IMG/VR virus record: IMGVR_UViG_3300047476_001079
Span: 1 to 45,837 of that record
Direction: 5' to 3' (one strand)
Origin: a virus
Length of the DNA: 45,837 nucleotides
This document shows, one piece after another, positions 1 through 45,837 of this stretch; the stretch's first letter is position 1; the number at the start of each line of letters is the position of its first letter. The notes under the pieces were generated by a model. That model saw only the letters and a list, made by a program, of their open reading frames with translations. It was not told where the DNA came from and did no database searches. Position numbers and translations under genes: made by a program.

Positions 1-470
1 GCTTGGTGATATAGGCTTGTGCCACTAGCAATAGTCTCAATTAGTTTCTTGAAATAAAACTGACCAAGGTTTTCATTGATAGGTTCTCCACTACCCTGTT
101 TACTATTCTCAGGCTTGCTACGCCATTTATCTGGACCAGGAACATAAAACTTCTCATCTTCTGTAATGTACCTACGGCTAGACTCATTCCAACCATTCTG
201 ATCATCTACATGTGAAGATGCTACTGCATACTTCCACCATTGTCTTGCGACAAATAAAGGTGCATAGACTTCAAAGGTGAGTGCTGCATGGCGGAAAGGG
301 CTAGTATGTCCTTCACGGACAAGGAAGTTAATAAGCTTTTCATCTCTTGGTTCAAACTCTCCAGACTCTTTGTCGTAAGATACTCTCGCAGCGTTTACTA
401 CTGAAAGATCGTCTCCCAATGTATCTACAAGACGAACATAGCCCTCGTCTAAAACTTTAATACTAGTCAT
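1..470 (-). CDS. thyX: Flavin-dependent thymidylate synthase ThyX (3' part cut by window edge)
   Basis: Makes dTMP from dUMP with methylene-tetrahydrofolate and reduced FAD, feeding phage DNA synthesis. The first 156 residues are visible. They show the ThyX core: HTSPFRH (55-61), FEVYAPLFVARQW (66-78) and, further on, NESSRRY, the conserved nucleotide-binding region. The usual RHR-x7-S signature is altered, because RQWWK occupies the place of the RHR triplet; ThyX proteins of other actinophages, as I recall them, share this variant. The ATG at 470 overlaps the end of the preceding gene by 8 nt, so the two are translationally linked. It is the last visible gene of the operon that starts with the promoter at 1781-1809. 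The C-terminus lies outside the window. Confidence 0.93.
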   Translation of the reverse strand, partial: MTSIKVLDEGYVRLVDTLGDDLSVVNAARVSYDKESGEFEPRDEKLINFLVREGHTSPFRHAALTFEVYAPLFVARQWWKYAVASSHVDDQNGWNESSRRYITEDEKFYVPGPDKWRSKPENSKQGSGEPINENLGQFYFKKLIETIASGTSLYHQ

Positions 471-756
471 CAAGTAATGCCTTCAATTCTGGATATTTTA
501 GATACTCTGGGTATTCTGCCAAAACCTCTCTGGCAGTCTTCTTAATGGCATCCCAGTTGTCTAGCATTTGCAGCCAGACACCCTCTGGGACGACATTCTT
601 CCACTCTCCACCAATATACATTGTAGGAATCTGGGTCTTATCAATTATCGTATAGCCCCACGAGAGACCACCTTCTTCATGCGGTGCGATTAGTATCTCT
701 TGTGGGTCTAGACGAAGTCCAATACCTTTTAGCTGGCCTTCAATTGGCTCTGTCAT
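463..756 (-). CDS. Hypothetical protein, 97 aa
   Basis: I do not recognise this protein. It is soluble-looking and acidic (many Glu/Asp, no membrane segment or signal peptide), with a central hydrophobic beta-like stretch (YTIIDKTQIPTMYIGG) and an amphipathic helix near the C-terminus (WDAIKKTAREVLAEY). It lies between a 51-residue Cys-containing protein and thyX and overlaps the thyX start by 8 nt, so it is cotranscribed in the GroES-ThyX operon. Its position next to thyX is the only hint of function and is weak. Confidence 0.75.
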   Translation of the reverse strand: MTEPIEGQLKGIGLRLDPQEILIAPHEEGGLSWGYTIIDKTQIPTMYIGGEWKNVVPEGVWLQMLDNWDAIKKTAREVLAEYPEYLKYPELKALLDD

Positions 757-912
757 TTACTGCTCCCTGATTTCTCTCATGATGTCTCCGCAGTTACAGC
801 CAAGGTTTTTAGCTGATAGGTTACATACTTCTTCTTCAGACTTACATAGAAGTCCATGGTTTTGTAGAATACGAATGATTCGTTCACGGTCTTGTGAGTT
901 ATCGTAGATCAT
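757..912 (-). CDS. Small Cys-containing protein, 51 aa
   Basis: A short gene with an excellent ribosome binding site (AAGGAGCAGGA just before ATG 912) and a stop codon directly abutting the next start at 756. The product begins MIYDNSQDRERIIRILQNHG and contains four cysteines, including a CNCG motif near residue 39, so it may bind a metal or form a disulfide. No family is recognised. The operon position, the strong RBS and the end-to-end packing are the evidence that it is a real gene. Confidence 0.65.
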   Translation of the reverse strand: MIYDNSQDRERIIRILQNHGLLCKSEEEVCNLSAKNLGCNCGDIMREIREQ

Positions 913-1063
913 TCCTGCTCCTTAAGTTTTTAATTTTAGCACGTAGCTTTGGTTTTGTAAAGTAGTTCCAGTTATTTAAAAACCAATGTCTATAAACTGG
1001 AATAGGATATCTAAGCATACCCCACAGATGTGTCCAATCTGTAGCAAACTTGTGCCTACTCAT
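899..1063 (-). CDS. Small basic protein, 54 aa
   Basis: An open frame from ATG 1063 to TAA at 899-901, overlapping both neighbours (8 nt with the upstream gene and 14 nt with the downstream start), as is typical of phage operons. The product is basic and aromatic-rich (several Trp, Tyr and His; C-terminal KLRAKIKNLRSRNDLR), which would suit nucleic-acid or membrane-surface binding. No family is recognised. Reality rests on gene packing rather than on homology. Confidence 0.5.
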   Translation of the reverse strand: MSRHKFATDWTHLWGMLRYPIPVYRHWFLNNWNYFTKPKLRAKIKNLRSRNDLR

Positions 1064-1253
1064 CAATATCAATGAGTGGGTTAATCTTTTTACGAATTAC
1101 ATTAAGAACATGCTTAATATAGTATGCGTAATAGGGATCTTCTGATGCAACCTTGTAATATTCCTGCTCGAATTCATCATGGATAGCGTGAAGTGCTGCT
1201 TCATATCCAGCCTGGTATTCGTCAAAATAATTAATGTCTGGAATTCTACCCAT
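1056..1253 (-). CDS. Hypothetical acidic helical protein, 65 aa
   Basis: Acidic, Tyr-rich and probably helical (DEYQAGYEAALHAIHDEFEQ), with no membrane segment. I chose ATG 1253; an in-frame TTG at 1265 would add four residues but lies inside the end of groES. It lies directly downstream of groES and overlaps the next gene by 8 nt. Function is unknown. Confidence 0.65.
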   Translation of the reverse strand: MGRIPDINYFDEYQAGYEAALHAIHDEFEQEYYKVASEDPYYAYYIKHVLNVIRKKINPLIDIDE

Positions 1254-1257
1254 CTTA

Positions 1258-1548
1258 TTAACCAATCACTGCAAAGATGTCACGGTATGCAATGATAAGA
1301 TATTCTTTGCCCTCGTGAGTAATCTCTGTTCCCTGATACTTTGAAAAGATAACTCTGTCTCCAGCCTTTAGATCGATCTCCATCTTGCTACCATCTGCAA
1401 AAGTTGCTCCAGGACCAACAGCTACTACAGTGGCTTCCTGTGGCTTCTCATCAGCTGCTCCTGCAATGATAAGTCCAAACTCGGTCTTCTTTTCTTCTTT
1501 TTGAGGTAGCTCTAAGACTACCTTATCTTCTAGTGGCTTAATACTCAT
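1258..1548 (-). CDS. groES: GroES-type co-chaperonin (Cpn10), 96 aa
   Basis: Caps the GroEL folding chamber. The 96-residue length and the sequence fit Cpn10: N-terminal SIKPLEDKVVLELP, a mobile-loop region (KKTEFGLIIAGAADEKPQ), the VVAVGPG strand, LKAGDRVIFSKYQGTEI and the closing IIAYRDIFAVIG. I start at ATG 1548 (MSIKPLED) rather than 1560, because the AGAAGG sequence abuts the upstream ATG but is spaced correctly for the second. Phages such as T4 (gp31) encode their own cochaperonin to fold the capsid protein with host GroEL; a similar role here is inference. No GroEL gene is visible. Confidence 0.95.
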   Translation of the reverse strand: MSIKPLEDKVVLELPQKEEKKTEFGLIIAGAADEKPQEATVVAVGPGATFADGSKMEIDLKAGDRVIFSKYQGTEITHEGKEYLIIAYRDIFAVIG

Positions 1549-1549
1549 T

Positions 1550-1750
1550 TTAGTATTCATCCTTCTGGTGAGTTACACCGTGCTTATCATCGATATATTT
1601 GTGGATCTTACGCAAAGCGATTGCTTTAGATACTGCGTAGCCAACAATTAAAAATACTGCATTCCAGAAAAACTCTGAAACCATGTGCTCTAGGCCAAAG
1701 GTTACTTCTACAATTGTGTCAAGAACAGATTCGTGTTCGTGGTCGTGCAT
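1550..1750 (-). CDS. Small single-pass membrane protein, 66 aa
   Basis: Starts at ATG 1750, served by a GAGAGG ribosome binding site; the upstream in-frame ATG 1765 lacks one. The N-terminus is His/Glu-rich (MHDHEHES). One hydrophobic helix (AVFLIVGYAVSKAIAL) spans about residues 32-47, followed by a positively charged tail (RKIHKYIDDKHG). This gives one predicted transmembrane segment with the basic end probably inside. It is the first gene behind the consensus promoter at 1781-1809. Function unknown; the His/Asp/Glu head could bind metal. Confidence 0.7.
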   Translation of the reverse strand: MHDHEHESVLDTIVEVTFGLEHMVSEFFWNAVFLIVGYAVSKAIALRKIHKYIDDKHGVTHQKDEY

Positions 1751-1780
1751 TTTATTTCCTCTCATACCGTTTGTATAAAT

Positions 1781-1809
1781 ATTATACTAAAGGTGAGAGG
1801 GGTTGTCAA
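1781..1809 (-). promoter_or_regulatory. Consensus sigma-70-type promoter (P1) of the groES-thyX operon
   Basis: Reading on the minus strand: TTGACA (1804-1809), a 17-nt spacer, then TATAAT (1781-1786), a perfect match to the housekeeping sigma consensus. The predicted transcription start near 1774 leaves a leader of about 24 nt with the GAGAGG site of the 66-aa gene. The -35 box overlaps the end of nrdH. Confidence 0.88.
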
Positions 1810-2027
1810 GCAGCAATCGAATTAATTTTATCTGGCTGGAACCCTGCCCAGCTCTGGTCACCAGAAATAACCACTGGTGCAGACGCAAATCCCATAGCAA
1901 CCACCTTTTCGAATGCTTGCTGGTCCTGGGTAATATCGACAAGTGTATACTTCACCCCGTTTTTGTCCAATAGTTTCTTTGTCTGTTCACATTGAACGCA
2001 TGCTGGCTTAGTATAAACCGTTGTCAT
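1806..2027 (-). CDS. nrdH: NrdH-type glutaredoxin, 73 aa
   Basis: A small thioredoxin-fold redoxin that delivers electrons to class Ib ribonucleotide reductase. The redox motif is CVQC (Cys10, Cys13). The NrdH hallmarks SAPVV and WAGFQPDKI follow, and the 73-residue length is typical. The RBS AAAGGAGATA precedes ATG 2027. Unusually, it is far from its expected partners nrdI-nrdE-nrdF at 26276-29737 and sits between the first tRNA cluster and the GroES-ThyX operon. Confidence 0.93.
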   Translation of the reverse strand: MTTVYTKPACVQCEQTKKLLDKNGVKYTLVDITQDQQAFEKVVAMGFASAPVVISGDQSWAGFQPDKINSIAA

Positions 2028-2053
2028 ATTATCTCCTTTATAGTTGTAGATCT

Positions 2054-2059
2054 ATTATA
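2054..2059 (-). promoter_or_regulatory. Probable -10 box upstream of nrdH
   Basis: On the minus strand TATAAT is preceded by TG with no spacer base. No convincing -35 is seen. It lies 26 nt before ATG 2027, leaving room for the AAAGGAG site in a short leader. Confidence 0.45.
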
Positions 2060-2121
2060 CAGTTTTGTTTAATAGATTATTTTTATTTGTATTACGATTG
2101 TGTAACAAAGTAACTCTGCAG

Positions 2122-2203
2122 TGAAAGTAGAGGGATTCGAACCCACTAAGCATAAGCAACAGATTTACAGTCTGCCCTGGCTCTCCAACTCCAGCGTACT
2201 TCC
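2122..2203 (-). tRNA. tRNA-Tyr (GTA)
   Basis: A class II cloverleaf: acceptor GGAAGTA/TACTTTC, D stem CTGG/CCAG, anticodon loop CTGTAAA (anticodon GTA), long variable arm, and T-loop TTCGAAT. CCA is not encoded. It begins one base after the CCA of tRNA-Arg. Confidence 0.92.
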
Positions 2204-2204
2204 T

Positions 2205-2279
2205 TGGTACCAACAGAAGGATTCGAACCTTCAACAACTTGCTTCGTAGACAAGTGCTCTTCCGTTGAGCTATGTTGGT
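2205..2279 (-). tRNA. tRNA-Arg (ACG)
   Basis: Acceptor ACCAACA/TGTTGGT, D arm GCTC/GAGC, anticodon loop CTACGAA (ACG, normally modified to ICG by TadA), T-loop TTCGAAT. The 3' CCA is encoded, the only tRNA in the window where it clearly is. Confidence 0.93.
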
Positions 2280-2282
2280 CTG

Positions 2283-2353
2283 CACCGCCACAAGGAATTG
2301 AACCTTGTCCCTCAGTTTTGGAGACTGATGTGCTACCGTAACACTTTGGCGAT
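2283..2353 (-). tRNA. tRNA-Trp (CCA anticodon)
   Basis: Acceptor ATCGCCA/TGGCGGT (one T-G wobble), anticodon stem TCAGT/ACTGA with loop CTCCAAA (anticodon CCA), T arm CAAGG/CCTTG with loop TTCAATT, discriminator G. The 3' CCA is not encoded. Confidence 0.92.
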
Positions 2354-2358
2354 ATGCG

Positions 2359-2430
2359 TGACCCCACGGAGAATCGAACTCCGATTGCCAGGATGAAAAC
2401 CTGGTGTCCTAACCATTAAACGATGGGGCC
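2359..2430 (-). tRNA. tRNA-Glu (TTC)
   Basis: Acceptor GGCCCCA/TGGGGTC, anticodon stem CCAGG/CCTGG with loop TTTTCAT (anticodon TTC), T arm with loop TTCGATT, discriminator A. No encoded CCA. It is the first tRNA behind the promoter at 2439-2467. Confidence 0.93.
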
Positions 2431-2438
2431 AAAAAGCT

Positions 2439-2467
2439 ATTGTAGCAGAGTTAGTCTGCTTCTGCAA
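2439..2467 (-). promoter_or_regulatory. Probable promoter of the Glu-Trp-Arg-Tyr tRNA cluster
   Basis: Minus strand: TTGCAG (2462-2467), 17-nt spacer, TACAAT (2439-2444). The -10 is 5/6 and the -35 is 3/6 to consensus. It overlaps the end of the upstream gene and puts the start close to the 5' end of tRNA-Glu. Confidence 0.5.
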
Positions 2468-2678
2468 GTCTTTGCCAGGCCCAATTTAAAACATCTATCG
2501 CTACCTGATCCCCAGCCAGATCTTTTTCTGTAATAAGCTCTTGAAATTTAGTCATAAACGATATTCGCTCTTCTAGGCCACCTAGGCTATAGAGGTCTGC
2601 TGTTACGTCATCAATCTTTTGCAACAGCTGTCGAGACCTTATCTCAATATCATCTACGGTTTCAATGTTCAAATCCAT
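2451..2678 (-). CDS. Hypothetical acidic helical protein, 75 aa, leaderless
   Basis: An acidic, entirely helical-looking protein (IEIRSRQLLQKIDDVTADLY and later EERISFMTKFQELI), without a membrane segment or recognised family. A TATAAT box at 2685-2690 ends six bases before ATG 2678, so transcription should begin at the start codon (leaderless). It is divergent from the HNH gene at 2717, with only 38 bp between them. Confidence 0.7.
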   Translation of the reverse strand: MDLNIETVDDIEIRSRQLLQKIDDVTADLYSLGGLEERISFMTKFQELITEKDLAGDQVAIDVLNWAWQRLAEAD

Positions 2679-2716
2679 ACACTAATTATACATCTAATAA
2701 TGTTATAATTTAATAG
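2679..2716. promoter_or_regulatory. Back-to-back leaderless promoters
   Basis: A 38-bp intergenic stretch holds two divergent -10 boxes. The minus-strand TATAAT is at 2685-2690, six bases before ATG 2678. The plus-strand extended -10 TGTTATAAT is at 2701-2709, seven bases before ATG 2717. There is no room for a ribosome binding site on either side. Confidence 0.75.
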
Positions 2717-2962
2717 ATGACAAGCTTTCTTGAATTTCAAGCGTATAAGGAAAAGATGGGCTGCCATGACTGCAAGGTTAAGTACCCCCACTATATCCTT
2801 GAGTTTGATCACCGCCCAGGGGTAAAGAAGGTAGACATAGTCTATCGTGTACTAAAAAAGTTTGGTAGAGATGCGGCCTGGAAAGAAGTAAGAAAGTGTG
2901 ATGTTGTTTGTTCTAACTGCCATAAAGAACGCACATACTTGAGGGAACGCTTAGTTGCCTAA
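2717..2962 (+). CDS. Small HNH-type zinc nuclease-like protein, 81 aa
   Basis: Carries two zinc knuckles, CHDC (16-19) and CSNC (near residues 65-68), around an EFDHRPG core. This matches compact HNH proteins (Cx2C, DH, Cx2CH). The related gene at 21647-22078 has the same CIDCG, LEQDH, CANCHR layout. Such proteins are often mobile endonucleases, but the very short length leaves open a non-catalytic role. Leaderless start: the extended -10 TGTTATAAT ends seven bases before the ATG. It is a single-gene plus-strand insertion between minus-strand genes. Confidence 0.78.
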   Translation: MTSFLEFQAYKEKMGCHDCKVKYPHYILEFDHRPGVKKVDIVYRVLKKFGRDAAWKEVRKCDVVCSNCHKERTYLRERLVA

Positions 2963-2964
2963 CC

Positions 2965-2973
2965 TGATATAAT
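2965..2973 (+). promoter_or_regulatory. Extended -10 promoter of the sulfotransferase gene
   Basis: TGATATAAT, a perfect extended -10 element, ends six bases before ATG 2980. That predicts a leaderless transcript. No -35 box or RBS is seen. Confidence 0.75.
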
Positions 2974-2979
2974 CATTCA

Positions 2980-3735
2980 ATGTACAAAATAATTATAAAC
3001 TCTTTGCCTAGAAGTGGTAGCAATTTCTTATTTTTTCTAGCAAGATCGATGTATTCTCACGACATTAGGGATTATCAGAATCCCATGCTATCTGGTGAAT
3101 GGCATCAAACAGACAACTGGATAATCAATGCTCATGAGCCACTGCTATTTCGTAGCAATATCCCAGATGTAACAATGACAACAATTCTGAGAAACCCTGT
3201 TGACGTCATCTCGTCTCAAATTTTAAAAAGCACTTATGGCTTTAGCCCAAGGACAATCGCTGGTAAACAAGAAATTATAGATGCAAATGTAAACTTTCTA
3301 CATGACAAAAAAGAAGAGCACCTAAAAGAATCTTTATACCAGGAATGTCGAATGTGGAGTGGATATACTTATGGGGCAATGCTAGCTATTGATAGAATTA
3401 TTCCATATACATTCGAGCAGCTAACGAAACAAACTCCAGAAGTTTTGTCTACACTATACAGTGTTTCTGAGAAATCAGACAACTACAGATATATAGATAG
3501 TGAATTTGTAAAAACTTTTATAGAAAATACAACTAAGCATGCTCAAAGCGACATTGCGTTTACGTCTGGGGCGTCTAATGGGTTACCAATAGAAAAGCCA
3601 GAAGAGTATTACATAATAAGAGATGCTGTAGAGAAATACTCTATGCTACCAGCAATTTTAGATGAATACGAAAAGGCTAAAGAGGCCTTTGCAAAAAGAC
3701 AAAACGATCTAGGATTTACAGACTTAATCTTGTGA
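2980..3735 (+). CDS. Sulfotransferase-like protein, 251 aa
   Basis: The N-terminus has the PAPS-binding P-loop of sulfotransferases (LPRSGSNFLFF, residues 9-19) and, near residues 70-80, the 3'-phosphate-binding element LRNPVDVISSQIL. Length and layout fit cytosolic-type sulfotransferases that move sulfate from PAPS to a sugar, tyrosine or small molecule. The C-terminal dimer or PAPS motif is not clear, and the substrate is unknown. It is a plus-strand single gene with its own leaderless promoter. Its last 12 bases overlap the 3' end of the convergent gene at 3724. No PAPS-making genes are visible, so host PAPS would be used. Confidence 0.78.
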   Translation: MYKIIINSLPRSGSNFLFFLARSMYSHDIRDYQNPMLSGEWHQTDNWIINAHEPLLFRSNIPDVTMTTILRNPVDVISSQILKSTYGFSPRTIAGKQEIIDANVNFLHDKKEEHLKESLYQECRMWSGYTYGAMLAIDRIIPYTFEQLTKQTPEVLSTLYSVSEKSDNYRYIDSEFVKTFIENTTKHAQSDIAFTSGASNGLPIEKPEEYYIIRDAVEKYSMLPAILDEYEKAKEAFAKRQNDLGFTDLIL

Positions 3736-4725
3736 TACTGAGTATGTCTCAGTTTTAGACTTTGTGTAATCCTTACCGAAATCAGCAAACAATGATTTGT
3801 CTGCCTCACGGTTTACAATAGAGCGTGACCAAGAGAATCCTGCGTCTCCACCCCATGCAAGCCACATAATGTATCCATTAGATGGGTTAGCCTGGTTTCC
3901 CCAGTCCTTGCCCTTCTTGTCTACCTCGTGTCGTGAGAAGTAAGAATACATACGCTTAACAGTGCTAAGAGATAGGGTTTCACCTCTTGCAAGTTGTCCT
4001 GCACGAGTCCAGCCTACAGCTGTTCCAGCACCATTTGCTTTTCCATCTTCTTTAAACTTAATTGCTCTACGTGCTGCTGCACGTGCACCTGCTGGGGGAG
4101 AATATCCATCAGCTTTAATCATAGAGTCAGTTTCATACTCTACATCATCGGAGTCTTCAAACAGATCATCTGCTTTTGCTGCAGGAACACAGTTAGGAAC
4201 CATTTTGCCATCCTTTGGCTTCATGCCACGCTGAACATATCCATCCCAACATGGAGCCTGTTTCTCAATGGACTCTTCTGGACAGCATCCGAGATCCTTC
4301 TGAACCATCTCTACCTCCATTGGTAGTGGGCTAATTGCTACAGTTTCACTAGCAGCAACATTAATTAGATAGCTAGTCTCTTCCCAGTATTGACCCTCAG
4401 AGTCAAACTCTAGAGTTCTAACTACTACCGCTGGATTTTCTGCAGTAGCTTCCATGTAATACTCTGACCCTTCAATACCGACAGATCCCTCGGCCATTAC
4501 GTGTTCTACACGACCAATGTGAATTTCATCTTGGCAGGAAGCGATTACAAAATCTCCGATGGAGACCATAGCCTTGCCAAGATTCCCTTCGCTACGATTG
4601 ATAGCGTAAATTTGACCTGCTGCTTCTTTTGCAGTCTTGTGGCAGCCCATAACAGTTCCGTCATCTTTTAGAGCAGGATAGCCTTCGCATCCGTATGAAC
4701 CCTTTTTACCTACATGGTATGGCAT
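3724..4725 (-). CDS. Phage protein with possible head-associated C-terminal domain, 333 aa
   Basis: Three regions are visible. The N-terminal 50 residues (GCEGYPALKDDGTVMGCHKT) resemble a small module found on actinophage proteins. A middle part (MVSIGDFVIASCQDEIHIG and onward) looks like an SH3/KOW-type barrel. The C-terminal third (ARAAARRAIKFKEDG, RMYSYFSRHEVD, IMWLAWGGDAGFSWS) is a domain I associate with phage portal, prohead or protease proteins. Two further Cys-rich segments lie in the middle. It follows dps by 11 nt with RBS AAAGGAAA. Function is not established; a structural or maturation role is a guess. Confidence 0.7.
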   Translation of the reverse strand: MPYHVGKKGSYGCEGYPALKDDGTVMGCHKTAKEAAGQIYAINRSEGNLGKAMVSIGDFVIASCQDEIHIGRVEHVMAEGSVGIEGSEYYMEATAENPAVVVRTLEFDSEGQYWEETSYLINVAASETVAISPLPMEVEMVQKDLGCCPEESIEKQAPCWDGYVQRGMKPKDGKMVPNCVPAAKADDLFEDSDDVEYETDSMIKADGYSPPAGARAAARRAIKFKEDGKANGAGTAVGWTRAGQLARGETLSLSTVKRMYSYFSRHEVDKKGKDWGNQANPSNGYIMWLAWGGDAGFSWSRSIVNREADKSLFADFGKDYTKSKTETYSVSQD

Positions 4726-4736
4726 AATATTTTCCT

Positions 4737-5162
4737 TTACTTAGCGGTAGCCGTTAGCTGCCAGTCAATTTTTTGGTGAGCATCCATACGCTCTGCAAAA
4801 AAGTTTGCTAGTGCGTGTTGCTTCATCATTGTAGCTTCGGCTACAGCATTTTGAAACTTACTAATCATTAAATAGTTAGATTCTTTTAAATCTATTACCA
4901 TTGACAAAGCATCTGTACCTGATACAGACTCAGACACGTTGGTGTTGTTATAAAATGATAGTAGATCACTAGGGGCTATGAACCCAAGTTTGCGTAGCCA
5001 TTCAGCCAATGGATCAATTGCTGATTCGTATTCTTCATAGATGTCAGAGAATAGGTCGTGGAACTGGTGAAAGTTAATGCCCTCGACATTCCAGTGGTAT
5101 CCCTGAGCTTTAAATCTTAGGGCTACGGTGTCTGACAGCAGCTCTTTTAGTAATTGATCCAT
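4737..5162 (-). CDS. dps: Dps-like ferritin (DNA protection protein), 141 aa
   Basis: Dps proteins assemble into 12-mers that oxidise and store iron and can shield DNA. The family signature is clear: FKAQGYHWNVEGINFHQFHDLF with the ferroxidase His and Asp/Glu, then IYEEYESAIDPLAEWLRKLG. The length is slightly short of the usual 155-180. The extended -10 TGGTATAAT at 5169-5177 ends six bases before ATG 5162, so the mRNA should be leaderless. It is the first gene of a two-gene operon. In a phage it may detoxify iron or peroxide during infection (inference). Confidence 0.92.
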   Translation of the reverse strand: MDQLLKELLSDTVALRFKAQGYHWNVEGINFHQFHDLFSDIYEEYESAIDPLAEWLRKLGFIAPSDLLSFYNNTNVSESVSGTDALSMVIDLKESNYLMISKFQNAVAEATMMKQHALANFFAERMDAHQKIDWQLTATAK

Positions 5163-5168
5163 TCATAA

Positions 5169-5177
5169 ATTATACCA
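5169..5177 (-). promoter_or_regulatory. Extended -10 promoter of the dps gene
   Basis: TGGTATAAT on the minus strand. The gap to ATG 5162 is six bases, consistent with leaderless transcription. Confidence 0.75.
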
Positions 5178-5192
5178 CAAATACCAAAAATC

Positions 5193-5274
5193 CCCCATAC
5201 AGGCTATTCAAGCACGAAGGCCACGGTCATAAAATAGGTAACTAATCCATCCTAAGCGTAGTCCTGTATGAGGG
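5193..5274. other. Long inverted repeat in the divergent dps/methyltransferase intergenic region
   Basis: CATACAGG (5196-5203) pairs perfectly with CCTGTATG (5263-5270). The helix is extended by CCC (5193-5195) with GGG (5272-5274) across a single bulged A. It encloses about 59 nt with no open frame. It could be a structured RNA, an operator or a terminator. On the minus strand it is followed by GATTTTTGG, but no minus-strand gene lies upstream to be terminated. Confidence 0.55.
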
Positions 5275-5303
5275 ACACTATTATTATATCAACGTTTTGT
5301 TTA

Positions 5304-5312
5304 TGTTAAAAT
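5304..5312 (+). promoter_or_regulatory. Extended -10 promoter of the methyltransferase operon
   Basis: TGTTAAAAT on the plus strand ends five bases before ATG 5318, again placing the transcription start at the start codon. No RBS or strong -35 is present. Confidence 0.6.
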
Positions 5313-5317
5313 TGAAT

Positions 5318-6022
5318 ATGCCAAAATGGACAAGGCCAGAGTTGCCTTATGATAGCTTTGAAAAGTTTGATAATTTAGACAGTGTCGAGAATAGCCCAGC
5401 TATTGCTCAAGCACAGCTTGACCATGCTAAGATTTTTTCATCGAGAGAGTCTTACTCAAAGCAATTACCAAAAGGAATTAGATACTTAGAACTAGGGGTT
5501 GCTTGGGGCTATTCTGCCAATATGTTTATTAAAGAGACGGAGGCCTATTCCGCAGACCTAATTGATTGGTACAACCAAGATCTGAAGTGCTGGTCTTGGA
5601 GAAAATTTGGTGAATGTCGCTGTGACGGTATGAAGCATGAACTACTGTATACTGCAGAAACACACGAAGATTATGTCAAGGACCTTTTCTCATGGCATCC
5701 CCGAGTTAAAACTTTAAAAGGTGAAGCTAATAAGATTATTAAGAATCTCAAATCTGAATATGACTTTATATATATAGACCTGTCTAACGATAGAATTCTT
5801 ACTAGAGAAATCCTGAAGTCCGCTCAAGATCTGGTTCCTGTAAATGGTATAATTGGTTTAAACGACTACACTATTTTTGACGGGATCATTGAAGAAACTG
5901 CATATGGAACATTTCAGACAGTAAATGAATTTTTAGACAGAAATAAAAATTGGGTTGTGGATGCCCTAGCATTACATCCGCTAGGATTCTACGACATATA
6001 CCTTAGAAAGATTTTCGAATGA
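5318..6022 (+). CDS. Class I SAM-dependent methyltransferase-like protein, 234 aa
   Basis: A Rossmann-fold methyltransferase of the Methyltransf_24 kind. Motif I is YLELGVAWGYSANMF; an acidic strand follows (SADLIDW); later YDFIYIDLSND and GIIGLNDYTIFD match the post-core motifs. I start at ATG 5318 because the -10 box ends five bases upstream; ATG 5303 in frame would add five residues but lies inside the promoter. Its stop overlaps the next start (ATGA). Substrate unknown; a sugar or small molecule is likely for this family. It is cotranscribed with an SGNH-like gene. Confidence 0.72.
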   Translation: MPKWTRPELPYDSFEKFDNLDSVENSPAIAQAQLDHAKIFSSRESYSKQLPKGIRYLELGVAWGYSANMFIKETEAYSADLIDWYNQDLKCWSWRKFGECRCDGMKHELLYTAETHEDYVKDLFSWHPRVKTLKGEANKIIKNLKSEYDFIYIDLSNDRILTREILKSAQDLVPVNGIIGLNDYTIFDGIIEETAYGTFQTVNEFLDRNKNWVVDALALHPLGFYDIYLRKIFE

Positions 6023-6924
6023 AAGATAATGAGTTAATATTTAAAAACATTTCTGGATCGATAGATGATGTATTTTTTAATGATTTCGATAGGACTTGGT
6101 TGAAAAGTGATCCTAATGGGCCAGAGCCAGACAGGGTATATACAAAGTTGCCAATCGAGGTAGCTTATGACGACGGCAACGTGCTTTACGAGTACAATAA
6201 AGACTTTTTTAGATGTGATAATTTTACTGATAAGCACAACGGCCCACACATCTTATTTGCTGGCTGTTCAGAAAGCGAAGGGGTGGGGGCTCCAATAGAT
6301 ACGGTATGGACAAAAGTCCTATTGTCTACGCTGGGCAAAGACTTAGGTTTTTATAGCATTGCAAGAGCTGGTTTTGGATGGCAAAAAGTGATTACAAACT
6401 TTATGGTATACGTAGAAAAGTATGGCGTCCCCTCATATCTATTTATTTTGCTTCCAAACATAGGCAGATTCTTTGAGTGGGATAACGAAAATAATAAGTT
6501 TTTATATGTTCAAAGATATCCAAATAATTCAGATCCCGAAAAGAGGCAAACTGGTGGCATTGAAATGCCAACAGAAAACTTTAAAGAAGAGGTATTGACA
6601 AAACAAGAACATCGTAGATCATTTGTAGATTTTGCTATTAGCTGGAAGTTATTTGAAAAATATTGTGAGGCTATAGGTACTAAAATGATTTGGTCATCCT
6701 GGGATTATGAAGAAAATAAGAACTATGAGATATCGAAGGTGTCTAAAAACTATATCCCATTGTCACAGGAGGGCTTGTTTGAGTTTATAAAATCTAAAAG
6801 GCCAGATGGCAAAATGGATAAATTTGATATCTCTAGAAGAGATGGGCATGGTGGAATTCTGGTAAATGAATACTGGGCAATGTCATTTAAAGCAGAGTTT
6901 GATAAAAGAGGTTGGTCATGCTAA
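6019..6924 (+). CDS. SGNH hydrolase-like protein, 301 aa
   Basis: Has the block I nucleophile context of SGNH esterases/acetyltransferases, HILFAGCSESEG, with candidate Ser84, and an Asp/His pair near the C-terminus (RRDGHGG) that could complete a triad. The middle (ARAGFGWQKVITNFM, FILLPNIGRFFEW) matches the oxyanion-hole Gly and Asn regions. It is paralogous to the minus-strand protein at 12425-13252 (HILFSGCSVTYG, KHPG). Such enzymes add or remove acyl groups on glycans. It overlaps the methyltransferase by 4 nt. Confidence 0.7.
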   Translation: MKDNELIFKNISGSIDDVFFNDFDRTWLKSDPNGPEPDRVYTKLPIEVAYDDGNVLYEYNKDFFRCDNFTDKHNGPHILFAGCSESEGVGAPIDTVWTKVLLSTLGKDLGFYSIARAGFGWQKVITNFMVYVEKYGVPSYLFILLPNIGRFFEWDNENNKFLYVQRYPNNSDPEKRQTGGIEMPTENFKEEVLTKQEHRRSFVDFAISWKLFEKYCEAIGTKMIWSSWDYEENKNYEISKVSKNYIPLSQEGLFEFIKSKRPDGKMDKFDISRRDGHGGILVNEYWAMSFKAEFDKRGWSC

Positions 6925-6998
6925 AGAAGTTGGTTGTTTGGTATAGATTTAAAAAAATAAAAAAGCAGCTTAAAAAGAAAAAGAACTTTATATATTAG
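6918..6998 (+). CDS. Tiny Lys-rich peptide, 26 aa (uncertain)
   Basis: ATG 6918 overlaps the end of the SGNH-like gene and is preceded by AAGAGG at good spacing. The peptide starts MLKKLVVWYRFKK and is almost entirely Lys, aromatic and hydrophobic residues. It could be a small membrane-active or RNA-binding peptide, or a chance frame in A-rich DNA. Confidence 0.35.
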   Translation: MLKKLVVWYRFKKIKKQLKKKKNFIY

Positions 6999-7041
6999 TA
7001 GGGTAGTTTATACTCATACCCAGGAGTCCATGACTAATAAA

Positions 7042-7458
7042 TTACTTGATAGCAATCTTCTTAGGCTTCTTTTCTTCTGGAACATTCTTGTATAGATCAA
7101 TATACAGAATGCCATCCAGCATACTTGCACGATCTACCTCAAAATACTCTGGTAGATTAAATGAGCGAGTAAACTTGCGAGCTGCAATACCCTTGTGGAT
7201 ATAGTTTGCCCCCTCGTCCTCCTGACGCTCACCCTTGATTGTTAGCACATCCTTCTCTACTGAGATATCAATGCCCCCACGATTAAATCCAGCAACAGCA
7301 AACTCAAGAACATAGTGTTCGTCTGAGATTTTGTTGATGTTATATGGTGGGTAAGTGGCCTTTACTGGCTCTGCGAATACCTTCTCAAATTCCTGAGCAA
7401 GGCTTCCGAATGGGAAAAGCAGGTCTCTTCCTACATGTGGTGTACGTGTGTATACCAT
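7042..7458 (-). CDS. Hsp20/alpha-crystallin small heat shock protein, 138 aa
   Basis: An ATP-independent holdase that keeps unfolding proteins soluble. The alpha-crystallin domain spans about residues 37-128: YPPYNINKISDEHYVLEFAVAGF, IDISVEKDVLTIKGER, FTRSFNLPEYFEVD, then LDGILYIDLYKNVPEE with the C-terminal KKIAIK anchor (IxI-type). The N-terminal arm carries LFPFGSLAQEFEKVF. RBS AAGGAG precedes ATG 7458. It is monocistronic, driven by an extended -10 at 7514-7522. Small heat shock proteins are common in cyanophages; here it complements GroES and Dps. Confidence 0.94.
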   Translation of the reverse strand: MVYTRTPHVGRDLLFPFGSLAQEFEKVFAEPVKATYPPYNINKISDEHYVLEFAVAGFNRGGIDISVEKDVLTIKGERQEDEGANYIHKGIAARKFTRSFNLPEYFEVDRASMLDGILYIDLYKNVPEEKKPKKIAIK

Positions 7459-7513
7459 GTTATCATCTCCTTATATTAAGCGAGTTAATTGCCCCCGTTT
7501 GGCAGGCATATAT

Positions 7514-7546
7514 ATTATACCAAGGAAATTCCAATTATGCTATACT
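7514..7546. promoter_or_regulatory. Divergent extended -10 promoters around a GGAAATTCC palindrome
   Basis: Minus strand: TGGTATAAT (7514-7522) for hsp20. Plus strand: TGCTATACT (7538-7546) for the oxygenase gene. Between them GGAAATTCC (7524-7532) is a nine-base palindrome around a central base and could be an operator shared by both promoters. Neither promoter has a clear -35 box. Confidence 0.6.
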
Positions 7547-7568
7547 TTTTGTTAAGAAGGATGGATTA

Positions 7569-8279
7569 ATGGATAGCCAAAAACTACAAAATCATGCTAA
7601 TAATGTTACGGAAAGCCGTAAAGGAAATAAGTTTAGCTATGAGTCACCAATTCCAGGTGTTCATATTTATAGCAATGTCTGGCCAAACTCTTTAGAGTGG
7701 TTTGAAAAGGTAGACGGAGACCAATACTGGGAAGATAACCCAGCTCCTGGGAATAAGAAGTGGATTCGGGAAGATTATCTAGACGATCTAGTTGGAAAGA
7801 AAAGTCGTACATGCTGGATATGGCACGACCAAGAGGTACAGGACAATCTAGAAGAAGTCGTAGATTCTTATTTGTGGCACTGGGATCTAGATCCACACAG
7901 CCGTGAGTCTCTTAGGATAACTAGATATGAACCTAACGGAGAATTTTTTGGAATGCACCCAGATGACTCTTTTGCTACCCCCAGAACTACATCTCTAGTC
8001 TATTACCCGAATGATGACTATGAGGGTGGTGAGCTTGAGTTTATTCATTTTGGTGTAAAGATTAAGCCAAAGGCTGGGCAGTTATTTCTTTTCCCTGCAG
8101 GATATAGCTATGAACACAAAATTTATCCAGTCACTGGTGGTGGATATAGAAGAACAATGGTAACCTTTTTTAATCAGATGAGCAATCAAGAAATTCAAAA
8201 CAGACACAAAGCTATTAGCCAGAATAGCTTTTACAAGGCTGATTTAAAATATGTATTTGCTTCAAACTTTGGTCAATAA
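7569..8279 (+). CDS. Fe(II)/2-oxoglutarate-dependent oxygenase, prolyl-4-hydroxylase type, 236 aa
   Basis: A double-stranded beta-helix dioxygenase that couples 2-oxoglutarate decarboxylation to hydroxylation of a substrate. The metal triad reads His130-Pro-Asp132 (GMHPDDSF) and His183 (YEHKIYPV), with Arg194 for 2-oxoglutarate (YRRTMVTFF). The P4H-family signature NDDYEGGELEF follows the first strand. The RBS AAGAAGGA fits ATG 7569; the frame stays open further upstream only by chance, antisense to hsp20. It is a single plus-strand gene with its own promoter and a terminator. Substrate unknown; protein proline or a small molecule. Confidence 0.88.
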   Translation: MDSQKLQNHANNVTESRKGNKFSYESPIPGVHIYSNVWPNSLEWFEKVDGDQYWEDNPAPGNKKWIREDYLDDLVGKKSRTCWIWHDQEVQDNLEEVVDSYLWHWDLDPHSRESLRITRYEPNGEFFGMHPDDSFATPRTTSLVYYPNDDYEGGELEFIHFGVKIKPKAGQLFLFPAGYSYEHKIYPVTGGGYRRTMVTFFNQMSNQEIQNRHKAISQNSFYKADLKYVFASNFGQ

Positions 8280-8292
8280 ACTAAACATAAGA

Positions 8293-8319
8293 AAAAGCCA
8301 GGTGGTTAGCCTGGCTTTT
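8293..8319. terminator. Bidirectional rho-independent terminator
   Basis: The stem AAAAGCCAGG/CCTGGCTTTT (10 bp, 7-nt loop) is flanked by T-runs on both strands (TTTTCTTTT on plus, TTTTTC on minus). It lies between the convergent oxygenase gene and the gene ending at 8335. Confidence 0.92.
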
Positions 8320-8334
8320 CTTTTATGCTAAATA

Positions 8335-8715
8335 CTACTTCTTGGGTGGAGCAGACTTCTTTGCAGCTGGCTTGGCGGCTGGTTTAGCTGCTGGCTTTGC
8401 TGCCTGTGCCTTCTTAGCCTTCTGTGCCTCGCTAACTAGCTTTTCGATTGCAGCCTTGTTCTTCTCTACGTATTCCTTAGAGATTACTGCTTCACCATCT
8501 GAAAGCTTAGCCAGATGTGGCTGTGCAAGCTTTTCGACTAGACCAAATGCTGGGTCCTTCTTGTTTAGTGCACGTAGTGCTACTGGAAGAAGACCTGCGA
8601 TTAGTGCCTTTGCTAGATCAACTGGGTCAGTCACTCCAGCTAGGTATAGTGCAGAAGCTGCTGCAAGAACTGATCTCGCATATGATGCTAGTGCTGCCTT
8701 TAGTTTTTCATTCAT
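8335..8715 (-). CDS. Membrane protein with Lys/Ala/Pro-rich tail, 126 aa
   Basis: The N-terminal half has one or two hydrophobic helices (YARSVLAAASALYLAG, ALIAGLLPVALRAL), typical of small phage holin-like proteins. The C-terminal 40 residues turn into an AAKPAAKPAAK-type repeat, like histone H1 tails, which would bind DNA, RNA or anionic membrane. The closely spaced downstream genes 8727-9657 read in the same direction from the other side. RBS AAGGAG precedes ATG 8715. Holin is one possibility; the basic Pro/Ala tail would also be a candidate substrate for prolyl hydroxylation (inference). Confidence 0.75.
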   Translation of the reverse strand: MNEKLKAALASYARSVLAAASALYLAGVTDPVDLAKALIAGLLPVALRALNKKDPAFGLVEKLAQPHLAKLSDGEAVISKEYVEKNKAAIEKLVSEAQKAKKAQAAKPAAKPAAKPAAKKSAPPKK

Positions 8716-8726
8716 TGTGGTTCTCC

Positions 8727-9125
8727 TTAAATGTTATTGTTTTTTATATTCTCTGGTAACAATTTTTGTAGCTCTTTGTTTGCATCCAGAATTCTTGATA
8801 ATACCTCGCTAGAGCTTGTGCCCTGTATCTGGGCCTCAAGTACAGCTGAATCAAATTTTAGAATAGCTGCTTGAACGTCTTCGATATAGGAAAAGGCATC
8901 CTCACGACTTTTATTTAGAAACATCATGAACTCTTCTGACTCCACGAGCTTCTTATCTTCAATTGTCTGCAATATTTGGCCTCTCAGAAGATCTTTGTCT
9001 GCCTCTGCCTGTAGAGTTAGGGCAAATAGTTTTCTATTTTCTTTTTTTATTACCAAATATCTATAGGCAAGAACAATACACAAAAGAATTGGAATAATAT
9101 AAACAATATCTATTAAATTAATCAT
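8727..9125 (-). CDS. Membrane-anchored coiled-coil protein, 132 aa
   Basis: One N-terminal transmembrane helix (IVYIIPILLCIVLAYRYLV, residues 8-26) is followed by a basic stretch and a long charged helical region rich in Glu/Lys (KKENRKLFALTLQAEADKDL). The topology resembles Rz-like or spanin-like proteins and many phage inner-membrane proteins, but no family is certain. It overlaps the upstream gene by 4 nt and is in the same operon as WhiB. Confidence 0.65.
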   Translation of the reverse strand: MINLIDIVYIIPILLCIVLAYRYLVIKKENRKLFALTLQAEADKDLLRGQILQTIEDKKLVESEEFMMFLNKSREDAFSYIEDVQAAILKFDSAVLEAQIQGTSSSEVLSRILDANKELQKLLPENIKNNNI

Positions 9126-9358
9126 TGTTCCCTACCCCCCTCTCTAACTAGCAATACGATAGCCCCGTTATCCTCCAAAGCTTTCTTAATTCTGATCATG
9201 TATTCGACTGCTGAGATTTTTTCTTCTCCGCTTAGCCTCATAAATATGTCTTCCTTAGCCCTGATAGTTAAAAAGGTATCGTTATCTTCTAGACTTACTC
9301 CAAAGTTTTTGGGTGCAGGAATAGAATGAAATGCTCTTCTCATCGCATCAGTGTACAT
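9122..9358 (-). CDS. Hypothetical protein, 78 aa
   Basis: A small soluble mixed alpha/beta protein (VSLEDNDTFLTIRAKEDIF, then a helix and VEYMIRIKKALED, ending in a hydrophobic strand AIVLLVREGG). RBS TAAGGGA precedes ATG 9358. It lies between whiB and a membrane protein and overlaps the latter by 4 nt. Not recognised. Confidence 0.7.
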   Translation of the reverse strand: MYTDAMRRAFHSIPAPKNFGVSLEDNDTFLTIRAKEDIFMRLSGEEKISAVEYMIRIKKALEDNGAIVLLVREGGREQ

Positions 9359-9366
9359 TCAATCCC

Positions 9367-9657
9367 TTACCCATCATTTGTTAGTTTTTGCCAAGTCTTG
9401 CCCCATTGAGCCTTAGTCTTGTGTCTATTAAACTCTTTAGATATTTCACCATCTTCCAAGTATATTCCACCCCAGACTCCCCAAGATTTCTGTGATACCC
9501 CAATAGCAAAACATTGTCTTGCAACTGGACATCCAGCACACATCTCATCAATGTCTGGTCTTAGCTCTGGGTCTTCCTCATACTCGTCAAAAAATAAGTT
9601 AGTGTCAAATTTAAGACAGCTGGCGTTTTCTTTCCACTTATCTCTGGATATATTCAT
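9367..9657 (-). CDS. WhiB-family iron-sulfur transcription regulator, 96 aa
   Basis: WhiB-like proteins are actinobacterial 4Fe-4S proteins that act with the primary sigma factor. The four cluster ligands are Cys14, Cys40, Cys43 and Cys49 (CAGCPVARQC), followed by the family's beta-turn GVWGG (60-64) and a basic C-terminal region (NRHKTKAQWGK). Actinophages often carry WhiB paralogs that reprogram host transcription; mycobacteriophage TM4 is the studied case. Its presence is strong evidence for an actinobacterial host. RBS GAGG is eight bases before ATG 9657. Confidence 0.95.
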   Translation of the reverse strand: MNISRDKWKENASCLKFDTNLFFDEYEEDPELRPDIDEMCAGCPVARQCFAIGVSQKSWGVWGGIYLEDGEISKEFNRHKTKAQWGKTWQKLTNDG

Positions 9658-9660
9658 AAG

Positions 9661-9873
9661 TTACCTCACAAACTTACCAGGGATCTCCCAACCAGTTTCA
9701 GTGATAGGAAAAACTTGTTTAACATACCATCTGCCCCTGATAAAAACGCCATTTGGCTTGCTCCACGCTGTTGGATTCGGAACTGTATGTTCTACATCCC
9801 AACCATTCCAACGCAAAGACTTCTCTGATCGGACAATCTTGTCCATTTGTTCTAGAGACGTAATAGTTTTCAT
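9661..9873 (-). CDS. Hypothetical protein, 70 aa
   Basis: A small protein with several Trp residues (SLRWNGWDVEHTV, KPNGVFIRGRWYVKQVFP), likely a compact beta-sheet domain. RBS AAGGAG precedes ATG 9873. It sits directly before whiB with three bases between. Not recognised; the WNGWDVE motif is common in actinophage small proteins, from memory. Confidence 0.7.
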   Translation of the reverse strand: MKTITSLEQMDKIVRSEKSLRWNGWDVEHTVPNPTAWSKPNGVFIRGRWYVKQVFPITETGWEIPGKFVR

Positions 9874-9950
9874 CGTCTCTGCTCCTTATATTTTTTGTTT
9901 ATTTGTGTCCCGAATATCTACGGAACTATTAAATACCTCTAGGTCAGTAT

Positions 9951-10301
9951 TTAAAATCGATAGACTTGGACGTTAACGCCCTTGTTGCCAACCTTAGTAA
10001 TCATACCAGGAATTGGCTCTTTTGGCAAGGTGTAATATGCCAAAAGATCGATATCGTGATGATTCTGTTCAATCCAGCTAGGTGGTATCTTAACAAGCTT
10101 TGATCGAATTCCTCTTGCTTTCAGACCTCTTTCTGTAACATTAATAAACTCCATAGCCATGTTATTAATATTTACTGGGCCAGCACTAAAAACCGTAAAC
10201 TGCTTGTCATCATCTGGTAGATTAATTAAGGCAGATCGCATTCCAGATAGGAATATCGAATAATCGTCAAATCCCTTTGCCCCTTGGACCACTACTATCA
10301 T
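9951..10301 (-). CDS. Possible SLOG/DUF2493-like protein, 116 aa
   Basis: The N-terminus MIVVVQGAKGFDDYSIFLSGM, with a Gly-containing turn after the first strand, resembles the Rossmann-like nucleotide-binding SLOG (DUF2493/YspA-like) proteins. The rest (QFTVFSAGPVNINNMAMEF, LKARGIRSKLVKIPPSW) would fit strands binding a nucleotide or ADP-ribose derivative. The assignment is tentative. RBS GGAGAT precedes ATG 10301. It overlaps the 3' end of the upstream gene by 35 nt. Confidence 0.6.
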   Translation of the reverse strand: MIVVVQGAKGFDDYSIFLSGMRSALINLPDDDKQFTVFSAGPVNINNMAMEFINVTERGLKARGIRSKLVKIPPSWIEQNHHDIDLLAYYTLPKEPIPGMITKVGNKGVNVQVYRF

Positions 10302-10701
10302 TTGTATCTCCTAACATTTCTACGATTTCTATAATCTTTTTCAATTGTACATCATCCATCGACATTGTGTCAACCTCTCTTGTTGTTTCTTGAACGATGA
10401 GACTATCTTTCACATCGGCAACATAAAATGTATTATTAGCAATCCAGTATGCCTCTGTCTCAGACATGATTACCCTGACATGCTGTGACGCCTGGTGGTT
10501 CCTGCTCTGAGTTGGAGATGGAGGTTTTGTTATTGCCCGAACCAAATCTTCTATGGCCTTTATTGGCTTCAAAAGCTCGTTAAGTCGAGATTGCCTAAAC
10601 TGAACCTCAAGATTAACCCTTTTCTTTTTATTTTTAAATAAAAGAATATTACAGACAGAAACTGTAGCTAAGGTTAAAATCGAACCAACAAAGTATTCCA
10701 T
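10267..10701 (-). CDS. Membrane-anchored protein, 144 aa, leaderless
   Basis: An N-terminal transmembrane helix (residues 5-21, FVGSILTLATVSVCNIL) is followed by KNKKKR, giving an inward basic anchor. Then comes a charged linker and a C-terminal domain (ETEAYWIANNTFYVADVKDSL) ending in an acidic helix. A TATAAT at 10708-10713 ends six bases before ATG 10701, implying a leaderless mRNA. Its end overlaps the SLOG-like gene by 35 nt. Not recognised. Confidence 0.68.
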   Translation of the reverse strand: MEYFVGSILTLATVSVCNILLFKNKKKRVNLEVQFRQSRLNELLKPIKAIEDLVRAITKPPSPTQSRNHQASQHVRVIMSETEAYWIANNTFYVADVKDSLIVQETTREVDTMSMDDVQLKKIIEIVEMLGDTNDSSGPRGKGI

Positions 10702-10707
10702 AGGATA

Positions 10708-10713
10708 ATTATA
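10708..10713 (-). promoter_or_regulatory. -10 box for leaderless transcription of the 144-aa gene
   Basis: TATAAT on the minus strand with a six-base gap to ATG 10701, the same geometry as the other leaderless promoters in the window. There is no TG extension and no -35. Confidence 0.5.
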
Positions 10714-10718
10714 CTATT

Positions 10719-11126
10719 TTATTTACTGGCTTTTGCTCTTGCCTTTGCAAGTGCCTCAAAGTCTTTTACCTTGGTGTCTCCAAGATATCCCCAGGCATAT
10801 CCCTTTTCAATCATCTCGTGATTAAGTGAATTCCCAGAACCATCTAGGTATACCCAGCCAAGAATGCGACCATACTTTTCAGATGAGTCCATCTTCTCAG
10901 TCTTAATCACAACAGTCTTAGCAGCCTTAATAGCCTTCTTAAGATATTCCTTAGACTCCAGACCGAGAGCCTTCTCTACCTTGTCAGTAGTTCGTGATTC
11001 TGGGGTATCAATACCAGCTAGACGAACGCGTGAAGTAAAACTAATATCAAACCCTAGATCAATTACAACGTCAATGGTGTCACCATCTACTACGTTGGTC
11101 ACTTCTTTTACATAATACTCAAACAT
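10719..11126 (-). CDS. Staphylococcal nuclease-like (SNase/thermonuclease) protein, 135 aa
   Basis: The OB-fold nuclease signature is present: VVDGDTIDVVIDLG with the Ca-binding Asp residues, VRLAGIDTPESR containing the catalytic Arg region, then KYGRILGWVYLDG with the second Arg, and LNHEMIEKGYAW. There is no signal peptide, so it probably acts in the infected cell, for instance in host nucleic-acid breakdown. RBS AAGGAAG precedes ATG 11126. It follows the DUF7455-like gene directly. Confidence 0.92.
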   Translation of the reverse strand: MFEYYVKEVTNVVDGDTIDVVIDLGFDISFTSRVRLAGIDTPESRTTDKVEKALGLESKEYLKKAIKAAKTVVIKTEKMDSSEKYGRILGWVYLDGSGNSLNHEMIEKGYAWGYLGDTKVKDFEALAKARAKASK

Positions 11127-11360
11127 TTAATCTTCCTTAAGTCTATTAGAGACCAGGCGGTCTCTTTCATCTATAATGCTAAAGGCAAACTTCATCATTT
11201 TGTCATACCCCACTGCATTGTTAACAACCAGCTCATAGTGATGGCCACAGAAACATAACTCTCCAGTTACTCCTGTGGCCTTCACATATGCCTGTGCTCC
11301 GCAATCTCTTGCATCGCATCGATCATTAGCAGTAAGTACCCACTCTGCTGTCTCTACCAA
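11127..11360 (-). CDS. DUF7455-like zinc protein, 77 aa, TTG start
   Basis: The sequence WVLTANDRCDARDCGAQAYV then GELCFCGHHYE matches a small actinobacterial family (DUF7455) with Cys/His zinc ligands. The start is a TTG at 11360, directly after the stop of the FmdB-like gene and preceded by AAGGA at seven bases. No ATG exists upstream in frame. Function is unknown in the family; it is often found near sigma-factor genes in actinobacteria. Confidence 0.78.
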   Translation of the reverse strand: MVETAEWVLTANDRCDARDCGAQAYVKATGVTGELCFCGHHYELVVNNAVGYDKMMKFAFSIIDERDRLVSNRLKED

Positions 11361-11537
11361 CTACTTGTCCTTACTATAGAATCCGCTACCGTTAAAAGTA
11401 ACGGCTCCTATAGAGTATACCTTATTCATCCTATTTCCGCAAGTCTCACATAAATATCCTGGATCTGCATCCGATATTCCTCTAGAGACTGTTAATTTTG
11501 TTTCACATTCACGACAGACGTATTCATATGTTGCCAT
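11361..11537 (-). CDS. FmdB-type zinc ribbon protein, 58 aa
   Basis: A compact zinc ribbon: MATYEYVCRECETKL, then CETCGNRMNKVYS, with four cysteines in two Cx2C pairs. It ends in the conserved VTFNGSGFYSKDK tail of the FmdB/CxxC family seen across actinobacteria and their phages. Its stop touches the TTG of the next gene, and its ATG overlaps the stop of the DUF2061 gene by one base (TAATG). Probably regulatory or nucleic-acid-associated; function in phages is unproven. Confidence 0.85.
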   Translation of the reverse strand: MATYEYVCRECETKLTVSRGISDADPGYLCETCGNRMNKVYSIGAVTFNGSGFYSKDK

Positions 11538-11734
11538 TATTTATCTGCTTTCCCGAATCTTTCCCAAGCCCGTTCGTGAAAGTAATATGCTGTTGACTCC
11601 CATGCCATATACCCCAAAGCACCAATACCAGCATATTCCCATTCACCAGTAAACAAATAGATCACTGTGGCAACAAAGCCAAGGTGAACAATTTGCCAAC
11701 TAACTGTTTTTTTAAGACTTCTCTTTTTTGACAT
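11537..11734 (-). CDS. DUF2061-type small membrane protein, 65 aa
   Basis: Matches the DUF2061 pattern: SLKKTVSWQIVHLG, one or two hydrophobic helices (FVATVIYLFTG, AGIGALGYMAWEST), and the C-terminal YYFHERAWERFG. Members are small inner-membrane proteins of unknown function. It overlaps its neighbours by one base on each side, so it is part of the run from the M23 peptidase to SNase. Confidence 0.85.
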   Translation of the reverse strand: MSKKRSLKKTVSWQIVHLGFVATVIYLFTGEWEYAGIGALGYMAWESTAYYFHERAWERFGKADK

Positions 11735-12354
11735 TATGCCTGAGCTGCCTTAGCTGCTTGACGCTGTGCATCCAGTGCTGCAGCCTGATCTTCATCGTGA
11801 GTAGGTGCTGGGGCAACTGATCCATCTTCTGGGGTAGCAACTGCTGCTTCTGCAAGAGCAGCTTCCTTAGTGATAAGTGCCTTGGTAAACTTCATTGGGT
11901 CAACGTAGCCCTTGCCGTTGCCAGTCCAGACATACTTCTTTCCAACACAGATTTCCCAGTGTAGGTGCTTTCCAGTAACCATTCCAGTAGCATCCATGAT
12001 GCCCAGAACTGTTCCAGCCTCAATCTTTTGACCAACCTTAACCTTTAGAGATCCCTTACGCATGTGAGCATAAACAGATACATAAAACTTTCCGTCAATC
12101 TTGTGCTGTACCATTACATGGTAGCCAAATCCACCAACTGAACCATCTGGATTTTTCTTGCTAGATGGACCAGCAAAAATAACCTTTCCGTCATGGAATG
12201 ATTCAATGTAGATAGTTGCTGCTGCACCCCAAAGGTCTACTCCATTGTGGTGTTTCTTTGTCTTTTCGACTGGGTGAATACGCCATCCATATTCAGATGT
12301 TACCTTGTATTGCTTCCCCAATTTTCCATCTATTGGAAACTGTGTCTTTGCCAT
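11734..12354 (-). CDS. M23-family peptidase (LytM-like), probable lysin, 206 aa
   Basis: A zinc endopeptidase that cuts peptidoglycan cross-bridges. The metal site is HNGVDLW (HxxxD) plus HLHWEI (HxH), in the order of the M23 fold, with YGWRIHP at the N-terminus. No signal peptide is present, so export would need a holin, or it acts from the virion. The last 45 residues are Ala/Gln-rich and low complexity. RBS AAGGAG precedes ATG 12354. Candidate endolysin; no amidase or other lysin is visible in the window. Confidence 0.9.
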   Translation of the reverse strand: MAKTQFPIDGKLGKQYKVTSEYGWRIHPVEKTKKHHNGVDLWGAAATIYIESFHDGKVIFAGPSSKKNPDGSVGGFGYHVMVQHKIDGKFYVSVYAHMRKGSLKVKVGQKIEAGTVLGIMDATGMVTGKHLHWEICVGKKYVWTGNGKGYVDPMKFTKALITKEAALAEAAVATPEDGSVAPAPTHDEDQAAALDAQRQAAKAAQA

Positions 12355-12370
12355 TTTATCTCCTTATCCG

Positions 12371-12395
12371 ATAAGATACTATAATTATATCTTAT
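12371..12395. promoter_or_regulatory. Inverted repeat enclosing a -10 box before the M23 peptidase gene
   Basis: ATAAGATA/TATCTTAT (8-bp arms, 9-nt loop) surrounds TATAAT, readable on both strands (minus 12384-12389, plus 12380-12385). It lies upstream of the peptidase RBS. It could be an operator over the promoter or a transcript hairpin. Confidence 0.45.
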
Positions 12396-12424
12396 TTTGC
12401 ATTTTGCCTTGTAAATAACTTTAG

Positions 12425-13252
12425 CTAGATAGCATTATTAATTATCTGCTTTATGAACTTAAAATAAGCATAGTGGTAGGCGGTACCTGGATGCTTTGCC
12501 TGGTCCCTTGCGTAAATAGAAAACTCTTCTTTGTCTGGGTTAAGTTCTAGGTACTCTACCATTGTTGCAGCAAGCCAGCCCTGGTCTATTTTAAAGAATG
12601 TTGGGAAATCAGGGCTACCGAATAGATCTTCGGTCTTCATGTCCCAGCTAAATGAATATAGCTCTATGTTGTGGCTTTTGCAATAAAGCTCTAGTACTTT
12701 ATATGACTGAAATACTGCTAGCTCAAGCTTAGCCTTTAGCAATTCTGTCTCACTGTCTAGTGGCATATTCTTCTTATTGTCAAATTTTGGCCTGTCAAAT
12801 ATGAAGTTAGTACTGCCTCCAGGCATTGGCTGCATAGATCTATATGGATCTGGCAGATTGAGCACAATCGTATTTGGATTTCCATAAATAGAGCAGTACT
12901 TTATTATTTCAAAAACCATGTTTGAAATGTTATTGCCCTCCATGGCAAGATTAAAATACCCAGAAGTGTCTTGCAGAGTTTGCCAGATTTGACGGGTCCA
13001 GGTTTCTTCTAAAAGAAGTCCAGTACCATAAGTTACAGAACAACCAGAAAAAAGTATATGCTTTTTACTACCATGATCCTTAGAGAACTCGTCGGATCTA
13101 TATAGTTTTAGGTTTAACTCTTTATCTGGATCCATCCAATCAAATTTTTTATTAGGGTCTAGGATTTTTTCATAAGATGGATATAAGGTGGCGATGTCGT
13201 GACAAAAAGGAGAAAACTGAACTAACGGTATTGATTCCATTTGGTGAGCCAT
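12425..13252 (-). CDS. SGNH hydrolase-like protein, 275 aa
   Basis: Has HILFSGCSVTYGTG with candidate nucleophile Ser72, the Gly/Asn oxyanion region (NLAMEGNNISNMV), and a C-terminal Asp-x-x-Lys-His (RDQAKHPG) that could supply the Asp-His pair. It is paralogous to the plus-strand protein at 6019-6924. It overlaps the dehydratase-like gene stop/start (ATGG at 13252), so it is the last gene of the sugar-modification run. Likely an acyl-transfer or esterase function on glycans (inference). Confidence 0.7.
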   Translation of the reverse strand: MAHQMESIPLVQFSPFCHDIATLYPSYEKILDPNKKFDWMDPDKELNLKLYRSDEFSKDHGSKKHILFSGCSVTYGTGLLLEETWTRQIWQTLQDTSGYFNLAMEGNNISNMVFEIIKYCSIYGNPNTIVLNLPDPYRSMQPMPGGSTNFIFDRPKFDNKKNMPLDSETELLKAKLELAVFQSYKVLELYCKSHNIELYSFSWDMKTEDLFGSPDFPTFFKIDQGWLAATMVEYLELNPDKEEFSIYARDQAKHPGTAYHYAYFKFIKQIINNAI

Positions 13253-14256
13253 TATTCTGTCACCCCTGGGTTATCAATATACCATTTAATAATATTCGGT
13301 AATTCTTCATTTAGGTTGTATGGGGCAACCCATCCAGATTCTAAAAGCTTAGAATTGTTTAATCCATATCTAGAGTCATACCCTGGTCTAACTGTTGAAG
13401 AATCTACAAGCTTGTACTTAATATTTTTGCCCATGATAGTTGCAATTATTTCTGCCCATTCTAGGTTTGAGTATTCGGCATCCCCACCAACATTAAATTT
13501 ATGTGGCTTCTCGCTATCAGATGGTAGAGCCATTGGCAAACTCAAAACATGTAGCAATGCGGATGCCTGATTACCAGCATGTAGCCAATAACGCATACCA
13601 ACTTTGCCATTATCATATGTATGAATGTCCAATTCCTGATCATTAATAATTTTGTTAATTACCATTGGCGTAAACTTCTCAGCATTCTGAGCCTCACCCA
13701 CCAAATTCATAATATTGATGATTGACACTGGAACACTGTAAGTTCTCCAGTAAGCAAAGATTATATCTTCTTGTGCTGCCTTAGAGGCACTGTATGGATT
13801 GCTTGGAAGATGTGTATCCCACTCTAAAAATTTATGCTGGTCGTATGGGCCAAAAACTTCATCTGTTGACACGTGAAGAACTTTTTCTGGCCTGTATTCT
13901 CTTGCCCAGTCAAGAACGTTGCAAATTACTTGGACATTATTGATGATAAAGTTTGCTGGGTCAGCGATGCTCCTATCCACATGGGATTCGCTGGCTAAGT
14001 TAATTAAGTAATCAATCTTTCCAAACCTAGCTGCCATTTCCCTAGAAATAGGCACAGATAGGTCGCACGAGATCAGGGATATTCTTGCAAACTTAGAATC
14101 ATCATTGCTTGTGGCAAATCTAATTCTTGCTGGCAATTCCGAATGACTCTTTAATGTTAAAGCGACAATCTCCCAATTGGTAGTGTCCAGTATTCTCTTC
14201 ATGACATGGGCAGCAACAAAGCCATCTCCGCCAGTTATTAAAACTCTCTTTGTCAT
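13252..14256 (-). CDS. dTDP-glucose 4,6-dehydratase-like NAD-dependent SDR, 334 aa
   Basis: An extended short-chain dehydrogenase with the NAD-binding ITGGDGFVAAH, LASESHVDRSI, the catalytic STDEVFG region and YSASKA (Tyr-x3-Lys). This set is characteristic of RmlB-type dehydratases that make 4-keto-6-deoxy sugars from dTDP-glucose. Length 334 is typical. The nucleotide-sugar-making enzyme (RmlA) is not visible, so host dTDP-glucose would be needed. It is translationally coupled to the glycosyltransferase upstream by a 4-nt overlap. Epimerase activity cannot be excluded. Confidence 0.88.
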   Translation of the reverse strand: MTKRVLITGGDGFVAAHVMKRILDTTNWEIVALTLKSHSELPARIRFATSNDDSKFARISLISCDLSVPISREMAARFGKIDYLINLASESHVDRSIADPANFIINNVQVICNVLDWAREYRPEKVLHVSTDEVFGPYDQHKFLEWDTHLPSNPYSASKAAQEDIIFAYWRTYSVPVSIINIMNLVGEAQNAEKFTPMVINKIINDQELDIHTYDNGKVGMRYWLHAGNQASALLHVLSLPMALPSDSEKPHKFNVGGDAEYSNLEWAEIIATIMGKNIKYKLVDSSTVRPGYDSRYGLNNSKLLESGWVAPYNLNEELPNIIKWYIDNPGVTE

Positions 14257-15203
14257 TTTAAACCGAATATTTCTAGGAACTTGTCTCTGGCATTTTTTAG
14301 ATCTTCCCCACCCTCTTCATAGAAGTCCTCAATTGATCGTCTCTGGTTCTTTACCTTAAAAATACTAGAGTTATCAAGCAAAACAAATTTTTCAATTTCT
14401 AGCTTTTCCTCTGGTGTTTCAAATATTGCTTGGTACCTCTTGCCTTCAGCCAAAGTATATCTATCTTTTTTATATATAGCTCTTGCCGTTGGGCTATCGT
14501 TGTGCCCAAGATGTGCAAACTCTGGCAAACGATAGTAGTCCCATCCAGACAAAAACGTTGTTACTGCAATCGTATACTCTTCTGAGTATGAGCGTATTGT
14601 TTGGTGAAATCCAACGTCCGACAGATAGTCTTTATTTGTAAAGAAAAAATGGCTGCAGGAGTATAAGGTTTTTTGGTATCTTTCTCCATCCCATGGGGCA
14701 TGAATATATCCAGGGATAACGGTTCTCTCTATGCTTTTTGGCTCAAATCCCCAGTTTACCTTCCAGCAAGTCTTAAGAGTTATGGTGTTATCTTCATAAG
14801 TATCGGCTGGCTGCGGAGACAAAGATGTGGACATAATAGTTCTTTGTCCGTGTCTCCGAACAAGGTCCTCATAATCATTTATAATCTTTGCATCCCAATT
14901 TTTAGAGAATGTCATGTGGGAGTCTAGCATTAGGAAATAGTCTTGGCCAGAGTGCTGCTCTGCCATTTCTCTTCTTATCCAATAAACTCCTGGTCTTTTG
15001 CTAACCTCATAGAATAAAAATTTGAAGTTTGGATTGTTTATATATGGAGAGATATCTGGAAGCTCAGCATACTGCATGCCAATACAAAAAAACAATCTAT
15101 CTGGATTTAAAGCGTTATCTAGTGCACCCTTAATTGTTGGCAATAACAGCGGATCTTCATATGCTGGAATAGTTATAAAAATTGTTTTATCTTTATTTAC
15201 CAT
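14253..15203 (-). CDS. GlcNAc-transferase-like GT-A glycosyltransferase (Skp1 GnT1 family), 316 aa
   Basis: A GT-A fold enzyme starting TIFITIPAYEDPLLLPTI, with the metal motif in FLMLDSHMTFSKNWD (DSHM, 94-97). That Asp-x-His context and the nearby PGVYWIRREMAE match PF11397, the family that includes Skp1 HyPro-GlcNAc transferase. Downstream HFFFTNKDYL and SEEYTIAVTTFLSGWDYY fit the acceptor side and catalytic Glu region. Sugar donor and acceptor are unproven. It overlaps the dehydratase gene by 4 nt and follows the carbamoyltransferase. A second, divergent copy lies at 17886-18749. Confidence 0.8.
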   Translation of the reverse strand: MVNKDKTIFITIPAYEDPLLLPTIKGALDNALNPDRLFFCIGMQYAELPDISPYINNPNFKFLFYEVSKRPGVYWIRREMAEQHSGQDYFLMLDSHMTFSKNWDAKIINDYEDLVRRHGQRTIMSTSLSPQPADTYEDNTITLKTCWKVNWGFEPKSIERTVIPGYIHAPWDGERYQKTLYSCSHFFFTNKDYLSDVGFHQTIRSYSEEYTIAVTTFLSGWDYYRLPEFAHLGHNDSPTARAIYKKDRYTLAEGKRYQAIFETPEEKLEIEKFVLLDNSSIFKVKNQRRSIEDFYEEGGEDLKNARDKFLEIFGLK

Positions 15204-15205
15204 AA

Positions 15206-16618
15206 TTATCTAATTATATCCTGTCCATACATCTTCTGCCACCTGTTAATGTCTTCTTCGTCATTTAATAATGGCTGACCCTTAATGTTAAGGCTAGTAT
15301 TCAGTAATATTGGCACTCCAGTCTCTTCATAAAACTTTTTTAGTAGTGCGTATAGCCCTGGGTGCTGATTAGCATTTACTGTCTGTACCCTGGAAGTTCC
15401 ATCATAGTGAACAACAGACGGGATAAGCTCTGGCTTTAGGCACTTAGGCGTGTACTGCATATAAGGGCTTGCATAGTGCATGTCAAACCATTCTGAAGCA
15501 TATTCTTCCATAACTACTGGAGCAAATGGTCTAAACTCTTCACGCTTCTTTATCTTATTAACTTTATTCTTTATATCTGGGTCACGTGGGTCAGCTAGAA
15601 TACTCCTATTTCCTAGGGCTCTTGGACCAAATTCTGCTCTTCCAGTGGCTACTGCTGCAATCTTTTTTGTCATAATTTCATTAAAGATTTTATCTACTGG
15701 GTATTCTCCGCCGAGATCGTGGCCTAGATATGGACCTTGCCAATTTAGGTGCTTGCCATGCATAGCTGCAGCAGCTCCTAGAGAGCTTCCTGCGTCTCCT
15801 GGATTAGGCATAATCCATACATCTGGGAATATGTCCCACAGCATAGTATTAGCTTTACTGTTAAGTGCACAGCCACCCATGAACACTAGGTTTGAACTAT
15901 CTAATTCTTGTCTGGCTATGTACATAAAATCCCACAGCCTATCTTCGTATACCCTTTGCACAGCAGCGGCTATATGGAATTTATCATTTGCTGTAATGTC
16001 CTGTCCCCAGTCATAGATACCTTTGTGAAAGTTATATTTCTGCTTGTAAACTGCTGGGAAATACTCCTCAACCTTTTCATAGTATAGGTCTGGGTCACCA
16101 TAAGCAGCCATGCCCATCATGATGTACTCTTCTTCGTTAGCCTTGAGACCAATGAGATCTGTAAATGCCGAATAGAATAGGCCATAGCTAAATGGATAAT
16201 TCCATTTTTTATGCAGAGTTATTTTGTCACCATCACCGATCCAAACAGAACTTGTTGTGAACTCACCGATAGCATCAAGGACTACAATTACAGCATCTCT
16301 AAATGGACTGGTATAGTACCCTGCTGCTGCATGAGAATGGTGATGCCTAAAAGACTGGTCGTATTTGACATTAGGCTTCCAATCTGCGTACCCACCCAGC
16401 AACAACCTAAGCTTCTTGAGGTAAGGCTTTTCGTAATAGGCTATTTTGTCTGGGCTTCCGTATTTGACAAGATCATCCAAAAGATTACCATTAGTGTACC
16501 AGTCATTCTTGCTTTTGCTATATCTTTCTGCATGACCAGCAAACAAGATATTTCCATTATCGTCAATTAAAGACATGGCTGCGTCATGAGATGTCTCATT
16601 AAAGCCTAGAATCTTCAT
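15206..16618 (-). CDS. Carbamoyltransferase, NodU/CmcH/TobZ family, 470 aa
   Basis: Transfers a carbamoyl group from carbamoyl phosphate via carbamoyl-AMP to a hydroxyl of a sugar or antibiotic. Motifs: ILGFNETSHDAAMSL, the metal site HHHSHAAAG (92-100), FMGGCALNSKAN and, in the C-terminal domain, GRAEFGPRALGNRSILADPR, with NTSLNIKGQPLL near the end. It is shorter than bacterial members (about 550-600) but has both domains. It overlaps the upstream oxygenase gene by 4 nt. Likely decorates a glycan made by the neighbouring transferases. Confidence 0.93.
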   Translation of the reverse strand: MKILGFNETSHDAAMSLIDDNGNILFAGHAERYSKSKNDWYTNGNLLDDLVKYGSPDKIAYYEKPYLKKLRLLLGGYADWKPNVKYDQSFRHHHSHAAAGYYTSPFRDAVIVVLDAIGEFTTSSVWIGDGDKITLHKKWNYPFSYGLFYSAFTDLIGLKANEEEYIMMGMAAYGDPDLYYEKVEEYFPAVYKQKYNFHKGIYDWGQDITANDKFHIAAAVQRVYEDRLWDFMYIARQELDSSNLVFMGGCALNSKANTMLWDIFPDVWIMPNPGDAGSSLGAAAAMHGKHLNWQGPYLGHDLGGEYPVDKIFNEIMTKKIAAVATGRAEFGPRALGNRSILADPRDPDIKNKVNKIKKREEFRPFAPVVMEEYASEWFDMHYASPYMQYTPKCLKPELIPSVVHYDGTSRVQTVNANQHPGLYALLKKFYEETGVPILLNTSLNIKGQPLLNDEEDINRWQKMYGQDIIR

Positions 16619-17262
16619 TCGTTCCCATTCGAATTAATAGGGTTATACATATTGTGGTACCAGTGTGGCATCGAGTACCTAAATCCTTCTGTAATTGGAT
16701 AAACTTCATGGACATACAAGAAGTTTGATGGGAAAAATATAATGCTTCCAGCTTCTGGCTTAATTTTGACTCCAGACTGCCTGAACTCGATCTCTCCGCC
16801 CAGATAGTCATCATTCAAATACATAACGGTAGAAAGCACTCTAGAGCTAATACCCTGATCTTGATGTGCTGGTAGATGGCCACCAACACCATACTTCAAA
16901 AGATGTATACTCTGTTCTCTGGTCTTAATATTTTTGCCAGCAAATGGATAAAGCTGCTGCGAATAATGAGCAAATGCCCTATCTAATGAGCCATAAAGAA
17001 CATTGGCAATATGCTTCATTTCTTTTGCATAGTAGTCTGTGTCTGAAATATCTTTTGCCTCTGGGAAAAACTTTTGATAATTAAATATCATCTCTCCATA
17101 TGACCAAGGAGTCCAGTCTCTTACCACAGTTCGTGCATCATTCACATGCTCTTTTGCCAAGAATCTTACATTAAGTTCTTCTATCGCATCTATTAAAAGT
17201 TGTGGTTCCTGAATAACATTCTTATAGTAAACAAGACCAAGATCCAATACCCTATAATCCAT
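16615..17262 (-). CDS. Fe(II)/2-oxoglutarate oxygenase, prolyl-4-hydroxylase type, 215 aa
   Basis: Metal triad His133-Gln-Asp135 (LPAHQDQG), His185 (YVHEVYPI), with Arg195 (FRYSMPHW) for 2-oxoglutarate. The P4H signature LNDDYLGGEIEFRQSG is very close to the plus-strand protein at 7569-8279, so these two are paralogs. The gene sits between a second oxygenase and the carbamoyltransferase and overlaps the latter by 4 nt. The substrate may be a protein proline, a glycan precursor or a nucleotide; context favours a role in the modification island. Confidence 0.9.
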   Translation of the reverse strand: MDYRVLDLGLVYYKNVIQEPQLLIDAIEELNVRFLAKEHVNDARTVVRDWTPWSYGEMIFNYQKFFPEAKDISDTDYYAKEMKHIANVLYGSLDRAFAHYSQQLYPFAGKNIKTREQSIHLLKYGVGGHLPAHQDQGISSRVLSTVMYLNDDYLGGEIEFRQSGVKIKPEAGSIIFFPSNFLYVHEVYPITEGFRYSMPHWYHNMYNPINSNGNE

Positions 17263-17263
17263 C

Positions 17264-17863
17264 TTATTTACTCACATTCTTATTTTCTCTTGCTGCCCAG
17301 ACAGCAGTTTCCTCCTGTGAGTGGAAGTCTGGATCAGCGTGGTTTGGCAAGCTTGTGTGCATATATAATGCTGTATTTCTCATGCCAGAAGTTACAGTAG
17401 TTATTCCATGAATATATTCAGACCCAGCTGAGGGGAAAAACACAGCTGAATATTGTCTTGGCTTATACTCAAAATCCTGATTTGGGAAATAGATAACTCC
17501 ACCTTCGTATTCGTCTGGGCTATTTAAATAGATAATTGTACTAAACTCTATAAATGGCTCTGGTCCTTGAGCATCTATGTGAAGGCTGCCTTTTGTTCCT
17601 GGAGCCCAGACAGACCCAAATGCTTTAAATACATAAATAGGGTTAACGAAGCCATTAACCTCTTTGTGAACATCATTAGCTTTTCTACCATACTTAACTA
17701 AAAGATCCATAACACGCTTATTGTATGGGAAGGCTGTGCCACCAAAACGCTCCTTATAGTATTCTGGATAAGGGTTTATCTCAGATGGGCGAGACTGTTC
17801 CTCAATTAGGATTGCTGCATCCTCTGGGTCAATAAAATTATCAATTATGTGAATTCTGTGCAT
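17264..17863 (-). CDS. Fe(II)/2-oxoglutarate oxygenase, prolyl-4-hydroxylase type, 199 aa
   Basis: Residues His95-Ile-Asp97 (LHIDAQG), His152 (EYIHGITTV) and Arg162 (GMRNTALY) give the complete 2-oxoglutarate oxygenase site. EYEGGVIYFPNQD corresponds to the P4H-type Gly-Gly strand. It is more divergent from the two other P4H-type copies than those are from each other. RBS AGGAGAAG precedes ATG 17863, and it is followed after one base by the next oxygenase, so two oxygenases are made together. Confidence 0.88.
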   Translation of the reverse strand: MHRIHIIDNFIDPEDAAILIEEQSRPSEINPYPEYYKERFGGTAFPYNKRVMDLLVKYGRKANDVHKEVNGFVNPIYVFKAFGSVWAPGTKGSLHIDAQGPEPFIEFSTIIYLNSPDEYEGGVIYFPNQDFEYKPRQYSAVFFPSAGSEYIHGITTVTSGMRNTALYMHTSLPNHADPDFHSQEETAVWAARENKNVSK

Positions 17864-17885
17864 TTTCTTCTCCTAGTAAATTATA

Positions 17886-18749
17886 TCAATAAATGGCTTT
17901 TGTGCCAGTTAAGAATCTTCTTGCATCTATCTTGTGCATCTTAAGGTCATATGGGTCGTAAAGTACGTCGTCTGCATTGTATGGTAAACGATGAATCTTA
18001 GAGATATCTATTTGATGAAAGCTTAAAAAGCTTTTTACGGCACTCTCTGTAATCTTGTACCTGGAAACATTTTTACAATTTAGCAAATCAATTACTACGT
18101 TATAGTTATGCTCTAAAGAGAATGTGTGATACATATTTTCAACGGATCTTTCTTTAGAGTCTGTATACATTTGAGACGGGATAGACATTATTGAGTACCC
18201 TGCTGACAGGAAAGCAATAGACAGATACTCATTTTCTCCATGGTACTTCAAAAAGTCTGGCATAACAATTTCTGCAAAAGATTCTGTTCTTCCAAATATA
18301 AAGTTTCGATCAACTATTTGTGTTAGAGAATAAGAGTCAGATGGTTCATAATCCACTCCAATTGAAAAAAGATCCTTTTGCTTTACGATAGCATTTCCAG
18401 AACCAGAAAAAATAGTTTTTGAGGTACCCAATCTCGAGATTAATTCTAGATCCCAACCATGACTTAGCTCTATGTCTGGACTAATTATGCAGACATAATC
18501 TGCTTCTCCAGAAGTATCAAATACTTTTGTAGCTCTTCTATAGGCTGGCCCCTTCATGCTGTCCCAAATTCTATGCTCGTAGTGGCAGTTAGGAATTTCA
18601 GAAAATTCTTTTGAATGCACAATTGGGTGCTGATCAAACACGTGAATAAAGTTATCTGATACTGTTACATTTTTTAGATGGATGGCAGCATTGTGTAAAT
18701 TTTTATCTTTATAACCAACTAAAATTATAGAAATTGTGGCACTAGTCAT
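17886..18749 (-). CDS. Divergent GT-A glycosyltransferase-like protein, 287 aa
   Basis: Shares layout with the GnT1-like gene at 14253: ISIILVGYKDKNLHNAA at the start, GPAYRRATKVFD in place of the PGVYWIRREMAE region, and CIISPDIELSHGWDLELI where DSHM-x6-WD is expected. Here the metal motif is SPD rather than DSHM. YHGENEYLSIAFLSAGY matches the SEEYTIAV region with its catalytic acid. It overlaps the upstream gene by 8 nt. It may use a different donor or be a regulatory partner; acting as a glycosyltransferase is probable rather than certain. Confidence 0.66.
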   Translation of the reverse strand: MTSATISIILVGYKDKNLHNAAIHLKNVTVSDNFIHVFDQHPIVHSKEFSEIPNCHYEHRIWDSMKGPAYRRATKVFDTSGEADYVCIISPDIELSHGWDLELISRLGTSKTIFSGSGNAIVKQKDLFSIGVDYEPSDSYSLTQIVDRNFIFGRTESFAEIVMPDFLKYHGENEYLSIAFLSAGYSIMSIPSQMYTDSKERSVENMYHTFSLEHNYNVVIDLLNCKNVSRYKITESAVKSFLSFHQIDISKIHRLPYNADDVLYDPYDLKMHKIDARRFLTGTKAIY

Positions 18750-19515
18750 CGTGGTTTACCTCTTTTTCTTTTTTGCCGAAAATTCCAAAAAACTTTTTTC
18801 TCCAAGCAACTTTTTTGTAATACCCATAAAGCATTGATCTTCTATTCTCTGCTCTAAACCAATGCTCATCCATAGACTCTGGAGAAGGATCTACCTTTAG
18901 TTCCCAACTATCTCTTTTAAAAGGAATCATCTGAAATAGTGGAGTTCCTTTTGGAATTACTCCACGAAAATTACGCTTCAAAAAGAATGCAGTAAAAACT
19001 GGAAGGCCCCAGATATCTGAATCGACTATTCCTGATAGGGTGTAGAATGGAAGCTCATGTCTATTCATAGGATGTGTTATTAGGACAGAATACCCTGGCG
19101 GAGTTTCATAATACCAAGTCATTCTCCAGCCATAGTGTATTGGATGACAATTGTCTGGCAGGGGAACATCGAATATTGGCCTTGTATCGACTAGCATGGT
19201 ATCACCCTTCCAAGAAAGAATTGGGTGCCCCAGCTCATCCATATCAACGTATAAATCATCTTCTAAGCAATAGTAGTATCCAGCAGTAAGTGCGTCAAAA
19301 TATGGCATACACATCTTTGTAGATACCTGGGCTCCGTCAGTGCCAATGTGGTTTTGAGGATTTAAAGTTATATCACTATTAGAGACGTCGTGGCGAGCTA
19401 ATGACCTATACCATTCTGGAACATGCTTAACTGCTGGTTCAGCATTTAGATAAGGAGTTTCACCATTTTTCAAATAAGATGGAATAAAGGTGATATTGAG
19501 TGGCTGGTCATTCAC
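18742..19515 (-). CDS. DUF6065-like protein, copy 1, 257 aa
   Basis: Belongs to a family I recognise only as DUF6065-like. Shared marks are PEWYRSLARHD near residue 33, KMCMPYFDALTAGYY, the WYYETPPGYSVLITHPMNR segment, SGIVDSDIWG and GTPLFQMIPFKRDSW near the end. The same marks occur in the adjacent gene at 19512. The compact beta-rich fold with a conserved ending resembles cupin-like proteins, but no catalytic site is evident to me. The C-terminal tail is strongly basic (KKVAWRKKFFGIFGKK). It overlaps both neighbours by a few bases. Confidence 0.7.
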   Translation of the reverse strand: MNDQPLNITFIPSYLKNGETPYLNAEPAVKHVPEWYRSLARHDVSNSDITLNPQNHIGTDGAQVSTKMCMPYFDALTAGYYYCLEDDLYVDMDELGHPILSWKGDTMLVDTRPIFDVPLPDNCHPIHYGWRMTWYYETPPGYSVLITHPMNRHELPFYTLSGIVDSDIWGLPVFTAFFLKRNFRGVIPKGTPLFQMIPFKRDSWELKVDPSPESMDEHWFRAENRRSMLYGYYKKVAWRKKFFGIFGKKEKEVNHDD

Positions 19516-20252
19516 TTATACTCCTTTGGTGATCTAAACTTATTTTTATATCCATTACTAAAAGTGCTTCTAAGATTCATTCTGTGTTTTTTGAGGAAGC
19601 CTTCTGACTCTTGTGGGTCAGCCACTTCCATCTTCCAGTCTTCCCTTCTAAATGGAATGATCTGTACTAGAGGAGTTCCTTGCTTAATTACACCAACAAA
19701 GCCAGCTTGGACCTTAAATGAGAAGTGTCCATCCGATGGATAGCCATCTGTATCAATTATTCCAGTTATTGCTGTTAGTGGAGAAATGTCTCTATTTATT
19801 GGATCAAGGAACAGTGCACTGTATCCTGGTGGAGTAGATGCTATCCAAAATGGCATAATTCTGAGAAGGTCTTGGTGATATACCTCTGCTGGCATTGGAA
19901 GATAGCTATACTGCTTTCTCTCGTGACTTGCGAATAGATCTGCCTTGAATGGAGACAATGGTGCTGGTATTTGATAGGTAAGCTTTTCTGGATCTGAGGC
20001 ATCAATAAAAATGTCAGATGGTGCAACTAAAATATATCCAGCAGTAATGGCATCAAAGATTGGTAAGCATTTCTTTACAGTATTGGTAGGCTGTCCAAAT
20101 TTAGATAATGACTCTCCGTTATCCATAGTTCCTGGCTGCTGCTTGTACCATTCTGGAATTGCTTTAGATGCTGGCTTTGGCTCTGGTGTAAAGGTTATGG
20201 TCTTATCGTTTAGGGGATAAAACTTAATTATTTGATGGCTCTTCTTTTTCAT
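19512..20252 (-). CDS. DUF6065-like protein, copy 2, 246 aa
   Basis: Same architecture as copy 1: PEWYKQQPGTMDN, KKCLPIFDAITAGYI, STPPGYSALFLDPINRD, TGIIDTDGYP and GTPLVQIIPFRREDW. RBS AAGGAA precedes ATG 20252, and it overlaps copy 1 by 4 nt. The two copies clearly arose by duplication. Function unknown; their tight linkage with oxygenases and glycosyltransferases suggests a role in the same pathway. Confidence 0.7.
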   Translation of the reverse strand: MKKKSHQIIKFYPLNDKTITFTPEPKPASKAIPEWYKQQPGTMDNGESLSKFGQPTNTVKKCLPIFDAITAGYILVAPSDIFIDASDPEKLTYQIPAPLSPFKADLFASHERKQYSYLPMPAEVYHQDLLRIMPFWIASTPPGYSALFLDPINRDISPLTAITGIIDTDGYPSDGHFSFKVQAGFVGVIKQGTPLVQIIPFRREDWKMEVADPQESEGFLKKHRMNLRSTFSNGYKNKFRSPKEYK

Positions 20253-20910
20253 AAAATTCCTTAATCCTATCTATCATTATATCAGTTGCAGAAAAAACCA
20301 TGTCAAACATTGGGGACTGTCTTTTTATTTTGCCAAATTTTTCCGTTACCATATGATCACCTAGCCTTTTAAAATGAAATGGAACAAAGAACGGATGCAG
20401 ATATTCTAAACTTTTTTCTATAGGATGACAATTCATAGCTTGTGGATATACATAAAAAGGGCTATCCTCTACAGGCTCTATACTTACATAAGCTGACTCA
20501 TCTAATATCCAAGGAACATAGAACTTATAAGCTCCTGGAAAGCATCCATTGGGAGTATCGTACCCAGATTGCGAGGTATTGTAGTATTGACGCATCCAGG
20601 GCCTATCCACGTTGTAGAATGACCCATCATCCCTTTCTAATAAAAATATTTCTGCATGGTTTCCCTGGCGAAGCCTAACTATATTATCTTTAATACTTAC
20701 TAGCTCTGGTGATGGGACAAGCCTTTCAACATACCTATTGATTGGTTTAATGATAGAGTCTTTATGTCTGCCAATCAATATGTTCTGATAAGATAGCCAA
20801 TTTCTTGGAATATTGGATTTCATAGAGATTTCAATAAAGTTAGGATCTTCTGTTTCATACCAAATATTAAAGTTATTAGCTTGCTGTGTACTTATTGCTG
20901 GCTTTTCCAT
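20224..20910 (-). CDS. Divergent third DUF6065-like protein, 228 aa
   Basis: Starts at ATG 20910, with AGAAGGGG just before it; the in-frame TTG at 20934 would lie inside tRNA-Thr. The pattern is loose relative to copies 1 and 2: IPRNWLSYQNILIG for the PEWY part, FYVPWILDESAYVSIEPVED for the PPGYS part, and FFVPFHFKRLGD for the IPFKR part. The SGI-DTD motif is missing. It may have lost or changed the shared function. It overlaps copy 2 by 29 nt and is the gene nearest the tRNA array. Confidence 0.6.
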   Translation of the reverse strand: MEKPAISTQQANNFNIWYETEDPNFIEISMKSNIPRNWLSYQNILIGRHKDSIIKPINRYVERLVPSPELVSIKDNIVRLRQGNHAEIFLLERDDGSFYNVDRPWMRQYYNTSQSGYDTPNGCFPGAYKFYVPWILDESAYVSIEPVEDSPFYVYPQAMNCHPIEKSLEYLHPFFVPFHFKRLGDHMVTEKFGKIKRQSPMFDMVFSATDIMIDRIKEFYEKEEPSNN

Positions 20911-20925
20911 AAATCCCCTTCTGAG

Positions 20926-20998
20926 AGCCTCCAACAGGACTTGAACCCGTCACCTACGCATTACAAGTGCGTCGCTCTACCAGATGAGCTATGGAGGC
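20926..20998 (-). tRNA. tRNA-Thr (TGT)
   Basis: Acceptor GCCTCCA/TGGAGGC, D arm GCTC/GAGC, anticodon stem ACGCA/TGCGT with loop CTTGTAA (anticodon TGT), T-loop TTCAAGT, discriminator T. CCA is not encoded. Confidence 0.93.
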
Positions 20999-21000
20999 AT

Positions 21001-21075
21001 AAAAAGTGGATGTCCAGCATCACTGGGTTTCTTACGAAGAGTTTAGTTGCAACATACTCCACTTCACCACTTTTT
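21001..21075. other. tRNA-sized foldable spacer between tRNA-Asp and tRNA-Thr
   Basis: A 75-nt segment is closed by a perfect 9-bp stem (AAAAAGTGG/CCACTTTTT). It contains internal hairpins (CCAG/CTGG, TCTT/AAGA, and the palindrome GTTGCAAC). It fills almost exactly the gap between the two tRNA genes but lacks a T-loop (TTCRA). It looks like a degenerate tRNA or another structured RNA. No open frame is present. Confidence 0.45.
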
Positions 21076-21076
21076 G

Positions 21077-21150
21077 CGACTCCAATGGGACTTGAACCCA
21101 CGACCCCCACCGTGACAGGGTGGTGCTCTAACCAACTGAGCTATGGAGCC
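21077..21150 (-). tRNA. tRNA-Asp (GTC)
   Basis: Acceptor GGCTCCA/TGGAGTC, anticodon stem CCACC/GGTGG with loop CTGTCAC (anticodon GTC), T-loop TTCAAGT, discriminator G. No encoded CCA. Confidence 0.93.
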
Positions 21151-21168
21151 AGAACCCCCCATTACTGG

Positions 21169-21249
21169 GAGGGTGAGTAGGTGGATTGCCTTTTACCACC
21201 AGTGCCTAGTCAATACGGTTCTGTAAGATCCGCTTTTGAGCACACCCTC
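21169..21249. other. Second tRNA-sized foldable spacer
   Basis: An 81-nt segment closed by GAGGGTG/CACCCTC (7 bp, the length of an acceptor stem). It has internal hairpins GGTGG/CCACC (11-nt loop) and CGG/CCG (11-nt loop). No T-loop consensus and no gene. It lies in the 208-bp stretch between tRNA-Asp and the degenerate tRNA, which otherwise holds nothing I can name. Confidence 0.4.
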
Positions 21250-21358
21250 AGTTTAGCTTGCTAAGCTTGGACGCTAGTCCCCAAGTTGCCTTATTCCCCC
21301 CATTTGACTCTGGGAATTATTCGGCCATACTCCACAGAAACCGTCGTTGCTGTGTTTG

Positions 21359-21426
21359 CGAACAGAAGAGGAGTCGAACCTCTAGCTTGCTGATCAGTGC
21401 CGTGTTGCCTATTACACCATCTGTTC
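21359..21426 (-). pseudogene. Degenerate tRNA with a broken anticodon arm (tRNA-Gln-like)
   Basis: The acceptor (GAACAGA/TCTGTTC), D arm (GTGT/ACAC) and T arm (AGAGG/CCTCT with TTCGACT) are intact. Only 17 nt remain between D and T arms, and they cannot form a five-base-pair anticodon stem with a seven-base loop. The total is 68 nt including discriminator G, about five short. The D-arm context resembles tRNA-Gln. Probably a deletion derivative, though an unusual functional RNA is possible. Confidence 0.6.
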
Positions 21427-21430
21427 AAGT

Positions 21431-21600
21431 GGGATATCAGATTAATCAGATCCATATCCCTGAGTCGTTTCCTAAGACGGGTGACCAACCCCGAACCTAT
21501 ATCGTGAGATTACCTACACGCCAGAGTATCTACTGCCTGGACAGCAACAAGTGTTGAATTTTTTACGTGCACTTGTACACGTATAGGTGATTAGCCTATA
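21431..21600. other. Noncoding spacer with hairpins between degenerate tRNA and tRNA-Gly
   Basis: No convincing gene. Hairpins seen: GGGATAT/ATATCCC (21431-21460, 7 bp, 16-nt loop), ACGTG/CACGT (21565-21582) and TATAGG/CCTATA (21582-21600, 7-nt loop), the last directly beside the 3' end of tRNA-Gly. Confidence 0.4.
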
Positions 21601-21601
21601 G

Positions 21602-21673
21602 AGGGGATAGAGGTAATCGAAACCTCATCTAAACTTTGGAAGAGTCTCATTCTAGCCGTTGAACTATATCCCC
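21602..21673 (-). tRNA. tRNA-Gly (TCC)
   Basis: Acceptor GGGGATA/TATCCCC, anticodon loop CTTCCAA (anticodon TCC), T arm GAGGT/ACCTC with TTCGATT, discriminator T. No encoded CCA. Its 5' 27 nt are shared with the end of the HNH gene. Confidence 0.92.
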
Positions 21674-22078
21674 GAAATTAGACTTAGACCAACCACCTCT
21701 AGTGACTGTTCTAATTCTATGACAATTTGCACAAACAGTTTCACACTTATCTAATTCATTCATAAGGGTTTCTAAAGTAAGTACCCCAACCATTCTAGAG
21801 ACATTAAAGCTTTTATCTCTTAAATGATCTTGCTCTAAAACCCTAATGTCCGAATTACCACAGTCTATGCAAGACTTTGTGGATAACCATTTATAATAGT
21901 CATCACGATAAGTGTTTTTGTTTTTTGCAGCTTTATCAATATACTTTTGTTTATTATCCTGATAGTGTTGTTTACGATATATAGAGTGGCACGTTTTACA
22001 CACTGATTGAGGCTTACCATGCTTTTTATTGAACATATCAAAATCTTTTTCAATACCGCATTTACTACAAGTTTTCAT
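21647..22078 (-). CDS. HNH endonuclease-like protein with zinc knuckles, 143 aa, leaderless
   Basis: N-terminal CSKCGIEKDFDMFNKK and CKTCH zinc ligands, a lysine-rich linker, then the HNH core: CIDCGNSD, LEQDHLRDK, CETVCANCHRIRT. It is related to the 81-residue protein at 2717. I start at ATG 22078, because the extended -10 TGCTATACT ends six bases before it (leaderless); ATG 22096 lies in the promoter. The last nine codons read into the 5' part of tRNA-Gly. Such HNH genes often behave as homing or mobile endonucleases; insertion within a tRNA array fits that. Confidence 0.85.
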   Translation of the reverse strand: MKTCSKCGIEKDFDMFNKKHGKPQSVCKTCHSIYRKQHYQDNKQKYIDKAAKNKNTYRDDYYKWLSTKSCIDCGNSDIRVLEQDHLRDKSFNVSRMVGVLTLETLMNELDKCETVCANCHRIRTVTRGGWSKSNFGDIVQRLE

Positions 22079-22084
22079 AAACTT

Positions 22085-22124
22085 AGTATAGCACATTTCT
22101 TTCCAAACTTATATTAATTTGGAA
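22085..22124 (-). promoter_or_regulatory. Extended -10 promoter with operator-like inverted repeat for the HNH gene
   Basis: TGCTATACT (22085-22093) leads to a leaderless start at 22078. Immediately upstream, TTCCAAA/TTTGGAA (22101-22124, 7-bp arms, 10-nt centre) covers the -35 region, a classic operator position. Confidence 0.6.
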
Positions 22125-22193
22125 GGATCTCTATTTAATTGTGTTGCTTGCTTTTATCCTATACCCGAGGAGTGGTGCAAGCGGAACCATTAG

Positions 22194-22266
22194 CTGGGAC
22201 AGCAGGGATCGAACCTGCGACATTTCGATTAACAGTCGAACGCTCTGCCAGCTGAGCTATGTCCCA
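22194..22266 (-). tRNA. tRNA-Asn (GTT)
   Basis: Acceptor TGGGACA/TGTCCCA, anticodon stem TTCGA/TCGAA with loop CTGTTAA (anticodon GTT), T-loop TTCGATC, discriminator G. No encoded CCA. Confidence 0.93.
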
Positions 22267-22298
22267 ATCGTCCGTTTAAGGATGGACTTCCTTTAATA

Positions 22299-23075
22299 CT
22301 ATGGTATCACATTTACAAACTTGGTGTCAAGAATTCCAGAAACAAATTTTGCAGCCACAGCAACGTTACCAGCAGATGTAGTATTTGGAATTAAACCGAA
22401 TACTGACGACTTGTATGAGTATACTATTGACGTTGCAAAGTAGTCTGTGTTACTGTCAAAAGAGAATGAGCTAACTGCTTGACCAGTCTTATTTAATGCT
22501 CCTACACTAACAGAATTAGTTTCTACAAGACAAGCAGGATAGTCCACTGGTGCACCAAACTTATTTCCTGTTGCAGCAAATACTGGAATACCCTTAGCTG
22601 ATAGGGATGCAATCAGGCCTTTGATCGTTTGGTCTGCCTTAGTAGCACCACCAAACTCTGCTGTACCTGCTGTATTTGGAGAACAGGCCTTATTACCATT
22701 AAATGCTCTAGAAATAGATACAGCACCAATGTTAGATGAGTTATTGTTTACCCAAATCAATGCACGGATAAAGTCTCCAGTTGTCATCTCATTAGTGGCC
22801 TTTGCAGATGTATTGGCAGACCTTACTGTAATAATCTTTAGATTTGGATTCTGTCGTTTTGCAACCTCTACCATTCCATTTCCATGGTTAGCTGGATTAG
22901 AGATTAGTGCTGGCTTTGAGGCCAACGTGATATTACATCCACTGCTAGCAACACATACTGACGCATTGTCAAAGTATGAGTCAATAATTGCTAGTGATTT
23001 TGTTTCAGCAGCCTGTGCTGGTGATAGTGATACAGATGCAAGTAGTGCACCCAAAATAATTGCTGTTTTCTTCAT
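22299..23075 (-). CDS. Secreted subtilisin-like (S8) serine protease, 258 aa
   Basis: A signal peptide (MKKTAIILGALLASVSLSPAQAA) covers about residues 1-23. Then come the S8 triad regions in order: AIIDSYFD (Asp32), NHGNGMVEVAKR (His64), the oxyanion strand PVFAATGNKFG (Asn171) and TTSAGNVAVAAKFVSG (Ser234). The Ser motif is TTSAGN instead of GTSMAAP, so activity is likely but not assured. Six cysteines may form disulfides. Secretion suggests action on the cell wall, a surface protein or the virion. A tight AAGGG site precedes ATG 23075. A subtilase in a phage is unusual. Confidence 0.8.
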   Translation of the reverse strand: MKKTAIILGALLASVSLSPAQAAETKSLAIIDSYFDNASVCVASSGCNITLASKPALISNPANHGNGMVEVAKRQNPNLKIITVRSANTSAKATNEMTTGDFIRALIWVNNNSSNIGAVSISRAFNGNKACSPNTAGTAEFGGATKADQTIKGLIASLSAKGIPVFAATGNKFGAPVDYPACLVETNSVSVGALNKTGQAVSSFSFDSNTDYFATSIVYSYKSSVFGLIPNTTSAGNVAVAAKFVSGILDTKFVNVIP

Positions 23076-23086
23076 ACCCTTTTTCT

Positions 23087-23275
23087 TTACGCTAGAATTT
23101 TAATTACTGGAGAACATGGGTCTCCGCCATCTTCCCACTCTTTTTCTTCTTCTTCTGACATGTATGGATCTCCATCATGCGTGTAGCAGAATGGCTCAGT
23201 TACCCAACCCTTGTCTATACCAATCTGAAGCCATTCCCAAACTTCTTCTCTTTCATCTTTTTCATCTACGCTCAT
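23087..23275 (-). CDS. Conserved small acidic protein, 62 aa, leaderless
   Basis: Very acidic, with the recognisable actinobacterial/actinophage pattern WEWLQIGIDKGW-TEPFCYTHDGDPYMSEEEE-EWEDGGDPC. Two or three Cys/His residues could bind metal. Function unknown. Strong promoter TTGACA-N17-TAGAAT at 23282-23310 has its -10 six bases from ATG 23275, so it is leaderless. The subtilase gene follows 11 bases later. Confidence 0.82.
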   Translation of the reverse strand: MSVDEKDEREEVWEWLQIGIDKGWVTEPFCYTHDGDPYMSEEEEKEWEDGGDPCSPVIKILA

Positions 23276-23281
23276 GTATAT

Positions 23282-23310
23282 ATTCTACTCTCTGAGTTAG
23301 GATTTGTCAA
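23282..23310 (-). promoter_or_regulatory. Strong leaderless promoter (P2)
   Basis: Minus strand TTGACA (23305-23310), 17-nt spacer, TAGAAT (23282-23287), then a six-base gap to ATG 23275. It drives the 62-aa gene and probably the subtilase gene. Confidence 0.85.
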
Positions 23311-23313
23311 GTA

Positions 23314-23703
23314 TTATTCGTTGCTTAGTAGGTAATTTATTACGTCTGGATTGTCACGAATTATGGTTAGGAAGGCATCTTCGTACATAGCAATAAAGTA
23401 GTGTTCCCATACATCAATGATCTCGTTAGGCTGAACATCTTCTACGTTTGGCTTAATACCAGAACTGCCTGACGAAAATCTTACTGCGTGAAATAATTCA
23501 TGGAATAGGACCTGACGCTTGCGACTAGGAGTGGCAGCTTTATCAATTACGATGATATTTCCCTCTTGAATGGTATATCCATAACTGCCATCATTAAGTA
23601 ATCCATCTGTATTCTTTGTGCGTTCTTCTACAGTCCAAACCTGACTACCAATCTTGATTCTTGTTGGTAGTTTTGGATACTTTACCGCCTTGCCTGATGC
23701 CAT
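23314..23703 (-). CDS. Zincin-type metallopeptidase-like protein, 129 aa
   Basis: Contains LFHELFHAVRF, an HExxH zinc site (His68, Glu69, His72), with a DVWEHYFIAMYED helix later that could give the third ligand. The N-terminal half is a small beta domain (KIGSQVWTVEERT, YGYTIQEGNIIVID). Size and layout resemble ImmA/M78-like or SprT-like phage zincins. An AGGAGGGG site precedes ATG 23703. Substrate unknown; anti-repressor or host-protein cleavage is possible. Confidence 0.8.
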   Translation of the reverse strand: MASGKAVKYPKLPTRIKIGSQVWTVEERTKNTDGLLNDGSYGYTIQEGNIIVIDKAATPSRKRQVLFHELFHAVRFSSGSSGIKPNVEDVQPNEIIDVWEHYFIAMYEDAFLTIIRDNPDVINYLLSNE

Positions 23704-23735
23704 GAGAAAACCCCTCCTAGATAGTGTTTTCTTAT

Positions 23736-23764
23736 AGTATACACTAAAAAGGAGGGGTCGTCAA
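23736..23764 (-). promoter_or_regulatory. Consensus-like promoter (P3) of the zincin gene
   Basis: TTGACG (23759-23764), 17-nt spacer, TATACT (23736-23741) on the minus strand. A short leader holds the AGGAGGGG site. Confidence 0.82.
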
Positions 23765-23793
23765 GGGGTTGGTTGGGCTTGAAAGCCTTTATT

Positions 23794-24069
23794 TTACTGC
23801 TCTGAGTTCTTATCTACCTTGGCAAATGCCTGGTTGATCTCGTCTAGAGTAAGCTTTCCGTCCTCTAGGAAGGCTCTAGCTAGCTTTTCAACTACTGTAG
23901 CCACACCCAGGATACCTGCCATAAATACGGCGTCAATAAGCTGTACGCCAACTACTGCACCTGCACCTAGGACTGATAGACCAGAAGCCGCAAATACAGC
24001 CAAGATTCTCCAGATTACGTTTTTGATGGTAGCAAGTCCTCCTGCTACACCAGTTTCTAATTCATCCAT
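23794..24069 (-). CDS. Two-helix membrane protein, holin-like, 91 aa
   Basis: Two strongly hydrophobic helices (VIWRILAVFAASGLSVLGAG and AVFMAGILGVATVVEKLARAF) and a charged C-terminus (DEINQAFAKVDKNSEQ) give a typical class II holin shape. It shares an operon with other small membrane and hypothetical genes, next to the secreted proteins. RBS AAAGGAA precedes ATG 24069. Holin is a reasonable guess; the M23 lysin is 12 kb away. Confidence 0.65.
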   Translation of the reverse strand: MDELETGVAGGLATIKNVIWRILAVFAASGLSVLGAGAVVGVQLIDAVFMAGILGVATVVEKLARAFLEDGKLTLDEINQAFAKVDKNSEQ

Positions 24070-24092
24070 TTTTGATTCCTTTCTACTTGGGG

Positions 24093-24314
24093 CTAAATCT
24101 CAATGGTTTTTGTTTTTGCATATGTACTACGATATGCGTTTTTGTAGCCTCTTTGATAGGCCTGAAATTCTTCAATGGTCTTTGACTTACCTTCAAAGTA
24201 TTTCTTTGCTGACTCAAAGGCTTCTTGCTGAAGCATCTTTGAATCTGGTTCTAGATAATTCTTTATATAAGTAATTATCTTATTCAACTTGGTACCCCAC
24301 TGCTGAGATATCAA
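24093..24314 (-). CDS. Hypothetical helical protein, 73 aa, TTG start
   Basis: Helical and charged (EPDSKMLQQEAFESAKKYFEGK, TIEEFQAYQRGYKNAYR). The frame opens after a stop with no ATG, so the likely start is TTG 24314 with a weak AGAAAG site. A 24-codon ATG frame overlaps it in another register and cannot be excluded. Not recognised. Confidence 0.5.
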   Translation of the reverse strand: MISQQWGTKLNKIITYIKNYLEPDSKMLQQEAFESAKKYFEGKSKTIEEFQAYQRGYKNAYRSTYAKTKTIEI

Positions 24315-24358
24315 GCTTTCTGTTTGTTTCTAGTGGTTCATAATAGTTTTTCATGCTA

Positions 24359-24526
24359 TTATTCACCGTCCTTTCTCAATGGATATGTCAAGGTCCATAG
24401 ACCAAGCGTACCCAAGATACAGTAGCCTACGATTGTTTTTGCTGATCCTTCCAGCACAACCCAAGCTACGAACATACCTAGTAGTGTCCAGGCCTGTCCT
24501 AAAATATCATTCAGGAATTTCTTCAT
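24359..24526 (-). CDS. Small membrane protein, 55 aa
   Basis: Two hydrophobic helices ([15 protein letters not shown] and [16 protein letters not shown]) with basic ends. AGGAGGGG lies at good spacing before ATG 24526, and its ATGA overlaps the stop of the proline-rich protein gene. Function unknown; could be a second holin or antiholin. Confidence 0.7.
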
Positions 24527-26172
24527 TGTTTTCCCCTCCTTGTTGAACTAGATGATCCGCCAGCTCCACCAGAAGATACCGATCCAGTAGAAGATGATGT
24601 TGTTGACGCTGCAGCAGTTGCAGCAGATACTGTTGCACTAACTGCGGCACCTGTAGCAATAACGGATGCAATAACTGTCTTTTCTGCTTCCTCACGGACT
24701 GCAGGTGCCATATCTGCACCAACGTTACCAAGATTATTAAATGCCTCTAGTGCTGCACCAGCAATATCTCCAAGCAAAGGTATTGCTGCAAGTTCTGAAG
24801 GCAGTTCGGCATCGTCTGCCTCTGCTGCTACTGCAAGTGCTTCAAGAGCCTGATTATACTCCTCTGATCCTTGCTCTGCAGTTTCAAATACTACAAGGGC
24901 TGCTTCTACAAGCTGCTCCACCTGTGCATCTGTTAAGTCTTCTGGTGCAGTTTCTATTAGATTTGAGATTTCCTCTACCGCTGTCTCTTCTGCAGGAGGC
25001 TCTGGGGCAAGTTCTGGTTCTGGCTGTGGAGCTGGAGCTGGTTCTGGAACAGGCTCAGGTTCAGGGACTGGCTCTGGCTGTGGCTCTGGCTGTGGCTCTG
25101 GCTGTGGCTCTGGCTGTGGCTCTGGCTGTGGCTCTGGCTGTGGCTCTGGCTGTGGAGCTGGAGCTGGTTCTGGAACAGGCTCAGGCGTTGGCTCTGGCGT
25201 AGGAGCAGGTTCTGGTGTAGGTGTGGGTTCTGGCGTAGGAGCAGGTTCTGGAACATTCTCGTAAACGACAACAAATATAAGAGTCTTTACAGTTCCAGGT
25301 GCTGGATCACCATACATGTTATTTGAATCAATAGTTACGGAAGTTTGTCCAGATGCTAGCTCAGTTAGTGTAGAAGATACTTCAACTCCACGAGAACCGT
25401 CTGATGGATCACCGTACCAAGCGGTTATGCTCAAGATTCTTTGTCCCTCTGGTGCGACAACTTCTATTGATGATCCCTCCGATAGCAAGGTTGCACCCTC
25501 TGGAACAAAAGGTGGAGTCACTGTTGGAGTGGGCTCTGGTGTTGGTGTAGGAGTGGGTTCTGGTGTAGGTGTTGGAGCAACTGGTTCTGGCTCTAATACT
25601 GGTGGCTGTTCTACCTGAACAATCCCGTACTGCTCTAGAGTTACAATGCTTCCATCTGTAAGGCGAACACCAGTGCGAGTCTGTCCTTCATAAGTTGGTC
25701 CAGTCAATGAGTAGGATATTGCAACCGTTCCATCTGTATTAATAGCCGCAACTATGTTAATGTTTGTTGGCTCAGTAGCACCCTGCAGCCAAATAGGTCT
25801 AGCAGAGATGTCTACCTGAAATCCTCCATCAGATGCACGAATTATTAGGTGTTCGTCAGATCTATTTTGTGGGTAAACTACCCAGTCCATTGAGTATAGA
25901 GATATAGAGGGTGTTGATGGATATGTCCAGTAGGTGCCATCTGGATTACCAAATGTGATTACAGAGTTGGTCGTTGCATAAACAGAGTCATATACTACTC
26001 CGTCAAATGTTACTGTAGTTGTCAGTGGCACCTGGTAAGATGAGTCATCTCCACCAGGAGTAGTAACAACAACTACAACAGGCTCTGTAGTTTCATTTGC
26101 CAGGGCTGGGGTAGCAAAAAATAGTGGCACAAAGGCCAAAGCTAGTGCTGCTAAAAGTCTTGGGGTTTTAAT
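24523..26172 (-). CDS. Secreted proline-rich repeat protein with (QPEP)7, 549 aa, probable ATT start
   Basis: Read from ATT 26172, the product begins with a perfect signal peptide ([20 protein letters not shown] then PALA, about 25 residues). AAGGAG stands seven bases upstream. Starting at the first conventional codon (TTG 26139) would delete half of the signal. The mature part has a beta-rich domain (about 30-190), Pro/Thr/Glu linkers, a second small domain, a Pro/Glu-rich segment with seven QPEP units, an acidic helical region, and an Ala/Ser/Gly tail ending in basic residues. It is exported, rod-like, and a possible host-surface or virion-associated protein. Promoter at 26211-26219. Confidence 0.72.
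25070..25153. repeat. 12-bp tandem repeat, seven units, coding for (QPEP)7
   Basis: Seven exact copies of ggctctggctgt (plus strand) inside the proline-rich protein gene. No change between units is seen, which suggests recent expansion or homogenisation. Flanked by near-repeats coding for APAP and VPEP segments. Confidence 0.93.
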
Positions 26173-26210
26173 TTGTATCTCCTTGTTAGTGGGGTATGTC
26201 TAACAAGATA

Positions 26211-26219
26211 ATTATATCA
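26211..26219 (-). promoter_or_regulatory. Extended -10 promoter of the proline-rich protein gene
   Basis: Minus strand TGATATAAT, about 32 nt before the AAGGAG site and ATT start. It follows the nrdF terminator. No good -35. Confidence 0.6.
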
Positions 26220-26233
26220 CTGTTTAAATATAG

Positions 26234-26263
26234 AAAAAGGGGGGCTAGACTATGCTGCCCCCC
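26234..26263 (-). terminator. Rho-independent terminator after nrdF
   Basis: Minus strand GGGGGGC/GCCCCCC (7 bp, 11-nt loop) followed by TTTTTC. Ends the nrdI-nrdE-nrdF operon. Confidence 0.92.
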
Positions 26264-26275
26264 AAGTCCTATGGA

Positions 26276-29335
<3,060 letters not shown>

Positions 29336-29349
<14 letters not shown>

Positions 29350-29737
29350 TTAGTAGACCTAACCTTTCCTTTACCTTAATTACATCTTCTTGTGTGCCAA
29401 AGATTTCCACTCTAGCTATAACTGGTACCCCAGTCTTTTGAGAAATCATATCTGCAGCTTTGCAGTAATGCTCTCCAAAGTTTGTGTTTCCAAAACCAAC
29501 TACACCAAGCAGAAGGTCTCTGTTTTGTTTAATATTTAAAAAACGTCGTACCTGTCTGGGGATTGCAGATCCTTCATTCCCTCCACCATAAGTTGGAACA
29601 AATAAAACGTAATAATCATCAACCACGGTAGGGCTGTCAACATCATCGCTAATAGGAATACGGATAGAATGCTCATTTAGTTTCTCCACGAATCGTTTAG
29701 TGTTGCCTGAATAATTAGAAAAGTAAACAATATCCAT
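29336..29737 (-). CDS. nrdI: NrdI flavodoxin for class Ib RNR, 133 aa
   Basis: An FMN protein that generates the oxidant for NrdF manganese cofactor assembly. [15 protein letters not shown] is the phosphate-binding loop; [21 protein letters not shown] and [19 protein letters not shown] are NrdI-specific loops. It overlaps nrdE by 14 nt. No strong promoter or RBS is obvious before ATG 29737; a hairpin at 29779-29805 separates it from the upstream gene. Confidence 0.96.
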
Positions 29738-29778
29738 TGAATAGATACACTTTACCTTTCTAAAATGGGGACAGATAA

Positions 29779-29805
29779 GGGGAGAGAACTGTTTGCCCTC
29801 TCCCC
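29779..29805 (-). terminator. Hairpin terminator after the secreted 300-aa gene
   Basis: Minus strand GGGGAGAG/CTCTCCCC (8 bp, 11-nt loop) followed by TTATCTGTCC. The T-tract is weak, so it may terminate only partly or act as a processing hairpin ahead of nrdI. Confidence 0.55.
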
Positions 29806-29823
29806 AAATCTATTATACATCAA

Positions 29824-30726
29824 TTACTTAACAGGCTTAACCTGAAGCTTCTTTCCAACCTTAGTGTTGTATCGCTTAGCAAGTGAGTTGTACTTAGCCT
29901 TTAGAGATGCAATCTCTGCATCCTTTGCAGCAACAGCTGCAGACAAAGCGGTAACCTGTGTTGCTAGGTCAGCAGCTGATACTGAGAATGCAACCTCAGT
30001 TGTAGCCTTTGCCAAACCAGCTACATCAGTAGCAGTGATCTTTGAGATACCTGCAACTGCACCTGCAACGGTAGGAGTGGTGATAACACCCTCATAACGC
30101 TTGTCAGTTGCATCGTAAGTTAGTGCAGTCTTAACTGTACCACGAAGAACTGAGGTTGTAATGGTTGCGTTAGTTACAGCGTTACCAAATACGTCAGTTA
30201 CGTTAGCAGTGAAGTCAACGTCTACACCTAGTCCAGCAAATGCAGGAACTGATGTTGTTAGAGTGTATGCAGCACCTGCAGTACCCTTAACTACATAAGT
30301 AGTTGAGTCTCCACCAACGGTAACTACAACTGAACCAGCAGTAGTTGAAGTGGTGAATGCATAGAAGGTAACTGTGGTTCCTGAACCTGAGTTAGCTGAG
30401 AATGTTGCAGAACCTGCTGAAGCTGCTACTGGAGCAGATACAGTTGCAAGAGCTGAAACTAGCTTAACACCAGTTGCAGTAGCTGAAACAGTAGTGTTTG
30501 CAGCAACAGTAACTACAACCTTAAGGGCATCTGCAGCATCTACAGAGTTGTCTGCAGGTACTGGAAGTAGCACTGGATCAGCAGCAGTTGCGGCTGCGGT
30601 AACTGATACGTTGTTTACAGTCAATGCTGCTGAGATAGCTGCATTAGCTGGAGCTGCTACTAGAGCAGATGTTACAAGTGCTACTGCAGAGGCAATAGCG
30701 ATTAGTGGCTTCTTTAGTGAAGTCAT
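29824..30726 (-). CDS. Secreted Ala/Thr/Val-rich surface-type protein with C-terminal coiled coil, 300 aa
   Basis: A signal peptide covers about residues 1-29 (MTSLKKPLIAIASAVALVTS then ending APANA). The body is two or more Ig/S-layer-like beta domains rich in Thr/Val/Ala (TADPVLLPVPADNSVDAAD, VDVDFTANVTDVFGN). A C-terminal heptad-type helix follows (LATQVTALSAAVAAKDAEI) and a basic end. It resembles actinobacterial surface proteins more than a phage protein and may be host-derived. RBS AAGGAG; strong promoter at 30815-30844. Role unknown: coat, superinfection block or virion decoration. Confidence 0.72.
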   Translation of the reverse strand: MTSLKKPLIAIASAVALVTSALVAAPANAAISAALTVNNVSVTAAATAADPVLLPVPADNSVDAADALKVVVTVAANTTVSATATGVKLVSALATVSAPVAASAGSATFSANSGSGTTVTFYAFTTSTTAGSVVVTVGGDSTTYVVKGTAGAAYTLTTSVPAFAGLGVDVDFTANVTDVFGNAVTNATITTSVLRGTVKTALTYDATDKRYEGVITTPTVAGAVAGISKITATDVAGLAKATTEVAFSVSAADLATQVTALSAAVAAKDAEIASLKAKYNSLAKRYNTKVGKKLQVKPVK

Positions 30727-30758
30727 TATTCTCCTTATTGTTATTTATATTTTTGATT

Positions 30759-32531
30759 TTAGATTAAATCAAATCTTTGTAGATATTCTTGCACCTCTTT
30801 GGGCATAGGCTTATATTTTATCACATTATTAGAATCGCTGTCAAGCGTCTGTTTTGGTCTATCTCTAAAGGTATGAACCTCTACTTCAAGGTTTGTGTTT
30901 TTAGGTGTGTGGCTAATTGCCCCAAAAATAGCCCCACAAACAGCATCTGCAAGGTCTTTAGAAAGTTTTCTAGGGTGGTCAACACGATTCCTCATAATCT
31001 TAAGCTCTGTCAGCTCTTCGAATAGAAGTTCGATTGCAGGCATAGCCAGACGTTCTTCATACACAAGCATAGCCATATCTTCATAATGTTTCTTAGCAAC
31101 AGAAACAGTCTCAGTTCTCATTCCTACAGACTTTAGCTCATTTTGGATATCAAATGATTGCCAGCGGTCAAACGATACCATACCAATATTAAAACCTTGT
31201 CTACGAAGATTCTGGATCCACTGTTTCACCTCTGAAAGATTTACTGGACCCTCGATCCTTGGCTCCCAATACACAACAGCGTCTACAATGACCATAGGAA
31301 CTACCTGCTCGTAATCTTTCATTACCTGAACAGACACCCACTTTTCTACGTGAGCAATTGCTACAGCACACTTGTCATGTTTCTGTGCAAGGTCAGCGTG
31401 AACAAAGTAAACCTTATCTGGGTCTGGCTTAAACGTTTCATCGAACCTCTTAGAGCTGTCAATTGGGTTTCTAATAGTCATGCAGGCACGAACCTTGTCT
31501 TGCTGCTTAAAGAATGCGTCAGATGCAAAGGTTGGGACACAGGCAAAACGTTGCATAGCGTCACCAATGTCTGTATAGAATGCAAGCTTAAAGTCATCTA
31601 TTTTACGAGTAGGGTTTACTACCCAAGTTGGTCTTTTAATTGCAAACATTCCTGGATACTTATATGAAAGAATTTCATCCTCATCCCATTCAATCTCTAG
31701 AGAGTTACCCTCTGCATCTTCTGGCAAATCTGGATTCATAATAAACTTGTGAGTTTTACGAATGACATTTTTCTCTGCAATAACTGCGTCATATCTTGTA
31801 GAAATAAAGTCTCCTGGGAAACGAGGAAATGATAGTAGGGCTACCTTACCTAAATCTGGGAAACGTGAATCTACTGATGCACGGAAAGCCTTGTAGATAT
31901 TATCTGCAGTCTTACCCTGATCATTACCTGTGCCAATCTCTTGAGCAAAACCAGATATCTCATCAAGAACTGCGAGTATAAGGTTAAGACCCTCATGTGA
32001 TTCTCTCTCAGAGTGGCCTGAGTAGACTGTAATCGAATGATCAAACTCAATACTTTCAGCCTTGGCGTTAAACTTGCCAGCGAACCACGGAGACCTTTCA
32101 ATCTTTGATTTAAATCCTTTAAAGAAAACGTTCTTTGCCTGCTGGGCGTTGATAGCCACGTTAATGATGTCAATAGCGTCACCGCTTGGTTTACCAAAAT
32201 AGCGAGCAGGGTCTTTAAGGCATAGTAGCTTATAGACAATATAAGAACAAGCAACTGTAGAAGTAAAGTCCTTCCCAGATCCCTTACCAAGCTGAAGAAT
32301 GATTTCATTTTTAGTGTATTTCTTGTAATAGCGACGACCCTCCTCTTCTCCCAGAAGATCGATAACATCTTCTAGTTTGTATATCTGGCTCATGGCCTCA
32401 ACGATATCGTACTGAATTTGTGACAGCGGTGGCTGGTTAAGATAGTCTTCGCCCTCAACAAATGTCCTAGCGTCTACTGGACGTTCTGCAAAGTTGTCAG
32501 ATTTGAGGGCTTCTAAGAAATCATTAAACAT
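30759..32531 (-). CDS. Terminase large subunit, 590 aa
   Basis: The DNA-packaging motor. ATPase: LGKGSGKDFTSTV (Walker A, 82-88) and LILAVLDEIS (Walker B, 184-191). C-terminal RNase-H-like nuclease: VYFVHADLAQKHDKCA, MVSFDRWQSFDIQ and HPRKLSKDLADAVCGA supply the three acidic sites. The length is typical. It overlaps the small-subunit gene by 8 nt. It identifies the window as tailed-phage DNA. Confidence 0.95.
   Translation of the reverse strand: MFNDFLEALKSDNFAERPVDARTFVEGEDYLNQPPLSQIQYDIVEAMSQIYKLEDVIDLLGEEEGRRYYKKYTKNEIILQLGKGSGKDFTSTVACSYIVYKLLCLKDPARYFGKPSGDAIDIINVAINAQQAKNVFFKGFKSKIERSPWFAGKFNAKAESIEFDHSITVYSGHSERESHEGLNLILAVLDEISGFAQEIGTGNDQGKTADNIYKAFRASVDSRFPDLGKVALLSFPRFPGDFISTRYDAVIAEKNVIRKTHKFIMNPDLPEDAEGNSLEIEWDEDEILSYKYPGMFAIKRPTWVVNPTRKIDDFKLAFYTDIGDAMQRFACVPTFASDAFFKQQDKVRACMTIRNPIDSSKRFDETFKPDPDKVYFVHADLAQKHDKCAVAIAHVEKWVSVQVMKDYEQVVPMVIVDAVVYWEPRIEGPVNLSEVKQWIQNLRRQGFNIGMVSFDRWQSFDIQNELKSVGMRTETVSVAKKHYEDMAMLVYEERLAMPAIELLFEELTELKIMRNRVDHPRKLSKDLADAVCGAIFGAISHTPKNTNLEVEVHTFRDRPKQTLDSDSNNVIKYKPMPKEVQEYLQRFDLI
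30815..30844 (-). promoter_or_regulatory. Strong promoter (P4) inside the end of the terminase gene
   Basis: TTGACA (30839-30844), 18-nt spacer, TAAAAT with a TGA extension (30815-30820) on the minus strand. It drives the secreted 300-aa protein gene. Same architecture as the promoter at 42680-42709. Confidence 0.8.
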
Positions 32532-33063
32532 CGTTATTGACCACCACTGTAATTACTTCTTTTTCCTTAGCAACATTAGAAAGCCTACGCATAATCTCAT
32601 CTCTAATCTGAGGATATTCCTGAGCGATATCTTTTAGAATGCCCACAAGAATTTCCTGGTTCTTTTCAATTTCAACCATTTCTTCGGCAAGTTCTTTGTT
32701 CTCAAGCAATCCTGCTTTTTGCAGCATATCGATACGCTTGGATTCTAGGTCCATAACAAGCTTAATACCTGCAGTCTTTGCCCCAAGATTGGCTGTAGTA
32801 GTTGCGTCGTCAATGACTTCGTATGCCTTGCTAATAAGTTTGCTATAGTGAGTGTCTGCACCAACGAGAGCCTCTTTTGCACGAGCACGGATAGCTGCGT
32901 TATCTGCAGCCATTGCCCTCCATTCGTCAATGTATCCTACAACCCTTTGTCTTGGAATAGCAAGCTCTTTAGAAATCTGGGTAGCGTCAGATCCTGCTAG
33001 ATACTTTTCAACAACCTTATTTACGTTGTCTAAGTGTTCTACCGTTAGGTCTTCAAAAGACAT
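32524..33063 (-). CDS. Probable terminase small subunit, 179 aa
   Basis: N-terminal helix-turn-helix (GSDATQISKELAIPRQRVVGYIDEW, seen around residues 24-48) for DNA recognition, followed by a long helical oligomerisation region (DDATTTANLGAKTAGIKLVM, MVEIEKNQEILVGILKD). Position directly upstream of the large subunit, with overlapping genes, supports the call. RBS AGGAGAT precedes ATG 33063. Confidence 0.82.
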   Translation of the reverse strand: MSFEDLTVEHLDNVNKVVEKYLAGSDATQISKELAIPRQRVVGYIDEWRAMAADNAAIRARAKEALVGADTHYSKLISKAYEVIDDATTTANLGAKTAGIKLVMDLESKRIDMLQKAGLLENKELAEEMVEIEKNQEILVGILKDIAQEYPQIRDEIMRRLSNVAKEKEVITVVVNNDV

Positions 33064-33064
33064 A

Positions 33065-33217
33065 CTATCTCCTCGATCTTCTTAATTTAAACTTAGCAAG
33101 ATATACATAGATAGTCTCTACGCTTGTCCCACATTCTTTTGCAATCTCTTCTGGACTCTTTTTATCCATCCAGTAACGTTTCTTTAGCCATGCTTCATTA
33201 GTATACAGCTTTGACAT
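33065..33217 (-). CDS. Small HTH protein, 50 aa
   Basis: WLKKRYWMDKKSPEEIAKEC followed by GTSVETIYVYLAKFKL is a compact helix-turn-helix with basic ends. Its start overlaps the RuvC-like stop by one base (TAATG), and it ends two bases before the terminase small subunit start. It may assist terminase DNA recognition or act as a regulator; not recognised as a named family. Confidence 0.75.
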   Translation of the reverse strand: MSKLYTNEAWLKKRYWMDKKSPEEIAKECGTSVETIYVYLAKFKLRRSRR

Positions 33218-33795
33218 TAGCTAGTCAACCTTTCCCAATTGTTAATCGCATAGTGACCAATACCAATAGCATCTGCGACATCATTATCACTAACTAGCTT
33301 ATCATATTGAATGTTTATGTAATTAATTGTTTTTTCTTTTCTAAGATTTCTTTCATAAGTTTTTAGCCAAGAATCTGATTTATCTGGGTACTGTTTCTTT
33401 ATCAGGAACTTCTCTTCTTTGGTAAGCTTCTTATTATTAATAAAGTTTTGCCAAGTAATTGGTGCCACAGCCTTTATTTGAGATACCCCAGTCATTCCAG
33501 CAGCCCCCAGAAGAGCTCCCTGCACTAGAGCAAGATCTGCAGCAGTCTTAGGACTATTCATAAACACAGTATGCTCAATAACAATTGCATCAGCACCGCC
33601 GTATGCTTCTAGAAAAGCCTTGGTCTTTTTACCTGCGTCTAAAACCTTGTCGTACGTTGTTATGCCAGAGTATTTAATCTTGCCGAAGGACTGCAATTCT
33701 TTTCCAGAAAATAAAGCAAAGGCAAGACTATTCGTACTTGCATCAATAGCCAAAATCTTATTTGGTTTATTGGTCAGTGAGCTTAGTTTTGCCAT
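33217..33795 (-). CDS. RuvC-like Holliday junction resolvase/RNase H-fold nuclease, 192 aa
   Basis: Acidic catalytic positions typical of RuvC: ILAIDASTNSLAFAL, AIVIEHTVF and DNDVADAIGIGHYA. The Pro/Lys-rich start and the helix NFINNKKLTKEEK fit phage RuvC relatives. Likely resolves branched DNA before packaging. It lies between a zinc-finger gene and terminase. Confidence 0.86.
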   Translation of the reverse strand: MAKLSSLTNKPNKILAIDASTNSLAFALFSGKELQSFGKIKYSGITTYDKVLDAGKKTKAFLEAYGGADAIVIEHTVFMNSPKTAADLALVQGALLGAAGMTGVSQIKAVAPITWQNFINNKKLTKEEKFLIKKQYPDKSDSWLKTYERNLRKEKTINYINIQYDKLVSDNDVADAIGIGHYAINNWERLTS

Positions 33796-34066
33796 TTGCT
33801 ATACCTTTTACTTGTCTAAGAATCTTGTCTACCTCTTTTGGATCGATAACACACTTCTCGCAAGTCTTCTCGTCATTATAGATAGAAAGTGGCTCATTAC
33901 AGATCTTACATCTGCGATCCTTGTTCTTTCTTCTTTCTCTGCGAGTTTGTTCATATCTTAGAGAAATCTTTTCTTTAGTTGCAGAGTCTCTGCAAGGTAC
34001 AGAACAGTAAATCTGATATGAGGTTTTTGGCGAAAAGTTATTATCACACCATTGACAATGTTTCAT
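33767..34066 (-). CDS. Zinc-finger protein with two Cys modules, 99 aa
   Basis: Two pairs of zinc knuckles: CQWCDNNF with CSVPCRDSA, and CKICNEPL with CEKCVIDP, joined by a basic Arg/Lys helix (RRERRKNKDRR). This is a common phage arrangement for DNA- or RNA-binding proteins. TTGGAG precedes ATG 34066. It overlaps the RuvC-like gene by 29 nt and the Cas4-like gene by 23 nt. Confidence 0.78.
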   Translation of the reverse strand: MKHCQWCDNNFSPKTSYQIYCSVPCRDSATKEKISLRYEQTRRERRKNKDRRCKICNEPLSIYNDEKTCEKCVIDPKEVDKILRQVKGIANGKTKLTDQ

Positions 34067-34853
34067 CTATAGGCTCCAAGGATTCAATCCTGATAGTTCC
34101 CTTGCCAGCTTCTGCACATGCTGCCTGGATAGGACATGTCTTGCAGATCTTTGAGTTAGAACGATAGACTTTTTCTGGCAGGGTTTTATCTTCCCAAGCC
34201 TTACGAACAGTCTTCATCCAGTCAAATGCCTGGTTTACCCACTTAACTAGGTAACTATCTTTAGTCACCTCAATAGGCAAAATCAATAGTTCGTGGTTGT
34301 TCTTATTCTCATATATAAGCACAGCCCTTGATTTGCCTAAAATTTTCATATAGATAAGCAGCTGAACAAGATGTCCAGTCTTTGGCTTACCGCTTGCCTT
34401 ACGATACTCAAATCCTTCGTGTGGCATTGTCTTAATTTCTCCAAGAAGGTCTTCACCATCCCAATCAAGAATTACGTCACCATAACCAAAAATTGGAGGA
34501 TCCTCTGCCTTGATCATGAACTCTGAGTCTTTTAGAATTCCTGCATTGGCCATAGCTTCCTGGATACGCTCATGCGACTTTGTACCAGCAGTCATATTTG
34601 CACCGCCGTAAGCGTCTGCATTGTCAGTGAAGTTAGCACCACTAAAAGCAATGTACCAATAACGAGCACACTCTCCATGTGAGAATGCAATTGTTGAAGG
34701 TGCAAATGTCTTCTTTGTCTGGAACTTGTCTACACGCTTTACGGTATATCCAGTATTAATCTTTTCAATTAGCTCTGCAGTGTTAAGAAAAGAGGCAACC
34801 CTATTGTCTACCTTTTTTAGCATAACCTGACTTAATAAATTTTTAGCCATCAT
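34044..34853 (-). CDS. Cas4-like PD-(D/E)XK nuclease with iron-sulfur site, 269 aa
   Basis: A RecB-family exonuclease fold: YGDVILDWDGEDLLGEIKTM gives the Asp and Glu-x-Lys, and GHLVQLLIYMKILG the following helix. A cysteine in GECARYWYIAF and three in SKICKTCPIQAACAEAG match the split 4Fe-4S ligand set of Cas4/AddB proteins. No CRISPR array is present, so recombination or replication-end processing is more likely than spacer capture. Part of the recombination operon. Confidence 0.88.
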   Translation of the reverse strand: MMAKNLLSQVMLKKVDNRVASFLNTAELIEKINTGYTVKRVDKFQTKKTFAPSTIAFSHGECARYWYIAFSGANFTDNADAYGGANMTAGTKSHERIQEAMANAGILKDSEFMIKAEDPPIFGYGDVILDWDGEDLLGEIKTMPHEGFEYRKASGKPKTGHLVQLLIYMKILGKSRAVLIYENKNNHELLILPIEVTKDSYLVKWVNQAFDWMKTVRKAWEDKTLPEKVYRSNSKICKTCPIQAACAEAGKGTIRIESLEPIDETLSMV

Positions 34854-34861
34854 TTTGTACC

Positions 34862-35185
34862 CTAGCGAGTAATGTACTTAAGTGCTGATACTAGTGCATT
34901 GATTGATTCTGCAGCAGTATAGTACAAGTTCTTCTTCGCTCTGTCTCCTTTATCTACGTTTGCCATCCAGGTTGCCTTAAAAGACATCTTAGCTGCAATT
35001 GCTTGCAATCTAACAATTTCAATTGTTGCTACCTGTAATGGAATATCTGGTTTAATAATAATCTTAGCAATGAATGTAAGTGCATCGGTTAGCTCTTTGT
35101 CATCCATGTAGTCTGCGATATCAGCAAGGCCGTTTATCATGTCTAGTGTTGTTGGTGCTGGTGCTCCCAAATCATTATTCTGCAT
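34862..35185 (-). CDS. Hypothetical helical protein, 107 aa
   Basis: A helical protein (TLDMINGLADIADYMDDKEL, later SINALVSALKYITR), with no signal. I chose ATG 35185, preceded by GCAGGA at seven bases; in-frame ATG 35200 is possible. It overlaps the oxygenase gene by 11 nt. Not recognised; conserved position in the recombination run is the only hint. Confidence 0.65.
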   Translation of the reverse strand: MQNNDLGAPAPTTLDMINGLADIADYMDDKELTDALTFIAKIIIKPDIPLQVATIEIVRLQAIAAKMSFKATWMANVDKGDRAKKNLYYTAAESINALVSALKYITR

Positions 35186-35996
35186 CTGCAAATCCTGCAT
35201 TCTCTTCGTAACTAATGCCAAGGGCCAATCCTTCAGCATTATATATGTTCCATGCTAACATATTTGCTGGGTGCTTGTCAACTTCATTTTGGTATTTTTT
35301 ACGCTCTTCAGGAAATAACTCTGGATCAATTGGGTTTTTCTGACCAGTCCACCTGTAGTTTGTTGGTAGGCAATAATCAAAGCTTACAATCTCAACAAAT
35401 TCTCCTGGCTTCCATTTACGCTTAGATCTCCAGTGAATTTGATTAACAGCACTAAAGATTATTGCATCCCCCAGCTTTAGATCATAAGGCTTATCTTCAA
35501 CCCACAAAGTCCAATCATCAACATTTCCACCAATCATATAATTAAAAGTTACTAAATTTTCATCGGCGTCTAAGTGTGGAGGCAATGCTGGTGCCATCTT
35601 TCCATCGCCGTACTTCATGTCGTAGTCAATATAGTTATAGTGAGTTAGCCTTAGTGGCTCTTTGTATATGGGCTTGCAGTAACCATCCATTATTTGTTCT
35701 ATCTCTGGAGGGCAATCAAACTCAATTAGTAGTCTGGACATGTGAGTAATAAGCTTTGGGTGAAACCTAGAAGATCCATAGTATTGTTCCTGCTCTCCTG
35801 GTAAGGCATAGTATCCAGGATCATTATCCATAAGCTTTCTATTTGTCTCTATTACATCTCTAAGAAGCTGAACTTGCTCATCTGTAAATGGTTTTTCAAC
35901 ATAGATTGGAAGGTCCACGTTGTATTTTTCAAACCCTGTTAAAAACTTATGCATTGGTGCTGGGCTAAGCGATCCTTCAGTGTCAGAGTTTATCAT
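35175..35996 (-). CDS. Fe(II)/2-oxoglutarate oxygenase-like protein, second subfamily, 273 aa
   Basis: His141-Leu-Asp143 (PPHLDADEN) and His188 with Arg190 (NQIHWRSKRKW) form the expected metal and 2-oxoglutarate sites. The signature WTLWVEDKPYDLKLGDAIIF and GEFVEIVSFDYC is shared with the genes at 36043 and 38063 but not with the P4H-type copies. It is embedded among recombination genes. Substrate unknown. Extended -10 at 36024-36032 and AAAGGAA before ATG 35996. Confidence 0.82.
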   Translation of the reverse strand: MINSDTEGSLSPAPMHKFLTGFEKYNVDLPIYVEKPFTDEQVQLLRDVIETNRKLMDNDPGYYALPGEQEQYYGSSRFHPKLITHMSRLLIEFDCPPEIEQIMDGYCKPIYKEPLRLTHYNYIDYDMKYGDGKMAPALPPHLDADENLVTFNYMIGGNVDDWTLWVEDKPYDLKLGDAIIFSAVNQIHWRSKRKWKPGEFVEIVSFDYCLPTNYRWTGQKNPIDPELFPEERKKYQNEVDKHPANMLAWNIYNAEGLALGISYEENAGFADAE

Positions 35997-36023
35997 TCTT
36001 GTTTTTTCCTTTATCTTGTACCA

Positions 36024-36032
36024 ATTTTATCA
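36024..36032 (-). promoter_or_regulatory. Extended -10 promoter before the 273-aa oxygenase
   Basis: Minus strand TGATAAAAT, about 28 nt before ATG 35996. No strong -35. Confidence 0.5.
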
Positions 36033-36042
36033 CAAAAAGGCA

Positions 36043-36609
36043 CTAGGCGTAGTACTGATCTCTAAACTTTTTGACTTTTTCATCCATAAGAGCGTAATGG
36101 CTTTCTGGAGTTGTCTCTGGATCTTCTTCTGAGAAATGACAAAAAATCATGTCCACGAAGTCTCCATCCTTAAACTCTGCTCTCTCTCTCCAGTGGACCT
36201 GGTGGGTACCACTAAAGAATAGTGCCTGATTGTCAGATAGAGTATAGGGCTTATCTTCAACTACAATTGCCCAAGGCATAGATGATTTTACCTGAATATC
36301 AAATGTTATTCTTTGCTCTTTAAAGGTTTCATCATAGTGTGGGAATAGGAGTGGGTTTAGCCCTCTACTATTCTCATATCTAGCAAAAGACAGTTCTTTT
36401 AAAACCAGCTTTTTGTCGAAGTTATCATTAGCTATCTTAACAATCTTTTCTACAACCTTGTCTGGAAGCCAAGAAAAATATGCTGTGTGAGCAAAATTCT
36501 CCTGATAAGACTTCTTGTTCTCTGGAGTATTTTCTACATGTTCATATATTGCCAAGATATCTTCTTCGGAAAATACCTGGTCTACAATCTTATTCTCTAC
36601 TGCCGTCAT
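36043..36609 (-). CDS. Fe(II)/2-oxoglutarate oxygenase-like protein, second subfamily, 188 aa
   Basis: His91-Tyr-Asp93 (FPHYDETFK), His139 and Arg141 (HQVHWRERAEF), with the subfamily strand WAIVVEDKPYTLSDNQALFF and GDFVDMIFCHF. Paralog of the 273-aa and 184-aa oxygenases. It overlaps the next upstream gene by 20 nt. The N-terminal part (SEEDILAIYEHVENTPENKK) is helical. Possible substrates are a nucleotide, a protein side chain or a lipid. Confidence 0.82.
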   Translation of the reverse strand: MTAVENKIVDQVFSEEDILAIYEHVENTPENKKSYQENFAHTAYFSWLPDKVVEKIVKIANDNFDKKLVLKELSFARYENSRGLNPLLFPHYDETFKEQRITFDIQVKSSMPWAIVVEDKPYTLSDNQALFFSGTHQVHWRERAEFKDGDFVDMIFCHFSEEDPETTPESHYALMDEKVKKFRDQYYA

Positions 36610-36895
36610 CTTGACTCTCCTCTAATAGCTGCTCTAAAATAGCTACCTCTATTATAGCAAGTCTTACCTTTTTATTACCTTCGCCAAGAACAACAAAAAT
36701 AGCTGGATCAGCGTGATTCCTCATGGCATCTGTTACTGCTTTGGCCCAGTTGTCCTTATTGACCGTGAATCCCTTCGGGTACTCCTTAAAGTCAACAGTA
36801 AAATTATGCCATGTAGCATCGCCCTTCTTAGTGTTTCTACCAGAATTCTTATGCTGTTTGGCACCAACCTTTTTAGCCTCTCCACGCTCACTCAT
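36590..36895 (-). CDS. Possible PD-(D/E)XK nuclease or Hjc-like protein, 101 aa
   Basis: NSGRNTKKGDATWHNFTVDFKEYPKGFTV shows Asp followed by an Asp-x-Lys strand, then a helix (KDNWAKAVTDAMRN) and a hydrophobic strand (PAIFVVLGEG). This is the order of small PD-(D/E)XK resolvase-like enzymes such as Hjc, with D-x-K for E-x-K. The assignment is inference from pattern only. RBS AGAAGGA precedes ATG 36895. Confidence 0.6.
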   Translation of the reverse strand: MSERGEAKKVGAKQHKNSGRNTKKGDATWHNFTVDFKEYPKGFTVNKDNWAKAVTDAMRNHADPAIFVVLGEGNKKVRLAIIEVAILEQLLEESQDDGSRE

Positions 36896-37058
36896 AGTCC
36901 TTCTTGCTTCTTTTTGTATTTAGGTCAATTCGTGTCATGTGCTTTTGCTTACACATCCATGTCAATTCCTTGGTTTCTGGGTATGATCTAAGACTGGTTA
37001 CTGGCTCCTTGCACGTGTGGCATAAGAACTTGCCACTATAAACTGTATATTTAGACAT
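36888..37058 (-). CDS. Small zinc-binding protein, 56 aa
   Basis: MSKYTVYSGKFLCHTCKEPV, then MCKQKHMTRIDLN: a Cx2C with a later Cys and His could bind one zinc. The basic C-terminus (NTKRSKKDYE) fits nucleic-acid binding. It overlaps both recA and the next gene by 8 nt. Not recognised by name. Confidence 0.72.
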   Translation of the reverse strand: MSKYTVYSGKFLCHTCKEPVTSLRSYPETKELTWMCKQKHMTRIDLNTKRSKKDYE

Positions 37059-38061
37059 TAATCTTAGCCTTAATGGAGTCTTGTAGGTCTAGATCTTCTC
37101 TTACACGGTTTACAAACGCTTCTCTACCCTGGACCTTAGATCCGTCTGGAAGGATGTACCAGGCTCCTGTACGCTCTACAATACCCATCATCTCCGCAGT
37201 ATCGACTAGGTCTCCAATGGTGTCTATGCCGATCATACCGCCTCTAAAGTAGAAGTCGTATTCACCAGATTGAAAGGCAGGAGAGGTCTTTGAGAACTGA
37301 ACTTCCCAACGAACTTTACGACCAACCTTTTCTTCAATTAGCTTGTCTCCCACGTGAATCTTGCCCTTGATAGCCTGATTGTCTGATTCAGATGAGAATA
37401 GCTTGATGACGGTAGATGAGTAGAACTTGATAGACTGACCACCTGTAGGCTGCTGCTGAGTGTACATGGCATTGATGTTATTTCTAGACTGACTAATAAA
37501 GACAAGCAATGTTGGCTTAACTTTGTTGTTAGCATAGTTAAGCATCTTAGTTGCATTGCTAAAGTCTCTAGACTCTGCACCAATCTGCTTGGTATTCTCT
37601 AACTGCTTCAACTCATCCGAATCTTTTTCAAAGTAAATAGCAGGCAATAAAGAGGTAATAGAATCTACTACAATCAGATCTACTCCAGCATGCATTAGCT
37701 GCACACCTACATCAACCATCTCATTAATGGTACGTGCCTGTGACACAATAAGCCTCGAAGTGTCTACCCCAAGCTTTTCTGCCCAAGACTTGTCGTATGA
37801 CATCTCGGCATCAATCCATGCACAGATTTTTCCCTCTTGCTGTGCTTCACCAATCATCTGTAAGCATAGGGATGACTTTGCACTAGACTTGCTACCCCAG
37901 ATAAGAATCTGTCGTCCATATGGCAGTCCACCATTTAGTGCACGGTTTAGCCCAAAGCTTGGTGTTGCCTGAAATTCAGTATCTGGTACTGTATCTCCTG
38001 TTGTGATATTCTTACGCAACTTTGGGTTTAGTTGTGCCAATACATCTTCTACTGTCATCAT
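37051..38061 (-). CDS. recA: RecA/UvsX-type recombinase, 336 aa
   Basis: ATP-dependent strand-exchange protein. Walker A reads GSKSSAKSS (56-64), where the usual Gly before Lys is Ala; Walker B is DLIVVDSITSLLP. Other RecA regions: ATPSFGLNRALNGGLPYGR, CAWIDAEMSYDKSW, and a Gln-rich L2-like loop (YTQQQPTGGQSIKFYSS). AAGGAA lies before ATG 38061. Likely for recombination-dependent replication and repair, alongside Cas4-like and RuvC-like proteins. Confidence 0.93.
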   Translation of the reverse strand: MMTVEDVLAQLNPKLRKNITTGDTVPDTEFQATPSFGLNRALNGGLPYGRQILIWGSKSSAKSSLCLQMIGEAQQEGKICAWIDAEMSYDKSWAEKLGVDTSRLIVSQARTINEMVDVGVQLMHAGVDLIVVDSITSLLPAIYFEKDSDELKQLENTKQIGAESRDFSNATKMLNYANNKVKPTLLVFISQSRNNINAMYTQQQPTGGQSIKFYSSTVIKLFSSESDNQAIKGKIHVGDKLIEEKVGRKVRWEVQFSKTSPAFQSGEYDFYFRGGMIGIDTIGDLVDTAEMMGIVERTGAWYILPDGSKVQGREAFVNRVREDLDLQDSIKAKINV

Positions 38062-38062
38062 C

Positions 38063-38617
38063 TTACAATTCCTTTTCTTTTGTTTTTTCTACTGCCATGT
38101 CAAAGAATATCATACTTACAAATTCTCCGTCATTAAATATTTTCTCGGGCCTTCCATGCTCGAGTGATCCTGGATGAAAGGCAATTGCCTCATTATTTTT
38201 TAGTGTAAAGCTCTCACCCTCCACATAGATATCCCAGTCTATATTTGAATCTAGCTGGTAGTCTACCAGCCAAAAGTGGTTCACCCTATCCTTATGAGAT
38301 CTAAGTTCTGGGGCCCCATATTTAAGACTGTACTCTGTATATGTGGCACTATTTAGGTGTGCCGAGTAGCCAGAGCTTTTTGCAAAACCAACCAAAGTAT
38401 TCTTTATGTCTTTTGGAATAAGATAGTTAAGGTTTATACCAATTTTTCCTAGATTAGTATTTTGAATAATGTGCGTTACTGACTTTGCTGCTGGAAAAAC
38501 CTTGTCAGTTTTTTCGTCCCAAACAAATAGTTCTCTACTGTTTTTCTCATCATTTACGATTTTTTTTAGATTTAGGACTTGCTCTTCTGAAAATAAATTT
38601 TCTATCTTTTTAAGCAC
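38063..38617 (-). CDS. Fe(II)/2-oxoglutarate oxygenase-like protein, second subfamily, 184 aa, GTG start
   Basis: His108-Lys-Asp110 (LRSHKDRVNHF), His154 and Arg156 (SLEHGRPEK), plus WDIYVEGESFTLKNNEAIAF and GEFVSMIFFDM. Third member of the subfamily with 35175 and 36043. It begins at GTG 38617, inside the last codons of the polymerase gene, with GGAGGAT five bases upstream. It is sandwiched between the polymerase and recA, so expressed with them. Confidence 0.82.
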   Translation of the reverse strand: MLKKIENLFSEEQVLNLKKIVNDEKNSRELFVWDEKTDKVFPAAKSVTHIIQNTNLGKIGINLNYLIPKDIKNTLVGFAKSSGYSAHLNSATYTEYSLKYGAPELRSHKDRVNHFWLVDYQLDSNIDWDIYVEGESFTLKNNEAIAFHPGSLEHGRPEKIFNDGEFVSMIFFDMAVEKTKEKEL

Positions 38618-41600
38618 TTACATCCTCCATAATTACCGTACCGTCTTTCGTCTTTCCAAGGTCAAACTTGTAGGAGTTTCCCTCTTGAATTTTCATATAT
38701 GCCTTAGCAAATGCTGTTGGAAATACGGTAACTGGGTGCAACTCTCTAGCAGTATCTGCAAGCGTCAGCGATGCCATTTTCTTGCCTGCCTTAGTTACAC
38801 GTGGCTTAAAAGATACAACAAACATCTCATCTTCCTTATATGGCAAAGTCTTATAGCCAAGATACTTTGTCAAAGAGGATTCTACCTTTCCAATATCTTC
38901 TACTGGAATGGACTCTACAATACGGTTGTCGCTTGCAAGGATAAGATATGTTTTACCACTCTCAATAGCTGTTTGTTCTTCGTCAAAGATGCCCACGCTG
39001 CCAGTCTTATCTAGAATCTCTACACGACTCCAGCCTGACCCACGCTTGATACCTTTGACCATGCCCATAAGAATAAAAGATCCTTTTTCCTCAAACTCGT
39101 CTACATCATTAATAAATGCATAGTAGTGCTGTGGAATAGAAAAATTAAACTCTGGCAGGTTTAGGTACTCATACAGGTTTTCTTTAATCTCTTCGTCATT
39201 ACGAGGATTATCTGGGAATGTTGCACCGCCGATCACACGCAAGGCCTGTAGAGCACGAGAGTTAACTCCGCTACCTTTGGTAAAGGTAAACTCTTCTAAC
39301 TCTTTATACGAGCTAAATGGACGCTTCTCCATGTACTTTGCAGCAATGTTGTCAGAAATATACTTAATAGCAGTTAGGCCAAATCGGATACCTTTGCCCT
39401 CAATCTTAAAGTCAATATCTGAATCATTAATGTGTGGCAGCTTTACAGCAATACCCATACGCTTTGCTTCGATAAGGTATTCTGTACGAGCATCCTTATC
39501 CTTCTCATTCTTAAGCAAAGAGTACATAAACTCAAGTGGGTAGTTGTACTTTAGCCATGCTGTCCAGTAAGACAAGGTTGAGTAAGCAACAGCGTGTGAC
39601 TTGTTGAATGAGTAGCCAGCGTGTGCCTCAAAGTCTGTCCAAAGCTCTTCTGCAATGTTTGGAGACAGGAATCTTGATGCACCCTTAACGAACTGATCCT
39701 TAAACTGGTCAAACTCTTTGGCATCTTTCTTCTTACCAATAATCTTACGAACCTTGTCAGCCTCAGCCATTGTCATTCCACCAAGTTCGGTACAGGCCTG
39801 CATAACTTGTTCCTGGTATAGGATGCAACCGTAAGTTTCTTCGGTAAATGCCTTCATAACCTGGTGGTGATATGCAATGTTCTGTCTACCGTGCTTACGA
39901 GCAATGTAGTCTTTACCAATAGTATTCATTGCACCTGGTCGAACAAGAGCGTTAGATGCAGCAAGCTCTGCAAAGTTTTTAACACCCATTTTAATAAGTA
40001 GGTTCGTATACGGAGTAGCTTCACATTGGAACACACCCTTGGTATATCCTTCTGACAGCATCTTGTATACGTTTGCATCATCCATGTTAACGTCAAGTAG
40101 ATTAATCTTTTTGTCGTGACGCTCTTCAATGATGTCTAGCGTGTCTCTAAGAACAGATAGAGTCTTAAGACCAAGTGCATCGATCTTGATTAGACCAATT
40201 CTTTCTGCTTCTTCCATGTCTACCGCCACAACTGGAATACGGTCCTTTGAGCCTGGAGTAGTTCTAGTCTCTAGAGGAGCAAACTTAAAGATAGGTTGTT
40301 TAGAAGTTACAACACCAGCAGCGTGGATACCAGTTCCACGAATACGGCCACGCAGTAGATCTCCATACTTTTCAATTTCTGGATACTTTTCACGGAACCA
40401 TGCTGCTTGCTTAGATGTGCAATAGTCATCCCAATCATCTACAACCTTTAGAACCTTGTTAACATCCGATAGAGGAATGCTTAGTGTACGTGCAATGTCA
40501 CGAACCATTCCCTTGCCACGGAACTGCAAGAATGTTGCAATAGATGCAACGTGCTTGTACTGACGAACTAGATAGTCTTTAACCTCTTCACGGCGTGAGT
40601 CCTGAATATCTGTATCGATATCTGGGAAGTCGTTACGTTCTGGATTAATGAATCGGAAGAATAGTAGTCCATGGACAATTGGGTCAATGTCTGTAATTTC
40701 TAGTGCATAGCAAAGCAGTGAGCCAGCAGCAGAACCACGACCTGGTCCAACCATAATGCCCTCTTTTTTAGCCCAAGAAATCATTGATCGAACAACCAGG
40801 AAGTATGGTCCAAAGTTCTTGTCTTCAATTACCTTTAGCTCTTCATCCAATCTATCCAGATACTCTTGAGTTTTTACTCCACGCTTTTCAAGACCTGCCA
40901 AAGCAAGCTCACGAAGCTCTTGATTTGGATTCTGATATTGAACTGGAAGAAGGTCCTGGTGGTCCTTAATCTTATAGTCCTCAATCTTATCAACAATTTC
41001 TTGAGTAGCCTCATACATATCTTCACGGTCGATGCCCTGAGCCTTCATAGCGTTGTGCATCTCTTCGTCAGATAGTAGGTGAATCTCAAACTTATTAAAT
41101 GACATTTGACGATCTGCACCATACAGATAATCTAGGCGGTCCATTAGGTTGTCATACTTAGTTGACTTCTCGTATGAAACATCCTTTTCGGTCTTGTTTG
41201 AATATGAGTTAAGAATAAGCTTTAGTTCCTGAATCTCTTTTTGAGATGGATCTGAGTGGTGACAGTCTGGAGTTACAACTGGCTTAATTCCAAATTCATC
41301 TGCAAGATCTAGCAAAAGCTTATTTACTTCTGGTGGGTTGTGTGGCATAACCTCGATATAATAATCATCGCCAAAAGTTTTCTTAGCCCATTGAATGTGC
41401 TCTTTTGCAACAGCAAGATTATCTGCTTCGATTGCCTTTGCTAGAAAACCAGACAAACATCCAGAAGTAACAATAAGTCCTTCCTTATACTTTTCTAGAA
41501 TTTCCCAGTCAATACGTGGCTTCTTGTAGAATCCTTCTGTCCAAGCAATCTCATTTAGCTTGTTAAGGTTTTCAAGTCCTTTGGCATTCTTTGCCAAAAT

Positions 41601-41882
41601 AATAAGGTGGTTATAGTTTAGATCAAGAAGGTCGTTCTTCTCCTTCTTGTCTGTGTGATCAAAGCGATCCTTCGTGATGTATCCCTCAATTCCTAGAATT
41701 GGTTTAATCCCTGCCTCTTTAGCAGCACGATACATTTCACGGTGACCAGATAGAGATCCATGGTCAGTAATAGCAATAGCTGGCATTCCCAACTCTACTG
41801 CACGATCCACATATTCCTGTGGGGTGGCGATTCCGTCAAACAAACTGTAATGCGTGTGAACGTGAAGCCCTGTGTAACTCAT
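38610..41882 (-). CDS. dnaE: DNA polymerase III alpha subunit (DnaE-type), 1090 aa
   Basis: A C-family replicative polymerase. N-terminal PHP domain: HVHTHYSLFDG (7-17), TDHGS (40-44), PVVTPDCHH. Palm: GPGRGSAAGSL (379-389) and PDIDTDIQ (420-427), with IDALGLKTLSVL later. The C-terminal OB and tail region begins near residue 960 (FILMGMVKGIKRGSG). It is shorter than bacterial DnaE, as in other phage copies. Promoter P5 at 41917-41945, RBS TAAGGATA. No proofreading epsilon or clamp is visible here; PHP may proofread. Confidence 0.97.
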   Translation of the reverse strand: MSYTGLHVHTHYSLFDGIATPQEYVDRAVELGMPAIAITDHGSLSGHREMYRAAKEAGIKPILGIEGYITKDRFDHTDKKEKNDLLDLNYNHLIILAKNAKGLENLNKLNEIAWTEGFYKKPRIDWEILEKYKEGLIVTSGCLSGFLAKAIEADNLAVAKEHIQWAKKTFGDDYYIEVMPHNPPEVNKLLLDLADEFGIKPVVTPDCHHSDPSQKEIQELKLILNSYSNKTEKDVSYEKSTKYDNLMDRLDYLYGADRQMSFNKFEIHLLSDEEMHNAMKAQGIDREDMYEATQEIVDKIEDYKIKDHQDLLPVQYQNPNQELRELALAGLEKRGVKTQEYLDRLDEELKVIEDKNFGPYFLVVRSMISWAKKEGIMVGPGRGSAAGSLLCYALEITDIDPIVHGLLFFRFINPERNDFPDIDTDIQDSRREEVKDYLVRQYKHVASIATFLQFRGKGMVRDIARTLSIPLSDVNKVLKVVDDWDDYCTSKQAAWFREKYPEIEKYGDLLRGRIRGTGIHAAGVVTSKQPIFKFAPLETRTTPGSKDRIPVVAVDMEEAERIGLIKIDALGLKTLSVLRDTLDIIEERHDKKINLLDVNMDDANVYKMLSEGYTKGVFQCEATPYTNLLIKMGVKNFAELAASNALVRPGAMNTIGKDYIARKHGRQNIAYHHQVMKAFTEETYGCILYQEQVMQACTELGGMTMAEADKVRKIIGKKKDAKEFDQFKDQFVKGASRFLSPNIAEELWTDFEAHAGYSFNKSHAVAYSTLSYWTAWLKYNYPLEFMYSLLKNEKDKDARTEYLIEAKRMGIAVKLPHINDSDIDFKIEGKGIRFGLTAIKYISDNIAAKYMEKRPFSSYKELEEFTFTKGSGVNSRALQALRVIGGATFPDNPRNDEEIKENLYEYLNLPEFNFSIPQHYYAFINDVDEFEEKGSFILMGMVKGIKRGSGWSRVEILDKTGSVGIFDEEQTAIESGKTYLILASDNRIVESIPVEDIGKVESSLTKYLGYKTLPYKEDEMFVVSFKPRVTKAGKKMASLTLADTARELHPVTVFPTAFAKAYMKIQEGNSYKFDLGKTKDGTVIMEDVSA

Positions 41883-41916
41883 ATTATCCTTAATGTTATT
41901 TTAGTAATGTGTAAAA

Positions 41917-41945
41917 ATTATTGCATATTTTTGACATATTGTCAA
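41917..41945 (-). promoter_or_regulatory. Strong promoter (P5) of dnaE
   Basis: TTGACA (41940-41945), 17-nt spacer, AATAAT (41917-41922) on the minus strand. Predicted start near 41910, leader about 28 nt. Confidence 0.82.
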
Positions 41946-41960
41946 GATGTGTAAAGCAAA

Positions 41961-41987
41961 TGGGGGTACCCATTATAGATACCCCCA
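41961..41987 (-). terminator. Hairpin terminator after the ssDNA-binding gene
   Basis: TGGGGGTA/TACCCCCA (8 bp, 11-nt loop) followed on the minus strand by TTTGCTTTAC. Separates the ssDNA-binding gene from the dnaE promoter. Confidence 0.7.
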
Positions 41988-41997
41988 CAAGCTTATT

Positions 41998-42651
41998 TTA
42001 CCAATCTGTGTTGGTAGAGGTGATTGATGGAGAATCAAACCCGAAGTAGAATGCTTCCTGCTCTGGGTAAGGAACTTCACGAACAACCTTCTCAAGGTTA
42101 AAGAATTCGTAGTCTCCCCATGTAAATGGCTCTGCATCTGGGCTAGTAGGAATTAGAGTGTAATTGGTTTCTGTACCCTGGCCATTACGCTTTAGCTTCC
42201 ACTGTAGGTTTGAGATGCTACCAGTTTCTAGTGCATACTCACGGATAGTGTTAAAAGCTGACTGCTTAGTAACACCCTGAGACCATACTGCAATATATGG
42301 TGCCTCTAGGCCATCGTCAACTAGCACGTTGCAGTAGAAGCGAAGCTTTGATCGCCATCCAGCCTTTGGCTCCTTGCGAGCCATCTCACAAGCAAAGCAG
42401 CGACCTTCTGATTCCTGAGTACAGGCAGCCATACGCTTGTAGTCTTTTGGATTAGTGTGCTGTGCGATAACTACAGATAGACCACGGTCTTCTGCGTAGT
42501 GAGCTGAGTCCTGATCTAGCTCTTCAACAAAACGAATCTTTGCTGCCTGACCATCTGCTAGCTTTACCCAGCGAACCTTTGCTCCTGTTGATTCATACTT
42601 TGGCTTATCTAGGATTGCATTGATATCCTTTAGCCCTTTAATTACACTCAT
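41998..42651 (-). CDS. Probable single-stranded DNA-binding protein, gp32-like, 217 aa
   Basis: A basic/aromatic OB-type region (VRWVKLADGQAAKIRFVEEL, KLRFYCNVLVDDGLEAPYIAVW) with a Cys cluster (CTQESEGRCFACEMARKEP), which may bind zinc as T4 gp32 does. The C-terminus is acidic and ends in Asp-Trp. It is in the replication run, driven by its own strong promoter at 42680-42709. The identification is by layout rather than by close motif match. Confidence 0.7.
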   Translation of the reverse strand: MSVIKGLKDINAILDKPKYESTGAKVRWVKLADGQAAKIRFVEELDQDSAHYAEDRGLSVVIAQHTNPKDYKRMAACTQESEGRCFACEMARKEPKAGWRSKLRFYCNVLVDDGLEAPYIAVWSQGVTKQSAFNTIREYALETGSISNLQWKLKRNGQGTETNYTLIPTSPDAEPFTWGDYEFFNLEKVVREVPYPEQEAFYFGFDSPSITSTNTDW

Positions 42652-42677
42652 TTTTTTTCCTTTTCTGTTTGGTTTTT

Positions 42678-43625
42678 CTATTTTAGCATATCGTTGATTG
42701 TGTTGTCAAATGATACGTTTAGAGTTTTAATCTCTTCGTCTGTCATATCTCCAACATCTTTATACTTATTATTTAAATGAATTACAGAAACACGAGACCC
42801 CAATTTCTCGATGATCTTCTTTTTCATGTTTCCGCCTGCTTCATCATTATCTGCAATAACAACAATATTATTGAAATACTTCTGAAGAAGATTTATCTGA
42901 ATACTAGAAACGTTAGCTCCTAGTGTGGCTACTGCTGGATATCCACACTGCCAAAGTCGAATAGCATCAAAAGACGATTCTACCACAAATACCCTGCCTG
43001 CTGTTTTAACACGGTGCAAGTTAAATAGTACTTTGCTCTTTGGTAATCCTGGGGTATTCTTAAAATCTTTACCCTCAATTGAACGGCCCACAAAGCCAAC
43101 GGCAATTCCGTCTGGTGAATGAACAGGGATTGTAATCATATCATTCTTTTCTGAATATCCTAGCTCAAACTTGTCAATTGACTGTTCGTGAATTTTTCTA
43201 TTACGAAGATATTCTTTAGCACGGTCAGAGCTAGCTGCTTGACGATATAGCTTGTTTATCATTGCTGAGTCGAACTCAACGTATTCTGGCTGGTCTACAA
43301 GCTGCTTGGATACTTCATAAACAAGATCTATGGCTTGTTCCTTATCCTTTATAAATCTAATAGACTCAAAGTATGTTCTTGCAGATGTAAACATTACAAA
43401 CTCAACAAGGTCTGCAACCTTTTGGCAAGAAAAGCAAAAGAATGTTCCTTTAGTCTTATCAATTTCGCCTGCAGGACTTCTGGTGTTGTTGTGAAATGGA
43501 CAGAATATAATGTAGTCAGAGTCTACCTCAGATTCAATCGGTATCCCACAGCCAACCAAGATTCTTCTAATCTGATCTGCACTGTATAGATCTCTAACTG
43601 GTCTCTTCTTAGTAGTAGCTGACAT
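42678..43625 (-). CDS. DnaG-type primase, 315 aa
   Basis: Zinc domain: IIFCPFHNNTRSPAGE and FFCFSCQKVADLVEF (CHC2 type). Toprim core: VFVVESSFDAIRLWQCGYPA, then IVVIADNDEAGGNMKKK with the metal-binding DxD. It synthesises RNA primers for lagging strands. The compact size (no C-terminal helicase-binding domain) suits a phage with a separate helicase. It overlaps the helicase gene by one base. Confidence 0.94.
   Translation of the reverse strand: MSATTKKRPVRDLYSADQIRRILVGCGIPIESEVDSDYIIFCPFHNNTRSPAGEIDKTKGTFFCFSCQKVADLVEFVMFTSARTYFESIRFIKDKEQAIDLVYEVSKQLVDQPEYVEFDSAMINKLYRQAASSDRAKEYLRNRKIHEQSIDKFELGYSEKNDMITIPVHSPDGIAVGFVGRSIEGKDFKNTPGLPKSKVLFNLHRVKTAGRVFVVESSFDAIRLWQCGYPAVATLGANVSSIQINLLQKYFNNIVVIADNDEAGGNMKKKIIEKLGSRVSVIHLNNKYKDVGDMTDEEIKTLNVSFDNTINDMLK
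42680..42709 (-). promoter_or_regulatory. Strong promoter (P6) of the ssDNA-binding gene
   Basis: TTGACA (42704-42709), 18-nt spacer, TAAAAT with a TGC extension (42680-42685). It lies within the last codons of the primase gene. Confidence 0.8.
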
Positions 43626-44845
43626 TAGTTATCCTCAAAGTCCTTGTACTTGTAGTATCCCTTGTCAAAGTCAGCTTGCACTAGGAACTCGCCCATAAAA
43701 CCATTACGGTTCTTTCTAAAGACACACTCAAGAATGTCCGAGTTAGTTCCACGGCCCATAGCTAATACCCAGTCAGCATCGTAAGCGATCTGGCGTGACC
43801 AAGCAGTTTGTCCAAGAGTTGGTACAGTGTCTAGCTTGTTTACGTCATCTGGTGTAGCAGATGAGATTGCCATAATTGGAACAGCTTCTGAAATTGCCAT
43901 CAGTTTTAGCTCACGAGACAGGTTCTTCATGCGAACAGTTTCATTATCTGACTTTTGGTTTGGACTCATTAGCTGTAGATAGTCTACAACAATGAAGTCT
44001 GGCTTGTACTGATCAATTTTACCACGCAAGACTGATGGGGTAACATCTCCACCACCGTCATTTGAAATAATGTGGAACTCTGGCTTGCCTTCAACATTCT
44101 TCTTGTGCCAAGTCTTTAGATCTTCTATCTCAATTTGACCGTTGCTAATCTTTCTGTGAGACCAAAGACCTTCGCCCATAATAGTAAATACACGGTTACG
44201 AACTTCTGTTTCACTCATTTCAAGTGAAATAATCATTGGTGACTTACCCTGCTTCCAAGCCTGTACCGCAAAGTATAGAGATAGCCAAGACTTACCAATA
44301 CCTGGATAGGCAAGAAAAACACCAAGCTGACCAGGCATAATTCCAGATGGAAGATAATTGTCAAATCCTGGCAATCCAGTCTTAATTCCCATAAGGCCTA
44401 GCTCTTGCTGCTTCTTGACATTTTCAAAGTAAGCAACTGCAGAGTCGATGTCTGTCACATCGATGTCACGGATTACCGCTGTGTTTTTCTTTAGTTCTGA
44501 AGTTTTCGTAATTAGGTCTTCTAGAGCAGTTGGACCATTACCACTCTGGATATCGTTTGCAGCAGACCTAACAATATCTTTTAGGCTGTCATTTAGATAT
44601 TCGCCCTGTAGCTCTTCTAGGTGATACTTTGTTGCCCCAACACCTTCTACTGGAGTGAAGTCACGAAACTTTTCTACGACAAGACTTAGTGGTGGAACAG
44701 CCTGGTTAATCTCAGAGTATGATCTGATGAATTGCCAAATGTCTGTATGAGTTCGAAGAAGATTCTCTACGTTTGCCTGTAGCAATACGTGAACTTGTTT
44801 GTCCTGCAATACTGCAGAAATTAGTTTTGCCTCTGTATTATTCAT
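43625..44845 (-). CDS. DnaB-type replicative helicase, 406 aa
   Basis: Hexameric 5'-3' helicase with RecA fold. Walker A GVFLAYPGIGKSWLS (179-186 core), Walker B FIVVDYLQLMSP, and an Arg-containing motif (QIAYDADWVLAMGRG). The N-terminal 130 residues form the DnaB-N domain (EAKLISAVLQDKQVHVLLQ, DFTPVEGVGATKYHLEE). It works with the primase downstream and overlaps the upstream small gene by 8 nt. Confidence 0.95.
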   Translation of the reverse strand: MNNTEAKLISAVLQDKQVHVLLQANVENLLRTHTDIWQFIRSYSEINQAVPPLSLVVEKFRDFTPVEGVGATKYHLEELQGEYLNDSLKDIVRSAANDIQSGNGPTALEDLITKTSELKKNTAVIRDIDVTDIDSAVAYFENVKKQQELGLMGIKTGLPGFDNYLPSGIMPGQLGVFLAYPGIGKSWLSLYFAVQAWKQGKSPMIISLEMSETEVRNRVFTIMGEGLWSHRKISNGQIEIEDLKTWHKKNVEGKPEFHIISNDGGGDVTPSVLRGKIDQYKPDFIVVDYLQLMSPNQKSDNETVRMKNLSRELKLMAISEAVPIMAISSATPDDVNKLDTVPTLGQTAWSRQIAYDADWVLAMGRGTNSDILECVFRKNRNGFMGEFLVQADFDKGYYKYKDFEDN

Positions 44846-45146
44846 TTAACCATTTCTTTGCTAGTCTTCTACGTTCCAGTCTTTCTCTGGTATCTTTTAC
44901 GCTTTGCTCTCTAGAAGCAATAATCTCTTCTGCATAATTTGCAAAATATTTCCAATCTGGCTTAATAGCCACATTAAAATAATATTGTAGCAAATCATAG
45001 CATGCGATCATCCCGAAGGATTCTATAAGTGCATCTGCTGCCCATTGCTCAGCATTAAGATTAAGGATTGGCTTTTCTCCATACTTTTCAGTATGCAGCT
45101 TTTGATATCTGCTGAGCAAAGCCATTCGGTCTTTGCGTTCTGCCAT
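44838..45146 (-). CDS. Hypothetical helical protein before the helicase, possible loader, 102 aa
   Basis: A charged helical protein (MALLSRYQKLHTEKYGEK, WAADALIESFGMIACYDLL, RERLERRRLAKKWLNE). Helicase loaders are often small, basic-ended and placed just upstream of the helicase gene, as here (8-nt overlap). No ATPase motif, so a DnaC-like loader is excluded. Loader is inference. Confidence 0.6.
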   Translation of the reverse strand: MAERKDRMALLSRYQKLHTEKYGEKPILNLNAEQWAADALIESFGMIACYDLLQYYFNVAIKPDWKYFANYAEEIIASREQSVKDTRERLERRRLAKKWLNE

Positions 45147-45349
45147 TAGTCTACTTCTGACTTAGCTTCGTTAACTTTTTCTGTTAGCTTTGCCTCTACA
45201 AAAGAGTACACACGCTCAAAGGCTTCACTGGTGGTTTCTCCCTCACGCTTGTTATCCTGCACTTCTAGATCAATGCGGAGTGATTGAAAATTTCCAAGAT
45301 TGAGGGTGTAGCCTAGCCCAATCTTTACTTTAGTCTCTTCGTTATTCAT
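45146..45349 (-). CDS. Hypothetical beta-rich protein, 67 aa
   Basis: VKIGLGYTLNLGNFQSLRIDLEVQDN followed by an acidic helix (EAFERVYSFVEAKLTEKVNE). ATG 45349 is chosen; the in-frame TTG 45385 lies inside the upstream gene and lacks an RBS. The strand and helix layout could fit a small regulator or DNA-associated protein. Not recognised, but probably conserved in this replication block. Confidence 0.65.
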   Translation of the reverse strand: MNNEETKVKIGLGYTLNLGNFQSLRIDLEVQDNKREGETTSEAFERVYSFVEAKLTEKVNEAKSEVD

Positions 45350-45366
45350 ACCCGTGTAACTTTCTT

Positions 45367-45837
45367 CTAAATTGATTCCGACCAAATCGGAATAAAACGT
45401 CCATCTTCAGTTCTTGTATAAGTCAGTATACCATCACCAATACGTCTTGTCAACTCCTGTCTCGTTGGAGTTATATCATTGGTAACCAGCTTATCAAACC
45501 TTGGCCTGCCGATGTGGTAGGATGCAAGTATATCACGAATGGCAAATACTTGCGACTCTGAGTAGTAGCTTCTAACTTGCCACCCTGTAGCTCCGCCCTT
45601 TTGAGATCCAGTAGGTCTTGGAATAACCTCTCGCCTCATGAGTGATGGCATATACTTTTTGTGTCTATTTACCAAGGCAGCTGTTTCTCCTACAGTAAAA
45701 GCACGTTCACGATTTTTCTTAAAATCACTAATAAGACAGCTTTCGATTCTGTCTTGAATAATATTATAAACAGACATTATTCCATTTGACTTATTTAGGT
45801 GATGGACTCTTACAAGATCACCATTAAGAAACCAGAC
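45367..45837 (-). CDS. MerR-like HTH protein, 5' end outside window, at least 156 aa
   Basis: Winged-helix/MerR-like region: AFTVGETAALVNRHKKYMPS, IPRPTGSQKGG, VRSYYSESQVFAIRDI, then a basic domain (GRPRFDKLV, RQELTRRIGDG). The frame stays open to the window edge with protein-like sequence (FLNGDLVRVHHLNKSNG) before the internal ATG 45777, so I annotate it as continuing. If the ATG is the start, the protein is 136 residues. Likely a DNA-binding protein of the replication block. Confidence 0.7.
   Translation of the reverse strand, partial: VWFLNGDLVRVHHLNKSNGIMSVYNIIQDRIESCLISDFKKNRERAFTVGETAALVNRHKKYMPSLMRREVIPRPTGSQKGGATGWQVRSYYSESQVFAIRDILASYHIGRPRFDKLVTNDITPTRQELTRRIGDGILTYTRTEDGRFIPIWSESI

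What the first reader, a model, noticed from the sequence alone, without database searches (positions are those of the whole stretch)
12425..20934. Candidate phage hydroxylate-then-glycosylate modification island
Seen: two prolyl-4-hydroxylase-type oxygenases (16615, 17264), a GT-A enzyme with the DSHM-x6-WD motif of the Skp1 GnT1 family (14253) and a divergent paralog (17886), a NodU-type carbamoyltransferase, a dTDP-sugar dehydratase, an SGNH protein and three DUF6065-like proteins, all on one strand with short overlaps. Known: in eukaryotic Skp1 a prolyl hydroxylase makes hydroxyproline and a GnT1 (PF11397) enzyme adds GlcNAc to it. Inference: the phage may carry an analogous protein-modification route, or a tailored glycan path. 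Proline-rich phage proteins in the window (QPEP repeat protein at 24523, AAKP-tailed protein at 8335) are possible targets. I know of no described phage system of this composition.
Basis: partly seen in the sequence, partly recalled or inferred. Interest (0 to 1): 0.78.

Follow-up and report, generated by a model that had tools for sequence, protein, structure and literature searches.

The report
Phage protein hydroxylation and glycosylation island
A virus of (probably lake) actinobacteria carries a conserved ten-gene cluster of oxygen-using hydroxylases and sugar-attaching enzymes that probably decorates the virus's own proteins, perhaps its collagen-like tail fibres, much as animals modify collagen; this is inferred from sequence and has not been tested.

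Summary
Ten same-strand, nearly contiguous genes (12425-20910) encode an SGNH protein, an RmlB-like dehydratase, a PF11397 (GT60-type) glycosyltransferase GT1, a NodU-like carbamoyltransferase, two PF13640 oxygenases, a GT-like protein GT2, two DUF6065 proteins and a probable third. It is no chance gathering: 28 of 28 uncut loci from related IMG/VR contigs keep the order DUF6065c-b-a, GT2, 2OG_B; 25 have 2OG_A, 23 the carbamoyltransferase, 19 a GT1-like gene. GT1 keeps DXH and its predicted fold is closest to polypeptide GalNAc-transferases. Both oxygenases keep HxD...H...R, and their best solved relatives are protein prolyl hydroxylases. GT2 is homologous to GT1 but lost DXH in 28 of 28 sequences. 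DUF6065 probably has a dUTPase-type fold. DNA hypermodification is disfavoured. Most likely this is a cytoplasmic system for hydroxylating and glycosylating phage proteins; that hydroxyproline is the sugar acceptor is unproven. I found no described system of this composition.

The parts
20224..20910 (-). DUF6065c: probable divergent DUF6065-like protein
   Evidence: No Pfam hit; hhalign to DUF6065a 20%, E 0.001; always first of the conserved core; start moved from TTG 20934, which lies in a tRNA
19512..20252 (-). DUF6065b, probable dUTPase-type fold
   Evidence: phrog_7084 E 1.3e-43; AlphaFold2 model pLDDT 84 matches dUTPases and dCTP deaminases
18742..19515 (-). DUF6065a, the most conserved protein of the core
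   Evidence: phrog_7084 E 1.2e-29; 63-83% identity to homologs
17886..18749 (-). GT2: DXH-less GT-A-like homolog of GT1
   Evidence: hhalign to GT1 98.7%; DXH replaced in 28/28
17264..17863 (-). 2OG_B: 2OG-Fe(II) oxygenase, prolyl-3-hydroxylase-like
   Evidence: PF13640; H95, D97, H152, R162 invariant in 20/20; profile best in PDB: prolyl 3-hydroxylase 1, E 1.5e-8
16615..17262 (-). 2OG_A: 2OG-Fe(II) oxygenase, prolyl-4-hydroxylase-like
   Evidence: PF13640 E 2.4e-16; H133, D135, H185, R195 invariant in 20/20; profile best in PDB: bacterial P4H 3itq, E 1.3e-7
15206..16618 (-). NodU-like O-carbamoyltransferase
   Evidence: PF16861 E 3.9e-54 and PF02543 E 3e-41; phrog_1601
14253..15203 (-). GT1: PF11397 (GT60-type) glycosyltransferase, DXH at residues 94-96
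   Evidence: PF11397 over cut-off; DXH 20/20; fold nearest polypeptide GalNAc-transferases
13252..14256 (-). RmlB-like nucleotide-sugar 4,6-dehydratase
   Evidence: PF01370, PF16363; TIGR01181 205 bits, below its cut-off of 365
12425..13252 (-). SGNH-type putative acyltransferase or esterase
   Evidence: GCS serine and C-terminal His conserved in 29/30 homologs; weak GDSL structure match, E 0.011

Best explanation
A phage-encoded cytoplasmic protein-modification system. The RmlB-like enzyme (with a C-methyltransferase beside it in relatives) makes an activated deoxysugar. One or both prolyl-hydroxylase-type oxygenases hydroxylate residues, most likely prolines, of phage proteins; collagen-like tail-fibre proteins are the best candidates. 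GT1 attaches a sugar to protein hydroxyls, probably the new hydroxyproline or nearby Ser/Thr. The carbamoyltransferase carbamoylates the glycan and the SGNH protein acylates or deacylates it. GT2 and the DUF6065 proteins form a near-obligate core with 2OG_B, perhaps presenting the substrate. Shown: gene families, intact catalytic motifs in GT1 and both oxygenases, co-conservation, and collagen-like tail proteins in relatives. Predicted: the folds of GT1 and DUF6065. Inferred: protein as acceptor, proline as the hydroxylated residue, tail fibre as target, and every reaction and its order.
For: GT1 belongs to PF11397, whose characterised GT60 members Gnt1 and the T. cruzi enzyme glycosylate polypeptides, Gnt1 on hydroxyproline (PMC6939170); its model is nearest polypeptide GalNAc-transferases, E 3e-11. 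Profile of 2OG_A best matches the B. anthracis-type P4H, E 1.3e-7, an enzyme reported to hydroxylate X- and Y-position prolines of collagen-like peptides (PMC8968730); 2OG_B best matches collagen prolyl 3-hydroxylase 1, E 1.5e-8. Catalytic residues invariant. Gene order conserved 28/28. Collagen-like proteins in 12 of 13 contigs of at least 110 kb and 0 of 9 other phage records; they lie in a tail-fibre region. In G005 a PF11397 gene (E 2.6e-39) lies in that region, and in G007/G009 a PF13640 oxygenase and an SGNH gene border it. No long hydrophobic segment in the ten proteins, which fits a cytoplasmic acceptor.
Against: No virion genes lie in the window, so its own collagen-like protein is not seen. 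Contigs are one related lineage, so collagen co-occurrence may be shared ancestry; the 9 control records are few and unmatched. PDB is rich in protein hydroxylases, which biases the oxygenase matches. 9 of 28 loci lack a GT1-like gene nearby, and two large relatives have no PF11397 match at all. Collagen-like repeats have Pro at only 16% of Y positions (37% of X). GT2 and DUF6065 have no known role in protein glycosylation.
Confidence: 0.45

Rival explanations
1. Phage protein glycosylation without hydroxyproline: GT1 glycosylates Ser/Thr or extends a glycan on virion proteins, and the oxygenases hydroxylate the sugar or act elsewhere.
For: GT1 fold is nearest Ser/Thr polypeptide GalNAc-transferases; Che8 and related mycobacteriophages are reported to have glycans on capsid proteins (PMC11256854); distant PF11397 genes sit near Gly-Thr-Ser repeat proteins in 7 of 42 loci.
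Against: Two intact prolyl-hydroxylase-like enzymes are inside the conserved block, which this reading leaves unexplained.
Confidence: 0.25
2. Host-surface glycan modification, for example of wall polymers, to block superinfection.
For: Sugar-tailoring genes are common in phages; suggested for glycosyltransferases of the isolated 'Ca. Nanopelagicales' phages (PMC10202952); TarP, a wall teichoic acid transferase, appears among GT1's fold matches from rank 47.
Against: No flippase, lipid-linked transferase or membrane protein in the island; no long hydrophobic segment in any of the ten proteins. Does not explain prolyl-hydroxylase-like enzymes.
Confidence: 0.15
3. DNA hypermodification: the oxygenases hydroxylate bases, then sugar and carbamoyl groups are added.
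For: A phage carbamoyltransferase makes 5-carbamoyloxymethylcytosine (PMC8670742); weak Tet_JBP similarity of 2OG_A, E 0.004; DUF6065 probably has a dUTPase-type fold.
Against: No C5 DNA methylase in 13 records, no thymidylate synthase/hydroxymethylase family in 9, Tet_JBP never over cut-off. In that paper the DNA-modifying carbamoyltransferases co-occur with thymidylate synthase homologs, while those in unmodified contigs can be flanked by glycosyltransferases.
Confidence: 0.08
4. A small-molecule or nucleotide-sugar pathway serving host takeover, with the oxygenases acting on a metabolite.
For: RmlB, C-methyltransferase and O-carbamoyltransferase occur together in antibiotic sugar pathways (own knowledge); a C-methyltransferase lies beside RmlB in relatives; PF13640 is a broad family.
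Against: No scaffold synthase recognised among the window translations or the related loci I read. GT1 is not a natural-product GT-B type.
Confidence: 0.07

Closest known systems
Skp1 hydroxylation-glycosylation (PhyA + Gnt1, GT60/PF11397) of Dictyostelium and Toxoplasma
   Same: PF11397 transferase with a prolyl-hydroxylase-type oxygenase; cytoplasmic enzymes (PMC6939170)
   Different: Here two oxygenases, a DXH-less second transferase, carbamoyl- and SGNH-type tailoring enzymes, DUF6065 proteins, all on one phage island; no Skp1 target
Mimivirus collagen modification (L230, R699)
   Same: A virus with collagen-like proteins plus hydroxylase and glycosyltransferase genes (PMC9546862)
   Different: Mimivirus modifies lysine (hydroxylysine) with unrelated transferases; here the oxygenases resemble prolyl hydroxylases and the transferase is PF11397
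Glycosylated mycobacteriophage virions (Che8 and relatives)
   Same: Actinophages with glycosyltransferases and reported capsid glycans (PMC11256854)
   Different: No hydroxylases reported there to my knowledge; different gene set
5-hydroxymethylcytosine carbamoyltransferase DNA modification
   Same: NodU-type carbamoyltransferase on phage contigs (PMC8670742)
   Different: That system comes with a thymidylate-synthase-type hydroxymethylase, absent here
B. anthracis prolyl 4-hydroxylase and collagen-like BclA
   Same: Bacterial P4H is the closest solved relative of 2OG_A; collagen-like proteins as possible targets; BclA is also glycosylated (PMC8968730)
   Different: Chromosomal bacterial system, not a phage island

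Membership tests
PF11397 / GT60 (GT1, 14253) | Profile match over curated cut-off | tested here: met
   58.5 bits against 21
PF11397 / GT60 (GT1, 14253) | GT-A fold with DXH metal site | tested here: met
   DXH 20/20; model matches GT-A polypeptide GalNAc-transferases
PF11397 / GT60 (GT1, 14253) | Transfers sugar to protein hydroxyproline or Ser/Thr | not testable with these tools
   needs an enzyme assay
PF11397 / GT60 (GT2, 17886) | Profile match over cut-off and DXH | tested here: not met
   no Pfam hit; DXH lost 28/28; homology to GT1 only
Protein prolyl hydroxylase (2OG_A, 2OG_B) | 2OG-Fe(II) oxygenase fold family and HxD...H...R site | tested here: met
   PF13640; residues invariant 20/20
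Protein prolyl hydroxylase (2OG_A, 2OG_B) | Groups with protein rather than small-molecule hydroxylases | tested here: inconclusive
   best PDB matches are P4H and P3H1, but the library is biased and no reference tree was built
Protein prolyl hydroxylase (2OG_A, 2OG_B) | Hydroxylates peptidyl proline | not testable with these tools
   needs an enzyme assay
DUF6065 (18742, 19512) | Pfam PF19541 cut-off | tested here: not met
   16.8 and 18.2 bits against 26.6; same phrog_7084 as phage relatives
dUTPase superfamily (DUF6065) | dUTPase-type fold | tested here: inconclusive
   model matches are all dUTPase/dCTP deaminase but E > 1e-3 in PDB; viral library agrees; profile comparison above shuffled decoys, though one unrelated family came close
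dUTPase superfamily (DUF6065) | Motif-1 Asp of the dUTPase active site | tested here: not met
   TAGY-x-L in place of AGYDL by eye in alignments
TET/JBP-type or 5hmC-type DNA hypermodification | Tet_JBP oxygenase over cut-off, C5 methylase, or thymidylate-synthase-type hydroxymethylase | tested here: not met
   (records may be incomplete)
NodU carbamoyltransferase (15206) | Both carbamoyltransferase domains | tested here: met
   PF02543 and PF16861; NodU equivalog cut-off itself not met, 154 of 1000 bits
RmlB dTDP-glucose 4,6-dehydratase (13252) | TIGR01181 equivalog cut-off | tested here: not met
   205 of 365 bits; family-level match only
Phage virion glycosylation system | Glycan covalently on virion proteins | not testable with these tools
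   needs virion proteomics

The most novel reading that the evidence does not exclude
A tailed phage with its own hydroxyproline-linked glycosylation machine for collagen-like tail fibres: P4H- and P3H-like oxygenases make hydroxyproline, a GT60-type enzyme glycosylates it, and three dUTPase-fold proteins with a DXH-less transferase act as a dedicated scaffold or heterotrimer that presents the substrate.
Probability: 0.25. Interest if true: 0.88.

Novelty: new variant of a known kind. Interest (0 to 1): 0.68.

Why it matters
If true, it would be the first phage hydroxylate-then-glycosylate route known to me: a bacterial-virus parallel to Skp1 and collagen modification, in a large actinophage lineage whose host-recognition fibres may be decorated this way. 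It would give DUF6065 a context and a fold. Because the reactions need O2 and 2-oxoglutarate, the decoration could depend on host metabolism. It also makes a direct test possible: mass spectrometry of collagen-like phage proteins.

Tried and rejected
GT1 sequence alone against the PDB found nothing. The A5 profile's hits to tandem RecA constructs are summed weak repeats, none significant alone; ignored. DUF6065 in 80 bacterial or archaeal genome loci (mostly Alphaproteobacteria) showed no recurring glycan or oxygenase neighbours, so it gave no functional hint. In halophage HF2 DUF6065 lies near ribonucleotide reductase and baseplate genes: ambiguous. Profile searches of DUF6065 against PDB sequences found nothing. 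Papers: none mention DUF6065, and none that I found describe a phage P4H + GT60 system. The TerL-based scan meant to find island-free relatives was limited by 10 kb flanks. First-reader targets: QPEP (24523) is recognised in only 11 loci and the AAKP protein (8335) in 6 (flanks limit this), and I found no link of either to the island.
Full report
WHAT IS THERE. The window is a 45.8 kb IMG/VR virus record with a WhiB gene at 9367 (PF02467) and eight tRNAs; replication and packaging genes (TerL, Pol III alpha, RecA, DnaB-like helicase, ribonucleotide reductase) were named by reading the translations. WhiB makes an actinobacterial host likely; a 'Ca. Nanopelagicales'-like lake host is inference from WhiB and 40% G+C (PMC10202952). 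Ten minus-strand genes from 12425 to 20910 form one near-contiguous run.

FAMILIES. GT1 (14253) matches PF11397 over cut-off, the carbamoyltransferase has both domains, and both oxygenases match PF13640. DUF6065a and b match phrog_7084. GT2 (17886) has no family hit but is homologous to GT1 by profile comparison. DUF6065c is only a probable divergent relative. The RmlB-like and NodU-like enzymes fall below the strict equivalog cut-offs, so their exact substrates are open.

CATALYTIC STATE. GT1 keeps DXH in 20 of 20 aligned relatives. GT2 has lost it in 28 of 28. Both oxygenases keep all four key residues in 20 of 20. The SGNH serine and histidine are kept in 29 of 30.

CONSERVATION. A scan with DUF6065a gave 44 IMG/VR contigs, of which about 23 are distinct at 92% identity. 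In the 28 with enough flank, the order DUF6065c-b-a, GT2, 2OG_B is present in 28, 2OG_A in 25, the carbamoyltransferase in 23, SGNH in 21, GT1-like in 19, RmlB in 9. An independent scan with 2OG_B gave DUF6065 (two to four copies)-GT2-2OG_B in 56 of 60 loci; the other 4 have several oxygenases and a carbamoyltransferase but no DUF6065 or GT2. DUF6065a is the most conserved member, while GT2 and SGNH diverge to about 30% identity. Loci L378 and L384 show a differently arranged cluster with oxygenase genes around two DUF6065 genes and a GT1-like gene. So the association survives rearrangement and is not simple gene-order inertia.

STRUCTURE. DUF6065b was modelled at mean pLDDT 84; all 50 listed PDB matches are dUTPases or dCTP deaminases, although no E-value is below 1e-3, and most named viral matches are dUTPases too. 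Profile comparison with phage dUTPases scored 19.7 against a shuffled-decoy maximum of 5.0, but one unrelated family reached 16.2 against DUF6065, so this is support, not proof. The aligned region holds dUTPase-like motifs, but the motif-1 Asp is gone (read by eye). dUTPases are usually trimers (own knowledge), so three tandem paralogs invite the guess of a heterotrimer. GT1 was modelled at pLDDT 87; its nearest folds are polypeptide GalNAc-transferases.

SUBSTRATE CLUES. 2OG_A is nearest a bacterial collagen-type P4H and 2OG_B nearest prolyl 3-hydroxylase 1. Collagen-like proteins over cut-off occur in 8 of 12 and then 10 of 15 contigs of the lineage, and in 12 of the 13 that are at least 110 kb; none of 9 other phage records has one. 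In four relatives looked at in detail they sit in a tail-fibre region. Their repeats carry Pro at 37% of X and 16% of Y positions. In G005 a strong PF11397 gene lies in that same region; in G007 and G009 a PF13640 oxygenase and an SGNH gene border it. Distant PF11397 genes have Gly-X-Y repeat proteins within the fetched flanks in 7 of 42 loci. These links are contextual and partly share ancestry.

RIVALS. DNA hypermodification lacks its marker genes, and the known DNA carbamoyltransferases keep other company (PMC8670742). Host-surface modification lacks membrane or lipid-carrier genes in the island. Ser/Thr glycosylation without hydroxyproline is the strongest rival and cannot be separated here.

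VERDICT. A real, strongly conserved phage module, most likely for protein modification. Confidence 0.45 in the mechanism; interest 0.68.

Noticed in passing
window 2980-8279 (+): A second small set on the other strand: a sulfotransferase-like protein (by eye), a methyltransferase (PF13578, just below cut-off), a second SGNH protein and a third PF13640 oxygenase.
   Followed up: partly
window 35175-35996, 36043-36609, 38063-38617: Three more possible oxygenase-like proteins without Pfam hits, named by eye; distant homologs lie beside the tail-fibre region of relatives G007/G009.
   Followed up: partly
L378:869-9748: A phage contig with a dense cluster of oxygenase genes (seven 2OG_A-like, one 2OG_B-like), two DUF6065 genes and one GT1-like gene.
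   Followed up: partly
L054 (halophage HF2), gene HrrHF2_475: A single DUF6065 homolog is widespread in haloarchaeal tailed viruses; in HF2 it lies near ribonucleotide reductase and baseplate genes.
   Followed up: no
L005:10862-12076 and equivalents: A sugar C-methyltransferase (PF08421, PF13489, PF08484) beside the RmlB-like gene in several relatives.
   Followed up: partly
L347, L337, L363 and similar: Phages with distant PF11397 genes carry long Gly-Thr-Ser type repeat proteins a few genes away.
   Followed up: partly
window 20925-22266: tRNA genes (Thr, Asp, Gly, Asn) lie directly upstream of the island; the annotated-by-rule TTG start of DUF6065c runs into tRNA-Thr.
   Followed up: yes
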